From NCBI GenBank assembly GCA_030407315.1, contig JALQPE010001684.1, positions 1 through 64,000 on the forward strand: a DNA stretch of 64,000 nt, read 5' to 3'. This DNA comes from Asparagopsis taxiformis (taxonomy: Eukaryota; Rhodophyta; Florideophyceae; Bonnemaisoniales; Bonnemaisoniaceae). Below are positions 1 through 64,000 of this stretch, piece by piece; positions within the stretch are counted from its first letter, which is position 1, and every line of letters begins with the position of its first letter. Under the pieces are notes generated by a model. That model made no database searches and was not told the DNA's origin. It worked only from the letters and a program-made list of their open reading frames with translations. The position numbers and the translations under genes were made by a program.

Positions 1-2173
1 CTTGCAGTTTCTTATCGTCAACCCTGGACCTGTACACCCTGGCCGGAGTCCGACCGCTGGGGGGCGCTGGAAATATACTTGTCAAGCGGAAATCCGGACA
101 AGCTGCCAGCGTACTTTGACACCCTCGACGAAGACGTTATGCTGTCCTCCGCCCGGCACCACAAGCGCGGACGCAGAAAAGGTCCCCAAGCCGGTTATGA
201 CACTCCCACTCGTCGCAACACAGGAGGGAGAGGTTTGGTTCCGTCGACAAGCACATAACCAGGCTTCAAACTTGGACCTGGGAGGACCAGTCTTACTGCC
301 CAAGGGCCGTCGTCTCCCCCTCACCGTCACCCCATGCGACAGAAGAGCAGGAAAGTGAAGGGCAGGCTCTCGCAAAGGACTTTCTTTCGAAAATGAGTCA
401 GTATTGCCGGGTGTACGACGTCCCTTTCGAAGATTTGGTCAGTGCCGACGAGAGCCGAGAACACGTGCCCATCACGGGCAACGTTCAGCTCATTCTGACT
501 GATCCGCCCTACAATGTTCGTCGTAAGAGGAACGATTCCAACTCTTCGTACGACAGGCTAACTGCAGAAGAGTATGCAGGCTAGCATCGAAGTGTTTGAC
601 GAGCTGTTTGCGCCCCGGTGGCCACGGCATCGTGTTCTGCTCCGTTTTGCAGTTCTACGAATGGTTTCCATTACTTGGAAACGTACAAAGGACCGCAGTC
701 AGAAGGCCCAACCGATGCTGCTGCCAGTGATGACGGGTCGGATGAAGAAGAGGTTACGTCCATGAATTCGGACTCCGAAGCATCGCAGCACGTGGCGAAG
801 AAAGTGCGGATGAGGAGGAGGACGAGGAGGAGGAGGACGTCGTTCGGAATTCAGTTTTCTTCGTTGACGAGGTACTCTGTTGTTTGTCCGACTACCTGGG
901 CACCTCTATCAAATGCCGGGGCGGAAGAGGTACCAACGCATGAACATGGCAGGGTCGCTATCCACTTCTGGAAGCGAGGTGTTCCGTTCAAGACTGGAAG
1001 CGAGATGGTGGCCTATAGGAACCACGGATACATGGACGGCACGTACCCGGCGTGGTGCAACGTCACCATCAATATGCCCGCCATCGATTCGAATGAGATG
1101 GTGTGGCGAACAAGGAGCACAACCGGTGCTACGGTCAGAGTTCGTGCAGAGCAGAAGAGCGTCGCTCTCATGATGGAGTTGATCAGCCAGCATTCACAGC
1201 CTGGTGATATTGTTGTCGATCCATTCTCTGGCACTTTCGCAACGGGAAGCAGCTATGAGCTTGCCTGAGCACCGTGTTTTCGTCGGCAGTGACATGGACA
1301 AATTGTGTGTGGCACGATCGCTTCCAAGCTGTGTGCAGTCATGTCACGTGTAATTCTTTCAAACAACACTGACATGAGGGTCACGACAGAAGCGAAACAG
1401 AGTGCTGAGAAGTTCTTGGCGTCCCCCTCTGTCACGATGCGTACGCAGAGGGAACGCAGGATCATCGAACCCCCACCTGGCCTTCCCCTGTACCAGAGGT
1501 TCCCGAAATATATTCGGCAGTACCTCTGGCAGCTGTGCCAAGAGTCGATTGCGTCGCACGAGCACATGAAAAACCGGTACATTATTGGCCACCTTCCCTG
1601 CGCCGCTGGTTGCAAACTGAAAACCCTCGCGTGATGCGGGCACACGATTGTGTTGCGAAAAATTGAGCGTTCGACCATCGCTGATTAAGCATCCAAATGC
1701 AGGAAGAGGGCTCTTCGCTGAACAGACATTAATGTTGGCGACGAAGTATGTGCATACTACGGAACTGTTTGTACTCTGATATGAGCAAGGAGTCGATGAG
1801 GTTCGCGTACGGAGAGGGGTCACATGGCGATAACGAAGGAAACATTCTTGATGTATGCCATCAAGCTGTATGCAACAGCGGAGGACGACGAAAACATCGA
1901 GCATCCAATTTGGATTGTTCCGGCTCCGTTCTGTTCGGCGCAGTTCATCAACGACTCGCGGTATTTGCGAGGTGAGGACACTCCGGCGGAAGACACCAGG
2001 CGGATGGCCAACGTCGAGTTTGTCGAGAACTACAGCAGCGGTTCGACGGGGAGAAGCTCAAGGCGAAGGACCTAGAAAATCCGAAGATCATTGTAGTACG
2101 TGCAATCCGCGATATCTGTCCGAGGCAGGAGCTCTACGTTCATTATGGGACAGCGTTTAGAGCATGGAATTAG
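1..2173 (+). pseudogene. DNA methyltransferase-SET fusion, left copy, partial and frameshifted
   Basis: This is the 3' two-thirds of the gene seen better at 56474-59676 on the minus strand. The start is off the window. The catalytic motif LTDPPYN is encoded near 497-517, the AdoMet motif DPFSGT near 1219-1236, and the SET motifs near 1700-2160 ending in AWN and a TAG at 2171-2173. Several one- to three-base indels relative to the right copy split the frame, for example near 155, 195, 570, 1250, 1600, 1665, 1730 and 1770. In the acidic GAG-rich run near 800-840 the left copy keeps the frame that the right copy has lost. Either this is a decaying gene or the sequence has uncorrected indels. Confidence 0.8.
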
Positions 2174-2204
2174 GGTCACGAAAGATGTTTTCATTTCGAC
2201 TACA

Positions 2205-2210
2205 AATAAA
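2205..2210 (+). promoter_or_regulatory. Polyadenylation signal AATAAA
   Basis: An exact AATAAA lies 32 bases after the methyltransferase-SET stop codon. It is conserved in the right copy (56437-56442, minus strand). Position and sequence fit a eukaryotic mRNA 3' end. Confidence 0.6.
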
Positions 2211-2420
2211 GCTACGTTCCAGAGTTGAAGTATATCATATAATGCAGCATGTCCAGCCACCATTAGTCCAGGGTGAAACCTATTGAGCAGTACTCGCCTG
2301 TCAAAAAACCAATCGTTCACACTCTAGGTGCACTTCGTCCGAGCAGTGAACCTGACTGCTTGGTTGCTGTTATGCGTGCAGATGCAAAATACACGACCAA
2401 GTTGAAATGGACGCCCGGTG

Positions 2421-2603
2421 GATGTCCAGCTCAGTTGCATTGCTGTCCAGCCCAGAAATTCTACAATTCAGGGCAGAAAAAAATATTGCAAAAAACATCG
2501 ATTTCAGCGGGTCGATTGTGCCGTACGGCACACCCCCATCTCAAAAACATGTTCACATGTGCATGTTTTTTGAGAATAGCCCAAATTTTAATTCAAATCA
2601 GGA
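2421..2603 (+). repeat. 183-bp flank repeat of the methyltransferase-SET gene (left copy)
   Basis: The unit runs from GATGTCCAGCTCAG to CAAATCAGGA and contains two self-complementary cores, GTGCCGTACGGCAC and AAACATGTTCACATGTGCATG. The same unit occurs at 56046-56227 (minus) and 60028-60206 (plus), so in the right copy it flanks the methyltransferase-SET gene in inverted orientation. It may be a terminal inverted repeat of a nested module or a MITE-like repeat. Confidence 0.75.
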
Positions 2604-2835
2604 CGTCTTCCGGACATAGGGGTGCTCGCGGCCTAGCTCGACAGCTGTAATTGTACCTCATTAAATACTGTTGATGACTGCCTACCGTATACAATCTGGG
2701 CTGTTGGCGTATTCTCCGGTACTTGACCTGACCTGAACGTTCATCGCAGACCGTTGTGGTTACCGACACTATACAGCAATCTTTTTTGTATCTCGTGCAA
2801 CTCAATCCTTCCATCGCTTCCGGGAAGGCTTCATT

Positions 2836-5113
2836 ATGCCGCCGCGTATTGCGAAGAAAGCTCCAAAGCCTCCGGGCTCCAGAAAAACCGGTCAGCAGCT
2901 GCTGTATCGAGTGCCCGACAATCCCGTGCGAAGAAGCGGTCTGGGCCTACCGGCAGCATTGAACCGCGGTCCGGTAGTCGCAAGACGGACCGGCGCAGAA
3001 CTGGGGATCCGCAGCGAGAAAGTGAGGAAGGAGGAACGGCGCGGAGAGATGGGGCTTGACCGAGGCAAGCGTGCTCGCAGGGACAGTGAACATCATGATG
3101 ATGACATGATAGTGGCTCAAAACATGTTGGAATTGCGGCAGAGTGCTATGGCAAAGGTAGTTCCTCCCGGGTTGGCAGATGCGGAGGTGCTGCAGACGGA
3201 GTCCCAGCCGGGGGTTCGCGAGACACTGGAGGCTGTGACCCCCACTGCGCCAACTATGCCGAGTACATCAGCCCCAGCAGGTAATGCAGTCAGGGACCCG
3301 AGGATAGCGGCAAGGGATGTTGTTTCTGAGCAACGTTCACAGGATGCCAACTATCATCGGCGGTCAGGTGGTACTGAGGGGAGAGAGCAGCCGGAGTGCG
3401 GCCTCGTCACAACAGACTGTCATTGGTGCCAAATATGCGCGTAACGCCCCCGCGACGTCAGGCTATTGCCGATGGAGGACATCATAATCCCGATAGCGTG
3501 GGAGATGGGGGGACGGTGAGGGCAGAGAGGTTGCATCCGCCGGAATCCATCGATTTAATGGCGAGTCGCATCAATGCGCAGAAGAAGAAGATCGCGGAGC
3601 TGGAAAAAAAGTGTTTAGCCAGGACATAGCAAACAAGGCGCTCACCACGGAGATAGTTGCGTTGGAGGCTAAGGTGAAAACTCTGCAGGCGGAAAATGCC
3701 AGCCTTACTGCAATTGCGAGAACAGGTAGAATCAGTGATCACGGTGGCGGTAAGTCGAAAATAGAGAAAGCCATTCCTGTGAAATACCTTGGAGTTCTTA
3801 GGGCGGTTGAGGAAAACCTGACAAAGTGGTGCAAGAACGAGACTATGGAGCTGGACCCTATAGCGGAACAACGCGAGACGTTGGACTGGACGTACCATCG
3901 AGGTAGAGCCGGTAGAAGGGACACTTTGGAGCGAAAACGGTGTAGGATATATTGCTACCTCCTCCGGGCTACATCATCAAGAATCTGCAGTGGTATACAC
4001 CTTCGTACAGAGACGAGAGTGATCTGCTGAACTTGGTGCGACACGTACTGCGTCAAAGTCCGTGGTGTGATGTGTTTTTCCGATGAGTAGCAGCGTGTGT
4101 GCTGTCAAGAGGCTGTGGCGGGGAGCAAGGAATTGAAAGTGAAGGTGACGCAGAAACTGTCCGACGTGATGAGTGCACGGAAGCGTAATGCGAGGGACAG
4201 ATTGTTCGGTTCGCTGGGGTACACGAAATTAATGTCTAGATGCACGATGCTGACGACGCGAGCTGAGATGGACGAGCGAGAGGATCAAAAGCGCGAAGCG
4301 TCTGAGAAGCTTTTGAAACGGGAAAGCAACGGTGATTTGGATATGGGGAGGTGGCGAACGGCACCGTTCTCAGAGCTGCGATACAGCAAAGGCATGGTTC
4401 CTGACAGCTTCGAAATGGAAGTGAATGGTGATGCATGGTTTAACAACCGAGTAGCTGTGAATGTGCTGGACATCTTCAGGGGTTATTCGATACGACCAGA
4501 ACAAGTAATGGACATAGAGACGAGCATACTAACGCTGGCGCGCCTGGATGCTTGGCTAGTGACTACTGTGGAGTGTTTGGATGAACCGAAGGGGAAAGGA
4601 GGTGCACGGCAGAAGGAGTTTACAAGGAGGTACAGTCAATATGTGGGGGTAGCTTTTCAGCAATTAGTTGGTATGGTGGTGTACTGCATGTCTTGTCTCC
4701 AAGGCTCGCAAGCAAGGGAAGAAACGGACGTTGTCGAGAGCGAACAGCGGACTAGTGCACAGTCGCGGCATGTGTTTGCAAGCCGTACTGTGACGAGAGA
4801 GGCTGTTGAAGTGTGGCAAAGCGGAGAGGGGTCTGGAATTGTTCATGTCGTTGATGATGTAAACCGCTGCTCATCACTTGTTCTAGTGTCCGAGGATTGG
4901 ATTCAATCGCATATTACGTCAAACCTCGGTGCTGTAATGGATTGTGTGATTGCGCAAGGACTAATTGGCGCAGAACTTTTCGTCGTTGACCCATATGCTG
5001 GACACCTGAGTGCAAACCTGAATGTAGAAATCAATGCCCCACAGTATGGGGGCATGGAGAGGCGCCATGCAGCAACTGCTGATAACAGTTTTGGCGTAAT
5101 GGAGGATGGTTGA
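2836..5113 (+). pseudogene. Coiled-coil helical protein of element B, left copy, frameshifted
   Basis: The start is the ATG opening MPPRIAKKAPKPPG; the stop is the TGA at 5111-5113. Pieces lie at 2836-3444, 3396-3629, 3611-4030 and 4097-5113, so at least three frame breaks separate them. The last piece (338 residues) is uninterrupted. The protein is described at 53531-55813, where fewer breaks occur. It is convergent with the transposase gene; the stop codons are about 78 bp apart. Product unknown. Confidence 0.65.
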
Positions 5114-5190
5114 AATTAGTGCAGTAAATGTGACGTTGACTAGAAGGCTTATCATGTAGTACATTATCAATAGAGTGCTACGATTTAGAT

Positions 5191-8100
5191 TTATTCTTCT
5201 TCATTATCATCTGTGAACTGGTAATCAGTGTTGGTGTAGAAGCGGTTGAGATAGAAACGGTGGTCCGACCAGTGCATTTGTTTCGTAAATGGCTTGACTG
5301 GAAAGTTACTTCGTACGATGTGCACGGTGCCAGATATAGTAGATGCAGGAATGAGGTCAAACCAAGGACCACCTGCACTGTGGGATGCAGTGTCATTGCT
5401 GTCAACGGATCCGTTGTCCGGGTCCCATGTGGACCACTTTAAACAATGCACCCAAGTGATTTTTCCACAGCGGTTTTTGGGGCAAAGCAGGTCATATACT
5501 GAACGAAAGCGAGTTCTACAGGTTGAAACAGGTTTGGAGACTGCAGGCGTACCAGTGCCAGGACGCGCCCTACCCATATGGTTCTGTAGTCATCGGCAGT
5601 TCCGGAGATGACGACAAAGGAGTACTGCGATCTCTTTGCGGGGCCGAATGATGAAGTTGCAAAGACGCGCTGCTGCTTGTGCCTCGACACGTTTGTGGGG
5701 CGAAGCATGCCACTGTGCGGGTCAAAGTCGTCGGCATCTGGGACGTACCCTCCCATGACGTAGGCGGACTTTACCGCGGTGACGGAAATGTCCATGTCAT
5801 GTATTGGAGGGCCTTCTGCCGTGGCGCGCAGTCTAGCGAGGGTGAGGAAGGCTTGTGCAGCTGTGTCACCGAGTTGCTGGAATAGCGTTATGGTGCCAGA
5901 CGGGAACGAGGAGTTGTGCAGAGGCAAAAGAGTGGCAGGATCGGGCTGTCCGTCGATATCTGCAACGAGGAGGGTTGCATCGGGCAGCAGGGAGGCAAAG
6001 TCGTGCAGTGCAACGGTGAATCCGTCGCGAACGAGTACTGCACCGTCTGTGGGCGATATCATGCGTGCGTTTCCCAATGTGTTCGATGGGGTATGACCAG
6101 TTGGAGTGGCCAAGGAGAATTCCATGTGGCGAATAGTCTCTTCCATGGCTGTGGAGCGCCTTCGAGAGGTTTTCCTATAACTCTGTTTGAACAGAAGATG
6201 CGAGTGTTCGTAGGGGCCTGCATCAATGTGTTCCAGGGCGCCATATCTCTGCAAGTCACCGGGAAGATGGTCTAGAAGATGGAACTTGAAAGTTTTGAGA
6301 CCTGTGGTGTGGAATGGGCCGAGGGTGGAGATCATTGATTGTTTGAAATAGGAAATGGAGTTCTGGAGGCTTTCTAGTTCGGCGGCAGTCCAGTGCTTGA
6401 TGCGACCGCGTTTCATGACCCATGCGACGAGGTCAGAGTATTGCGTGCAGATGGAAGTGAGGGGGGCTGTCTCTACTTCGTCACAGCATGTGTCAATGAA
6501 TGCTGCGATGAAAGGGAACACCATGTCGACATGGTGATAGTCTTTGGCTGCGAGCATGCCGCGTATGCCGTCCTCCGTGAAGAGGCCGTTCAAATTGGTG
6601 CCCTTCTCACCCTTGGAGAAGTCGACATGAAGACCGGTGATGTAGTAGTCGCGTTCGATAGCGGACAGAATGCTGTTTGAGCCGGCGAGGATGGATTTTT
6701 TCACCTTCTTGAAGGTGCGAGGTGTCCTGGAATGGGAGGCAGTGGTGGTGGTGAGGTCTGGGGAGCTGAGGCGGTGGACAATGCACTGTTTGATGAGCTT
6801 TGAGATGCCGAGGTGGAGATTGTGCAGAGGCTCGAAGGAGAAAATGTTGTAGGGGTCTAGGGGACTGTTGGTGGGTAAAAGAGCGGTCGATTCGAGGACA
6901 GAGTGTTGTTCGAGGAGGGAGAGAGCTTCGAGCGGAGCAGTTGTATGCTCCTGAGCGCTCTCTTGGCGTGCAGAGCGTGTACCATCGAGGGAGCGGGGCT
7001 GGTGTGGCGCGCTAGATTCAAGTTGAGTGGCGGGGATGTAGCAGCGGTGGCAGGGATGTGTAGTGGTAGTGCTGTTGCGAGTGCATGAGAGCTCTTTGGC
7101 CTCTGGAAAGTCGCAGCAATAATTGGCTAGGATGGGAAAGCATTGGCGGGCAGTTGCAGTGGAGTCTGTGCAGGGGAACCCGGAAGAGAACGCGGTGGAT
7201 AGGGACGAAAACACTTTTTCGAGTGCTTTATGAAGAATATCAATTTTGCGAGCGCGACTAGCAGAACTAGAGGTTGTCGGCATTTCATCACCGAACAAGG
7301 CGTTGGACGAAGGGTTCACAATGTACGGAAGATACCCGACGATGGTGAGGCCGGTACGGATGCAGTGGCGACGGAGGGGGGCGGAGAAGTTGAGCAGTGT
7401 GACGTGTATGGGGTATGCGACGATTGCGGAGCTCTTGAGGCTTGTGCTGCTCTTGTCGGAGTACACTTGGAGGAGGCCGGCAAAGGAGGAAGGTGTGGGA
7501 TCATTTTCCTCTGCCCATACGACCTGTGGATCTTCCGAGAGCTGCACGCGCTGTCTAGTAACCTGGTGCAGCGTTTTTCGCGAATTCTGTGTGTAGGGGA
7601 TGAGAAAATATTGCGGTGCCGTCTGGGGCGGTCTGTGGGGAGGGGTGGAAGAGAGTATTTTGGTCGTTAGCCAGTGCTAACTGCCTGCGGAGCATGTCGA
7701 CTGGGTCGCGGAGGTACGGCTGTGCCGAGTACTTACCAGTTTTGTCTGGAATGATGTGGCTCTTGTAACCTTCGGTGCGGAAATGTGTTTCGACCATGGA
7801 AGCGGTAACGTGGCGACATTCTTCTACGGTGCGAACGGCGCTGTTGAACTTTTCTAGGGAGAATGCGGGGTCTTGTAGGATGGTGATGACTTCGCTCACG
7901 CGGCCAGCGCCGGCCTTGTACTCGAGGGTTGTGAGACTGGCGGCGAGGGATTGCACGAGGAGATCTGCGCGGGAGGGGGTTGAGGTTGGTGGCAGTGGAG
8001 CGTCACAGGGTGAGTCGCTGGAGGAAGCACGACCAGATTCTGGGTCTGGGGAGCTGGGTTGCGGGGAATCATGGTCGCCGTTTCGAGCAGGCTCATGGGT

Positions 8101-8232
8101 GACGGCAGGGACACGAACGTTGTTGAAATGTTGGGGAGAGGGGTTGAAACGGTAGCGACACGTTCGCTCATGCAGCGCGAGCGCATAAGCATCTACGCAG
8201 TAGTAGAAGCACCCTTCATACTTGCATTCCAT
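5191..8232 (-). pseudogene. Plavaka-type transposase, left copy, two frameshifts
   Basis: The start is the ATG at 8232 (MECKYEGCFYYC). An N-terminal C-x4-C-x12-H-x3-C finger is followed by a Plavaka-like core: an AYP-type block (IVAYPIHVTLLNF), IVGYLPYI, FPILANYCCDFPEAKEL with a following CxxC (CHRC), FEPLHNLHLGISKLIKQC, and KQSYRKTSRR near the end. These match the layout of Plavaka transposases of the CACTA-like group. Compared with the right copy, an extra A near 7560 and a missing T near 5445 shift the frame, leaving pieces of 225 and 702 codons plus a C-terminal piece. The right copy is intact at both sites. The stop TAA overlaps an AATAAA. Full length would be about 1,010 residues. Confidence 0.8.
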
Positions 8233-8833
8233 GTCGAGTTTTGACGCAAAAGGGAGGATTGCGAGCTGAACAGGGGAGACTGTGCCGTCCAGATGCGACC
8301 AATTTTATTTTTGTGGTGCTTTCGAGACTTGGAATGTAACGTGTTCGTTCGTAGTTTTGTGGGTAGTACTTTTGTGCTCACTCCAGCTGACATCCCAACG
8401 GTGGAATTTAACCGAGAGTTCAATCATTTCCAACTGTTACATCACATTGCGTGCTGGCAACGTGTGCATGGAAGGACGAACGACCGCCCTGGGAGATGAA
8501 TTTTCAATTAATTCATTAGTAATAATAAACTTTTTTATTTCCGAACTTCGTGGAATCTGAATGTGCTTTACAGCGGATATGCCACGGATCATGTAAGGAA
8601 AGCAAATGGATTCTCATATATATGATTATATGTTTATATTCGTTGTTCTCGATCCGGATCTCATTGTTCGGGGAATCAGAGACCATGGCTTGGGCCATAC
8701 TCAATCTCACTGCCGGCGATGATTTCGAGTATGCACAGCAAGACTTAAGCGGACGCAGAAAGCTGTCCGGTCGACGCCGCAGGCTCCACTCCGCCCTCAT
8801 CACCGACTGATATTCTTTGACCGACTTTGCTTT
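8233..8833. other. Transposase upstream region, no gene seen
   Basis: About 600 bases upstream of the transposase start. It is partly AT-rich (8500-8640) and conserved in both arms. Short ORFs here look random. It presumably holds the transposase promoter, but no clear TATA box decides its position. Confidence 0.4.
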
Positions 8834-8871
8834 GTACGTGCGCGAATCTTGATCAAGATTCGCGCACGTAC
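8834..8871. repeat. Perfect 38-bp palindrome
   Basis: Two 19-base arms with no spacer, centred on TTGATCAA; the left arm begins GTACGTGCGCGAATC. It is kept without change in the right arm at 49775-49812, so it predates the duplication. Confidence 0.95.
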
Positions 8872-8879
8872 CTTCGTTC

Positions 8880-9830
8880 CATCCTCTACCCACGAGGGTA
8901 TGCGTTCAGGGAAGCGTGGGTTTTGAGTCTGACTATTTCCGTTGATGCGATGTTTTTCATGGGAAGCCTGTTGACTGATGGTGTGTATTGAGCGGAGGAT
9001 GGAAGAGAGGTACGTGAAGTTTTGAAAGTATGCTGTGAGGGAAGGTTGGTTTTGAGTCTGACTGTTGTGGTTGATTCCGATGTTGTGTAGATCATGCAGG
9101 AATGTTGATGACGGAAGGTAAGTTTCATTGAGTGCCAAGATGTGCTTTGCGAAGATATGGACTGCTGACTATGATTATTATTCATTGCAAGGTTTTTGGA
9201 TCATGGTTTGTATTGTGTGTAGGATGGATGAGAGGTACATTTGCAGGTTCTCAGGGTATGTAGCGAGGGAAACGTTGGTTTTCAATCTGACTGTTGCGAT
9301 TGATTCCGATGTTGCGTAGGTGATGGAGGAATAGTGATGACGGAAGGTAAGTCACATTGGGCGCCCAGACCGGTTGTGCGAAGATGCGGAATGCTGACTA
9401 CTTTTCTTGGCTACACGATTACGTGATTTATGGTTTTTATTGTGTGCAGGATGGAACAGGTAAGGTAAGTGTGCGAGTTTTGAAAGTAAGCAGCGAGGGA
9501 AGGTTGGTTTTGGGTCTGACTGTTGTGGTTGATTCCGATTTTGTGTAGATGGTGCAGGAATGTTGATGACAGAAGGTAAGTTTTCACTGAGCACCAAGAC
9601 TTGTTTTGCGAAGATATGGACTGCTGACTTTGATTATTCATTGCAAGGTTTTTGGATCATGGTTTGTATTTTGTGTAGGATGGATGATTCACTCATCCTC
9701 TCGGAGAGGTAAGTAAGGGAGTTTCTAGGATATCTGTCGTGGTAAGCGTTGCTTTTGAATCTGACTGTTGGGGTTGATTCTGATGTTGTGTATGTGATGC
9801 AGGAGGGGTGAAGCAGGAACGGCAGGACTG
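8880..9830 (+). repeat. Tandem array of splice-site-bounded microexon-like units
   Basis: Degenerate units of roughly 200-240 bp. Each contains two short segments preceded by TGTGTAG or TGTGCAG and followed by GTAAGT, GTAAGG or GTACAT. A segment ending GATGAC(G/A)GAAG, exactly 27 bases each time, lies at 9091-9117, 9320-9346 and 9549-9575. A GATGGA-type segment of variable length lies at 9223-9234 (12), 9450-9459 (10) and 9679-9708 (30). The consistent AG...GT framing suggests exons and introns on the plus strand, antisense to and upstream of the transposase. A plain satellite is the alternative. Confidence 0.5.
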
Positions 9831-10368
9831 AAGGAGAGTGAAGAAGGGATCTAGGAAGATGGGGAATGAAGCTGTGAGGTGTTTCTGGTATGTGTATATT
9901 TTCGGGCATACGATAGAAGTGAGAGTGGGTTTCAAGTGGTGTAAGATTTTGCTGACCATGTTCGTGTTTGATGTCTTGATGATTTAATGGGCTGGGGTGG
10001 TGTCGAGGAAAGCGGGGATGGAATTGGGAAGGAGCGGATTTTTGTAATCTAGGTCGTGAGGGTTCTTGAAGTATGTGCGGATGGTGGTGCATGGCGTTCG
10101 GATGGTAGGGAGAACGCGATATTGAGGGAGATGGGTGATCGACGATATGCTGACAGGTATTTTGTATTCTGGCTGGATACGTATTTCGTATTCTGGCTGG
10201 ATACATATTCCGTATTCTGGCTGGATACGTATTTCCTATTCTAACCGGGTATTTATTTCCTATTCTGACCAGATATGTATTCCCTATTCTAGAGAGACGT
10301 ATTGTATAAGAGCAGTTTCCTAAATGAGAGAATAAAATACGGTCCGATATGGGCCCTGAATTTACCAT
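9634..10368 (-). CDS. Hypothetical 244-residue ORF, left copy
   Basis: An ATG-started ORF (MVNSGPISDRIL) of the same length as its copy at 48154-48888. Its N-terminal third is an eight-residue repeat of the IGNTYPAR/IRNTYPAR type, encoded by 24-bp DNA repeats. The rest is rich in His, Pro and Ser with no known domain. It lies on the transposase strand and overlaps the splice-like array. The open frame may be a by-product of repeats lacking stops, so coding is doubtful. Confidence 0.2.
   Translation of the reverse strand: MVNSGPISDRILFSHLGNCSYTIRLSRIGNTYLVRIGNKYPVRIGNTYPARIRNMYPARIRNTYPARIQNTCQHIVDHPSPSISRSPYHPNAMHHHPHILQEPSRPRLQKSAPSQFHPRFPRHHPSPLNHQDIKHEHGQQNLTPLETHSHFYRMPENIHIPETPHSFIPHLPRSLLHSPSVLPFLLHPSCITYTTSESTPTVRFKSNAYHDRYPRNSLTYLSERMSESSILHKIQTMIQKPCNE
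10158..10290. repeat. 24-bp tandem repeat, about five to six units
   Basis: Units resemble GTATTCTGGCTGGATACGTA followed by TTTC, most similar at 10160-10240 and degenerating toward 10290. The matching array in the right arm spans about 48215-48370. Confidence 0.85.
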
Positions 10369-10417
10369 CTGCTGTAATTTCTTCCCTCCCGGTTTTCGCT
10401 GATATATTGTATACTGG

Positions 10418-10633
10418 ATGTCGGGTCCTAGTATTCCGCCATATGTACTAGAGAAAGTGGATGTCGGGCCCTAGTATTCCGCCATATGTACTAGAGAAAG
10501 TGGACGTCCGCATCCAAAAAATTTTTATTTTTTTTTGGACGCGGACGTTCATTTGTTCTAGTAAATCTCGGGGCCGACTAGGACCCGTACTAGAGAGACT
10601 GGACGTCCGCGTCCACTTCCGAAAACACAGACG
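10418..10633. repeat. Subterminal repeats and inner terminus of element B (left)
   Basis: Two 43-bp direct repeats (10418-10460 and 10461-10503; core CCGCCATATGTACTAGAGAA) are followed by inverted GGACGTCCGC/GCGGACGTTC blocks around an A/T run, then a variant block with CCGTACTAGAGAGACTGG. Homology with the right copy ends at CGAAAACACAGACG (10633). Dense short direct and inverted repeats at a terminus are typical binding sites of CACTA-like transposases. Confidence 0.75.
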
Positions 10634-10639
10634 ACGCGG

Positions 10640-13600
10640 CCCATACGTTCAATGCACTATCGTCAGGGTCCGGCTTTACGTACGATAGCCGAGGAGCAGA
10701 TCACGAAGATGCTCAACGAAGGGGTTATCGAACCCACGTCCAGCGAATGGGCGTCACTAATCGTGTTGGTGCCGAAGAAGGACGGATCCTTACGTTTCTG
10801 TGTCGACTACAGGCGTTTGAATGCGAAAACGATCGCTGATTCGTACCCGCTTCCTCGTATGGAAGATTGCCTCGATTCGCTTGGCGACGCCGCCATCTTC
10901 ACGACACTCGACTGTAACGCCGGTTACTGGCAAGTGCCCGTCTCCGCCGAGGACCGTGATAAGACAACGTTTACGTCTTTCATGGGAACGTATCGCTACG
11001 TGCGAATGCCATTCGGGCTACGAAATGCCCCGCTACGTTTCAGCGGACGTTGGACATAATCCTCTCCGGAGTACGTTGGCAATCGTGCCTTGTCTACTTA
11101 GACGAAGTAATCGTCTTTTCGAAAGACCTCGAGTCTCACCTGGGTCACGTTGACCAGGTGCTTTCCCTGCTACGCGCAGCGGGAGTAACGTTAAAGCTCG
11201 CGAAGTGCTCGTTCTTTCAACCACGAGTTGACTACCTGGGGCACGTGATCACCCCAGGGAAGCTGCACGTCGCAGCTCGGAACAAGGAAGCCTTTCGTAC
11301 GGCTACGTTCCCGCGAGACAAGACGCAATGTCGATCGTTTTTGGGAGCGGCCAACGTCTACCGCCGTTTCGTAAAGGCGTATGCCGAGATCGCTCGGCCA
11401 CTCAACACGATGTTGAAGAAGGACGCTTCCCCCGATTGGACGAACCCAACGGACACGCAAACGAATGCGTTCGAAACGTTGAAGACAATACTGGTGTCGC
11501 CACCGGTATTGCACCTTCCGAAGGCGGGACGTCCGTTCATGATCGATACCGACGCGTCGGCGTATCAGCTGGGAGCTACGTTGCTCCAGCAGCAGAACGA
11601 AGATAAACCCAACGAATGGGTGCCGATTGGGTACTGGTCGAAGACCCTTAACGAAACCGAACGTGGTTATTCGGCGACCGAGCGCGAGTGCTACTCCGTC
11701 GTCTGGGCGATAACGTCGCTCCGACCCTACGTAGAGGGTCAGCGGTTCACCGTACGTACGGACCACAAAGCCTTGCGTTGGCTAATGACGCTTACGGACG
11801 CGTCCGGACGACTACTACGATGGAGGCTACGCGTTGCCGAATTCGATTTCGAAGTTACGTACAGGCCTGAGCGCGTGCACCAGGTACCTGACGGTTTATC
11901 ACCTGTGATATCTACGTATGACGACGGTCGACCCGTCGACGATGACGTACCATCGTACGGGGACGCGGTCCTCGTGACGACTCGCAGTCGTCGACAACCC
12001 ACACGAAATGGGCAAGGACGAACGACGTCCGTACGTAAAAAGGCAACGAATGCCAGGGGTCACGACGACCCGTCGAACGAGACTCGTGACGAACGGACAC
12101 CAGCCACGACGGCTAGCCACGATGAACGCGAGTTCAACCGCGACGCGTCGCTCGATGACGTTCTTGACGAGGAACCGGATTTCCTCGACGAACAGCGCGC
12201 TGCTGAAGACGATTCGGCACGCGTGCCACCAGCTGACGTTCAGCTTCCCATTACGAGGGACGAGCTTATCGAAGCTCAACGCGAGGACGCGTTCTGTCAA
12301 ACGATACTGACACGACAGTCCGACACGCAGGACGCTGCATTCTTCGAAGGCCACGATGGCTTACTCCGACGCCGGAACCCTCACGACGAGGAACGTACAC
12401 AAATCGTTGTGCCGGCTTCGTTACGGCCGCGGCTGCTGGGGTTAACGCACCACCACGTCCTCGCTGGACATCCCGGACAAACGCGTATGTACTATACCCT
12501 ACGGAGGACGTACTACTGGCCCGCGATGGCCGCCGACATCCACGCAACGGTACGAAACTGCGTCGGATGTGCGAAGAACCGCGTGAAGCTTCGCAAACGG
12601 ACGAACCCGCTACGTTTATTTCCGGCTACGGAGCCGCTGCGGGACCTATGTATCGACATACTAGGTCCGCTGACGAAGACCACGCGTGGCAACCGATTTA
12701 TTCTCGTGATAACGGACCGCTTCACGAAGCTGACTAGAGTCGTACCTCTACGAAATATCGATTCCGCCAACGTGGCGAGCGCGTTCGTCAACGCGTGGGT
12801 CTTCTCGTATGGACCCCCACGGACGCTCATAAGCGATAACGGAAAGCAGTTCGCTGCTAAGTTTTTCCAGCGCGTCTGCAACGAAATCGGCGTGACGAAC
12901 GTCTTTACGTCGACGTACCACCCCCAAACGAACGGGCAGGTGGAGCGCTACAACAGGACGATCCTGGCGATGCTGCGCAATTACGTGAACGAAAACCAGA
13001 ACGACTGGGATCGATACGCATCGGCGTTAACGTTTGCGTACAACACGCATGTGCATTCGAGCACGGGCACGACGCCCTTCGATTTGATCCTCACGAATCC
13101 ACCGCCACCGTTGGCGCTACACACGTCGGTAACGAACCGCGAACTACCCGACGGGGGAGGGCGAGCCACTTACGTTCGTGAGCTCGCCACAGCGATGGAT
13201 AACGCGTATCGAACGCTGAAGGCCGCGCAGGCACGTTATAAACGAAATTTCGACAAACGAGTCCGTGTCTCGAATCGAAACATCCGCGCGGGAGAATACG
13301 TATTCATCGACCCGACGGACGGGACCACGAAGGGCACGAAGCTCGGCAACCACGCGTTGGGACCGTTCCGCGTACTACGTAACGACGTACGTACGTTCGT
13401 CATCCAACGAGGAGACGTAGTTGAACGTTTCAACTCGGACCGCGTTGCGTACGCGCCAACGCCGGCGAACGCGCCCCCGCCGGAGCCATACGATGCCACC
13501 GAGGCAGACCTCGACAAGAACCGCGACGGTCCGGCGTATGTAGTAGACGACCTACTCAACCACCGCGTGAACGAGGACGGAACGTTAGACTTCCTCGTGA

Positions 13601-13701
13601 AGTGGGTCGGGTATCGTACCCCTACGCGGGAGCCCCGCCGGAACGTATCTGAAGAGAGCGTCTCTCGATACTTCGCACGCGTGCGACGAGCAACAACGTG
13701 A
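10640..13701 (+). pseudogene. Gypsy-1 Pol remnant (RT-RNase H-integrase-chromodomain)
   Basis: Reading starts in the RT finger region (GVIEPTSSEWAS) and continues with LRFCVDYRRLN and TTLDCNAGYWQV. A one-base frameshift near 11030 joins a 135-codon piece to an 883-codon ORF. The RT active site reads YLDE rather than YLDD, losing one catalytic aspartate. RNase H (DTDASAYQLGA), the integrase HHCC zinc region (HHHVLAGHPGQ then CVGCAKN), the DDE core (CIDILGPL, SDNGKQFAAKF, NGQVERYNR) and a C-terminal chromodomain (FLVKWVGYRTPT) follow. Truncation, frameshift and YLDE all point to a dead copy. Confidence 0.9.
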
Positions 13702-16199
13702 AAGGCCACGACGGCCCCCGAAAACACACACGAGCGTCGGGTTAAGCGCACGCGTGCGCGACGTTGCATGATGCAACAAACGAAGGCGACGAGCCGCACG
13801 AACGAGAAGCGAAGGCACAACGAGTGGCCGGGACGTCCACCCTTGCGTTGGGGGGCGCGATGCGTGCTAGAGCCGTCGCTCTTTTCGTTTTCGACACCAT
13901 ACGTTGGTGGAGGCACGAGCGCCAACGAAAGATTGGACGACGAGTCCACGCGCGGACGATTCACACGATGTGAAGAGCCACGACTGGCTCGACAGTGTTG
14001 ACCGTCCCACGGGCAAAGGTGACGACACCACGGGCCACGGACGGACAACACGTCAGATTTTTCGCGCGAAAAATTATACTTGGGCCAGCGGGCCATGGAC
14101 GCACGGTACGAAAAATCGGGCCGATTACAGTACGCTAATCCGGCCAAATCTCGGGACACGCGTGCCCCGAAAATTTCGTAATTTTGGCATGTCACGTGAG
14201 CCATCGTACGTCCCCGTGGACAGCCGCTGACAATGAGTCGCATCGACCAACGAGGTCAACGCCAACAGCTCGCGAGCTAACGGCAACGTGACGCCGGAAG
14301 GCGGAGAAACGACGTAGAACGGACGCGTCCCCAACGAAGATGGCAACGGCCTCATTGCGAAACTCCACGCACGAAGCGGAACGAAGCTATACGTTAGCCG
14401 ACGAACAAGACCAACGGGTCTCAGCGCACGAAGCGCGCGAGTAAAGCGTGCGAACGACGAGCCAACGAGGCCGCGACGATGGACGGCGAACCGTATCGCC
14501 ATTGTGAGGCACGACGCCGAACACGGTAGCCACGTACGGCAACCACGGAACGACACAACGGTGTCCTGCCACACGGGCATAACGAACGACGCGCGAAAGC
14601 GAAAAGCCCGCCGGCTAGTCGAAACGCACGAACAAACCCGAAAGGCGGGTAGACCACGTACGGTCTCGAAGGCTAAGACGCGCACGTCCACGTCGCAAAA
14701 CGAGAAGCTAACGAGCTTAGACCCCGTTCGAATTCGAAGGCGCGCGCGCCACCGGCCACGTCGGCCAGGATACGAGCGCGTACGCAGACGTCGCTAACGA
14801 TAACGACGCACGCCAACGGGCCGAACGCACGAAACGAAATACGAATACGCAACGGCGTACAAGCTGGTAGCCAACGTAAACGGCACAGCTGAAGGCAACG
14901 AGCAGACGAAAAGTTGGCTCACGTAGCAGCCTCAACCGCCCGCGGGCATGCGAAACGACACCGTCAATCGCGTCCCCGTCGGGTTCGCAAGGCGAATAAA
15001 CGAAATTACGTAACGGCGTAGAGGGCGAGCATTACGTATGCCCAGGTGCACGTCGCACCACATAACGGATGAGCTAACGAAACGCTCCTCGGACGCCGCG
15101 GCGAACGACGCCACCACGCGAAGCGGACTAGCGCAACGATTGCGCCACCGGCTAACGTGAAGCCGCGGGAACGTGAAGCGCGACGGCGCTAACGGTGTTA
15201 ACGGCTATACGAAAAGCCAAGCCCGCCGGCAAAGTCGTTGTCAACGGAACTGCGACGCACCACGACGCACTGCCGCGTACACGCAACGGCGTGAAAAGTC
15301 AAGCCAACTCACGCGCGAGTCGGCCTGACGTTTGGCGAATTTTCCGTCCAGCTCATCGGAGCAAATTAAAATTGGCACCGACGTGCTATATGCCAAAGAG
15401 CTCGAATGCTCAACGGAATTCGACACCCGACGGGGTTATCCGCACGAGGAACGACGGCGGAAACGAATTCCGAGGTAGTTACAAAATGATAACGCCAGTG
15501 GCCAACGTGAAGCCGCGGGAACGTGAAGCGCGACGGCGCCAATTACGTCAACGGCTATACGAAATGCCAAGCCCGCCGGCAACCACGTCGTCAACGGAAC
15601 CGCAACGTACTGCGACGAATTGCTGCGTACACGCCACGGCGTAGAACGTCAAATCGACTCACGCGCGAGTCGGTCTGACGCTCGATGAATTTTTCGCCCA
15701 ACTCATCGGAGCAAATTAAAATTGGCACCGACGTGCTACGTGCCAAAGAGCTCGAACGCTCAACGAAATTAGACACCCGACGGGGTTATCCGAACGAGAA
15801 ACGACGGCAGAAACGATTTCCGAGTTAGTTACTAAATGATACGCACGCCAACGGGCTCTACGATCGATGTTAACGTACCACTCGCAGTGAAAAGCCGCCG
15901 CTACGCGCCGCCGCTTTGCCGAATAGTTGCGTGTGTTACGAACCTGCTAACGGGCACGCGCCGCCGCGAACTCGAAGCACGGGCTGCGTAAGCCATACGA
16001 CACCCGACGGGGTAGACGCCACAACAAAAAAATTGTGGGGAGGGGCTTAACGCTAACCCCTCCCCCGCTGCAGACGACCTGCCAAACGCGAATTACGAAG
16101 CTCAACGGAGCCATGCGATTACGCAAAGAAACAAGACGAAGTTTACGAAATAGCACGATGCTAGAGCCGACGTGGCCTACGAACTAACCTAGGAACGAC
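13702..16199. other. Gypsy-1 non-coding spacer between pol and antisense ORF
   Basis: About 2.5 kb rich in ACG/CGA trinucleotides, with no supported gene. The many short ORFs on both strands look like by-products of high GC and rarity of TAA/TAG. It contains the duplication at 15151-15850. Confidence 0.6.
15151..15850. repeat. 350-bp tandem direct duplication
   Basis: Copy 1 (15151-15500) and copy 2 (15501-15850) both start with AACGTGAAGCCGCGGGAACG and share GAGCAAATTAAAATTGGCAC and CACCCGACGGGGTTATCCG. They differ by substitutions and a few small indels, so the duplication is not recent. Confidence 0.85.
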
Positions 16200-18428
16200 C
16201 TAGTAGCGACGAGAACGCTTGCCCGCAGGGTCATACGGACCAGGGCCTTCGCCGCGGCTATCGTGGCTGCGGCTGCGACTGGGCTGAACGAAGCCCGGCG
16301 CGTACGGATAGACGGTCTGCGTGACCACGGGGGCTCGCTCGCGACGCGACGCGGGATCCCTAGCGTAAGGATCCGCAGTCCCGTGACTGCGCGTATCCGA
16401 AGGGCGCGCCGAAGCGGGGTCGCGTGGCAGGTACGCCGCTGCGTGACCATACCCGACGGGGTCGCCGAAGCCGCCGCCACTCGCGTAACCGTAAGGTTCG
16501 TTACGAACGCCAACGGGCGGCGCGTAACTACGAGTCGCCGCGGCGAGACGCTCGGAAATCGCGCGTTCCGTTGCCAAGCGGGCAGTCAGGTCCAACGTCT
16601 GGGCCCTGAACTCTTCGGCTGCGCGAGCCACGGACGAGATGAGGGAACGAATAACCCATCCGTCCGCACGAGGCGGAGCGGCCATCGACGTACCGAGAAG
16701 CCGACGGGCATCCTCATCGGAGACGCGGTCGTCCAGGCTAACGAAGCGTGGCGCGCGCTCGGCCGGCGTGGCCACATCCGGACGACCGACGTTGGCAACG
16801 TTGCCCCCTCCCGTAGCCTCGCGTGGCACGATCTCCCGAGGATCCGGCGCCCGCGGCGCTTGGTTTGGATGGCCACGACGGCCAGAACGCGTCCCTCGGG
16901 GGCGCTCGTTGCCCCCGAGGCCGCCGAAATAACCGGCACGATTGCCACGACGGCGTTCGGAACGGGAAGCGACCCGCGGCACGTAAGCCCCATCGCTGCG
17001 CACGGAGACGAACCCCTGGTTATCGCCGCTTGCGTAATCGGGACGTATAACCCGATATTCCGGCCCCAACGCAAGGGCGCCGCGAACCTCAGCCAACGCG
17101 CTGGTAACGGAGACGAACGTGTCGGAACCGTCCACCGGGATTGCACGAAGCATCTCGTAGTCGGCCAGGAAGTCCAACGTGGACTCCGGCAGTAGGCACG
17201 CGCGCCCGAACACACGACGTTCCACGAACAGCGAGCATGCGAGCATCGCTGCGTGTTCGATATCCACGGCCATGAGGAAACGTTCCTTCACGGGGGCAGG
17301 CGCGTCCTTCACGGCATCGGTAAAATAATGTACCACGCGTGGTAACAACGTGGACGACCCACGGGGGTACGGAAACTCCTCTACTACTTCCGGCAACGGC
17401 GGGAAGTAGAGCTCGCTCGGGACGACCCACGGAGCTGACGCGTGTGACACGCGGTAGTCGTCCGCGTTCACGTGGCGGAGCGCGAAGTGGTCGTCGTACG
17501 ACACGACACTTTTGGAGATGACGCTCAACGAAAGAGCAGTCTTCCATTCGGCACGTTGCCGTTCGGAAAGTGTCCGCGGACATACGAATACGGACGCCAC
17601 CGAGATGAACGGCGGTTCCTCGGGCGTCCCCTTCCACAGGAAGGCGTCCATACGATCGACGTAGATCGCGTCGTTGACGTCACGCAACCACGAGCGGTCG
17701 CAACGTATCGACGCCGGGATCTGGTAACGTTCCGATCCCGGTGGCCCGTTGGCGAAACGACACCCGGCTGCCCGCCCCCACGTATCCTCGGCGGAACGCA
17801 TATAGTCGACGACCGCGCGGGCGTCCAGACGATCTCTGGCCAACGTGGCGAGATCGTCATCCGTGATACCCACGCGAGGCAACGCAGCCCACGCGTGGGT
17901 CAGGACGCCTACGTTTAGCGCCGCACCGCCACGTGAGGCGGTGCCGACTGTCCCAACGGGGTCACCACCCTCCGGCGAGGGATCCTGGCGAGGGGAACGC
18001 GGCGAGCCATCACGACGAGGCACGCCCGTGCGGGCCGCCGCCACAGCACGACGCGAACGAGCGGCCGCTGCCATCGCGGCTGCACCCGTCGACGGGGCCG
18101 CGGCAGCCGGAATGACGGGTGACGAATTCCCCGAGTCGGACGCCGTTGCATCATCATCCCGTGGGGCATCGGCCCTAGCAGCCTCGGCAGGCGTCACGGA
18201 AGCCACCAGGCGAGACGGAGCCATCGGGCGAGACGAAGAGGCGACGGCCTGCGAAGCAACGGCTTGGCCCGCCCTAACGGATGGGGCGGGCGCGACGGAC
18301 GCTTCCGTCGCTGGCGGCGCACCGGCCCCGACGAGGGAGGGAGCGCCCTGCGAAGGGTTCCTCGCTCCACCTCCAGCAGAGCCGGCGGGCCGCGGAGTGT
18401 GGGTATCGGTGCTACGCGTAGTGACCAT
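16200..18428 (-). CDS. Gypsy-1 antisense ORF
   Basis: An uninterrupted minus-strand ORF of about 742 codons from the first ATG (18428, MVTTRSTDTHTPRPAG), downstream of and antisense to pol. The first 180 residues are Ala/Pro/Ser/Arg-rich and probably disordered. A central folded region carries CDRSWLRDVNDAIYVDRM and VKERFLMAVDIEHAAMLACS. The last 250 residues are Gly/Arg/Tyr-rich with a short helical stretch. The central region resembles the antisense ORF of gypsy-2 (CDRTFLLHPGDALYVERM; VKSRFLDYVLLERELLIGLE). Function unknown. That it stays open while pol is broken suggests later decay or independent constraint. The frame is open upstream of the ATG. Confidence 0.6.
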   Translation of the reverse strand: MVTTRSTDTHTPRPAGSAGGGARNPSQGAPSLVGAGAPPATEASVAPAPSVRAGQAVASQAVASSSRPMAPSRLVASVTPAEAARADAPRDDDATASDSGNSSPVIPAAAAPSTGAAAMAAAARSRRAVAAARTGVPRRDGSPRSPRQDPSPEGGDPVGTVGTASRGGAALNVGVLTHAWAALPRVGITDDDLATLARDRLDARAVVDYMRSAEDTWGRAAGCRFANGPPGSERYQIPASIRCDRSWLRDVNDAIYVDRMDAFLWKGTPEEPPFISVASVFVCPRTLSERQRAEWKTALSLSVISKSVVSYDDHFALRHVNADDYRVSHASAPWVVPSELYFPPLPEVVEEFPYPRGSSTLLPRVVHYFTDAVKDAPAPVKERFLMAVDIEHAAMLACSLFVERRVFGRACLLPESTLDFLADYEMLRAIPVDGSDTFVSVTSALAEVRGALALGPEYRVIRPDYASGDNQGFVSVRSDGAYVPRVASRSERRRGNRAGYFGGLGGNERPRGTRSGRRGHPNQAPRAPDPREIVPREATGGGNVANVGRPDVATPAERAPRFVSLDDRVSDEDARRLLGTSMAAPPRADGWVIRSLISSVARAAEEFRAQTLDLTARLATERAISERLAAATRSYAPPVGVRNEPYGYASGGGFGDPVGYGHAAAYLPRDPASARPSDTRSHGTADPYARDPASRRERAPVVTQTVYPYAPGFVQPSRSRSHDSRGEGPGPYDPAGKRSRRY

Positions 18429-18634
18429 CGTGGTCAGTTCGTACGCAACGAAGACGAACAGTGCAACGAGCACGAGAACGAGGGCCACGCGGGCTAGACG
18501 AAACAAGAGAACGAAAGGAACGGAGGTAGTAGTACCCAGCGGGGGAAAAGGGTAAGGGAGAACGAAAGGCAACGGCCTGGATGACGATGGTGAGAGGAAG
18601 GGTGAGCGACGATCGCTATCACGTTAAGCCGCGG

Positions 18635-18645
18635 CTTAAATAACC
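18635..18645 (-). promoter_or_regulatory. Possible TATA-like element for the gypsy-1 antisense ORF
   Basis: On the minus strand the sequence reads GGTTATTTAAG, about 210 bases upstream of the antisense ORF start. It is weaker than the TATA box of the gypsy-2 counterpart. Confidence 0.3.
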
Positions 18646-19300
18646 TTCGGACGACCGTTTTCGTAATGCCCGCTGGCAGATTCACGAAAGGGCCGCGGCC
18701 TGCGCTCGTATCGCGCTGAATTGAAGCACACCCGCGTGGTGGAATTGGACACTGCATTCGTTGCAGGGAAACCCCTAAGCGAGGCATTGACGTACGATGC
18801 CAACGGGCGGGCCGCGATGATTACGAAAGAGCCGGAGCGCACGCGCGCGCTCCGGCGCCGTGGCGATTCGATCAGCCAACCGGGCCGCGTACGTTTAAAC
18901 GAGATTTTTCGGGACAACTGCCACGTCCGCAGTTGTACCCGAAAAGGCGCCACGGCCCCGTGTCTCAGGCGCGTCCTGACGGGCCTCGCGTGGCCGGGAC
19001 GTCCACGTGTGGGGGTGGGGCTGTGTAGTATACGTGGCAATTCCGAAATTGCAAATATTTACGTTTTTCCGCGGAATTCGAATTTCGACGACACGACCGG
19101 CGACAGCAATGCACGAACATTGCTGGCGCATGCGCGCGCGCAACCGGCACACGTGTGCAACGAACGTACTGGCAACGGCCAACGGACCAACGGGTCCCTA
19201 CGTGTGACCCACAAGGTTCTTTCCCATTCGGGGACGTTACGAGCAGTGTTTACACTGTAAAACGATGCCATCGTGGCCATATAGGTATTGGCATCGTGCC

Positions 19301-19314
19301 GGGAGGGAAAGGGG
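19301..19314 (+). other. Candidate polypurine tract of gypsy-1
   Basis: GGGAGGGAAAGGGG lies on the pol strand, downstream of the antisense ORF. This is the place expected for second-strand priming, just before the 3' LTR. Confidence 0.5.
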
Positions 19315-19690
19315 ACAATACATCGAACGAGCAACGGCTCTAGTCTACGACTGACTTCTACGTTTTACGTTTACGTTTTGCCTAGCGAGGCTTCGTCTCC
19401 GTCGAGCTGCGTACTCCCTACCCATCGCCGCACGTAAGGCTGATTGCGTGTAGTGCCCCCGGGCTTGGTTGAGAGCGCCTCCGGTGACGTGCCACCTCGT
19501 TTGCTAACTTAATCCTCGCGTGGATTGTTACGTCGTGACGCTCGTGTCTACTCGCTAACCACTCTACCTTCTACCGTTCTAAAAATACAGTCAAACACCA
19601 GCGGGTGGACTGCTCGTTTCGTTTCGTAAGGACAGCGTGTCCACTGGCTCGTACCAGCTACTACGTCTAACGAACTATCGTTCCACACTG
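19315..19690 (+). repeat. Probable 3' LTR of gypsy-1
   Basis: Placed by the purine tract before it and the composition change after it. There is no second LTR to fix the ends, so boundaries are approximate. Confidence 0.35.
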
Positions 19691-20213
19691 GCTAAGCTTC
19701 CTTAGTTTCCAAAAGCGTTGATCGTTTTGGCCGCGGCTTCTTCAATTCGCTCACTCGCAAAGTTGGATAGCATAGCATTTGTAAACGAGAAGAGTATCAT
19801 TCTAGTGTTTTAATCTTTTGGTTTGTGAGAGTTTGCTCTATTCACGTATATTCTATGGAGCATTTGCGTCTCAGATCTTGAGATGTACAGCATCTGCAGC
19901 CACTGCTATGTTTTTCCAGTACTGCTTTAGCAGTCTTTGTTACCAGAAAATCATGTTCGCCCCCTGATGGGCACTGGTTTCTTCGGTGGCCATTCCTCCC
20001 TGGATTCTCATTCTTACGTACCGTTAGTATGGGCGCAACTGGCAACCTCTTCAGCATCAAAAAACTCTTCCTCTGGCTCATCTTCCGGAAGATGAACCAG
20101 AAAAGGCCCTTTCTTCCCGTTCATCTATAGTTCCTGCAATAAGCTCTCGAATTTCTTTCATCTCAGTAACATTCAAAGCGAGAACAAGCTTTGAAACCAA
20201 CGAATCTCTGATA

Positions 20214-21005
20214 TTGTTGGCAAGCTCAGTTTCCTCACACTCATACGGCAATCTCACCCACCTTCCCTTCCTGCGCTTTCAGCTGCACCCTCCGCACTCA
20301 GCTCCCACATCCGCATCCACACCTGCACCCGCGCTCACATCTGCACCCGCTTCCGACTCCTCCAAGCAACTAGGCTCCGTTGCCGACAGAGGGAAGTGGC
20401 TCGAGTACGGCGTTGGCAAGGAAAACGCTTATGCTGCTACAGCTGTAGCTCTGCTCGCCGAGTCCGACCCGGCCGCTTTGACCACCGCTGTATAAAATTC
20501 TCATCCAGTAAAGCATTCCACCTCTCTCAAGACAGAAGCTACCCATACCGATTTCAAGCAAAACGCAACTCGTCCCGCCCGCGAACTCTCCCCAAATCAC
20601 TATGTGCCAAATGCTCTTTCCCTTTGGGTCTTTGGAGCTTCTGATACCCTTCATACTGCGACCGACCTTGTCGCTGAGACATTCGTCACAGCAGAAGAAG
20701 GCGTCTGGACCCCACAGGCTCCAATTGCTCAAACCAATGCACTCCTTGCCGCGCTCAAACGCACCTTCACAGTCGTCCTAGAGGCCGAAGGAGCTCTGCG
20801 CGTTTCCGATCATATTCTCCACGCTGAGCGCGGCCTCTCTGATCTCTTCCGCCTGTCTCTCGTTACTGGCAAACAAACTCATATTCTCATTTGTGTCGCC
20901 GTTTCCCAAATTAATGTCCGTCGTCTAGATGACGAAGACACCGCAATCGTTCAAGATAGCGCCGATGACGTACGGCTTCCAGTTTTTACCTCCCCTAGGT
21001 CTTAA
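20214..21005 (+). pseudogene. Unrecognised broken coding region
   Basis: Two pieces on the plus strand: 20214-20495 (no ATG; Ala/Pro/Ser-rich, then KWLEYGVGKENAYAAT) and 20604-21005 (LSLWVFGASDTLHTAT, then LLAALKRTFTVVLEAEGALR). The second reads as one compact helical fold with mixed residues, so it may be real. Stops separate the pieces. No family recognised; it could be an eroded gag or a host gene remnant. Confidence 0.3.
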
Positions 21006-21430
21006 AGGGACTCTTGCCAAGAGATTGTTGCGAATAACTGAATCACAGTAACTGAAGTACTCAATCTCGAGAATATCCTGTGAAAATGTCGATGAAGGAG
21101 TCCTCTAGGAGCCTTGAAATATGGCTCATCGTGTTCCTCGTTGAAAAACGGTTGAAGCACTCACTGTAATAGGTCGTGAGGGGCTCAGTTACGTGAGAAA
21201 ACTTTGACCCTCGATTTCTCCTAGAAGGAGTGCTCTAGGCGCTCCGAAACATATCTCATCATGTTCAGCGTGCCCGAATTAGTCGGGTAGCAACTTCTCC
21301 GAAGCTTCTACGACCTTTCTTCATGGAGATAATAGCGTCTGAAGTTTCCATTTGTTTGTCATACTTTCAATTAGTAATTAGAAAAGCCAGGATGGGTTGC
21401 CATCATGGCACAGGGAAAATGTTATGATTA

Positions 21431-22015
21431 GTGTACACGTGTGAACGATATGATAGAGAAGCCCACGTGTACCAGATTGGCAGCGGGTGCTTGCTAGGAC
21501 AGACTGTCAGTGACAGTCTGTCTGGAGCAGCTATTTACAGGCTGTCCTTAGCACCGCCGGCGCACCTCGGCGAGAATACAAATAATGTAGTGAGCTCGCT
21601 CGCAGATTCAATAAACGCTCGGCAAGCGACCAATTTGTTTCAACAGAGATCGCCTGCTGGGGATACTCTCACCGCCACTGTTATCAAAAGGTGGCGTCAA
21701 GCGGGTCTTCTGCCCTTTGGAGAACTCAAGGAATCTGCTTTCGTTTTCTTACGCCTTGAAGACGGAACCATAGCACCCTTCCCATGGGTATGTATCCTCA
21801 CCACTGAAAGCAATGATTTCTCAACTGCAATCAATAAATCGCAAAAGCAAACATCAGCTCAAGTTTCGGCATCTAGCAGTGTCAAAGCCATCAGTTCCAA
21901 CTCGAAGAAGCCTTCTAAATCCGGCACAGGACTTTGGCGCTCACGTACGCGCCCCAGATTTCCAAGTGCTTCTGTCGAAGAAACACAGACAAACGTTTCT
22001 CCTGTTCCCAAATAG
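21431..22015 (+). CDS. Unrecognised ORF
   Basis: A 194-codon open frame with no early ATG. It has a plausible folded middle (TATVIKRWRQAGLLPFGE) and a Ser/Lys-rich tail. Near its start a 25-bp hairpin with 12-base arms (GACAGACTGTCA...TGACAGTCTGTC) lies at about 21498-21522. No recognised domain; possibly part of a degraded gene continuing to 22656. Confidence 0.25.
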   Translation: MYTCERYDREAHVYQIGSGCLLGQTVSDSLSGAAIYRLSLAPPAHLGENTNNVVSSLADSINARQATNLFQQRSPAGDTLTATVIKRWRQAGLLPFGELKESAFVFLRLEDGTIAPFPWVCILTTESNDFSTAINKSQKQTSAQVSASSSVKAISSNSKKPSKSGTGLWRSRTRPRFPSASVEETQTNVSPVPK

Positions 22016-22182
22016 ACGCTCAGACAGCAGCAGTACCCTTCAATGACGGAGCAGAGTGCATTGTCTAAGTCTCTAACGGTCTATTCTTTCAATGCTGCAA
22101 CTGTGGCTGAAGCGAAAAAGGTGTTACTGACCCTGTACTGACTCCGTACCATCCTCTGGTTGACCCAGTTCCGCTACCAAAA

Positions 22183-22656
22183 TTGGAGACTACAAACGCG
22201 AAGCAACCTGCTTCATCCACAAGAGCTTCAACCAATACATCAAATCAAGAGGAGGCAAAGAACGGCTCAAGTGCTCGAGTAAGAAATCCAAGCGCAAGAG
22301 ATCAATCAGGAGGCGACAAGCAACACGAGCTACCTCCACAGATACCCTCAAAGTCCCACAACAACATGCTGAAGACTGAACCGGTTCCTAAACCACTACA
22401 AAGTGCAACTGGCTTTGATGCTTTCAACTTGGAAGGTGACGGTAACAACCCTACTGAGACATGTACAGGTTTCGACGCCAGACCGTTAATGGATATAAAT
22501 GACTTCTCTGCGTTTGATGATGTAACTCAGTTTTTTGGTGGAAATATGGATGAACGCCTCATGGGAGTAGAAAATCCAATTACTTCTAGTGAAGAAGGCT
22601 GCAAGATCAACTCGAGCTGCACTTTCAGAAACTCGTGGACGCGACCAGGACTCTGA
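22183..22656 (+). CDS. Low-complexity acidic ORF
   Basis: A 157-codon frame starting at TTG, rich in Ser, Asn, Asp and Glu, predicted disordered from composition (FDAFNLEGDGNN, MDINDFSAFDDV). It may be the disordered tail of the gene fragment just upstream. No function assigned. Confidence 0.2.
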   Translation: METTNAKQPASSTRASTNTSNQEEAKNGSSARVRNPSARDQSGGDKQHELPPQIPSKSHNNMLKTEPVPKPLQSATGFDAFNLEGDGNNPTETCTGFDARPLMDINDFSAFDDVTQFFGGNMDERLMGVENPITSSEEGCKINSSCTFRNSWTRPGL

Positions 22657-23003
22657 TGCTGTGCAGTCTGAGTGTGATGTTAATAAGCTGTCGCGTGTCG
22701 TCAAAATGGAAGTATATTTTGATGTTGAGAGAGCTGAGAGAGATTCAGACACAAAAGATATCTTTTAATATCATATGATATTGTACGAGGAGGGACTTCT
22801 GACAGCAGTCCAGATGGAAATAATTTGGTTAATTTGACGTTGTCAGCGCTACGAAAGCCTTTTCCCTCTGCAAGACCGAGCAGAGCATCTGTGAGCGCCC
22901 AGTTGAACGAGTTCTTCTAAGAGGATCTTACGAAACAGAGGTCTGTAAATCTCAACGTAGCTGGTCGAATTGGGAAAGCCGATGGCAGAACTAAATAAAT
23001 TAG

Positions 23004-23275
23004 TACCGGATACAGTTTCTGGGTTTCATGGGCCAGGTGCAATGCACTCATCGGTCGGCTGAGCTGGCTGCTGTGCGGCCAATGAGTGCATTGCGCCTGG
23101 TTAGGTGAAGTGAAAATAATACCGGGTATAGTTTCTGGGTTTCAAGGGCCAGGTGCAGTGAACTCATTGGCCGCACCGCAACCATCTCATCCGGCCAATG
23201 AGTGCATTGCACATGGCTCGGTGAATTGAAAATAATACCAAAGTACCGAGTATTATTCCTGGGTTCCAATGACCA
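23004..23275. repeat. 115-bp tandem repeats with internal hairpins
   Basis: Two and a partial third unit (about 23004-23118, 23119-23230, 23231-23275). Units start around TACCGGATACAGTTTCTGGG. Each full unit folds: AGGTGCAATGCACTCAT pairs with ATGAGTGCATTGCGCCT. The AAAATAATACCGGGTAT motif also occurs at 43213-43337. Confidence 0.75.
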
Positions 23276-23479
23276 ACCGCAGATAACTGATCCTTTTCTT
23301 TTCCACCAGCGCTCAGCGCAAACATGTCTTGCACGTACTGCGATTGCGCGGAGTTCCCTCTCCACTGTCACAGGAAACAGAATACTATGACGGCAATGAA
23401 TAAAAATCAAAACAGAAACAGACAGAGTCAAAATTAGAGTCCCATCCCTGTCCACTATGTATATTTGTCCCGAATGCAA

Positions 23480-25789
23480 CGATAGTCATCAGACTGATCT
23501 GCTTCAAATGTATCAACGGCGTCATTCGTTATATTTCATCTCTCTTTCGTGCCATGATGATTTAAAATCTGCACAGCTTTGTAGTAGTGTCACTTTTCGT
23601 TGAGAGCACTACGCTGAAGAAGAGAGCAGTTTCTCACGCTACAATAGCGTCAAGATTCATTATTCAGGGAGTTGGAACGGCGCCATTCAACAAAGATGGA
23701 CAATTTCGTTCGTCGAAATTCACAAAAGTTCGCAATTACACCCAGTAAGAAGGAATCTCAAAACGGTAACTTCCCGCATTCGCAATCGGTCTTTTTTGGT
23801 TCTCTAAACTAGTTTTCAGTGTCCAAAGCACAATTAGACAGACCCCTAAAGCCCCCATAACAGTTCCATCCAATAGTGTAGGGATTGGTGCCCATCAGCT
23901 AAAACTACCTATCACTGTTTTGTATCTGTTCTACCTTCAATGAACACAACTAGGCTTATTCCGACCCTTTTTCTCGGAAGCTCAGCTTCCTCACACTTAT
24001 TAACGACGCCTGGAACATCTTTTTAAATTTCCAGTGCTTCTTCCGTCACCAGTTCCGGCGACACAACGCGGGTTGAAATGACTGTACTCTCCAGAATTTC
24101 CAACACCTTCCCATAATTCAACTGCAGTCTGCTCGCGGAAAGTCTCCTTTTGGGTTCAGTTTTGAATAAACTGCATAATTAAATTGCTCATATAATGGTA
24201 GAAATGTTCAGAAATAATCAAATAACGTTGAAGCATTCACAATCCATGTGAACATAATTCCTCTCATATGTGGAAAGAACCAGCAAAATGGCAAAATATG
24301 ATGGAAGTACTGAGGTATTCAGCGCATATCAAAAATATCTAAGTGATATATCTTCTGCCACCTAGCAGTTTCCCCTCACTTCTAGTACCAGTACTTCTCA
24401 TTTCTTCTCTATGGATCTGAGAGAACCTAGCCCATATTTTTGATTTATATTATCCACTACGCAATGAGTAGGATGAAATTAGTATTGATCTGGCTAAGTA
24501 ACTGCAATATTCCATGCTACTCATATTTTATTGCCGTTTCATCATATTGAAAACATAATACAGAATAGTTTCCTACTTACCTGAGGAGAAGTAGACTAGT
24601 TATCTCGTGTTGGGTTCTTCAGCGAGCTTTTAAGACTCCATAGATTCTTGCTTGCGATTCATGAATGCACTGGATATGCGTATATTATTTCCATAAATGC
24701 CACCAACGAAAAGTTTACGATTACATTCCAGTATATTGCACAGTACGTCGCATTAGTCGTCTTATTACGGTAATAAATGATATATTCTGGACAGAACAGT
24801 TGCAATTCTCTTTGGAATGGTCTACTACTCATAATCTACACGATCCATTCGCTGTTTCTCCTTCAGTACACAGCTGGACACCATCACTAAGAGTCTAAGA
24901 TCGGTTTGACATTTTGTAGGGGCATGATTTCAATTACTGCTAATTTATCACGTCCAGAAAATTTGACAGATCATCGTTGCCAAATCATCTGCCAAATCAT
25001 CTGCCTTCAGGTTACGACGAGGTCATTAGGGGTGGATGAGCTGTCTATTTAAGGCTGCTGGTGTGCGACGCTTAGGAGATTTTATCATCCGAGTATCGTG
25101 AAGATGACAGGTAAGGCAGGTACGTTGTCGTAGAGGTATCTTTCCCCTCTCTTGTTTATTTTCACATGTTTTCCATGAAAGATAGCGCACTAAACATTAA
25201 TATCGTTCTTCACTGATCATATTCTAGTCTATTTATTCGAAATGGTCCTGGCATAGGTATTGGTATAAGGTTGATAAGATGAAAGCTTGCAAAAATGGGT
25301 CAATGATGGTAAGAATGTTTATTCCCTTCATATTCATGTTGTTCTCATCCTTTACAATACATTTCTATATCCAATTGCTAACCTGTTGCAAACGTCTATA
25401 GTTTTGTTTATTTCTTCCCTGTTTGAAAATGGCATCTAATTTCTGATGCACCCGACTTGCTAGCACATTGGACCTAGTTGTAGAAATAGTAAGATTCTAG
25501 ATACGATAGTTCGATTTGATGAGTAGTCTAGTCTAATGATAGAACTGAACCAGTCCTTTATGCATCGTTGTCCTTGCTACATAAAAATTTTGACATCCTT
25601 CTAGATCACAATTCATTATAATGAGGGATATATCCCTATACGTTTCCATGAAGAGCACCGAGAGCGATACTCCATTCTTCCCGACATTTCGTAGCCGGAT
25701 ACCTGAACATGCGACTGGAACGGCATTTACACCTGATTCTATCCTCCTGAACATCAATTGTAGGCACAAGAGTTACTACCCTAGACATC
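23480..25789. other. AT-rich intergenic region, no gene seen
   Basis: Short ORFs only; none shows a recognisable domain. One spot of interest is 25045-25112: a TATTTAAGG box is followed about 55 bases later by AAG-ATG-ACA and a GTAAGG donor-like site. Confidence 0.5.
25045..25112 (+). promoter_or_regulatory. Possible promoter plus first mini-exon
   Basis: CTATTTAAGG at about 25046, then GTGAAGATGACAGGTAAGG near 25100. A TATA-like box, a start codon and a 5' splice consensus within 70 bases could mark the 5' end of a spliced gene whose next exon I cannot find. Confidence 0.25.
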
Positions 25790-26530
25790 AAATTTTACTA
25801 CTTTCCAGCCCTGTCCCAGTCAGTACCACCAGGCACTACAATTCATTGTTTTAGTACTGACTTCCAGGTAGTAAACTGTGCTGCCCCAAGCATTATTCCC
25901 AGGTAGTGCAATTTACTGCCAGAACACAGACTTGGCACTGCCTGGAAGTACAAAAAATTGCAGCTCCACTGGGTAGCAGGAATTACTGCATGGTCTAACA
26001 ATAGAATACAGTACATTTTGCTATCTCAGAAATGATTTGCAGGCAGTAACATGCAGTACATCGGGGCAATGTCCAAATATAGAAAAATTTACTGCTCTCA
26101 TTCAGGCCTGCAAACAGCAAAACGCGCTACCGGAAACAGTAAATTCTACTGCCACACGGTGCTTCGCACGCCAGTAAATAAACCTGCCGTGGGCCATGAT
26201 GGTAGACAGAAAATTTTACTACCTCACTGTGCTTCCCAAGTCAGCAAAATCTACTACTATATTTTCTTTGCCAATCCATCACAAATCAGTCCTACTACAC
26301 AAGTCAAGTCCACCAACTATCAGTGCCTCCCATCACTGCCTCAGATCATACCTCCAGGCAGTACTTTCTACTGCCGTCGGCAGCACATCGCTGCTGCCTA
26401 TGGGCAGTGTACTGTACTGCCGGCAAGTAGGGCATTAATGTATTCTTGTGCAGTACTAAATTTCACTGCCTCAGCCAATAAATTTTACTGCCATACAGTA
26501 CTGCCCCAGGCCCGCTTTCAGACAAAGTAG
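25790..26530. repeat. GGCAGTA/TACTGCC motif array, left side of element A
   Basis: More than a dozen CAGTA or TACTG cores in both orientations, often paired as CAGTAAATTTTACTG-like or GGCAGTACTTTCTACTGCC palindromes. The array runs into the methyltransferase frame, ending its homology near 26530. Confidence 0.7.
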
Positions 26531-27631
26531 TGAACACGATTTGTTCATTGGGTTTTGGATGAATACGTAGGGACGACGGCTTAGAATGAGAGGAACATCG
26601 TCTGTACGCATGGATTGTTCCCCGCTTTCTGCATTTTGAAGAGCTTCTCCCCACCCAACCAACTGTTTGATACTGGAAAATATCAGGGCATGTCCTCCAG
26701 GGCGCAGCATTCGAGAAATGTCCTTTCCGGTACGAAACATTTGTGCGCTATTGATGTCATCATAGTCTGAATTGGTCTTGCCTTTCTCCCTCCGCGTGTT
26801 GAAGGGTGGATCGGTGAGCACAAGTTGTGCTTGTCCATCAATAGTATTCCCTGAAAGCATACCAATGGAATCAGTGTTAACCTGGTGCACTAACCTCGAG
26901 GCTGTACAGTTGTAAGCCACGCAAAATCTCTTCATGACGTTTTTCAATTGCACAATATGATCCGGTACCCCCTCTTCCTCACCCACTGCCTCTGCTGACG
27001 GTGTATCCTCCGCAACATCTTGCATAACCGTGTCCATTGCGGACGAAGCACTCCCATCCATGCTGGATGTATACTGGGATCCAGAGTCATTGGTAGGTTT
27101 CCTTCCACCTGTACCTAAACTGCGAGTGCTGTGCTGCATTGATTCATTCGACTCAAGACGAGAAAGAGATCTAGATGCTGCGTTGCGCTGTTCAGTCTCG
27201 TAGAGAATTTTCAAGTCGCAGACATCAACTGGCTTCACACGCATTTCACGGTTCCAGTTCTTCCATACCTTGAGTCTTTCGTGACCATCCAATGCGATGG
27301 ATTGTTCAATTCTTCTTTCGATGAAGGCGTTCAATCCAAATCGGTCAGGCTGATGGAAAAATTTAGTGCGCAGCCCTTCCATCTGGTTCGTACTTGATCC
27401 AAATACATCAATGACTGTCATACAGTCATACACAGACACTAGTACGGCTTCCGTCAAAGACCTCAACCTAGCATCAACAGAGATATCCAAAGTGCCTGGA
27501 TAACCTGCATCCTCGCGGACTTTCACTACCGGGGACGGAAGCAGAAGATCTGAGTAGTGGTCAGGATGTGCCCACCCGTCAGTACGATTAGCAAGACAGG
27601 TGAATTGGAATTTCTCAGAGTCGAAAACCAT
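26471..27631 (-). pseudogene. DNA methyltransferase of element A, C-terminally truncated
   Basis: The ATG at 27631 follows directly after, and in frame with, the TAA of the ParB ORF. Residues 1-130 match domain X of the element B enzyme (MVFDSEKFQF against IIFDSSEHWF). A Ser/Glu-rich linker follows, then VLTDPPFNTRRE near residue 290, the catalytic motif of a beta-class N6-adenine or N4-cytosine methyltransferase. LRPGGHALIF matches LRPGGHGIVF in B. Homology stops after DVPLILSRRPYVFIQNPM; the last residues are read from the motif array. The DPFSGT AdoMet-binding half, and any SET domain, are missing, so this copy should be catalytically dead. Confidence 0.75.
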
Positions 27632-28753
27632 TTATGGGCGACACATCACGTAGGCGCTTTCGAAGCCCAGAATCATCGCTGTTGTATCCCAAGCAGACAT
27701 GACCCTTTCCAAAACGACACCCACAGACTCTCCGTTTGCTCTTGTGCGCCGGAAAGGGGCGAATGTAGAAGTCTCTGTATCCCTCCCAGTTCTACGATGC
27801 TTCCTACCCCGGCGAATGGGTGCATTTCTGCGTCTAGTGAGGGCAATGTGCACAAATGAAATCATAAACATCAGCCTTCCAAATACTTTGTCTTCTTCTG
27901 TTAATGTTCTACCCTGTGCAATTCTTCCAGAACGAAAATACTCACAGGTGAGGACTTCGCGACACAATGGAGAAGCAATTTCACCACTTGTAGACATCCC
28001 AAACAACTGCTCGCCGACTGATGCTCTTTTCTCGAGAGATGTGGGAAACTCCATCGCAAAATTGTTCTGAACTTCCACAGGCCTTCCCCATACAATACAG
28101 AACAACTGCCACAGACAGCGAACCATTTTGGGATTGGGTTCTTCTATGCGACTGTAGGGGCGAAGCACACGAAGAATTGACAAGCAACTCTCGTACTGTG
28201 GCTGCCTCAGCACAGTTTCTGCCAAATCTTCGCGCTGAGATCCCACGGCGAGCCATCGCCTAATGGATGGCATATTCACGTCGCGAATTGTAACCATGCT
28301 TGAGATTCCTTGTTTTTCACCTGCGTTTCGCTCCCAGTACCCATCTCTAAGATCCAAAGTAAGATTAAGGTACTCAATGAAAGTCATCCTCTTCTGCCTG
28401 GATGCCATATCGTTCGCGTTTGATGCTTTGACACTATCTAGAAGGAAAGCAGCACTTGTAATCGGAGATATGTCGACTTCTTCTTCAATCATAGGAACAG
28501 TGAAATCACGCGGAAGCTCACCGTTCTCTATGAGCTTGATTACAGCTTTCGAACGATGCGCACCATCCAGCACCTCTACCTCACCGGCAATGATCCGACC
28601 GGTAATTGGGTTGTTGTCATTGTAGCCGTAAACCTGAATGCTCTCGGCAATAACATCGACGTGCCTGTAGTCGATTTCTCGAATCTCGAATCTCGACATA
28701 TCTTTTGATCTTGAATGGGTCGATGTGCAATAGCCCATTGCGCCGCTCACCAT
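27632..28753 (-). CDS. ParB-like domain plus helical domain X (element A)
   Basis: A 373-residue ORF starting at ATG 28753. The ParB/sulfiredoxin-fold signature is FEIREIDYRHVDVIAESI followed by EVEVLDGAHRSKAV (DGxHR at about residues 63-67). The remaining 240 residues are helical with a basic stretch (RRRNAPIRRGRKHRRTGR) that could be a nuclear signal. FGRLMFMISFVHIAL here matches FEVLMYFQALSIIRN in the element B enzyme, so this C-terminal part is the front of domain X. The ORF ends in TAA followed at once by the methyltransferase ATG in the same frame. In phages ParB-like and methyltransferase domains are often one protein. Likely originally a single ParB-X-methyltransferase. Confidence 0.75.
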   Translation of the reverse strand: MVSGAMGYCTSTHSRSKDMSRFEIREIDYRHVDVIAESIQVYGYNDNNPITGRIIAGEVEVLDGAHRSKAVIKLIENGELPRDFTVPMIEEEVDISPITSAAFLLDSVKASNANDMASRQKRMTFIEYLNLTLDLRDGYWERNAGEKQGISSMVTIRDVNMPSIRRWLAVGSQREDLAETVLRQPQYESCLSILRVLRPYSRIEEPNPKMVRCLWQLFCIVWGRPVEVQNNFAMEFPTSLEKRASVGEQLFGMSTSGEIASPLCREVLTCEYFRSGRIAQGRTLTEEDKVFGRLMFMISFVHIALTRRRNAPIRRGRKHRRTGRDTETSTFAPFRRTRANGESVGVVLERVMSAWDTTAMILGFESAYVMCRP

Positions 28754-29473
28754 GAAGGGGACGCCGAGAGGTGCTCGCTGGATTTCTCTTCTCAGAGGCC
28801 ATCGAGAAATAGATTCTTCACCTCAATCAGCCACCAGCAGAAAACAATCTTCTCTCCTACCTGCCGTTAAAAACCTTCGGCAACAATCTTGATAAACCTT
28901 AAATGCACAGTTAAAGAGTTAACCTGAATATTTTCAGGTATACTTTGGCTAGGTAGGGTACGTAATGAGGAATAATTAGGTTCTTCGGCGGCCTTTCAAT
29001 ACAATTATTTCGCCAACGGACATTTCCATTTTTGTTTTGAATTTGAAGTCCCCTCGAGAGATTGAGTTCGAAATCTGCCATCGGAGATTTCAAAACCAAT
29101 CTCTTGAGAGGACTTCATCTTCTGTTCGAACTTGCAGACTCGTTCTTACAACCAGTATATAAATATACACATTGATTTCACTGCATCATTCTCGATCCCT
29201 GCGTCTCTTTATACATACACGTCTAAGTTCCGTTATATTGCCACAGCGAAAAATACACCCAATCTACTGGTAATGGCTTCGAGCAGCTCGGAATAAGATC
29301 TTTATTATATGGTGATGAATGTTCAAGAGAGATGATCATCACGATGTTGGTCTCCCATGTCGCTTGGGACAGTTGTTAGTAATTTATAACCGTTACGAGT
29401 TATGCAAGTATAAAAATAGTAACCTACCAATTTTCTCTCTATCATTCCACACGGATACAAGCTGTACAGTTTT
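28754..29473. promoter_or_regulatory. Divergent promoter region of element A, cut by gypsy-2
   Basis: AT-rich DNA between the ParB start and gypsy-2. Removing gypsy-2 joins it to 41560-41620, giving a region of about 780 bp between the divergent ParB and Tudor-like genes. A plus-strand TATA-like TATATAAATA lies near 29156. An imperfect stem (29045-29064 with 29097-29116) encloses a smaller stem GAAATCT...AGATTTC. Confidence 0.45.
29469..29473. repeat. Target site duplication of gypsy-2 (AGTTT), left
   Basis: AGTTT immediately precedes the LTR and is repeated directly after the other LTR at 41555-41559. Confidence 0.9.
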
Positions 29474-30130
29474 GTAGTAGGTAGAAAATCCGCAAAGCGG
29501 CGAAACCACCCTACAGGTGTCCCGAGCCTCGGTAGCGTGGTAGAGCAAGCGAATCTTGCGTCAACCGCCAATGGCGAGTATACCACGAAAGGTCTTCCGG
29601 TAATACCGGGTGAAGGTTGGGGGTGCTCACGCACGAAGTGCGTATTGATGGAGCGAAAGACGTAACCCGTCGAGCTGTATAGCTAAAGCTAATTCGTCCT
29701 GGAAGGATGGAATAGAGCAATGCAAACACTGTTCAGTGGAGTCGTAAATTCCACGTGAGTTTACGTTACCTCTAAAGGTTAAGCACTCTGGCTAATCCAG
29801 AGGCATTTTATACTAAACTAAGTTACTGTAAACAGTTAGGGTAGGTAGACAGTTAGGAATAAATATCCTTATGTGCACCAATCAGATCCCTGATTATGGC
29901 GACTGCGGGAGCCCGCGAGATCACCGACTGTTAGTGTTACAGTGTAAAGTTAGCTGAGTCAGCTTAGTTCAAATTTGCCCCTTGTGGGGTCTTTAGTTGT
30001 CCCAATGGGTCCCTCTCCCTCACTGGTCTGAGGTACAGCGAGGCTGTTTCCATTGGTTATTCCCGAACCGGGGTCGTCCAATAGGATGTCGACACGACCC
30101 CACCAGGCCAGACCACTCCGTGGTATGACA
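29474..30130 (-). repeat. 3' LTR of gypsy-2
   Basis: On the minus strand it begins TGTCATACCACGG and ends CCTACTACA, giving TG...CA ends. It matches 40897-41554 apart from a handful of bases. Confidence 0.95.
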
Positions 30131-30145
30131 TCGCCCCCTCCTAAG
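30131..30145 (-). other. Polypurine tract of gypsy-2
   Basis: On the minus strand TTAGGAGGGGGCGA abuts the TG of the 3' LTR. Confidence 0.8.
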
Positions 30146-30593
30146 CCAATTGTCGTCCCGACAATTAAAATTCCAAAAATCCGTTGATTTTAAATTCCCA
30201 AATAATTTCCACCGCCGTGGCCGGCCAGCCGGGTAAAAATTTTGCGCGCCAAAAATTGGCTGTTATATTTACCCGTGCACACGGTTCCACCGCGAGCCTC
30301 GCTCATCCATCGGACTCACGACCCTTCGGGTTTCTTCATCCTCTTCACCGGCCCTGCCGTGTTTTCCAGCCCGCCGTTCTGGATTGCGAAGCGATCGCCT
30401 GCCTGGCGATTTGAATTCCGTACCTTTCGGTAGCTTGCTTGCGTGATACGCGACCTTTCTTGCGTTAAGGGTAACACCCGCTTTGCGTATTTTAGGTGTC
30501 CCTTCGGGTTTCAAGAAAAAGGCTCACGCCTGCTGCGACCGTACGGCTTGTCCGTTGATTTCTTCTTTGGCGATCACTAACTCCAGTGGAGTG

Positions 30594-30600
30594 TATATAA
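30594..30600 (+). promoter_or_regulatory. TATA box of the gypsy-2 antisense ORF
   Basis: GTGTATATAAGGGCGG lies about 20 bases before the ATG at 30619. The ORF therefore seems to have its own promoter, independent of the LTR and reading the other way. The 5' leader would be very short. Confidence 0.55.
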
Positions 30601-30618
30601 GGGCGGAAGATAATCAGC

Positions 30619-33600
30619 ATGGCTGCACACGGTAACAGCCCACAACGCAACATGCCTCCTCGTTCAACCCGGGCGTCTTCTCGCCGACCAACAACACGCC
30701 ACCAGGCGTCGCGTGCGAATGCGACTCCGGCCACGCCGTCAACAAACCCTTCGGCATCCGCCGCTGCAGCCCCTGCATCATCTGCGCAGCCGCCGGCTAC
30801 CGGTTCTCAAGTCCCGCCCTCTTCAGGGAATGTTCAAGAACAGGCTAAGTCGCCTTCATCCACTCGCCGTTCCACGGAACCCTCGCCGAAGGGGACGCCT
30901 CTCAAGGCCAAGTCAAGTCAACCGGCTGCGCCGTCGAAGGTAATTGCTTCTGCCAGCGATCCTCGCCCGGAGATAGAAGAAGTAGAAGTCCAACGGAACA
31001 CTCCGCGTTCGCCGCCAATCGACAAGCAGGGTTCTCCCCGTTCACCTCGCCAGACGCCGGAACCGGAAGAGATTGTTGTTGATGCCCCTGCTGCTTCGCA
31101 GCCTGTTCCGACCCCCGCGACTGCCGTCGCTCCTGCCACCACAGGTCGTACCATCGTTCCCCGACCCTCGGAGTATCCGGATCCATATGCGCGGAAGCCC
31201 GCTACGGCTGAGCCGGTCGCGTCCAGGAATCCTTACGAAGACTTGTACAGCCGTAATCGGCAGTTTGTTCTTGATGCTCGAAATCGCCAAGCGACCGAAG
31301 AAGTTAACCGCGGGGCTGTGGGCAGCAACTCAACGCTAGCGGCGTATGCTTATGGTAGAAGCGGGACGGCACAGCCGCAAGATACAAGCTTGGGTAGAGG
31401 TCCTCTTGTGGATCCATATCAATCTTCCGTCCCCGTGGGGAGTTCGGCGGCACCGACTTACTCTTTCCCAAAAAGGGTACCGGCTCCTTCCGCCGACTGG
31501 CGTCGCGAGGGCGAATTTTATCCTTCGAATGCTTCGGAACTCATGGTCTTTGACTCACACGAGTTGCCTTTTGCAAGGTATTTGCGAGCTCCTTGGGAGT
31601 ATTATCCCTTCGCCCGTCTACCCCTCCGGGAGTTCGTGAACGAGAACCACACCGACTTGCGTCGAGATCTTCGTCTGATGGTAGGCGTCAAACGCCGTAA
31701 TCCCCATGCGCTGCCAAACAGCTGGTCAGCTTACGCTCAACTTCCTTCCAGTCGGCCGATGCGGCATTTTCGTGTTCCTCACACTTTGCAGTGTGACCGC
31801 ACTTTTCTTCTTCACCCAGGCGATGCCTTGTATGTTGAGCGGATGACCCGTCGGCTGTTCGAGCCTCATTCGAACCAGGGAAGTATTCCGGATTTACCTA
31901 TCACTAGGTCAAGGTGGTTTGCGTATCCACCCCGCCCGGATACCGGTATGTTGGAATGTTATATGCGTGTACACGCTCGATACCTGACTCGGTCCACAAG
32001 CTTGCAAGTGTCGTCACTCGACTACCGAGTGTTCGGTTATCGCGCGAACCGCAACGTCAATAACCGGACGGCGAACTTGGCTGTGCCGACAGCGGAGTTG
32101 AACGCGACACTTGAAGATTCCCGCTGGGAAGGCGAGAACTCGCCGCCCTTATGCTTGCCTATTGGGGATACACCAGCGATGCTGTACTTCCACAGTGTGG
32201 TCGAAGCCGATCCCCGTGCTTGGGTGAAGTCTCGGTTCCTGGACTACGTCCTTCTGGAGCGTGAACTCCTTATTGGGTTGGAGATGGCGCGTCTCGTGGA
32301 GACGAGGGGATTCATTCCGGTATTAACCAAGCACTTGGCTGCGTCGGCCGTCACTACCTGGAAGGCTTTCCATGAGGTACCGTTATCACCGGTTGTACCG
32401 AGGACGCGTAGCGTGGATGCGAAGGTCATTGTCGACCTCCTCGAGGCTTCCTACAAGACCACCGAAGGTATCGAGGAGATTTCTTGTGCGATTGAAGGCG
32501 TGTCGCCGGAGAAGATCATTCCGTACTCGCATCCGAGTCTCCCGTTCAAGCCGGCTAAGCTGACAGCGTATTCTACCCGAGACGGGGTGGTGGTGGAGAC
32601 GCCTCCCTTCCGTCGCGATGGCGAGTTCGCCGATGACGGTCATTACTCGGAAGAGCCTGCAAGTTACTCCGACGGAGATTTGGAGGATTACTTATACAAG
32701 CCCGAACGGGAGATGCATGTACCACGCCCTGGGCGTTCTACTCCGGCTGGATATCGACACGCTGATCCCGGCTTCTCGCCTCACCCGACTGTGCCAGTCG
32801 CGCCCGCTCCTTACGAACCTGGGGTTCCACAATCAAGTGTTCATCCGCCAGTCCCGCGAGGCTTGGCACAACCGACCCGTCAGGGCTCTTCGTCTCCTTC
32901 GGAAGCTCCGTTTCTGTCGCCCGATCGTCGATCGGGTCAGTCCGTGGATCGTGACGGCCAGGCCGGTCGTTCTACCGCTCCTGCGGATATACTTGGGTCC
33001 CTTTTAAGTTCAGCGGAGCTGTTCTCGGTTACGAAGGTGCGCGAATTGGCGGAGACTCTTGGTGATGGCCAACTTTCGTCGGTATTTCCTCCGTGGGTTA
33101 GCGGTTACCCCGTTCGTGGAGCGTTGAATACCTTGGCAATGACGTGTATCACGTTGGGTACCCGGTACAAGGCTAGTCGCGAGCGACGAGATGCTGCCGA
33201 AACGCGCTATCGTGCAGAACGTGCGGGTCGCCGCTTAGCGGAAGAGAAGAACTCTCGATGGGAGCAAGATGCAGCTGCGAGGCAGAAGGTGTTTGACGAA
33301 CTGCAGACACGAGTCCAGGAATTGGAAGAGGAGTTGCGCTTGGCGCGGCGTCGTATACCGCATGAGCGAGGAAGGGATACGCCTAGCGCCCTGGGAACCC
33401 CAGCCAGTCTTCAACCTCAAGGAGGGACTTCCGGACATCGCCGGGATAGGTCACCCTCTGGTCGAGATGATGGTCGAAATGTTCGCGCTAGGCGCTCCAT
33501 GCCGGTTGATGTTGATACGCCTCTGCTACAGCTTGTTGATACGCCTGACCCGCCCAGGGCAGATTCGCCTTCGGTATCCGACGATGTGGATATTCCATCC

Positions 33601-33807
33601 CCGATGGCACCGGTTCCCTCAGCTCCAGCTGCGTCTCGACATCGCCCTCCGGCTCGGTTGCCTACTTCCCATAGGGATTCTGGCCGGGTGCGTCCTCGTG
33701 ACACTCGCTGGTCCACGGCTCAGCATCCGACCAACCGGTCCTTGAGGCCATCCCCATCCTATCCTTCGCATCAGCGTCCTCGTCCTTCCGACAACTTCCG
33801 TCGTTAA
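30619..33807 (+). CDS. Gypsy-2 antisense ORF, 1062 residues
   Basis: An uninterrupted ORF opposite in strand to gag-pol, between pol and the 3' LTR. Residues 1-290 are Pro/Ser/Ala-rich and disordered. Residues about 290-650 look folded (RYLRAPWEYYPFARLPL; CDRTFLLHPGDALYVERM; VKSRFLDYVLLERELLIGLE). About 850-910 is a charged coiled coil (ELQTRVQELEEELRLARRRI). The tail is Arg/Ser/Pro-rich. The folded part is shared with gypsy-1's antisense ORF. Antisense ORFs downstream of pol are known in some plant gypsy elements; I do not recognise this protein family. Possible roles are regulatory or structural, and neither is shown. Confidence 0.7.
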   Translation: MAAHGNSPQRNMPPRSTRASSRRPTTRHQASRANATPATPSTNPSASAAAAPASSAQPPATGSQVPPSSGNVQEQAKSPSSTRRSTEPSPKGTPLKAKSSQPAAPSKVIASASDPRPEIEEVEVQRNTPRSPPIDKQGSPRSPRQTPEPEEIVVDAPAASQPVPTPATAVAPATTGRTIVPRPSEYPDPYARKPATAEPVASRNPYEDLYSRNRQFVLDARNRQATEEVNRGAVGSNSTLAAYAYGRSGTAQPQDTSLGRGPLVDPYQSSVPVGSSAAPTYSFPKRVPAPSADWRREGEFYPSNASELMVFDSHELPFARYLRAPWEYYPFARLPLREFVNENHTDLRRDLRLMVGVKRRNPHALPNSWSAYAQLPSSRPMRHFRVPHTLQCDRTFLLHPGDALYVERMTRRLFEPHSNQGSIPDLPITRSRWFAYPPRPDTGMLECYMRVHARYLTRSTSLQVSSLDYRVFGYRANRNVNNRTANLAVPTAELNATLEDSRWEGENSPPLCLPIGDTPAMLYFHSVVEADPRAWVKSRFLDYVLLERELLIGLEMARLVETRGFIPVLTKHLAASAVTTWKAFHEVPLSPVVPRTRSVDAKVIVDLLEASYKTTEGIEEISCAIEGVSPEKIIPYSHPSLPFKPAKLTAYSTRDGVVVETPPFRRDGEFADDGHYSEEPASYSDGDLEDYLYKPEREMHVPRPGRSTPAGYRHADPGFSPHPTVPVAPAPYEPGVPQSSVHPPVPRGLAQPTRQGSSSPSEAPFLSPDRRSGQSVDRDGQAGRSTAPADILGSLLSSAELFSVTKVRELAETLGDGQLSSVFPPWVSGYPVRGALNTLAMTCITLGTRYKASRERRDAAETRYRAERAGRRLAEEKNSRWEQDAAARQKVFDELQTRVQELEEELRLARRRIPHERGRDTPSALGTPASLQPQGGTSGHRRDRSPSGRDDGRNVRARRSMPVDVDTPLLQLVDTPDPPRADSPSVSDDVDIPSPMAPVPSAPAASRHRPPARLPTSHRDSGRVRPRDTRWSTAQHPTNRSLRPSPSYPSHQRPRPSDNFRR

Positions 33808-34139
33808 CGTCTTCCTTCCCTAACCGGTTTATCTTCTTATACGCATTTGCGTCTTGTCTTCAGGTTAGATCGTTCATCCATGCGCCGTGTGCGGCTTGAT
33901 CATGTTTACCATTAAAAGGTTGGAATGTTTTTGTTTTTGTGGAATTTTTCTTTGGCCAGTCGGCTTCATACTTCTACCGAGTCCGGTGTTTGGTGTTTGG
34001 CCAACCCACCGGGTGCTTCTCGTGGTACCTTACCATCTCTTCTTCGTGCTCCCCCGCAGTGACGCTGCAACCACTAGCCGTTCTACTTGACGCTTCTGCG
34101 TACAATCAGCCTAGCTGTGGGGCAACCCTATATTTTCAC

Positions 34140-37100
34140 TTATCGGCGCTTCTTAGCCGTTCGTCTTTTAGACGTTTTCTTAGCCGCTTGGCGGGTCCGC
34201 TTACGGAAGTATCGGGAGATTTGTTCGTCAGGCACGTTGTGCCGTTGCGTCCACGTGGGGTCACGGTACCCGTACCACCTTACGAGGAACCACTCCTCAT
34301 TATCGTCGTCGACGAAATGGTCGATCAAGTCGTCTATGGCGAATTCCTGTTCTTCAGGTGGTTCCAGGTTCTGGGAGATAGCTCCCTGTTCGGTTGGAAC
34401 ATCTTGACTCGACGAGCGTCGTCTTCTTCCGGTGTTAGCCGTGTCACCCGCAGGGTTAAGCGGCTCAGCCGAAGTGGCTTCTTTGGATATTTCCATGCCG
34501 TGCTGCCGGCTTCTTGCTTGTCGATGAGGGCGACTATTCTTCTTCGGGCTTGTTCCGGTTGGTTCCTTCTGGGTTGATCGGCGCAGCCGGGAGAACGTCT
34601 TGTTGGCGTCTTGGGAAGCAGGTTCCTGCATTTTGTCAAGAGTTTCATCCTCGGGGAGGTCAAGTTGAGTGGACATCGGCTGTGAAGCAGCATTATCCTG
34701 ACGATGAATATCGGCCTGGGCCCCCTCCTTAAATACGGTTCGTCTCGGACCGATACTCGGTATGTCGGTTAAAGGTTCACCCTCAACCGCGGAGCGGGAT
34801 GACAAAGGCTTGGTTACAGGGTGACCTGGGGGTTGCTCGGTTGGAAGAGGTACGCACTGCGGGCTTGATGCATCACGATGTAGGCACTCTTCCGCCATAC
34901 TCGGCACCGTGTTGGCGGTTTGGTCGTCGGTTCCCACCGCAGGTGCGGATGCTCCGTTAGAAGTTAACCGTGAGTGCGGTGTTTCCTGTTCAGGTTGTGG
35001 CGCATACGTCACGCGGTCGTGGCTAACTTGTTCGACAAGTCCATCCCGTTCTATGTGAACGGTTCGCCTACCGGCTTTCGCGACCTTGAAAGGTCCTTGC
35101 GCCAGTGGCGTTAACTTGTTTCGTTCCCGTACCTCGGGGTTGTCAAGGTAGACGTAGTCGCCCTCCTGGAGGAGTCGTTTGGTCTTCCGGACTCCCCGGT
35201 CAAATTCTCGCTTATAACGCGCTTGCGTGGCGTGTAGCCTTTGACCGGCCTTCTCAATTGCTTGAGCAATCCGTTGCAGGAAGTCCTGTTTCAAGAAAGC
35301 GTCCCATTTTTGCCGTGTTCTTGTCGAGTGATGAAGGGAATAAGGGGGTGGTGGTCTACTTAGGATAAGGTCAAAGGGGGTCGTCCCTGTCGTGCGGTGC
35401 TCGTGCGTATTGTACGCGTACGTCAACGCTGGTGCGTACACGTCCCAGTCATTCTGGTTTTCGTTTACGTAGTTGCGTAATATGTTCAACAACGTACGGT
35501 TATACCGTTCCACCTGACCGTTGGTCTGTGGGTGATAGGTTGTTGTGAACAAGTTTTTTGTTCCAAGTTGCAGGCAAACAGCCTGGAAAAGTTTGGAAGC
35601 AAACTGAGGTCCGTTATCGGAGTGCAACGTCCTAGGGGGACCGTACTTGAAAATCCAGTGGGTGCAGAAGGCGACAGCCACATGGTAAGCAGTGATACTG
35701 CGTAATGGTACAACCTGTGTAAGCTTCGTGAAGCGACAGGTAATTACTAAGAGGTGAAGGTTACCCTTCTTTGTTTTAGGCAGAGGGCCTAGTAAGTCTA
35801 TCGAGACTTCTTCCAGCGGTGCTGAAGCTGGGAATAGTTTCAAGGTATTAGCGTGTCTACGCAGCTTGAGTCGGTTCCTGGCGCAAGCCTGACAACGTTC
35901 AACCGTAGCGGTGATATCCGCGGCCATGGCCGGCCAGTAGTACGAGAGACGCATGGTCTCATACATACGGTTTTGTCCGGGGTGACCCGCGAGTACATCG
36001 TGATGACACATCTTCAACAGGCGGGGCCTGAGTGTTCTTGGTACAACCACTTGGTGGGAATTGTCAAGGGTGGATTTACGTCGCAAGACACCTTTGTCAT
36101 CTTCGAAGAAGACAGTGTCAGACTTCTGACTTGTCAATACTTGTTGACAAAAGTCATCAGAGCGTTGCTCCTCGATCCACTCGTTGAGTGTGATTGGTTC
36201 GGAACCTTCTGTCTGAGGATGTGTCGTCATGACAGCTTGGTTTTCCTCCATCAGGGGGGTGTCAGCGGAAGTCCGCGCGATGAGTACATCAAAGAACCAC
36301 GGGTTCATCTCTTCGGTAACAGGTATTTCCTGGTGAAGGTCATACGCGAAGAGCGTGGGTATTTCGTCGTCCACTGGATGGGGGTCTACCCCTTCCGTTT
36401 CGACACGTGATAACGCGTCTGGTACTTGATGAACCCTGCCAGGACGATAGACTATGGTGTAGTCAAACTCCGATAGACGGAGTCGCCAACGGCAAAGGCG
36501 CCCGGATGGGTCGGTGATATTCATCAACCAACGCAACGCGTTATGATCGGACCTCACCACGAACTTTGTTTGTTCTAGGTACGGCCTAAGGGTAGTGACT
36601 GCCCATACTACGGCGAGACACTCGCGCTCCTTCGGAGAATATCCCCGTTCTGGTTTGGTCAAGGTCCGAGACCAATATCCTACAGGACGATAGTCGTCGT
36701 CATCCTGCTGTTGCAACAGCGCACACCCTATCTGATACGCAGAGGCGTCTGTATCTACGATGTAGGGTTTACCCACCCTGGGCAAAGCCAGTATCGGTGG
36801 TTGCACCAGAGATTCTTTAAGTTTATCGAACGCGTGGCGTTGTTCCGCCGTTGGAGGACTTGAACCGAAGCTCGGTAGTTTGTCTTTGGTCAACATCGCG
36901 TTGAGGGAGTGGGAGATATCCGCATACCCTTTGACGAAACGGCGGAAGACACCGCAGCTCCCCAGGAAGGAACGCATTTGCGTGGGGGTGGTTGGAAAAG
37001 TTGCTTTCGCGATAGCATCCGTCGCAGTTTGGGCGACCGCCAGCTTACCTGGCATAACAACATGTCCGAGGTAGTCTACCTTTGTTTCGAAGAAGTGGCA

Positions 37101-38873
37101 CTTGGCCAGCTTGAGGGATACCCCTGCAGTCTTCAACAGTGTGAGTACCTGATCCACTTGGTGGAGATGGTCTTCCTCACTACGTGAGAAGACGATGACG
37201 TCGTCAAGATAGATAAGACATGTTTGCCAGCGTACGCTGCTTAGGGTAATGTCAATCGCACGTTGGAACGTGGCTGGTGCATTCTTCAGCCCGAAGGGCA
37301 GTCGTTTAAACCGATACGTTCCAAGATGCGACTTGAAAGCCGTCTTATCCTGATCCTCGGAGGCAACGGGTATTTGCCAATAGCCTGAGTTGCAATCAAG
37401 CGTGGTGAACACGCGTGCATCTCCTAAGGAGTCTATGCAATCGTCCATACGGGGTAACGGATAAGCATCCGAGATGGTGATGTCGTTGAGACGTCGATAG
37501 TCAACGCAGAAGCGTAATTTACTATCCTTCTTGGGTACCAGGACCACGGGGCTAGCCCATTCGGAGTTCGAGGGTTCGATGACTCCTTTCTCTAGCATGG
37601 AGATGATCTCCTTACTTGCTAGCTCCCTCCTTAAGGGTCCCATTCGGTATGGTTGCTGTCGACGTGGTCGACTTCCTTCGATTATATCAATCCGATGCTC
37701 GGTTGCTTTAATGTCTCCAAGAGACCCGTCCCACATGGACTCATATTGCGATAGCATCGCCATGATTTTCTCCTTCAACTGTGGTTGTTGAAGGTGCGCC
37801 AAGGATACATCCTCCCGCCATTGCGGATTCTCTTTCTCCTTGGTTCCCGTCATCGGGTTGGTTAGACTGATGATACGGTTGGAGCCGGAAGAGGATAACT
37901 CACTAGGGAGCTTTTGATCGGCTTGGCCGGGTGCTCGACGGGCAATACCGACAACCGTCCCCTTCGGGAGGTATCTTTCGGTCGAACCAAAATTGGTGAG
38001 AATGACAGTGAAGACTGTACGAGGAATGATTTCAGCAATGCAGTTCGGCATTGAGATCCGCTGTCGGTGGAATAGTTTTTCCTTCGCCTCGAGGAGGCTT
38101 AGTCCGCCCCCAGCACAGACAACCGATGCGGTTACTTGATTCATAGGGGGAATGGTGATTTCTCTTGCTAGCCGGATCCGGTTTGACTGGTGGTCCAGAT
38201 CAGTACCCTGCGAAGGGTTTGGTTCATGTGCATAGCAAGAAGAAGAGTTGTTCAATTTACTCACATTTTGCATCAGCAGGATGGCGATCGATCCACCATC
38301 ATGTACATCAATGCGCTGAGCGCGGCATCGAATTGCATCTACATGTGAGTTCATGATACTTGTTCCCAGGATAACTGGTACTGCCAGCTTAGGTGCTACA
38401 AAGAATTCTGCGTCCAGAACCTTACGTCCTAGCTGTATTAGCAGCTTGACTCTTCCTGTTATCCTGAGAGGATTACCATTGGCGTCTGCCAGTTGAGGAA
38501 TGTTCCCGGTTTGCGCGGCATAGGTCTTCCATCCTTTGGGTAAGGTAGATTCTTGGACTACAGAAGGGCCTGAACCTGTGTCCATAACCATACGCATAGG
38601 CGTTAGAAGTGTCTCGGATATCCCGATGGAACCTAAAACCACGTAGTGGGCTGCCTTCAAAAGACATGCAGCCTTTGGCTGAGAGGGGAGGGGATGAGGG
38701 ATATCCCCTGTTGGTGTCTGGGTAGGACGGTTCAACCGCGTTGGTATCTCCGTTCCACCCTGTGGAGATGTGGATGGTGAGATGTCCACCCTACAGCTAA
38801 GCTGTTCCACCTCCTGTCGGGAGCGCGACACCTCACTCCCCCCGGTTAGTTTTCCGACGAAGTGTCGGATGAT
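34140..38873 (-). CDS. Gypsy-2 Pol polyprotein
   Basis: Open from just after a TGA at 38874-38876 to 34140, overlapping the gag 3' end by 28 bases in the -1 frame, so expression as Gag-Pol by -1 frameshifting is likely. Counting from GTG 38831: protease DTGSG at about 84; RT with FCVDYRRLN and YLDDV (about 540); RNase H DTDASAYQIG; integrase HHCC (HHDVLAGHPGQ, CQACARN) and DDE core (SIDLLGPL, SDNGPQFAS, NGQVERYNRT); a long disordered linker; a C-terminal chromodomain (FLVRWYGYRDPTW) followed by a basic tail. All catalytic residues are present. Confidence 0.95.
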   Translation of the reverse strand: MIRHFVGKLTGGSEVSRSRQEVEQLSCRVDISPSTSPQGGTEIPTRLNRPTQTPTGDIPHPLPSQPKAACLLKAAHYVVLGSIGISETLLTPMRMVMDTGSGPSVVQESTLPKGWKTYAAQTGNIPQLADANGNPLRITGRVKLLIQLGRKVLDAEFFVAPKLAVPVILGTSIMNSHVDAIRCRAQRIDVHDGGSIAILLMQNVSKLNNSSSCYAHEPNPSQGTDLDHQSNRIRLAREITIPPMNQVTASVVCAGGGLSLLEAKEKLFHRQRISMPNCIAEIIPRTVFTVILTNFGSTERYLPKGTVVGIARRAPGQADQKLPSELSSSGSNRIISLTNPMTGTKEKENPQWREDVSLAHLQQPQLKEKIMAMLSQYESMWDGSLGDIKATEHRIDIIEGSRPRRQQPYRMGPLRRELASKEIISMLEKGVIEPSNSEWASPVVLVPKKDSKLRFCVDYRRLNDITISDAYPLPRMDDCIDSLGDARVFTTLDCNSGYWQIPVASEDQDKTAFKSHLGTYRFKRLPFGLKNAPATFQRAIDITLSSVRWQTCLIYLDDVIVFSRSEEDHLHQVDQVLTLLKTAGVSLKLAKCHFFETKVDYLGHVVMPGKLAVAQTATDAIAKATFPTTPTQMRSFLGSCGVFRRFVKGYADISHSLNAMLTKDKLPSFGSSPPTAEQRHAFDKLKESLVQPPILALPRVGKPYIVDTDASAYQIGCALLQQQDDDDYRPVGYWSRTLTKPERGYSPKERECLAVVWAVTTLRPYLEQTKFVVRSDHNALRWLMNITDPSGRLCRWRLRLSEFDYTIVYRPGRVHQVPDALSRVETEGVDPHPVDDEIPTLFAYDLHQEIPVTEEMNPWFFDVLIARTSADTPLMEENQAVMTTHPQTEGSEPITLNEWIEEQRSDDFCQQVLTSQKSDTVFFEDDKGVLRRKSTLDNSHQVVVPRTLRPRLLKMCHHDVLAGHPGQNRMYETMRLSYYWPAMAADITATVERCQACARNRLKLRRHANTLKLFPASAPLEEVSIDLLGPLPKTKKGNLHLLVITCRFTKLTQVVPLRSITAYHVAVAFCTHWIFKYGPPRTLHSDNGPQFASKLFQAVCLQLGTKNLFTTTYHPQTNGQVERYNRTLLNILRNYVNENQNDWDVYAPALTYAYNTHEHRTTGTTPFDLILSRPPPPYSLHHSTRTRQKWDAFLKQDFLQRIAQAIEKAGQRLHATQARYKREFDRGVRKTKRLLQEGDYVYLDNPEVRERNKLTPLAQGPFKVAKAGRRTVHIERDGLVEQVSHDRVTYAPQPEQETPHSRLTSNGASAPAVGTDDQTANTVPSMAEECLHRDASSPQCVPLPTEQPPGHPVTKPLSSRSAVEGEPLTDIPSIGPRRTVFKEGAQADIHRQDNAASQPMSTQLDLPEDETLDKMQEPASQDANKTFSRLRRSTQKEPTGTSPKKNSRPHRQARSRQHGMEISKEATSAEPLNPAGDTANTGRRRRSSSQDVPTEQGAISQNLEPPEEQEFAIDDLIDHFVDDDNEEWFLVRWYGYRDPTWTQRHNVPDEQISRYFRKRTRQAAKKTSKRRTAKKRR

Positions 38874-40042
38874 TCATCTGAAGATGCCAGGGCATCAACT
38901 GCGGTTTCTGCCGAGAGAGACGAACCTATACTCCGTTGAAGTCCGGAAACCGGATTGGCTTGGTCAGCGACGGGGTCGTCCTCGTCAAACGCGACCATGC
39001 GTGGAAACGGTTTCTGCCGTTGGATAATCGTCTTTGCAGGGACCTGCTTCTTCTTGAACTTGTCAAATTGCCGTTGCTGTCGGCGCATGACTTGTTCTGG
39101 TTCTTGCTGGTATGCATAGTTCGCGAAAGCGAAATACATTCCTACGGAACGGGAGAGATACGGGCATGTGTACAGCACGTGACCGGGTTGCCGGCATCCG
39201 GAGCAACGCCAATTGACCGCACCCTTCGGGATCATGGACTCGGCAAGATTCACATGATCCTCGGTGAGGGGTGGTACTTCCATCGGCGGTGCCTCCGCGT
39301 TCGGACCCACAGTCAGTGGTTGTAACGTCTGCGACGTAGTTGCTTCTCTCCTCGTTCCGAGGTCTTCTCTAGCCATGGTGGCTAGTAACGCTTTGCGTCT
39401 CCGTTCGGCGAGTTCCCTACTAGGGTACATCTTGGGCTTAGCCGTGTCGGCTGTGGTGGCTCTTAGGGAATCCCCGAGTCCTTTTGCCAGATTGCGCACA
39501 GCAAGGAAATCTTCGCCGTCTCGGCCAACGGTGACCTTCACGGTGTCTTTTACCCCCGGGCGTAGCCCTTTGAGGTAGTAGTTTACCAAGTCTCTTTCAG
39601 AGAAAACATTAGCACACAACAGTGCGGCCTCTTGCAGTCTGTCGGCGTATTCTGCCTCATCTTCGTGAGGTTCTTGTTTAATACGCGTGACCGCGTCGTA
39701 GGCGTCAGCCAAAACTGTATCCGTTGCATAACGAGAAAGTAAAGCATGGACGGCCTGTGGCCAAGTTATCTGCTGGTGCAGTTGATTTAGCAACTTCCTT
39801 TTCCGAGATTCGGACGCGATGAATCGTTGCGCATCTCCTTCAAGGAAATAACGTAGCAACTTTGTTGCTATTCCTTCTGATACTCCGCAGGAGTCACAAG
39901 CATCTTGGTACTCGGCGAGGAATCGAAGTATATCGATGGGTTGCGTTCCATCGAACGGCGTCAAGGACGCATTGAAGTTCCGAATCTTTTCCGTTATCTT
40001 GTAGAGACTTCTACTCTTTCCGTTCGGAGCTTCTGTCGATGA
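38846..40042 (-). CDS. Gypsy-2 Gag, capsid and zinc-knuckle part
   Basis: Continues the upstream Gag frame after one in-frame TAG (40045-40043); no ATG opens this part, so it depends on readthrough or on an upstream start. It contains a retrotransposon capsid-like region (LTPFDGTQPIDILRFLAEY; RLQEAALLCANVFSERDLV) and a CCHC knuckle CSGCRQPGHVLYTC. It ends at TAA 38848-38846. Confidence 0.8.
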   Translation of the reverse strand, partial: SSTEAPNGKSRSLYKITEKIRNFNASLTPFDGTQPIDILRFLAEYQDACDSCGVSEGIATKLLRYFLEGDAQRFIASESRKRKLLNQLHQQITWPQAVHALLSRYATDTVLADAYDAVTRIKQEPHEDEAEYADRLQEAALLCANVFSERDLVNYYLKGLRPGVKDTVKVTVGRDGEDFLAVRNLAKGLGDSLRATTADTAKPKMYPSRELAERRRKALLATMAREDLGTRREATTSQTLQPLTVGPNAEAPPMEVPPLTEDHVNLAESMIPKGAVNWRCSGCRQPGHVLYTCPYLSRSVGMYFAFANYAYQQEPEQVMRRQQRQFDKFKKKQVPAKTIIQRQKPFPRMVAFDEDDPVADQANPVSGLQRSIGSSLSAETAVDALASSDESSDTSSEN

Positions 40043-40780
40043 CTACTTGTCTTGTAACCGGTAATACCGGTAGGATACTACACGATCGAACGCGGGTTCG
40101 CGGGCTCTTAAAGGAGTTAAGCCTGGTTCCAAGGGTCCTTCTTTTGTTTCGAATGGATTCGAAGGTGTATCACCAAACCCAAAGACTGGGTCACCCACGT
40201 TGGGATTTCGACTTGTTACCGGACCGGCGAGAGACTCGCTGAGTAAGTCCACTCGATCTGATAAACGTCTGGTGACGTCCACGACCTTATCGAGCTTCTC
40301 GGCCTCTACAGCTACGCTGTTCTCGGCAGTGCCGTCTTGTTGGTTCCAAAGCCCTTGGTGCTGATGATCGCCGGAAGAAGAGCTAGCGTAGCTTCTCCTT
40401 TGTAGGTCAGTGACCTTCTTTTCAAGCCGGATAACCCGTTGTAGAAAATCCACACGGATGGACTTCCATGTTCCCGAGAAGACTTCTACTTCTTTCTCAT
40501 CTACCACTTCGTGGCAAATGGCTTTCAGCTTGGGTGCAAGCAAATCAATCGTGTTATCCACGAGAGTTGAGACGAGATCGCCGTGTCGGTCATCGAGGGT
40601 GTCCTCCACAGCTTGGCTGATCTCATCACGCATCTCTTTCAATTTATCATTGAGAATCTTGTCAGCATACTCATGCATAAGTCGGAAGACTCCTTCCTCA
40701 GTGACGAATTCTTGGGTTGAACCTCCCCCGATGGGGTCTGACTCGGAGTCAGAATGTTCCGGAGACTTGTCCGATGGCAT
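40043..40780 (-). CDS. Gypsy-2 Gag, N-terminal coiled-coil part
   Basis: Starts at ATG 40780 (MPSDKSPEHSDSES), about 117 bases after the 5' LTR. Acidic N-terminus, then helical segments (ILNDKLKEMRDEISQAVEDT; VIRLEKKVTDLQRR). It ends at TAG directly in frame with the capsid part, suggesting one Gag split by a stop. Confidence 0.7.
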   Translation of the reverse strand: MPSDKSPEHSDSESDPIGGGSTQEFVTEEGVFRLMHEYADKILNDKLKEMRDEISQAVEDTLDDRHGDLVSTLVDNTIDLLAPKLKAICHEVVDEKEVEVFSGTWKSIRVDFLQRVIRLEKKVTDLQRRSYASSSSGDHQHQGLWNQQDGTAENSVAVEAEKLDKVVDVTRRLSDRVDLLSESLAGPVTSRNPNVGDPVFGFGDTPSNPFETKEGPLEPGLTPLRAREPAFDRVVSYRYYRLQDK

Positions 40781-40878
40781 CACTTCTACTCTTGTTCAAT
40801 GAGCTCACGTCTAACGACGAGTTTACTCTTCTTGAGTGGTATCGGTGTGTCGCCAGTCGGCTGAGATGACGGTAAGAT

Positions 40879-40896
40879 TCTAGGTCGAGAGACCAA
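40879..40896 (-). other. Candidate primer binding site of gypsy-2
   Basis: Immediately inside the 5' LTR the minus strand reads TTGGTCTCTCGACCTAG, starting one base before a TGG as expected for pairing with a tRNA 3' CCA end. The tRNA is not identified. Confidence 0.45.
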
Positions 40897-41554
40897 TGTA
40901 GTAGGTAGAAAATCCGCAAAGCCGCAAAACCACCCTACAGGTGTCCCGAGCCTCGGTAGCGTGGTAGAGCAAGCGAATCTTGCGTCAACCGCCAATGGCG
41001 AGTATACCACGAAAGGTCTTCCGGTAATACCGGGTGAAGGTTGGGGGTGCTCACGCACGAAGTGCGTATTGATGGAGCGAAAGACGTAACCCGTCGAGCT
41101 GTATAGCTAAAGCTAATTCGTCCTGGAAGGATGGAATAGAGCAATGCAAACACTGTTCAGTGGAGTCGTAAATTCCACGTGAGTTTACGTTACCTCTAAA
41201 GGTTAAGCACTCTGGCTAATCCAGAGGCATTTTATACTAAACTAAGTTACTGTAAACAGTTAGGGTAGGTAGACAGTTAGGAATAAATATCCTTATGTGC
41301 ACCAATCAGATCCCTGATTATGGCGACTGCGGGAGCCCGCGAGATCACCGACTGTTAGTGTTACAGTGTAAAGTTAGCTGAGTCAGCTTAGTTCAAATTT
41401 GCCCCTTGTGGGGTCTTTAGTTGTCCCAATGGGTCCCTCTCCCTCACTGGTCTGAGGTACAGCGAGGCTGTTTCCATTGGTTATTCCCGAACCGGGGTCG
41501 TCCAATAGGATGTCGACACGACCCCACCAGGGCAGACCACTCCGTGGTATGACA
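40897..41554 (-). repeat. 5' LTR of gypsy-2
   Basis: Same sequence and ends as 29474-30130, with a few single-base differences such as near 40924 and 41532. Confidence 0.95.
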
Positions 41555-41559
41555 AGTTT
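41555..41559. repeat. Target site duplication of gypsy-2 (AGTTT), right
   Basis: Direct copy of 29469-29473. Confidence 0.9.
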
Positions 41560-41620
41560 CGTCATCTTTCCTGTTTCCTCAGTCGATACCTCTTCCATTC
41601 TTTTCCTGGGAATACCCATT

Positions 41621-43042
41621 ATGCAAGACCCAACAGACTTTGTCTCCGAAGGATCAGTCATTGAAGTAGAATGGAGTTTACAAACGAGAGGAAGGAAGCA
41701 GAAAAAGGTTTGGTGGGGCGCCAAAGTTTTGAGTACTGCCAAGCCGGACGCGTCCGGAGAACATCGTTTGACTGGAAACTTGTTTGTTACGCTGCAATAT
41801 CAATCTGAACACGGTTTCGACCAGTCAGTCTCTACAGCAAAATTATTCAAGAACAATTCGCTGCTGGACATTGACTCTGGAAACATGCTACGTTGGAGGT
41901 TTGGAGAGCAACTAGCACTAGAGCAGACGATCTCGTCTGCGGGTGAAGACAGTTTCCATAAAAAAGACTGCAAACAAAACTTGTTGAGTCGATCCAAGTC
42001 CGAGCCGCGCTTAGTTTGCGATGAGAGTCCTCCTGGTCCTAACATCAATGAGGACATATCCAAGCTGTTTCAAAAGGTATCCTACCTCGAAAGGCAGATT
42101 CTCAACTGTCGCGGTTCATCAAGCGCTACTGGACCCATCTTCGGAGACATTGTGTGCGACTACCTGTTCCAGAGAGTTGGCTTAAAACTGGACAAACCCC
42201 TGTCGTCCAAAATCACGAAGTCTGAAACAGGCCGGGAAGTGAGCTCCTTGGTGCAAGACTATGTGACGGCAAGAGCAGATTGCTCGCTTGAACAGTTTTC
42301 AGAACTTTCCCGGCTATGCGAAGAGAAGAACAACCCAAACACAATTTTCCTGCCGAGCGTCGAGGCGGTTCGAATTTCAACTGGGAGAGATAAAGAGCTT
42401 TCGATCCACTTTGGAACATACTATGACCTCTGCAGTACTTTAGCTCCTTCCATGTCTACATGCACGAACTCTACTATTCTCAAGTGGAAGAACACACGAC
42501 ACGATTCTGGGTCTTCTGTCTTAGAGTTTTGGGAACTCTAGCAGACAGTGCTTCAGAAGATTCTATTCCATCTACAAAGGCTGTTCTTGTTGGTTCCTCT
42601 TTATACAGGAGATCTGAAAACATGAGTAGTACTGTCGTTCTTACTCGAGAATCTGATGAATACGACTATCATAGTCGTATTCATCAGATTCAATTGACAT
42701 GATGTCAATTGCAGCTATTCGTATCCTTCGGAAGCTCGCGTCCTCTCAAGTCGAGAAATGCAGGAGAACTTTGAGCTGCCGGACAGCAAAAATTTCAAAC
42801 TGGCCAACTCGTTCTCACTGACCTGGAAACCTGTTCAAGGCCCTCGTCCATATGGAACTTTCGAGCGCGTTCTCAAGAATGTTGTGTTGGGAACTGCATA
42901 CTTGAACCTCCCAGCATGCATTTTCAGTGGACACACCATCTGCAGCGAGCTAGACACAATTGGACATGACGTTATCGTTGGACAGAATAGTTCCCCTGTC
43001 GATGCACCTCATCCTACCGTACACGATGTCGCCTCCGAGTAA
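41621..43042 (+). pseudogene. Tudor-like domain protein of element A, broken
   Basis: The start is the ATG at 41621 (MQDPTDFVSEGSVIEVEW), the first ATG clear of gypsy-2. Residues 10-95 resemble a Tudor/Agenet-type barrel: VIEVEW, KKVWWGAKVL, a conserved GxxxVxLQY strand and LRWRFGE. Helical sequence follows (LFQKVSYLERQIL). The frame continues to 42541, but a better continuation after about 42450 is in another frame (MHELYYSQVEEHTTRFWVF) to 42702, and a last piece lies at 42758-43042 (FSLTWKPVQGPRPYG). Frameshifts or small introns are both possible. A reader of modified histone or DNA-bound protein would fit the methyltransferase next door, but the domain call is by eye only. Confidence 0.45.
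42649..42711. repeat. Perfect 43-bp palindrome followed by a smaller one
   Basis: Arms 42649-42669 and 42671-42691 (21 bases, one-base spacer; left arm starts GAATCTGATGAATACGAC). CAATTGACATGATGTCAATTG at 42691-42711 is a second hairpin. Both fall in the Tudor-like gene where its frame breaks. Confidence 0.95.
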
Positions 43043-43155
43043 AACGTTTTCTATCTTTTCTAGATGGGTCTACAAGACTGTTCAGAATTAGTCAACCTCG
43101 ACTAAGTCGATGGTATCCATCGATACATGCTCCGTATCTTTCTGGCCTGTCCCTT

Positions 43156-43337
43156 CGTCCAGGGACTGTCTGCATTCTGTAACAATGATTGCCCTCCACT
43201 TGGCAAAATATCCCTGAAAATAATACCGGGTATTATTCTTAGGTTTCGTCCAGGGATCGCCTGTAGTCGGTACGAATGATTGCCCTCCACTTGGCAAAAT
43301 ATTCCTCAAAATAATACCCGGTATTATTTTCCGCACT
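43156..43337. repeat. 91-bp tandem repeat, two copies
   Basis: Copies at 43156-43246 and 43247-43337 share CGTCCAGGGA, GATTGCCCTCCACTTGGC and AAAATAATACC(G/C)GGTATT. The last motif links them to the repeats at 23004-23275. Confidence 0.8.
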
Positions 43338-43648
43338 ACTCTGCCAGGTGGAGCTACGGCATTGGATGGGACTGCACAGGCCCCGAAGCTACTAGAGGCG
43401 TGCTCAATGACAGGGTAAAACTCTTAACCGTAGTAGACATGACGCTTTCTAGTCGCAGAGTAAGCTGAAAAATAAGAACGATAGCTATTGTTTCCAGTAC
43501 ACCAGGTAGTACGTAGCATGCTAGGGTGCACCTTTCCACTCATATCCTAGACAGTTTTATATCTAAAGGTTTTTATTTCTCCCAAGTCTCTCTCGTAGTA
43601 ATAGCTTTACTTCAGATGATTTGAAACTTTACATCTACGCTTTCATTA

Positions 43649-45076
43649 TCAATCTTCCTCATCAAGGAAAACTTCAACGTAGCTTTCACTCCCATCTTCG
43701 TCATTTCCATGTCCGCTATCCTCCTCAAACGCGGTACTACGCTGTTCCAAGTGTTGTTCATCGAATTTTTCGTTAGTAATTGTCAGTACATCTTCGCAGA
43801 GATGCCTCTTACAGATTCGGTCACTCGGCAACATCGCCTTTCCTAATTGTTTGAGCTCGTCTTGTACACTTTCTTCGAAGGTCTGACCTGATTGTACCTT
43901 GAAAATTCCTAGAATCCCGGAAGCGATTGCATAGACAAATCTGAGTGAATTGCAGGAACGTCGCAGGAAAACCGTTCTACTCGTGCATTGAAGGAAAGCA
44001 ATTGCAGTGTTCAGGGCTAACTCCAGGATATTGATTCTCCTTCGAATCATCCTTTTGGCCACACATCCCGATATCTCGACTTCGTACTGAATGATGACAA
44101 CCATTTCTTTCCGCTCAGTGATGAATTGTACCACGATCTCGGAATTCTTGTCATCCACAACCTTCCGTTCCTCAGGCCTTAGATTTCCGTTGGTCACACG
44201 GGTATCGGGGATAACGTCCATATCTCGAATGAGATCGTGAGTTGGAAACTCGAAAGTGATAGAGGCGTCCGTTTCCAACACTAGAGCGAACCCCAGTTCG
44301 ACAAGGAATCGATGGCGCACCTGCTCTCTAGACTTGTTCAGGAAACCGAGCACCTTTGTCAGCACAACTTTCGTAACAGCCAAAGATATTTCACGCTTGC
44401 TCAACTGTCCACCATTTCCATCTGTTTTCCTCCGCTTCCTAGCCCCTCCGTCAATGCTTCCTGCAGGCTGGTTTCGGCCATCGCCAGTGGCATCATAAAC
44501 AACTTCTTCGATTATTTTGTCCGGAATGTACTTGTTCTCCTTCCAGACTTTGAACGCATTCGAATCGCGTCCAGAGCTCGAGCCTTCCACTGTACGGCCT
44601 GTACCCGACTTTTCCTTCTGAATGTTCCGCAGGAGAGACATCACCACTTGGAATCGAAGCTCGATATTGTTCTTCCCGGTGTTGGATTGGAACACATCTC
44701 TCTTGTCATTGCTCTGCTTCGCAAACATCATTGCAGAGAGCAACCTGCAACCACGGAGGTCGTAGATTCCTTGGCTGGTGTAAATTGTCGCCCCAGCATC
44801 AATCTTGTCGACCAGCAAAGGTACAACAGTTCCAAATACTGCACACAGAAAATTGTAAGAAAACGATAGTTCTGCTGACTGCGAGATGCGCAACCGGTCC
44901 CTGTCCTTGTCAGTCATCCCCTTCTTCGAAGTGCCCTGACTCTGCTGTAATAAACCATCACAGATGTCTTTCACACCCTGTAGTTCCGTTACTATAAACT
45001 CGACGCGACTCATCAGCTTTTCGATTTGCTGGCGTTCAACTCCCAAGTTCGGACGTTCAATCATCGTCGATTTCAT
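43649..45076 (-). CDS. Helical nuclear-type protein of element A
   Basis: 475 residues from ATG 45076 (the frame is open a little further upstream). The N-terminal 60 residues are amphipathic helix (IEKLMSRVEFIVTELQG), then a mixed helical region, a basic cluster ARKRRK that could be a nuclear signal, a helical block with REQVRHRFLVELGF, and an acidic tail (NDEDGSESYVEVFLDEED). REQVRHRFLVELGF lines up with KRNARDRLFGSLGY in the coiled-coil protein of element B, so the two may be distant relatives. It is convergent with the Tudor-like gene. The intact frame suggests it was recently functional. No known family recognised. Confidence 0.6.
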   Translation of the reverse strand: MKSTMIERPNLGVERQQIEKLMSRVEFIVTELQGVKDICDGLLQQSQGTSKKGMTDKDRDRLRISQSAELSFSYNFLCAVFGTVVPLLVDKIDAGATIYTSQGIYDLRGCRLLSAMMFAKQSNDKRDVFQSNTGKNNIELRFQVVMSLLRNIQKEKSGTGRTVEGSSSGRDSNAFKVWKENKYIPDKIIEEVVYDATGDGRNQPAGSIDGGARKRRKTDGNGGQLSKREISLAVTKVVLTKVLGFLNKSREQVRHRFLVELGFALVLETDASITFEFPTHDLIRDMDVIPDTRVTNGNLRPEERKVVDDKNSEIVVQFITERKEMVVIIQYEVEISGCVAKRMIRRRINILELALNTAIAFLQCTSRTVFLRRSCNSLRFVYAIASGILGIFKVQSGQTFEESVQDELKQLGKAMLPSDRICKRHLCEDVLTITNEKFDEQHLEQRSTAFEEDSGHGNDEDGSESYVEVFLDEED

Positions 45077-45489
45077 CCATCCTCTCCCCAATACGACGAA
45101 CTTCCCCAGTCACTGTCCTGAATCCCTCTCGAATAATCCCTGCTAGGCAGTCATTTGGATTTTCCTCACGACGCTGAGATTCCATCTTCCGTCAAACTTC
45201 GCCTCTCGTTCCAATCGCAAAGTGTCACTCCAGACGATTTTCCTGCAACGAGAATGCTACCAATAGTAACAAATAATGCCTACTACTCTACTCATATCCT
45301 CGGAAAACGACCGATTTTCTCCTACCTTTTTTGTAACGGTCATTTCCTTGTGACCATGCATCCTCTACACTTCTCACTACTATTAGCTTCAGAATAGTTT
45401 CCCCTCTTCTCTACTTGAACTCACATGCGAACACATTGGACAACCCTATCCTGGACAACTATTGCAATATTGAATCTCAGAAAATACCA

Positions 45490-45870
45490 ATCACCAATTA
45501 CTATCAAGGCAGTACTTGCAGGCAGTACAATTCACTGCCGGAGCCAGTATATTTTACTTCCTGATTCTAATGCCAGGTCATTTGCCAAGGCAGTACTGTA
45601 TGGCAGTACATTCCATTGCAAAAATCATCAAAAATCACTGCATTGCACTACTGCCCTGTGGTACCAGCAAAAATTACTAGAATTTGCAATCGTACAGTAC
45701 TGCATTCTGCTACATACCGTACTGCCAGGAAATTTTGTATTTTACTGCCTGCGGCACTAGAACTGAAAAAATTAAAATAGTAATTTTACTGCCTCAGGCA
45801 CCAAATTGCTCAGGCAGTGTTTTTTACTGCTTCAGGCAGTAAATTTACTACATTTTTTAATCCCAAACTC
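45490..45870. repeat. GGCAGTA/TACTGCC motif array, right side of element A
   Basis: About ten to fifteen cores in both orientations, including GGCAGTACTGTATGGCAGTAC and TTTTACTGCCTCAGGC. Same motif family as 25790-26530. It lies upstream of the helical-protein gene. Confidence 0.7.
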
Positions 45871-45904
45871 AGTAGTGTGCTCTAGCATCCTCCCAATCAT
45901 CAAA

Positions 45905-47846
45905 CCCCCCTTGGGACTTTCAACAACTCTATACAGCACTGGATGCAGCTTGGTTACAAGAACAGGAAGAAACGGAAGCTCGACGCCGTGACAACCACAG
46001 CCAATTCCGAGAACAAACTTCTGAGATACACTACCAAGGACAAGGAACGTATGGCAGACCTCGAAAGCCTAGATCTAAGTCCTCTATACCAAGTAAGCCC
46101 TTGAATACTTCTGGGATGAACAATTCTGCTGGAAGAAATGGTATTGATCGTTTCGGAAACCCTCGAACCTGTCACAACTGCGGCAGTAAGGATCACTTCA
46201 TCAAAGACTGCGATCAACGACCAAACATCGTACAAAACGTCGCCGGGATGATCTCGAAGAACCCAAACCGCACAAAACAGATTCTCTTTGAGCTCTCAAT
46301 CCAAACTGAAGAAGGTTTGTTTAGAAATCAGGACGATGAGAGTTTTAACGCCTTCTTCGCTACAGAGAGCAACGAATCGACCAGCGAAGAAGAGTCAAAT
46401 AATGATGAGCAGACAAACTTCTACAATTTCGAGCCAGATTCTGTTGACCCTGAGGATTTTTAAGTGGAGACAGTACTCACCTTCGTTCTCGCCACAAACG
46501 GCGCACAGACGACACTGCTCTCCAGAAAATCTGGTGTGATATCGAAACGCCAAACGAGCAGAATACCTAGCCTACCTTCCATGGAAAGGTCTTTGCTTCA
46601 AACATTTTTTCATCTAAACCTAACGACGGGACCAAATGGAATGGAGCCTGTATAGACACCTGAGCTCAACGTATTGTCATAGGCAAACCCCAAGCTCTCG
46701 CGTATTGTCGATTCACAGGTGTCAAATTTAAACCACGGAAAAGTGGAAACTTTTACCGCTTCGGAGAAGACTTACAACAATCACTTGGCTTTATCGAAAT
46801 TAGGATACCTTCACCAAATGGAAGTTTTATTCCCCTAAATGTGGACGTTGTACGTGCCGATGTACCCCTGTTGATCGGACTCGATGTCCTGGACAACTTT
46901 AAGATGACAGTTGACACTGTCAACAATGTTCTTAGGTGCCCTCACATGGGATGGGAAATACCATTGTGTCGAAAATATGAGCATGTCTACCTAGAGTGGA
47001 TTCTAGTACATAACAATCTCTTCACAAAGAATGAGCTCATCAAACTGCATAGAGGTTTTCAACATCCTCCAGATAAGAAGCTCTTGAACCTAATCAAGCG
47101 CGCTCGACCCAGTGAATGTACTGAAGAAACTACGAATATGCTCCGAAGAATTTCCGAAAATTGTGACACATGTCAAAGAATCTCTCAAGCCCCGATGCGA
47201 TTCAAGGTGACACTGCCGTCCGAAAAAGATCTCGTGTTCGGAGAAGAGCTCTCAATGGAATTCGTGTTCATAGACGGAAACGCAATCTTGCACGTAGTGG
47301 ACACTGCAACAAGGTTTTCTTCAGCTACCTTCCTTGATTCGAATGGATCTGAATATGGACAGACTGCATATGGAGTCTGGCTAGCATTCCTGGAATGCTG
47401 GTGTACGTTGTATACTGGCTACCCCAATAGACTAAGAACTGACTACGGGTCAATCTTTACTTCCTCTAAGTGGAAAGAGCTTACCAATGAGAACGGAATC
47501 CAGCTGCGAATCTCCGGAATCGAAGCTCACAACTCGCTTGGAATCGGGGAGCGACTCCATGACCCACTTCGTCGAATTTACCTAAAACTACGAAAAGATG
47601 CGACCAGCACAAACCAACAGACAGCGCTTCGACTCACCTTACAAGCGATGAATGGTACAATGGGAGAAAACGGATTAGTTCCATCCCTATTAGTTTTCGG
47701 GATTATTCCCAGGTTTCCTGTCATCAGCAGTCAACTTCCAGCTCAATCCGAACGGATGGAAGTATTAGCCATGGCTCAACGCGAAATGAACACTATCATT
47801 GCACAAAGGAGAATCATTACCGCTCTCACAAAAAACATACCTTCTG
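45905..47846 (+). pseudogene. Ty1/copia-type Gag-protease-integrase remnant
   Basis: Gag tail with a CCHC knuckle (CHNCGSKDHFIKDC), in-frame stops near 46463, then a protease whose active site reads IDT-stop-AQR at 46661 (TGA in place of the DTG glycine) and GLDVLD. An integrase follows directly: H-x4-H...CDTC zinc region and a core with TDYGS and GERLH separated by 35 residues (DD35E). Protease followed directly by integrase is the copia order. RT is missing because element B begins at 47847. Confidence 0.75.
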
Positions 47847-48104
47847 CGTCTGTGTTTTCGGAAGTGGACGCGGACGTCCAGTCTCTCTAGTACGGGTCCT
47901 AGTCGGCCCCGAGATTTACTAGAACAAATGAACGTCCGCGTCGAAAAAAAATAAAAAATTTTTGGATGCGGACGTCCACTTTCTCTAGTACATATGGCGG
48001 AATACTAGGACCCGACATCCACTTTCTCTAGTACATATGGCGGAATACTAGGACCCGACATCCACTTTCTCTAGTACATATGGCGGAATACTAGGACCCG
48101 ACAT
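47847..48104. repeat. Subterminal repeats and terminus of element B (right)
   Basis: Terminus at about 47847 (CGTCTGTGTTTTCGGAAGTG). Three 43-bp direct repeats at 47976-48018, 48019-48061 and 48062-48104 begin CCACTTTCTCTAGTACATAT; the left copy has two. CACTTTCT recalls CACTA-type ends. Confidence 0.8.
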
Positions 48105-48153
48105 CCAGTATACAATATATCAGCGAAAACCGGGAGGGAAGAAATTACAGCGG

Positions 48154-48888
48154 ATGGTAAATTCAGGGCCCATATCGGACCGTATTTTATTCTCTCATTT
48201 AGGAAACTGCTCGTATAAAATACGTCTCTCTAGAATAGGGAATACATATCTGGTCAGAATAGGAAATAAATACCCGGTTAGAATAGGAAATAGGTATCTA
48301 GCCAGAATACGGAATATGTATCCAGCCAGAATACGAAATACGTATCCAGCCAGAATACAAAATACCTGTCAGCATATCGTCGATCACCCATCTCCCTCAC
48401 TATCGCGTTCTCCCTACCATCCGAACGCCATGCACCACCATTCGCACATACTTCAAGAACCCTCACGACCTAGATTACAAAAATCCGCTCCTTCCCAATT
48501 CCATCCCCGCTTTCCTCAACACCACCCCAGCCCATTAAATCATCAATACATCAAACACGAACATGGTCAGCAAAATCTTACACCACTTGAAACCCACTCT
48601 CACTTCTATCGTATGCCCGAAAATATACACATACCAGAAACACCTCACAGCTTCATTCCCCATCTTCCTAGATCCCTTCTTCACTCTCCTTCAGTCCTGC
48701 CGTTCCTGCTTCACCCCTCCTGCATCACATACACAACATCAGAATCAACCCCAACAGTCAGATTCAAAAGCAACGCTTACCACGACAGATATCCTAGAAA
48801 CTCCCTTACTTACCTCTCCGAGAGGATGAGTGAATCATCCATCCTACACAAAATACAAACCATGATCCAAAAACCTTGCAATGAATAA
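48154..48888 (+). CDS. Hypothetical 244-residue ORF, right copy
   Basis: ATG-started and the same length as at 9634-10368, with a few substitutions. Eight-residue repeat near the N-terminus from 24-bp repeats at about 48215-48370. Equal length in both copies mildly supports coding; low complexity argues against it. Confidence 0.2.
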   Translation: MVNSGPISDRILFSHLGNCSYKIRLSRIGNTYLVRIGNKYPVRIGNRYLARIRNMYPARIRNTYPARIQNTCQHIVDHPSPSLSRSPYHPNAMHHHSHILQEPSRPRLQKSAPSQFHPRFPQHHPSPLNHQYIKHEHGQQNLTPLETHSHFYRMPENIHIPETPHSFIPHLPRSLLHSPSVLPFLLHPSCITYTTSESTPTVRFKSNAYHDRYPRNSLTYLSERMSESSILHKIQTMIQKPCNE

Positions 48889-49750
48889 TCAAAGTCAGCA
48901 GTCCATATCTTCGCAAAACAAGTCTTGGTGCTCAGTGAAACTTACCTTCTGTCATCAACATTCCTGCACCATCTACACAACATCGGAATCAACCACAACA
49001 GTCAGACCCAAAACCAACCTTCCCTCGCTGCTTACTTTCAAAACTCGCACACTTACCTTCGCTCCACACAATACACACCATGACTCAATAGGCTTCCAAT
49101 GAAAAATATAGCATCAACGGAAATAGTCAGACTCAAAACCAACCTTCCCTCGCTGCTTACTTTCAAAACTCGCACACTTACCTTACCTGTTCCATCCTGC
49201 ACACAATAAAAACCATAAATCACGTAATCGTGTAGCCAAGAAAAGTAGTCAGCATTCCGCATCTTCGCACAACCGGTCTGGGCGCCCAATGTGACTTACC
49301 TTCCGTCATCACTATTCCTCCATCACCTACGCAACATCGGAATCAATCGCAACAGTCAGATTGAAAACCAACGTTTCCCTCGCTACATACCCTGAGAACT
49401 CGCAAATGTACCTCTCATCCATCCTACACACAATACAAACCATGATCCAAAAACCTTGCAATGAATAATAATCATAGTCAGCAGTCCATACCTTCGCAAA
49501 CCACATCTTGGCACTCAATGAAACTTACCTTCCGTCATCAACATTCCTGCATGATCTACACAACATCGGAATCAACCACAACAGTCAGACTCAAAACCAA
49601 CCTTCCCTCACAGCATACTTTCAAAACTTCACGTACCTCTCTTCCATCCTCCGCTCAATACACACCATCAGTCAACAGGCTTCCCATGAAAAACATCGCA
49701 TCAACGGAAATAGTCAGACTCAAAACCCACGCTTCCCTGAACGCATACCC
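48720..49750 (-). repeat. Splice-like microexon array, right copy
   Basis: Minus-strand counterpart of 8880-9830. It has one extra unit at about 49070-49195, in which a GAGCGAAG segment is followed by GTAAGTGTGCG. Copy number therefore differs between arms while the donor-like GTAAG motifs are kept. Confidence 0.5.
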
Positions 49751-49774
49751 TCGTGGGTAGAGGATGGAACGAAG

Positions 49775-49812
49775 GTACGTGCGCGAATCTTGATCAAGAT
49801 TCGCGCACGTAC
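49775..49812. repeat. Perfect 38-bp palindrome (right copy)
   Basis: Same sequence as 8834-8871. Confidence 0.95.
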
Positions 49813-50413
49813 AAAGCAAAGTCGGTCAAAGAATATCAGTCGGTGATGAGGGCGGAGTGGAGCCTGCGGCGTCGACCGGACAGCTTTCTGCGTCCGCTTA
49901 AGTCTTGCTGTGCATACTCGAAATCATCGCCGGCAGTGAGATTGAGTATGGCCCAAGCCATGGTCTCTGATTCCCCGAACAATGAGATCCGGATCGAGAA
50001 CAACGAATATAAACATATAATCATATATATGAGAATCCATTTGCTTTCCTTACATGATCCGTGGCATATCCGCTGTAAAGCACATTCAGATTCCACGAAG
50101 TTCGGAAATAAAAAAGTTTATTATTACTAATGAATTAATTGAAAATTCATCTCCCAGGGCGGTCGTTCGTCCTTCCATGCACACGTTGCCAGCACGCAAT
50201 GTGATGTAACAGTTGGAAATGATTGAACTCTCGGTTAAATTCCACCGTTGGGATGTCAGCTGGAGTGAGCACAAAAGTACTACCCACAAAACTACGAACG
50301 AACACGTTACATTCCAAGTCTCGAAAGCACCACAAAAATAAAATTGGTCGCATCTGGACGGCACAGTCTCCCCTGTTCAGCTCGCAATCCTCCCTTTTGC
50401 GTCAAAACTCGAC

Positions 50414-53400
50414 ATGGAATGCAAGTATGAAGGGTGCTTCTACTACTGCGTAGATGCTTATGCGCTCGCGCTGCATGAGCGAACGTGTTGCTACCGTTTC
50501 AACCCCTCTCCCCAACATTTCAACAACGCTCGTGTCCCTGCCGTCACCCATGAGCCTGCTCGAAACGGCGACCATGATTCCCCGCAACCCAGCTCCCCAG
50601 ACCCAGAATCTGGTCGTGCTTCCTCCAGCGACTCACCCTGTGACGCTCCACTGCCACCAACCTCAACCCCCTCCCGCGCAGACCTCCTCGTGCAATCCCT
50701 CGCCGCCAGTCTCACAACCCTCGAGTACAAGGCCGGCGCTGGCCGCGTGAGCGAAGTCATCACCATCCTACAAGACCCCGCATTCTCCCTAGAAAAGTTC
50801 AACAGCGCCGTTCGCACCGTAGAAGAATGTCGCCACGTTACCGCTTCCATGGTCGAAACACATTTCCGCACCGAAGGTTACAAGAGCCACATCATTCCAG
50901 ACAAAACTGGTAAGTACTCGGCACAGCTGTACCTCCGCGACCCAGTCCACATGCTCCGCAGGCAGTTAGCACTGGCTAACGACCAAAATACTCTCTTCCA
51001 CCCCTCCCCACAGACCGCCCCAGACGGCACCGCAATATTTTCTCATCCCCTACACACAGAATTCGCGAAAACGCTGCACCAGGTTACTAGACAGCGCGTG
51101 CAGCTCTCGGAAGATCCACAGGTCGTATGGGCAGAGGAAAATGATCCCACACCTTCCTCCTTTGCCGGCCTCCTCCAAGTGTACTCCGACAAGAGCAGCA
51201 CAAGCCTCAAGAGCTCCGCAATCGTCGCATACCCCATACACGTCACACTGCTCAACTTCTCCGCCCCCCTCCGTCGCCACTGCATCCGTACCGGCCTCAC
51301 CATCGTCGGGTATCTTCCGTACATTGTGAACCCTTCGTCCAACGCCTTGTTCGGTGATGAAATGCCGACAACCTCTAGTTCTGCTAGTCGCGCTCGCAAA
51401 ATTGATATTCTTATAAAGCACTCGAAAAAGTGTTTTCGTCCCTATCCACCGCGTTCTCTTCCGGGTTCCCCTGCACAGACTCCACTGCAACTGCCCGCCA
51501 ATGCTTTCCCATCCTAGCCAATTATTGCTGCGACTTTCCAGAGGCCAAAGAGCTGTCATGCACTCGCAACAGCACTACCACCACACATCCCTGCCACCGC
51601 TGCTACATCCCCGCCACTCAACTTGAATACAGCACACCACATCAGCCCCGCTCCCTCGATGATACACGCTCTGCACGCCAAGAGAGCGCTCAGGAGCATA
51701 CAACTGCTCCGCTCGAAGCTCTCTCCCTCCTCGAACAACACTCTGTCCTCGAATCGACCGCTATTTTACCCAGAAACAGTCTCCTAGACCCCGACATCAT
51801 ATTCTCCTTCGAGCCTCTGCACAATCTCCACCTCGGCATCTCAAAGCTCATCAAACAGTGCATTGTCCACCGCCTCAGCTCCCCAGACCTCACCACCACC
51901 ACTGCCTCCCATTCCAGGACACCTCGCACCTTCAAGAAGGTGAAAAAATCCATCCTCGCCGGCTCAAACAGCATTCTGTCCGCTATCGAACGCGACTACT
52001 ACATCACCGGTCTTCATGTCGACTTCTCCAAGGGTGAGAAGGGCACCAATTTGAACGGCCTCTTCACGGAGGACGGCATACGCGACATGCTCGCAGCCAA
52101 AGACTATCACCATGTCGACATGGTGTTCCCTTTCATCGCAGCATTCATTGACACATGCTGTGACGAAGTAGAGACAGCCCCCCTCACTTCCATCTGCACG
52201 CAATACTCTGACCTCGTCGCATGGGTCATGAAACGCGGTCGCATCAAGCACTGGACTGCCGCCGAACTAGAAAGCCTCCAGAACTCCATTTCCTATTTCA
52301 AACAATCAATGATCTCCACCCTCGGCCCATTCCACACCACAGGTCTCAAAACTTTCAAGTTCCATCTTCTAGACCATCTTCCCGGTGACTTGCAGAGATA
52401 TGGCGCCCTGGAACACATTGATGCAGGCCCCTACGAACACTCGCATCTTCTGTTCAAACAGAGTTATAGGAAAACCTCTCGAAGGCGCTCCACAGCCATG
52501 GAAGAGACTATTCGCCACATGGAATTCTCCTTGGCCACTCCAACTGGTCATACCCCATCGAACACATTGGGAAACGCACGCATGATATCGCCCACAGACG
52601 GTGCAGTACTCGTTCGCGACGGATTCACCGTTGCACTGCACGACTTTGCCTCCCTGCTGCCCGATGCAACCCTCCTCGTTGCAGATATCGACGGACAGCC
52701 CGATCCTGCCACTCTTTTGCCTCTGCACAACTCCTCGTTCCCGTCTGGCACCATAACGCTATTCCAGCAACTCGGTGACACAGCTGCACAAGCCTTCCTC
52801 ACCCTCGCTAGACTGCGCGCCACGGCAGAAGGCCCTCCAATACATGACATGGACATTTCCGTCACCGTGGTAAAGTCCGCCTACGTCATGGGAGGGTACG
52901 TCCCAGATGCCGACGACTTTGACCCGCACAGTGGCATGCTTCGCCCCACAAACGTGTCGAGGCACAAGCAGCAGCGCGTCTTTGCAACTTCATCATTCGG
53001 CCCCGCAAAGAGATCGCAGTACTCCTTTGTCGTCATCTCCGGAACTGCCGATACTACAGAACCATATGGGTAGGGCGCGTCCTGGCACTGGTACGCCTGC
53101 AGTCTCCAAACCTGTTTCAACCTGTAGAACTCGCTTTCGTTCAGTATATGACCTGCTTTGCCCCAAAAACCGCTGTGGAAAAATCACTTGGGTGCATTTG
53201 TTTAAAGTGGTCCACATGGGACCCGGACAACGGATCCGTTGACAGCAATGACACTGCATCCCACAGTGCAGGTGGTCCTTGGTTTGACCTCATTCCTGCA
53301 TCTACTATATCTGGCACCGTGCACATCGTACGAAGTAACTTTCCAGTCAAGCCATTTACGAAACAAATGCACTGGTCGGACCACCGTTTCTATCTCAACC

Positions 53401-53453
53401 GCTTCTACACCAACACTGATTACCAGTTCACAGATGATAATGAAGAAGAATAA
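50414..53453 (+). pseudogene. Plavaka-type transposase, right copy, two frameshifts
   Basis: ATG at 50414; pieces 50414-51517, 51430-53073 and 53148-53453. A base is missing near 51412 (CTTATAAAG against left CTTCATAAAG) and another near 53050 (GATACTAC against GATGACTAC). Both sites are intact in the left copy, so the two copies carry different lesions. Motifs are as in the left copy. The stop TAA (53451-53453) is inside AATAAA. This is the only transposase in the window and the likely mover of element B. Confidence 0.8.
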
Positions 53454-53530
53454 ATCTAAATCGCAGCACTCTATTGATAATGTACTACATGATAAGCCTT
53501 CTAGTCAACGTCACATTTACTGCACTAATT

Positions 53531-55813
53531 TCAACCATCCTCCATTACGCCAAAACTGTTATCAGCAGTTGCTGCATGGCGCCGCTCCATGCCCCCATAC
53601 TGTGGGGCATTGATTTCTACATTCAGGTTTGCACTCAGGTGTCCAGCATATGGGTCAACGACGAAAAGTTCTGCGCCAATTAGTCCTTGCGCAATCACAC
53701 AATCCATTACAGCACCGAGGTTTGACGTAATATGCGATTGAATCCAATCCTCGGACACTAGAACAAGTGATGAGCAGCGGTTTACATCATCAACGACATG
53801 AACAATTCCAGACCCCTCTCCGCTTTGCCACACTTCAACAGCCTCTCTCGTCACAGTACGGCTTGCAAACACATGCCGCGACTGTGCACTAGTCCGCTGT
53901 TCGCTCTCGACAACGTCCGTTTCTTCCCTTGCTTGCGAGCCTTGGAGACAAGACATGCAGTACACCACCATACCAACTAATTGCTGAAAAGCTACCCCCA
54001 CATATTGACTGTACCTCCTTGTAAACTCCTTCTGCCGTGCACCTCCTTTCCCCTTCGGTTCATCCAAACACTCCACAGTAGTCACTAGCCAAGCATCCAG
54101 GCGCGCCAGCGTTAGTATGCTCGTCTCTATGTCCATTACTTGTTCTGGTCGTATCGAATAACCCCTGAAGATGTCCAGCACATTCACAGCTACTCGGTTG
54201 TTAAACCATGCATCACCATTCACTTCCATTTCGAAGCTGTCAGGAACCATGCCTTTGCTGTATCGCAGCTCTGAGAACGGTGCCGTTCGCCACCTCCCCA
54301 TATCCAAATCACCGTTGCTTTCCCGTTTCAAAAGCTTCTCAGACGCTTCGCGCTTTTGATCCTCTCGCTCGTCCATCTCAGCTCGCGTCGTCAGCATCGT
54401 GCATCTAGACATTAATTTCGTGTACCCCAGCGAACCGAACAATCTGTCCCTCGCATTACGCTTCCGTGCACTCATCACGTCGGACAGTTTCTGCGTCACC
54501 TTCACTTTCAATTCCTTGCTCCCCGCCACAGCCTCTTGACAGCACACACGCTGCTCCTCATCGGAAAACACATCACACCACGGACTTTGACGCAGTACGT
54601 GTCGCACCAAGTCATTCAGCAGATCACTCTCGTCTCTGTACGAAGGTGTATACCACTGCAGATTCTTGATGATGTAGCCCGGAGGGGTAGCAATATATCC
54701 TACACCGTTTTCGCTCCAAAGTGTCCCTTCTACCGGCTCTACCTCGATGGTACGTCCAGTCCAACGTCTCTGCGTTTGTTCCGCTATAGGGTCCAGCTCC
54801 ATAGTCTCGTTCTTGCACCACTTTGTCAGGTTTTCCTCAACCGCCCTAAGAACTCCAAGGTATTTCACAGGAATGGCTTTCTGTATTTTCGACTTACCGC
54901 CACCGTGATCACTGATTCTACCTGTTCTCGCAATTGCAGTAAGGCTGGCATTTTCCGCCTGCAGAGTTTCACCTTAGCCTCCAACGCAACTATCTCCGTG
55001 GTGAGCGCCTTGTTTGCTATGTCCTGGCTAAACACTTTTTTTCCAGCTCCGCGATCTTCTTCTTCTGCGCATTGATGCGACTCGCCATTAAATCGATGGA
55101 TTCCGGCGGATGCAACCTCTCTGCCCTCACCGTCCCCCCATCTCCACGCTATCGGGATTATGATGTCCTCCATCGGCAATAGCCTGACGTCGCGGGGGCG
55201 TTACGCGCATATTTGGCACCAATGACAGTCTGTTGTGACGAGGCCCGCACTCCGGCTGCTCTCTCCCCTCAGTACCACCTGACCGCCGATGATAGTTGGC
55301 ATCCTGTGAACGTTGCTCAGAAACAACATCCCTTGCCGCTATCCTCGGGTCCCTGACTGCATTACCTGCTGGGGCTGATGTACTCGGCATAGTTGGCGCA
55401 GTGGGGGTCACAGCCTCCAGTGTCTCGCGAACCCCCGGCTGGGACTCCGTCTGCAGCACCTCCGCATCTGCCAACCCGGGAGGAACTACCTTTGCCATAG
55501 CACTCTGCCGCAATTCCAACATGTTTTGAGCCACTATCATGTCATCATCATGATGTTCACTGTCCCTGCGAGCACGCTTGCCTCGGTCAAGCCCCATCTC
55601 TCTCCGCGCCGTTCCTCCTTCCTCACTTTCTCGCTGCGGATCCCCAGTTCTGCGCCGGTCCGTCTTGCGACTACCGGACCGCGGTTCAATGCTGCCGGTA
55701 GGCCCAGACCGCTTCTTCGCACGGGATTGTCGGGCACTCGATACAGCAGCTGCTGACCGGGTTTTCTGGAGGCCCGGAGGCTTTGGAGCTTTCTTCGCAA
55801 TACGCGGCGGCAT
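53531..55813 (-). pseudogene. Coiled-coil helical protein of element B, right copy
   Basis: ATG at 55813 (MPPRIAKKAPKPPG). Pieces of 228, 104 and 445 codons overlap in different frames (breaks near 55130 and 54870). N-terminal 200 residues are basic and disordered with possible nuclear signals (AKKRSG, DRGKRARRD). A coiled coil follows (KKIAELEKK; TTEIVALEAKV). The 445-residue part is folded and helical (NDLVRHVLRQSPWCDVF; KRNARDRLFGSLGY) and ends in a hydrophobic block (VMDCVIAQGLIGAELFVVD). The 445-codon ORF is open in both arms, which favours a real protein. It lies between the transposase (convergent) and the methyltransferase. DNA or chromatin binding is possible but not shown. Confidence 0.65.
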
Positions 55814-56045
55814 AATGAAGCCTTCCCGGAAGCGATGGAAGGATTGAGTTGCACGAGATACAAAAAAGATTGCTGTATAGTGTCGGTAACCACAACGGTC
55901 TGCGATGAACGTTCAGGTCAGGTCAAGTACCGGAGAATACGCCAACAGCCCAGATTGTATACGGTAGGCAGTCATCAACAGTATTTAATGAGGTACAATT
56001 ACAGCTGTCGAGCTAGGCCGCGAGCACCCCTATGTCCGGAAGACG

Positions 56046-56227
56046 TCCTGATTTGAATTAAAATTTGGGCTATTCTCAAAAACATGCACATGTGAACATG
56101 TTTTTGAGATGGGGGTGTGCCGTACGGCACAATCGACCCGCTGAAATCGATGTTTTTCGCAATATTTTTTTCTGCCCTGAATTGTAGAATTTCTGGGCTG
56201 GACAGCAATGCAACTGAGCTGGACATC
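56046..56227 (-). repeat. Inverted flank repeat of methyltransferase-SET gene, inner
   Basis: Starts TCCTGATTTGAATTAAAATT on the plus strand. It pairs in inverted orientation with 60028-60206, enclosing 4.16 kb. No target duplication found at its outer edges. Confidence 0.8.
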
Positions 56228-56436
56228 CACCGGGCGTCCATTTCAACTTGGTCGTGTATTTTGCATCTGCACGCATAACAGCAACCAAGCAGTCAGGTTC
56301 ACTGCTCGGACGAAGTGCACCTAGAGTGTGAACGATTGGTTTTTGACAGGCGAGTACTGCTCAATAGGTTTCACCCTGGACTAATGGTGGCTGGACATGC
56401 TGCATTATATGATATACTTCAACTCTGGAACGTAGC

Positions 56437-56442
56437 TTTATT
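56437..56442 (-). promoter_or_regulatory. Polyadenylation signal AATAAA
   Basis: 32 bases after the methyltransferase-SET stop on the minus strand; conserved with 2205-2210. Confidence 0.6.
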
Positions 56443-56473
56443 TGTAGTCGAAATGAAAACATCTTTCGTGACC

Positions 56474-59400
56474 CTAATTCCATGCTCTAAACGCTGTCCC
56501 ATAATGAACGTAGAGCTCCTGCCCCGGACGGATATCGCGGATTGCACGTACTACAATGATCTTCGGATTTTCTAGGTCCTTCGCCTTGAGCTTCTTCCCC
56601 GTCGAACCGCTGCTGTAGTTCTCGACAAACTCGACGTTGGCCATCCGCCTGGTGTCTTCCGCCGGAGTGTCCTCACCTCGCAAATACCGCGGGTCGTTGA
56701 TGAACTGCGCCGAACAGAACGGAGCCGGAACAATCCAAATTGGATGCTCGATGTTTTCGTCGTCCTCCGCTGTTGCATACAGCTTGATGGCATACATCAA
56801 GAATGTTTCCTTCGTTATCGCCATGTGACCCTCTCCGTACGCGAACCTCATCGACTCCTTGCTCATATCAGAGTACACAACAGTTCCGTAGTATGCACAT
56901 ACTTCGTCGCCAACATTAAATGTCTGTTCAGCGAAGAGCCCTCTTCCTGCATTTGGATGCTTAATCAGCGATGGTCGAACGCTCAATTTTTTCGCAACAC
57001 AATCGTGTGCCCGCATCACGCGAGGGTTTTCAGTTTGCAACCAGCGGCGCAGGGAAGAAGGTGGCCAATAATGTACCGGTTTTTCCATGTGCTCGTGCGA
57101 CGCAATCGACTCTGGGCACAGCTGCCAGAGGTACTGCCGAATATATTTCGGGAACCTCTGGTACAGGGGAAGGCCAGGTGGGGGTTCGATGATCCTGCGT
57201 TCCCTCTGCGTACGCATCGTGACAGAAGGGGACGCCAAGAACTTCTCAGCACTCTGTTTCGCTTCTGTCGTGACCCTCATGTCAGTGTTGTTTGAAAGAA
57301 TTACACGTGACATGACTGCACACAGCTTTGGAAGCGATCGTGCCACACACAATTTGTCCATGTCACTGCCGACGAAAACACGGTGCTCAGGCAAGCTCAT
57401 AGCTGCTTTTCCCGTTGCGAAAGTGCCAGAGAATGGATCGACAACAATATCACCAGGCTGTGAATGCTGGCTGATCAACTCCATCATGAGAGCGACGCTC
57501 TTCTGCTCTGCACGAACTCTGACCGTAGCACCGGTTGTGCTCCTTGTTCGCCACACCATCTCATTCGAATCGATGGCGGGCATATTGATGGTGACGTTGC
57601 ACCACGCCGGGTACGTGCCGTCCATGTATCCGTGGTTCCTATAGGCCACCATCTCGCTTCCAGTCTTGAACGGAACACCTCGCTTCCAGAAGTGGATAGC
57701 GACCTCTGCCATGTTCATGCGTTGGTACCTCTTCCGCCCCGGCATTTGATAGAGGTGCCCAGGTAGTCGGACAAACAACAGAGGTACCTCGCCAACGAAG
57801 AAAACTGAATTCCGAACGACGTCCTCCTCCTCCTCGTCTCCTCCTCATCCGCACTTTCTTCGCCACTGTGCTGCGATGCTTCGGAGTCCGAATTCATGGA
57901 CGTAACCTCTTCTTCATCCGACCCGTCATCACTGGCAGCAGCATCGGTTGGGCCTTCTGACTGCGGTCCTTTGTACGTTTCCAAGTAATGGAACCATTCG
58001 TAGAACTGCAAAACGGAGCAGAACACGATGCCGTGGCCACCGGGGCGCAACAGCTCGTCAAACACTTCGATGCTAGCCTGCATATCTTCTGCAGTTAGCC
58101 TGTCGTACGAAGAGTTGGAATCGTTCCTCTTACGACGAACATTGTAGGGCGGATCAGTCAGAATGAGCTGAACGTTGCCCGTGATGGGCACGTGTTCTCG
58201 GCTCTCGTCGGCACTGACCAAATCTTCGAAAGGGACGTCGTACACCCGGCAATACTGACTCATTTTCGAAAGAAAGTCCTTTGCGAGAGCCTGCCCTTCA
58301 CTTTCCTGCTCTTCTGTCGCATGGGGTGACGGTGACGGGGGAGACGACGGCCCTTGGGCAGTAAGACTGGTCCTCCCAGGTCCAAGTTGAAGCCTGGTTG
58401 TGTGTCTTGTCGACGGAACCAAACCTCTCCCTCCTGTGTTGCGACGAGTGGGAGTGTCATCAACCGGCTTGGGGACCTTTTCTGCGTCCGCGACTTGTGG
58501 TGCCGGGCGGAGGACAGCCATAACGTCTTCGTCGAGGGTGTCAAAGTACGCTGGCAGCTTGTCCGGATTTCCGCTTGACAAGTATATTTCCAGCGCCCCC
58601 CAGCGGTCGGACTCCGGCCAGGTGTACAGGTCCGGGTTGACGATAAGAAACTGCAACCGGTCGAAGAACTTCCTCACAAGGTCCCTAAATGCACTGTGCT
58701 GCGCACTGGTTCTTGTCTCTACTTTTCCACCATATCCATCAGGATGAGATAGGGGAGCTTTGTCGTGGTAGAGATCTAGCTTCTGCTCCATCGGTGCGAA
58801 TAGACCTTCATCGAGCACGTCAAACCAATGCTCACTGCTGTCGAAAATGATGTACGGCGCCATCAACTCTTCGAAGCTGGAAAACTTTGCGGCGAAGGCC
58901 ACATCGGTCCAAGCATGGTATAAAACTTGAACCACGTAACAAGCTCGATTAGTGCTTTTCCGATGGGCTGGGACGCGTGCGGCTTCGTTCCCCTCTTCGG
59001 CCGCGTCGCCTATTCGGCGACGCGGCAGGTTCTTGTTGTGATTTCGGATGATAGACAACGCTTGGAAATACATCAATACCTCGAACGTTTCCGGTGGAGC
59101 AAGAACGAAGGCGCTTGGTTCCCCGCGCTGCGGCGCCTGTAGTGGCGAAGGAAGCATGTTACATCCAATAAGGAAGGTCTGCGGCACGATCCCAGAAAGG
59201 ATGCAGTGCTCAACCCATTGCCCGATACGCTCATCCTGTCTTGAAAACTCGGCAATCGGTAATGCCAGACGAACAATCTGCTTGGCTCGCTCAACGTTCA
59301 TCTCTGCCATGACGATTTCGGCAACATCCGCCTCGACTCCAGCATTCTTCGAACGACCGCTGAAGGACATGCTGAGTCGACCTTGCAGCGCCAGAAATTG

Positions 59401-59676
59401 TTCTTCCGTGCCCTGCGCAACCCAAGCGCCAAGGTCCGCGTATGTGAAACCTCCCGGCTTGTCCGTCAAGTCTGCGAAACTTGAGTGGGCGAACAAATCC
59501 AGCAAGAGGCGGAGGAAGTCTTTGCCAGCGAGAGTAGTTTCGCGGGCGGCGCGACCTACGTTTCGACGTGTACCCATGTCACTAGAATCCTCCCAAGGGC
59601 TAGCGGGTTCGCGCAGAATTGGCACGGTTGCGTCGTCAACGATCGGATTGCTGTTGCGCCTGCGCTTATTCGTCAT
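56474..59676 (-). CDS. DNA methyltransferase-SET fusion protein (element B)
   Basis: ATG at 59676 (MTNKRRRNSNP, basic). Two overlapping ORFs of 653 and 434 codons are joined by one indel in a GAG-rich acidic run near 57835; the left copy has an extra G there and stays in frame, so one protein of about 1,070 residues is expected. Residues 1-400 are helical domain X. LILTDPPYNVRRK at about 500 and LRPGGHGIVF are beta-class methyltransferase motifs, and DPFSGTFATGKAA plus VGSDMD form the AdoMet site, so the catalytic motif comes first as in N6/N4 enzymes; DPPY favours N6-adenine. The C-terminal 190 residues carry SET motifs: AGRGLFAEQTF, YYGTVVYSD, FINDPRYL, and IRPGQELYVHYG. FIND replaces the usual NH in the SET core, so activity is uncertain. 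Confidence 0.8.
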
Positions 59677-60027
59677 AATGGAATGAGTGGAAATTCGGTA
59701 CAGGATGGCGACCGCTCGGCGAGACAGTCAAATTTGACGACGTATCTCGTGACGTTTGCACTCTTTCGTGAGGAACACTGGTTGATATCGAACGGAACAG
59801 AGTATACGGGTACACAGCACTGGAAAGGTCTTGAAACCCGTAACCGGTGTAGGTAATAAGTTGTGACGGATACGTGGTAGAGAAAAATTTTAAAAAGATT
59901 GTGATTCCCTGTCTTTGAGTGTTGTACTGCACGGCCGCCATGGCGGCTGTGACTGCAGTCACATAGGTTGTCACAGGTGCATCACGCTTACCAGGTGAGC
60001 GACATCCGGACGGCCACTGGACATGGG

Positions 60028-60206
60028 GATGTCCAGCTCAGATGCATTGCTGGCCAGACCAGAAATTCTACAATTTCGGGCAGAAAAAATATTGCAAAAA
60101 ACATCGATTTGGCGGTCGATTGTGCCGTACGGCACATCCCCATCTCAAAAACATGTTCACATGTGCATGTTTTTGAGAACAGCCCAAATTTTAATTCAAA
60201 TCAGGA
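60028..60206 (+). repeat. Inverted flank repeat of methyltransferase-SET gene, outer
   Basis: Same unit as 2421-2603, with scattered substitutions. It lies about 350 bp upstream of the methyltransferase start. Confidence 0.8.
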
Positions 60207-60503
60207 TGCGGATATTCGTCTTCTAGCATTGGCAGAACACATTCGTATAACCACATTTGGAGAACCTGAGCCCAGAGCTATCGGTTTTGGCGGGAGCTAA
60301 GCCATATCTCATATAATCAGTAACTACTTCCCGCCAGCTGAGTGGTGGAACCCCTGCTATTTCTACCAACGAGACATACGGGGTGTCAACTCGGCAATCG
60401 TATATGATTTGGGTGCTAAATTTATTCAAGAGACGAATGGGCTTCGAAAAGGAGCCCAGCAACGTCTTCTTGTGATCCATGGGTATAGGACTACTCTCTA
60501 TTC
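60207..60503. other. Spacer, nothing recognised
   Basis: About 300 bases between the flank repeat and the 111-bp repeats; short ORFs only. Confidence 0.4.
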
Positions 60504-60780
60504 TTCTCCAGGCTTCCACATAGCCTCCTCATCCACCTCCGTTAATGGAAAGAATATACGAACCGCACCTCAACATGCTTTTTTCTCTCATCCATGGTAC
60601 TGACATCTCACATGTTCTCCAGGCTTCCACTAGCCTCCTCCACCTCCGTTAATGGAAAGAATTCCGAACCGGACCTGAACACGTGTTTTCTTCTCATCCA
60701 TGGGTACTGACATCTCACATGTTCTCAACATGTGAGATGTCAGTACCAGAGAAGTTCTCCAGGCTTCCTCCGTAGCCTGT
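60504..60780. repeat. 111-bp tandem repeats with a 45-bp palindrome
   Basis: Units start at 60504 and 60615 (TTCTCCAGGCTTCCAC...), with a partial third at 60755. The palindrome 60703-60747 has 21-base arms and a 3-base spacer; it inverts the TACTGACATCTCACATG end of the unit. Confidence 0.85.
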
Positions 60781-60954
60781 CTTGCATTCCAGCGGTCACG
60801 ATAGGTGTGTACCTAACAAAATTTCGGTTGTATTGTGTTATTTTTCCAGCGATTGGCGTTCACGACCATTCTTCAAGCAACGTGAAAACCTACCATCCAC
60901 ATCACTCCAATACGTCAACGTCAACCATCTCTTTTCCTTTCCAACTCAACAACC

Positions 60955-63900
60955 ATGGCGGATACGCATTTCAGCAGTTTGTTTTCAACGGTTTGCGGCG
61001 ATCAAGTGAGCGCGTCAGCGGAGTCGCGCGGACTCAAGCGCGGGGTCGATGTCAATTTGTTTGCGGACGTGGACGGTGCGGCTGTGCATATGGGACGGCT
61101 TCGGTGAGCACTGCTGGGTGGCGATGTTGGCCTTCCGCGCACACTGCACAACCACAAGCTGCCGGAAACCGACGAGCGGACTATATCGTCGTGCGCAACA
61201 TTGCGACTAAGGACAAGTTCAAGGACCTCCCGTTCCCGTACATGTTTGATGGCGCCGAGGGACCGCCGGAGACGATGGGTGGAGCATACGCCGCGGCGTT
61301 TTTACCCTTGGGATACTCGGATGATGCGCCCCGCTGCGGAGGATGGCCCTAGCGACATTCGTACCCCTGCTGCAGCGTCAAACTTCAACGCAGCGACGAA
61401 CCAGGCCAGCTCGGGACGGATGCCCAGTACCAGTCCGGCAGGCGAAATCACTGGTTCGGGGGGTACGAAAAGCATCCAGCACGCTCCATTCCGGTTTCGG
61501 GAGGCACGAAGCGCCCTGCTCGCTCTGCAAGACCCTCAAGTGGAGGCACGAAGCACCCTGCTCGCTCCAACGTCACCGAAGCTACTACGCAGGACGTAAC
61601 CGAGGTGGACGACGAACCGGAGGTGGCGGAGAGCATTCGTGAGCAGCAGGGGACGCAAATTACGGTGCCCAAGTTTGTGACGTCGGATTACGTCGGAGAA
61701 GGAGCGACTGTGTTGGTGAGGCAGCTAGTGGAACCGGCCGTGACCCTTCGGGATGTGAAAGAAGACCACGTGGAGGACCTGCGCAACAATATGTTGGCTG
61801 GGGGGTATGTGAGCTCTTCGCGTATCACTGTGACGGTGCTGAGGTCGCAGAACACGCATCTGTCCGCCGACACGCGTCTGTTCCAGAATGGCAAATTCCA
61901 TGCCAATGCGAACGTGACCGTGATCGACGGACTGCATCGTCTCAATGCTATGCATAGCATTGCCGATGACTTCACGCGCCTCACCCGTATGCACAGAACC
62001 AAGCTGCCACAGGACGCAAATCGCTTGCGCTGGGTTACTCAGCCTCTGGATGTGTACTACCTTCGCCGCAAGGACAACAGTGATCTTCAGCCTCATGAGA
62101 TCATCCACAAGAGTGCAGAGTCGAACCATACGACTGGGACGCAACTGACGGAGCGCTCCCTGGTTCGAATCTTGTCGTCCATCCAGCAGTTTCATCCGTA
62201 CGATTGCTGTTGCAAATAACGTGGAAAACGCTGGCGACTTGCGTGAGTCTGATGTCATCCGAACATTGTTCGAGGCGCAGTTCATGGGATGATGAATTCA
62301 ACGAACACGGCCGGCGGTGGACGCGTTTGGCTATAGCAACGCTGAAGCATCCTGTTCTCGACGAAGTGTTGCGTGAGCTGAACAATTCTGAGCGCCGCAA
62401 CGAGATTGGGATAACGCACCTGGACCACAAGATAGTGCGCGAGTTGCTGGAAGAAAACTTTGTCTTCGTCTTGCGTGGTCTTTCGGAGTACTTGAACCCT
62501 GCTCATGGTGGACGTCCGGATGGACGCTTTGACGTGAACGACTTCTATACATACGTCCGTCGCGTGACTGCAATAGCAAATTCTCTGTACGCTGCGTTGG
62601 GCGCCCAAAGAGTATTATGCGCAAGTCATTTCTGAGCACAGAGATGGCAATTGGGTTCGGTTAAGCAGCCGAAGGAGTTGCAATGGCATCTCACCAATGC
62701 CATTGCAATGTATAGAGGGGACGACCGGAGCAGTGAGGTTCGAATGCGACGGAGAACCACGCGTTTACAGGATTTGGAACGAACTTGAAAGAGTTTTTCA
62801 ATCCGACATTGAAGAAGAAGACTAAGGCTCGACGCAAACGCCGCCCTTCTGCTGCCAATGTGAGACTCACTCACAAGAAGCAGCGGAATGTCGAACATGA
62901 GCCTGCTTCGCATGGCATCCGCCGCCGTTCACAGCGACTTCGCTCGACGGGGAGCACACGCCTCGAGGAAGAAGAGCCGGTTGTGGTACAACAATCCGCC
63001 GGGGAAGAAGAGCAGGCCGTTGTTGATAAACCCACCGATCAACAACAAGCCACTGTTTCCGGTGATGAGGGTGACGAAGACTCCGCCCGTTCCCCGATTC
63101 TGCCGTTGAGATTGTCCCCCAAGATAACCAACGTGCTGGTGCGACTCCCTCCAACCAAGAATCTGTCCATACCGCTTCGGACGAGGAAGAAAACAACAGT
63201 GCAGATGAGGGCCATGTCAAAAGCAAGGGGGTCCGCGAAGTGACAATTACACTCACTGTTCCGGAAGGAGTCGAAGTCGATGAAGACGGTTACATCGTTC
63301 GTGACTCTCCATCTGAACACGACCTCCTGTTCGACGACCGTATGCCATCTCTTCCTGACGATTTCGAAGTCAAAGACCGAGCCGAAGGGCATCATCTGGC
63401 GCAGCGTCCCGCGGACGTCATCGCATCGGTGAGGGTTGGCTGTCTGCCCCGATTGAGCTCAGGTTGTTATTGGAGAGTGTGGAAATCGATGAGGAGGGCA
63501 GAGAGGTGAGGTATTTGAAGCAAGTGGCGATGGACCCTGTGTTTGAGGGGCTGCATATTCCGGAACAACATCGGGCTCGTCATCTTGTTTTCGAGATCGA
63601 GACCATCTATCCGATGTTTTTCGCAGCGTGGAAGATGGCTGCCAAGGCGATGTGTGAGCCTACATCGACGTTTCTACCCTCGAGGCTGGACTTCGCCCAG
63701 GTTGCGCGAATGTCTACAAGCTGGAAGGATTCGTATGAGGCCGGCACTGGTATGGCGTACTTCCACAATTGCCGAACGGAAATCAACGAGCGAGGGTATA
63801 CGGTGATGCACAATTTCGCGGATGTAAGCTACCTCGATGCGTCGGACAAGTTCCCATTTGACTTGGGTCTCATGGAAGAATTCCTAACCAGGAATTGTTT

Positions 63901-64000
63901 CGGTACTTCTTGGGAACATGGGAGGGGGAGGAGGTGCACAAGGACCCTGGGAACCGGCAGCTGTGGAGTCCTATTGTCAATACGGGGGACGATGAAACAG
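60955..64000 (+). pseudogene. ParB-like gene of element B, frameshifted, runs off the window
   Basis: Likely start ATG 60955 (MADTHFSSLFSTVCGD) in ACCATGG context. The clearest piece (61605-62219) carries the ParB-like signature VTVIDGLHRLNAM and VYYLRRKDNSDLQPHEIIH. These match EVEVLDGAHRSKAV and the following helices of element A's ParB ORF. Later pieces: 62290-62635 (RNEIGITHLDHKIVRELLEE), a very basic stretch (KKKTKARRKRRPSA, 62785-63243), and an open frame without an early ATG from about 63430 to 63890 (RARHLVFEIETIYPMFFAAW), continuing in a shifted frame to the edge. It is divergent from the methyltransferase-SET gene. Many one-base breaks: pseudogene or poor consensus. Confidence 0.6.

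Follow-up and report, generated by a model that had tools for sequence, protein, structure and literature searches.

The window, by which we mean the whole stretch of 64,000 nucleotides of Asparagopsis taxiformis DNA analysed here, contains a gene that couples a predicted DNA amino-methyltransferase (MTase) to a SET domain, and this gene lies inside a large DNA transposon. The features of the locus are as follows, with positions given in the window.

1 to 10633, no strand assigned: another copy of the same element, in inverted orientation and truncated where the contig begins; its left terminal inverted repeat (TIR) is at 10601-10633.
47847 to 47879, plus strand: left TIR of the element (CGTCTGTGTTTTCGGAAGTGGACGCGGACGTCC); its right partner is at contig 67314-67346, beyond the window.
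47887 to 48094, no strand assigned: subterminal array of the hexamers TACTAG/CTAGTA, from hexamer counts against dinucleotide expectation.
47971 to 49738, no strand assigned: subterminal tandem and direct repeats at the left end of the element.
50414 to 53453, plus strand: Plavaka-type transposase (PF18759); open reading frames (ORFs) 50414-51517 and 51430-53073 overlap, and the gene continues in another frame.
53531 to 55813, minus strand: uncharacterised gene with a basic N-terminus, divided into several ORFs in each of three copies compared.
56046 to 56228, no strand assigned: inverted-repeat arm (about 183 bp) bracketing the MTase-SET gene, with the 14-bp palindrome GTGCCGTACGGCAC at 56117-56130.
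56474 to 59676, minus strand: MTase-SET fusion gene, start at 59676, stop at 56476-56474, frame broken near 57838.
56498 to 56947, minus strand: SET domain (AGRGLFA, YYGT, FINDPR, ELYVHYG), from Pfam and structure matches.
57353 to 58176, minus strand: beta-class DNA amino-methyltransferase region (LTDPPYN, RxEQK, DPFSGT), from Pfam and structure matches.
60027 to 60206, no strand assigned: the other inverted-repeat arm, 93% identical to 56046-56228, with the palindrome at 60122-60135.
60950 to 64000, plus strand: gene with a ParB-like (DGxHR) and a dioxygenase-like (HxD..H..R) motif; the start is approximate and the gene runs to about 64.9 kb of the contig.

Every MTase and SET motif quoted in the preliminary description of this locus is found on the minus strand. 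ORF 59676-57718 contains LTDPPYN and LRPGGHG; ORF 57778-56477 contains DPFSGT, AGRGLFA, YYGT, FIND and PGQELYVHYG. Its claim that they belong to the same gene stands, as related copies encode the fusion in a single ORF; in the reported copy the MTase is split over two frames, with one base missing near 57838. In Pfam searches, ORF 57778-56477 matches N6_N4_Mtase (E 9.2e-11) and SET (E 2.1e-7), and ORF 59676-57718 carries the start of the MTase (E 0.0096, below cut-off). The inverted copy in the window has one extra G at the break site relative to the reported copy. In the related locus L010 the fusion is a single ORF of 1063 residues, and both profiles proposed as a check are significant there: the MTase at residues 501-772 (PF01555, E 2.6e-15, 57.4 bits against a curated cut-off of 26.7) and the SET domain at 907-1056 (PF00856, E 1e-6, 29.5 bits against 22.4).

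A pattern search at the break site, over the sequence analysed, returned ten instances (the pattern missed loci L014-L016, L018, and L019); eight loci and the inverted window copy form one length class, and the reported copy alone deviates. We reject both an intron and a programmed frameshift at position 57838, since the nine other instances found are plainly in frame; a possible GT-AG intron within the acidic stretch, judged by eye only, falls on the same grounds. Of 13 loci of this family selected for comparison (L009-L021), nine carry a single ORF of 1030 residues or more and four are truncated or broken; among the matches listed, at least 65 of 140 transposon-type SET matches lie in an open frame of at least 1063 residues. 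The two frames of the reported copy might suggest that chance or the assembly has brought together two genes that merely lie side by side; however, the related copies, in which one gene or two was to be distinguished, have one, database homologs are likewise single ORFs, and the break site is in frame in the nine other instances found. These single ORFs refute the joining, and we give it virtually no credence. Over eight intact copies the whole gene has a pN/pS of 0.27 (22 synonymous and 20 non-synonymous changes; eight of ten loci counted, L015 and L019 having been missed by the motif filter). The SET part contributes two synonymous changes and one non-synonymous change, too few to stand alone; the MTase-SET gene as a whole is, by its substitution pattern, evidently under purifying selection. 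The sequences establish one predicted polypeptide with a DNA amino-methyltransferase and a SET domain, present in many intact copies and borne by a transposon.

The MTase-linker-SET layout extends to at least seven database homologs (P0006-P0012, 26-29% identity), a count that is a lower bound from the best 8000 (7996) candidates by shared words, and likewise to another family that this genome contains, here called the second family. Given this shared layout, the fusion is, on comparative grounds, old and maintained. In the seven homologs the motifs of the MTase are retained, as are conserved residues of the linker and the residues that mark the SET domain (G907xG909, N990-D991-x-R993, and Y1055). 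Across nine proteins, D507-P-P followed by D744-x-F-x-G-T is invariant in order and residues, which is the order of the beta class, DPPY ahead of the AdoMet motif DPFxGT; the fourth residue of DPPY varies among the homologs (Y, F, or L). A profile-based third protein search returned P0005 alone among the scored candidates. Trees of the MTase and SET halves are unresolved, with one of six inner branches well supported in each.

The canonical SET pseudoknot motif is NHS(C), and SET domains also carry a GxG motif and a tyrosine of the catalytic type. In the nine proteins the pseudoknot motif is replaced by an invariant N-D-x-R, which weakens the description as a typical histone methyltransferase, not the SET fold; together with the variable fourth residue of DPPY, it suggests that part of the group may lack activity or act on different substrates. 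One could go further and regard the SET half as a decayed or structural passenger, with the DNA methyltransferase alone acting—a reading favoured by the replaced NHS and by P0011 and P0012, which have no SET match in the Pfam search. Against it, G907xG909 and Y1055 are invariant in the nine proteins at 23-29% identity to the reference, and the pN/pS given above for the whole gene points the same way; we consider such a passenger improbable.

Structure prediction agrees with the domain assignment. The AlphaFold model of P0005 has a mean pLDDT of 55.5, with ten-residue blocks of the MTase core and SET domain mostly at 60-90, and Foldseek matches the one chain to both CcrM (E 8.6e-8) and the SET domain of MLL1 (E 8.3e-5). 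SET matches within the best 50 Foldseek rows are to MLL1 and PRDM9, both of the H3K4 type; the nearest SET domain by sequence profile is KMT5A, not MLL1, so the mark cannot be read off from the order of the fold matches. The MTase region also matches phrog_67 (E 4.9e-17 for L010 and 3.8e-23 for the second family).

The preliminary description placed the gene in a transposon, and a Plavaka-type transposase, TIRs, and target duplications bear this out, with element limits far outside 56474..59676. The element is a DNA transposon of about 19.5-21.7 kb, here running from window position 47847 to contig position 67346; the right TIR is near the left pattern, with two differences, and the dinucleotide TG lies outside both ends. 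Of the transposase ORFs in the reported copy, one exceeds the PF18759 cut-off (E 6.1e-10) and the other falls just under it (E 7.1e-6; 25.9 against 26.3 bits); in the inverted copy, 5442-7547 matches at E 6.1e-23, and in two other copies the ORFs are 367 and 697 residues long. Judged by this transposase, the element is Plavaka-type. Its ends read CGTCTGTG..CACAGACG, which is neither the TGT..ACA of PlavakaA nor the CATCA..TGATG of PlavakaB; we therefore assign it to neither of these sublineages described in fungi. Fungal Plavaka elements make target duplications of 2 or 3 bp (PMC12730594). Seven of 12 paired ends show a 2-bp duplication; the five pairs without matching dinucleotides are scored as misses, among them pair 10, which spans 27 kb. 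Pair 3, another of the five, is probably mispaired, since its flanks match different sequences (inside element copies; L028). There are also two empty sites, one matching at all 58 bases and the other at 57 of 58.

Element ends are abundant genome-wide, with 1342 + 1358 matches (about 2,700; at most one mismatch) against 0 + 0 in the control. The inverted copy is 99.06% identical to the reported one (2-9533 against 58656-49113) and its portion of the MTase-SET gene occupies plus-strand positions 1 to about 2180. A 4.2-kb unit between the inverted repeats (56046-60206) was considered as the transposon and rejected, the ends being about 20 kb apart: most of the 13 loci go on matching through one or both 60-base flanks of this unit, and three copies followed over a longer stretch stay collinear well past it. 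A viral origin was rejected as far as one viral-contig collection goes: there the MTase-SET alignment found three loci with short MTase-only matches, and the protein of the ParB/dioxygenase-like gene found none.

The termini carry a signal of their own. In the left 1.5 kb of the window copy TACTAG/CTAGTA occurs 8 times against 0.5 expected from dinucleotides, and at the other end 8 times against 0.7, compared with 1 against 2.0 in the middle. Methylation of such end sites could govern transposase binding or couple transposition to replication, with the SET domain acting on the transposase, or on some other protein of the element, instead of on histones. Bacterial transposons, in which transposition is controlled by DNA adenine methylation, offer a precedent, and the enrichment at both ends fits; however, the arrays may be transposase sites and no more, and their tie to the MTase is hypothetical. 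We hold this reading to be unlikely.

The gene at 53531..55813 has no Pfam match. The ParB/dioxygenase-like gene is broken in the reported copy; an intact ORF of 1317 residues is found in other copies, and the gene is full length and open in all 35 scored copies. A 2-oxoglutarate/Fe dioxygenase would combine HxD..H..R with a double-stranded beta-helix fold. The HxD..H..R motif of this gene is invariant in three sequences, and by this motif alone the gene may be dioxygenase-like: the 1317-residue protein had no match in the PDB, profile tests of the dioxygenase-like region against PDB chains and one host PhyH protein gave nothing significant, and the AlphaFold model of this partner (P0014) is unusable (pLDDT 30). 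By eye, the region and the host PhyH protein both show the order HxD, PGSH-like, distal H, R. The DGxHR motif is common to the partner gene and the second family, whose N-terminus matches the ParB-like phrog_1033 in P0001 (E 0.003); for the homolog P0008 the value is E 0.13. The 1317-residue protein has no phrog_1033 match, and the Pfam ParB profile has none up to E 1 in either the partner gene or the second family. The palindrome of the inverted-repeat arms occurs 8,237 times genome-wide against 2,885 for a nearby 14-mer in that repeat, the one counted for comparison (2.9 times). Its conservation in 31 distinct local repeats is 0.995 against a mean of 0.964; the rank, 17th of 167 windows, speaks partly against the palindrome as a site.

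We propose that the MTase-SET protein is a self-marking, anti-silencing, chromatin-writing module of the Plavaka-type transposon, and put the prospects of this interpretation at about even. The MTase would methylate adenine in the DNA of the element itself (6mA, with 4mC less probable), while lysines on the histones of that chromatin would be methylated by the SET domain; the SET substrate could also be a non-histone protein. Both marks would keep the element and its new insertions expressible, so that transposase is made. The ParB-like partner may recognise the repeated palindromes and, via its 2-oxoglutarate-dioxygenase-like motif, remove a competing mark. In eukaryotes, 6mA accompanies permissive chromatin, according to a source that also names H3K4me3 (PMC12695648). 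A host in which no C5-DNA methyltransferase was detected likewise counts in favour.

In the opposite outcome, self-restraint, surplus copies would be silenced by the DNA mark together with a lysine mark of the repressive type (compare bdelloid N4CMT and SETDB1), which would limit damage to the host. Bdelloid rotifers offer a parallel, since they mark transposons for silencing with an N6_N4 MTase of bacterial type joined to a chromodomain (PMC8885841), and the host lives with some 2,700 element ends. Yet self-silencing pays an element only in special conditions, and many copies are intact and very alike, which indicates recent activity; the fold matches to MLL1 and PRDM9 also count against it, although neither these nor the sequence match to KMT5A fixes the substrate. 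We judge self-restraint distinctly unlikely. Silencing or copy-number control would leave the same sequence traces as the proposed self-marking, which counts against that proposal.

Several known systems share parts of this arrangement. Bdelloid N4CMT is alike in MTase fold class (8s9o, 8s9n, and 8s9m in Foldseek), in being fused to a chromatin module, and in its link to transposons; it belongs to the host, however, and serves as a reader of histone marks (PMC8885841), whereas the seaweed gene is transposon-borne and its partner domain is a putative writer. Fungal transposons carrying TET/JBP, including Plavaka, likewise place an enzyme that alters DNA marks on a DNA transposon, but their cargo is a dioxygenase, and the available part of PMC12730594 describes no fusion of a DNA methyltransferase and SET. 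Phytophthora HarbingerS and MuDR transposons carry SET methyltransferase genes (cited in PMC12730594); there SET appears as such, with a DNA methyltransferase fusion unmentioned in that part of the source. The giant Plavaka repeats of Amoebidium are also large and gene-rich, with a flanking Plavaka transposase and red algal relatives, but have tyrosine recombinases as gene content in the portion of PMC11244446 available, and the term 'SET domain' is absent from its main text. The bacterial beta-class N6-adenine methyltransferases CcrM, M1.HpyAVI, and M.RsrI share fold and motif order; they are stand-alone enzymes, in contrast to the large eukaryotic protein with its N-terminal region and SET domain. 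The matched families phrog_67 (phage DNA methyltransferases) and phrog_1033 (ParB-like partition proteins, matched by the second family) come from viruses of bacteria and archaea. We found no report of an MTase-SET fusion, though an earlier mention in the literature on eukaryotic adenine methylation or TET/KDZ transposons is possible.

Ordinarily, DNA and histone methylation strengthen one another by way of distinct readers and writers. If the proposed module is real, a single polypeptide would physically link these two layers, and a parasite rather than the host would write the marks; this makes testable whether red algae have 6mA or 4mC, whether transposons place it, and whether self-marking is a route to thousands of transposon ends per genome. 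A more ambitious version—rather unlikely in our estimation—is a self-contained epigenetic system in which palindromes load ParB-like proteins that bring in the dual writer and a putative eraser, such transposons supplying most nuclear DNA methylation. The setting for that version would be a host without a detectable C5-DNA methyltransferase: the red algal genome gave no match in a search that was positive in 10 of 14 control genomes. Searches of the host genome for Tet_JBP and MT-A70 carry no weight either way, since no control genome gave a match. Finally, CpG observed/expected is 0.97 in the element against 1.18 at 10700-47700 of the window, and TG/CA is 1.13/1.16 against 0.97/0.99 in the same interval; the lower CpG and higher TG/CA speak partly against an absence of cytosine methylation, some of which the element may carry.

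The preliminary description had placed DNA methyltransferase (MTase) and SET motifs in the same gene, and intact copies elsewhere in the Asparagopsis taxiformis genome bear this out—they are single open reading frames (ORFs) of 1062-1064 aa at the fetched loci L009-L014 and L016, 1081 aa at L015, and 1030 aa at L017. L010, the intact reference copy, holds both domains, with Pfam matches to MTase at residues 501-772 (E 2.6e-15) and SET at 907-1056 (E 1e-6); that one polypeptide carries this architecture is practically certain. Four of the 13 MTase-SET copies fetched are truncated or broken. The reported copy is divided into two ORFs offset by one frame:

59676-57718, minus strand: first MTase-SET ORF, 653 aa from the ATG, with LTDPPYN and LRPGGHG
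57778-56477, minus strand: second MTase-SET ORF, with DPFSGT, AGRGLFA, YYGT, FIND and PGQELYVHYG

Every motif previously read from this DNA is thus present, and profile searches agree: the second ORF matches N6_N4_Mtase (E 9.2e-11) and SET (E 2.1e-7), and the first holds only the start of the MTase, short of the cut-off (E 0.0096; all Pfam). The partial inverted copy at window 2-9533 is 99.06% identical to 58656-49113 and has one extra G at the break, 57838. A pattern search of the sequence read gave 10 instances of the surrounding stretch; eight loci and the inverted copy form one length class, and the reported copy is the sole instance outside it. Many single-base gaps separate the two window copies, as expected from either decay or long-read assembly error.

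The gene is abundant and often intact. Among the best 150 of 1661 candidates, which were scored in a SET search of the same genome, 140 matches were classed by score as transposon-type, and the 10 stronger ones are presumably host genes; an open frame of at least 1063 aa surrounds 65 of the 140. Where MTase and SET matches are neighbours among those listed (eight places), they share one open frame at six, and the frame is broken between them at the remaining two. Eight intact copies are under selection, with a pN/pS of 0.27 (22 synonymous and 20 non-synonymous changes).

The fusion is old. A search of 5.8 billion proteins, with 8000 candidates scored, returned eight relatives: P0005 at 99% identity, and P0006-P0012, from ena, jgi and lgn, at 26-29%. 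Alignment covers MTase, linker and SET in all seven distant relatives. The SET domain is called by precomputed Pfam annotation in P0006 and P0010, barely passes the Pfam cut-off in P0008 (E 0.00015), lies under it in P0009 (E 0.0035) and P0007 (E 0.0046), and is visible only as aligned signature residues in P0011 and P0012. A second MTase-SET family occurs in the same genome (L022; protein P0001, 1155 aa; MTase 652-875, SET 1001-1148), with 23% identity to the first over 884 columns; here (L022, L026) a ParB-like N-terminus belongs to the same polypeptide as MTase and SET. Families L024, L027 and L028 have the MTase and no Pfam match to SET. A broken transposon-type gene at window 26471-28753 (minus strand) combines a ParB-like (DGAHR) N-terminus with the start of an N6_N4 methyltransferase; it is 37% identical to P0001 residues 23-750, and the tblastn match ends before the SET part.

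That the gene travels in a mobile element, as first proposed, is upheld by terminal inverted repeats, 2-bp duplications at 7 of 12 paired ends, and two empty sites. Three copies—the window copy, one on contig C1850 (joined from L029, L010 and L032) and one on C279 (from L033, L012 and L030)—align collinearly between window 47847 and contig position 67346; the exceptions are expanded repeats around 60.7 and 65.4 kb, and the final ~100 bases are missing from C279. Their lengths are 19,500, 21,693 and 20,523 bases, respectively. Besides the MTase-SET gene, the element contains:

53531-55813: gene without assigned function, split in all three copies compared
56046-56228 and 60027-60206: inverted-repeat arms bracketing the MTase-SET gene, 93% identity
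from about 60950: ParB-like/dioxygenase-like gene, 1317 aa

The bracketing arms were considered as element ends and rejected, given the longer collinearity. The true termini are inverted repeats starting CGTCTGTG; the 33-base end pattern, at up to one mismatch, has 1342+1358 genome matches (control, 0+0). The 12 paired ends comprise 10 fetched pairs, the window copy and C1850; identical dinucleotides flank seven (AA, TG, GA, TA, TT, AT, TG), the window copy having TG on both sides, and five lack a match. Uninterrupted counterparts exist for two insertions, one matching at 58/58 bases in L029 and one at 57/58 within other copies of this element, both consistent with a 2-bp duplication. The transposase is Plavaka-type (Pfam). 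Fungal Plavaka elements make 2- or 3-bp target duplications according to PMC12730594; the algal termini are unlike those of both fungal sublineages described there. On contigs C11, C12, C14, C49 and C90, paired ends of this family stand only ~11-12 kb apart, possibly marking shorter derivatives. A 15.6-kb end pair on C12 contains the 14-mer pair of the bracketing inverted repeat; an 11-kb pair on C12 has no listed match to it.

In the 1317-aa protein, a ParB-like stretch bears DGxHR, and an HxD..H..R motif towards the C-terminus makes it a putative dioxygenase. Its gene is full length and open in all 35 copies scored, of 4380 first-look candidates, and two distant relatives were found (P0013, P0014). 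On six of the eight contigs common to these 35 copies and the best 150 of 1661 SET candidates, it lies divergently from the SET domain, on the opposite strand and ~4-6 kb away; this arrangement was not found on the other two.

TACTAG/CTAGTA hexamers are concentrated at the ends of the window copy (8 and 8, vs 0.5 and 0.7 expected; middle, 1 vs 2.0). The window, C1850 and C279 copies contain 3, 7 and 4 instances of a perfect palindrome, GTGCCGTACGGCAC. Genome-wide it was counted 8,237 times (control, 0), and one 14-mer near it in its repeat 2,885 times. The palindrome's conservation, 99.5% vs an average of 96.4%, ranks 17th of 167 windows (31 distinct local repeats) and fits a candidate binding site. 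Palindromic repeats adjoining the second-family gene differ from these (L022). At L022 (G000:C44:67500-75000) the repeats are spaced 881 bp, with long palindromes unlike the first family's; L026, also of the second family, has no such array.

Family membership suggests AdoMet-dependent methylation of both DNA adenine and lysine, and we consider it probable that the fusion protein has this predicted dual activity. Acting on the element's own chromatin, such an enzyme would keep the element expressible; we give this anti-silencing purpose an even chance, with self-restraint and control of transposition as the main alternatives. Transposons carrying TET/JBP or SET have been described (PMC12730594), as has the fusion of a chromodomain to a DNA amino-methyltransferase of a host (PMC8885841); a DNA methyltransferase-SET fusion was not reported in the literature searched, whose coverage excludes key specialist work.

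The assembly searched (141.49 Mb, 3156 contigs) resembles in size and contig number the published A. taxiformis L6 assembly, given in PMC12115072 as PacBio, 142.47 Mb, 3308 contigs and 33.5% DNA transposons. No C5-DNA-methyltransferase match was found in a genome search that an intron-split or unassembled gene could escape (10 of 14 controls positive), and PF01555 matches were scored at 150 places, at least, of 2605 candidates; the alga's DNA methylation may depend on transposon-type enzymes. The element has a CpG observed/expected ratio of 0.97 and window 10700-47700 one of 1.18, a mild difference and no strong depletion. A figure of PMC12115072, whose legend precedes Figure 5, shows genes named adenine-specific and site-specific DNA methyltransferase next to the bromoform biosynthesis cluster; these may belong to transposons of the present kind. 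Phycobilisome genes gave 13 matches, 11 on the contig also carrying the rubisco gene, which marks the host as a red alga. Window 29473-41554 holds an LTR retrotransposon of Gypsy type that has RT and integrase, plus a weak match to a chromodomain; its insertion is recent, since its 658-bp LTRs are 99.5% identical.
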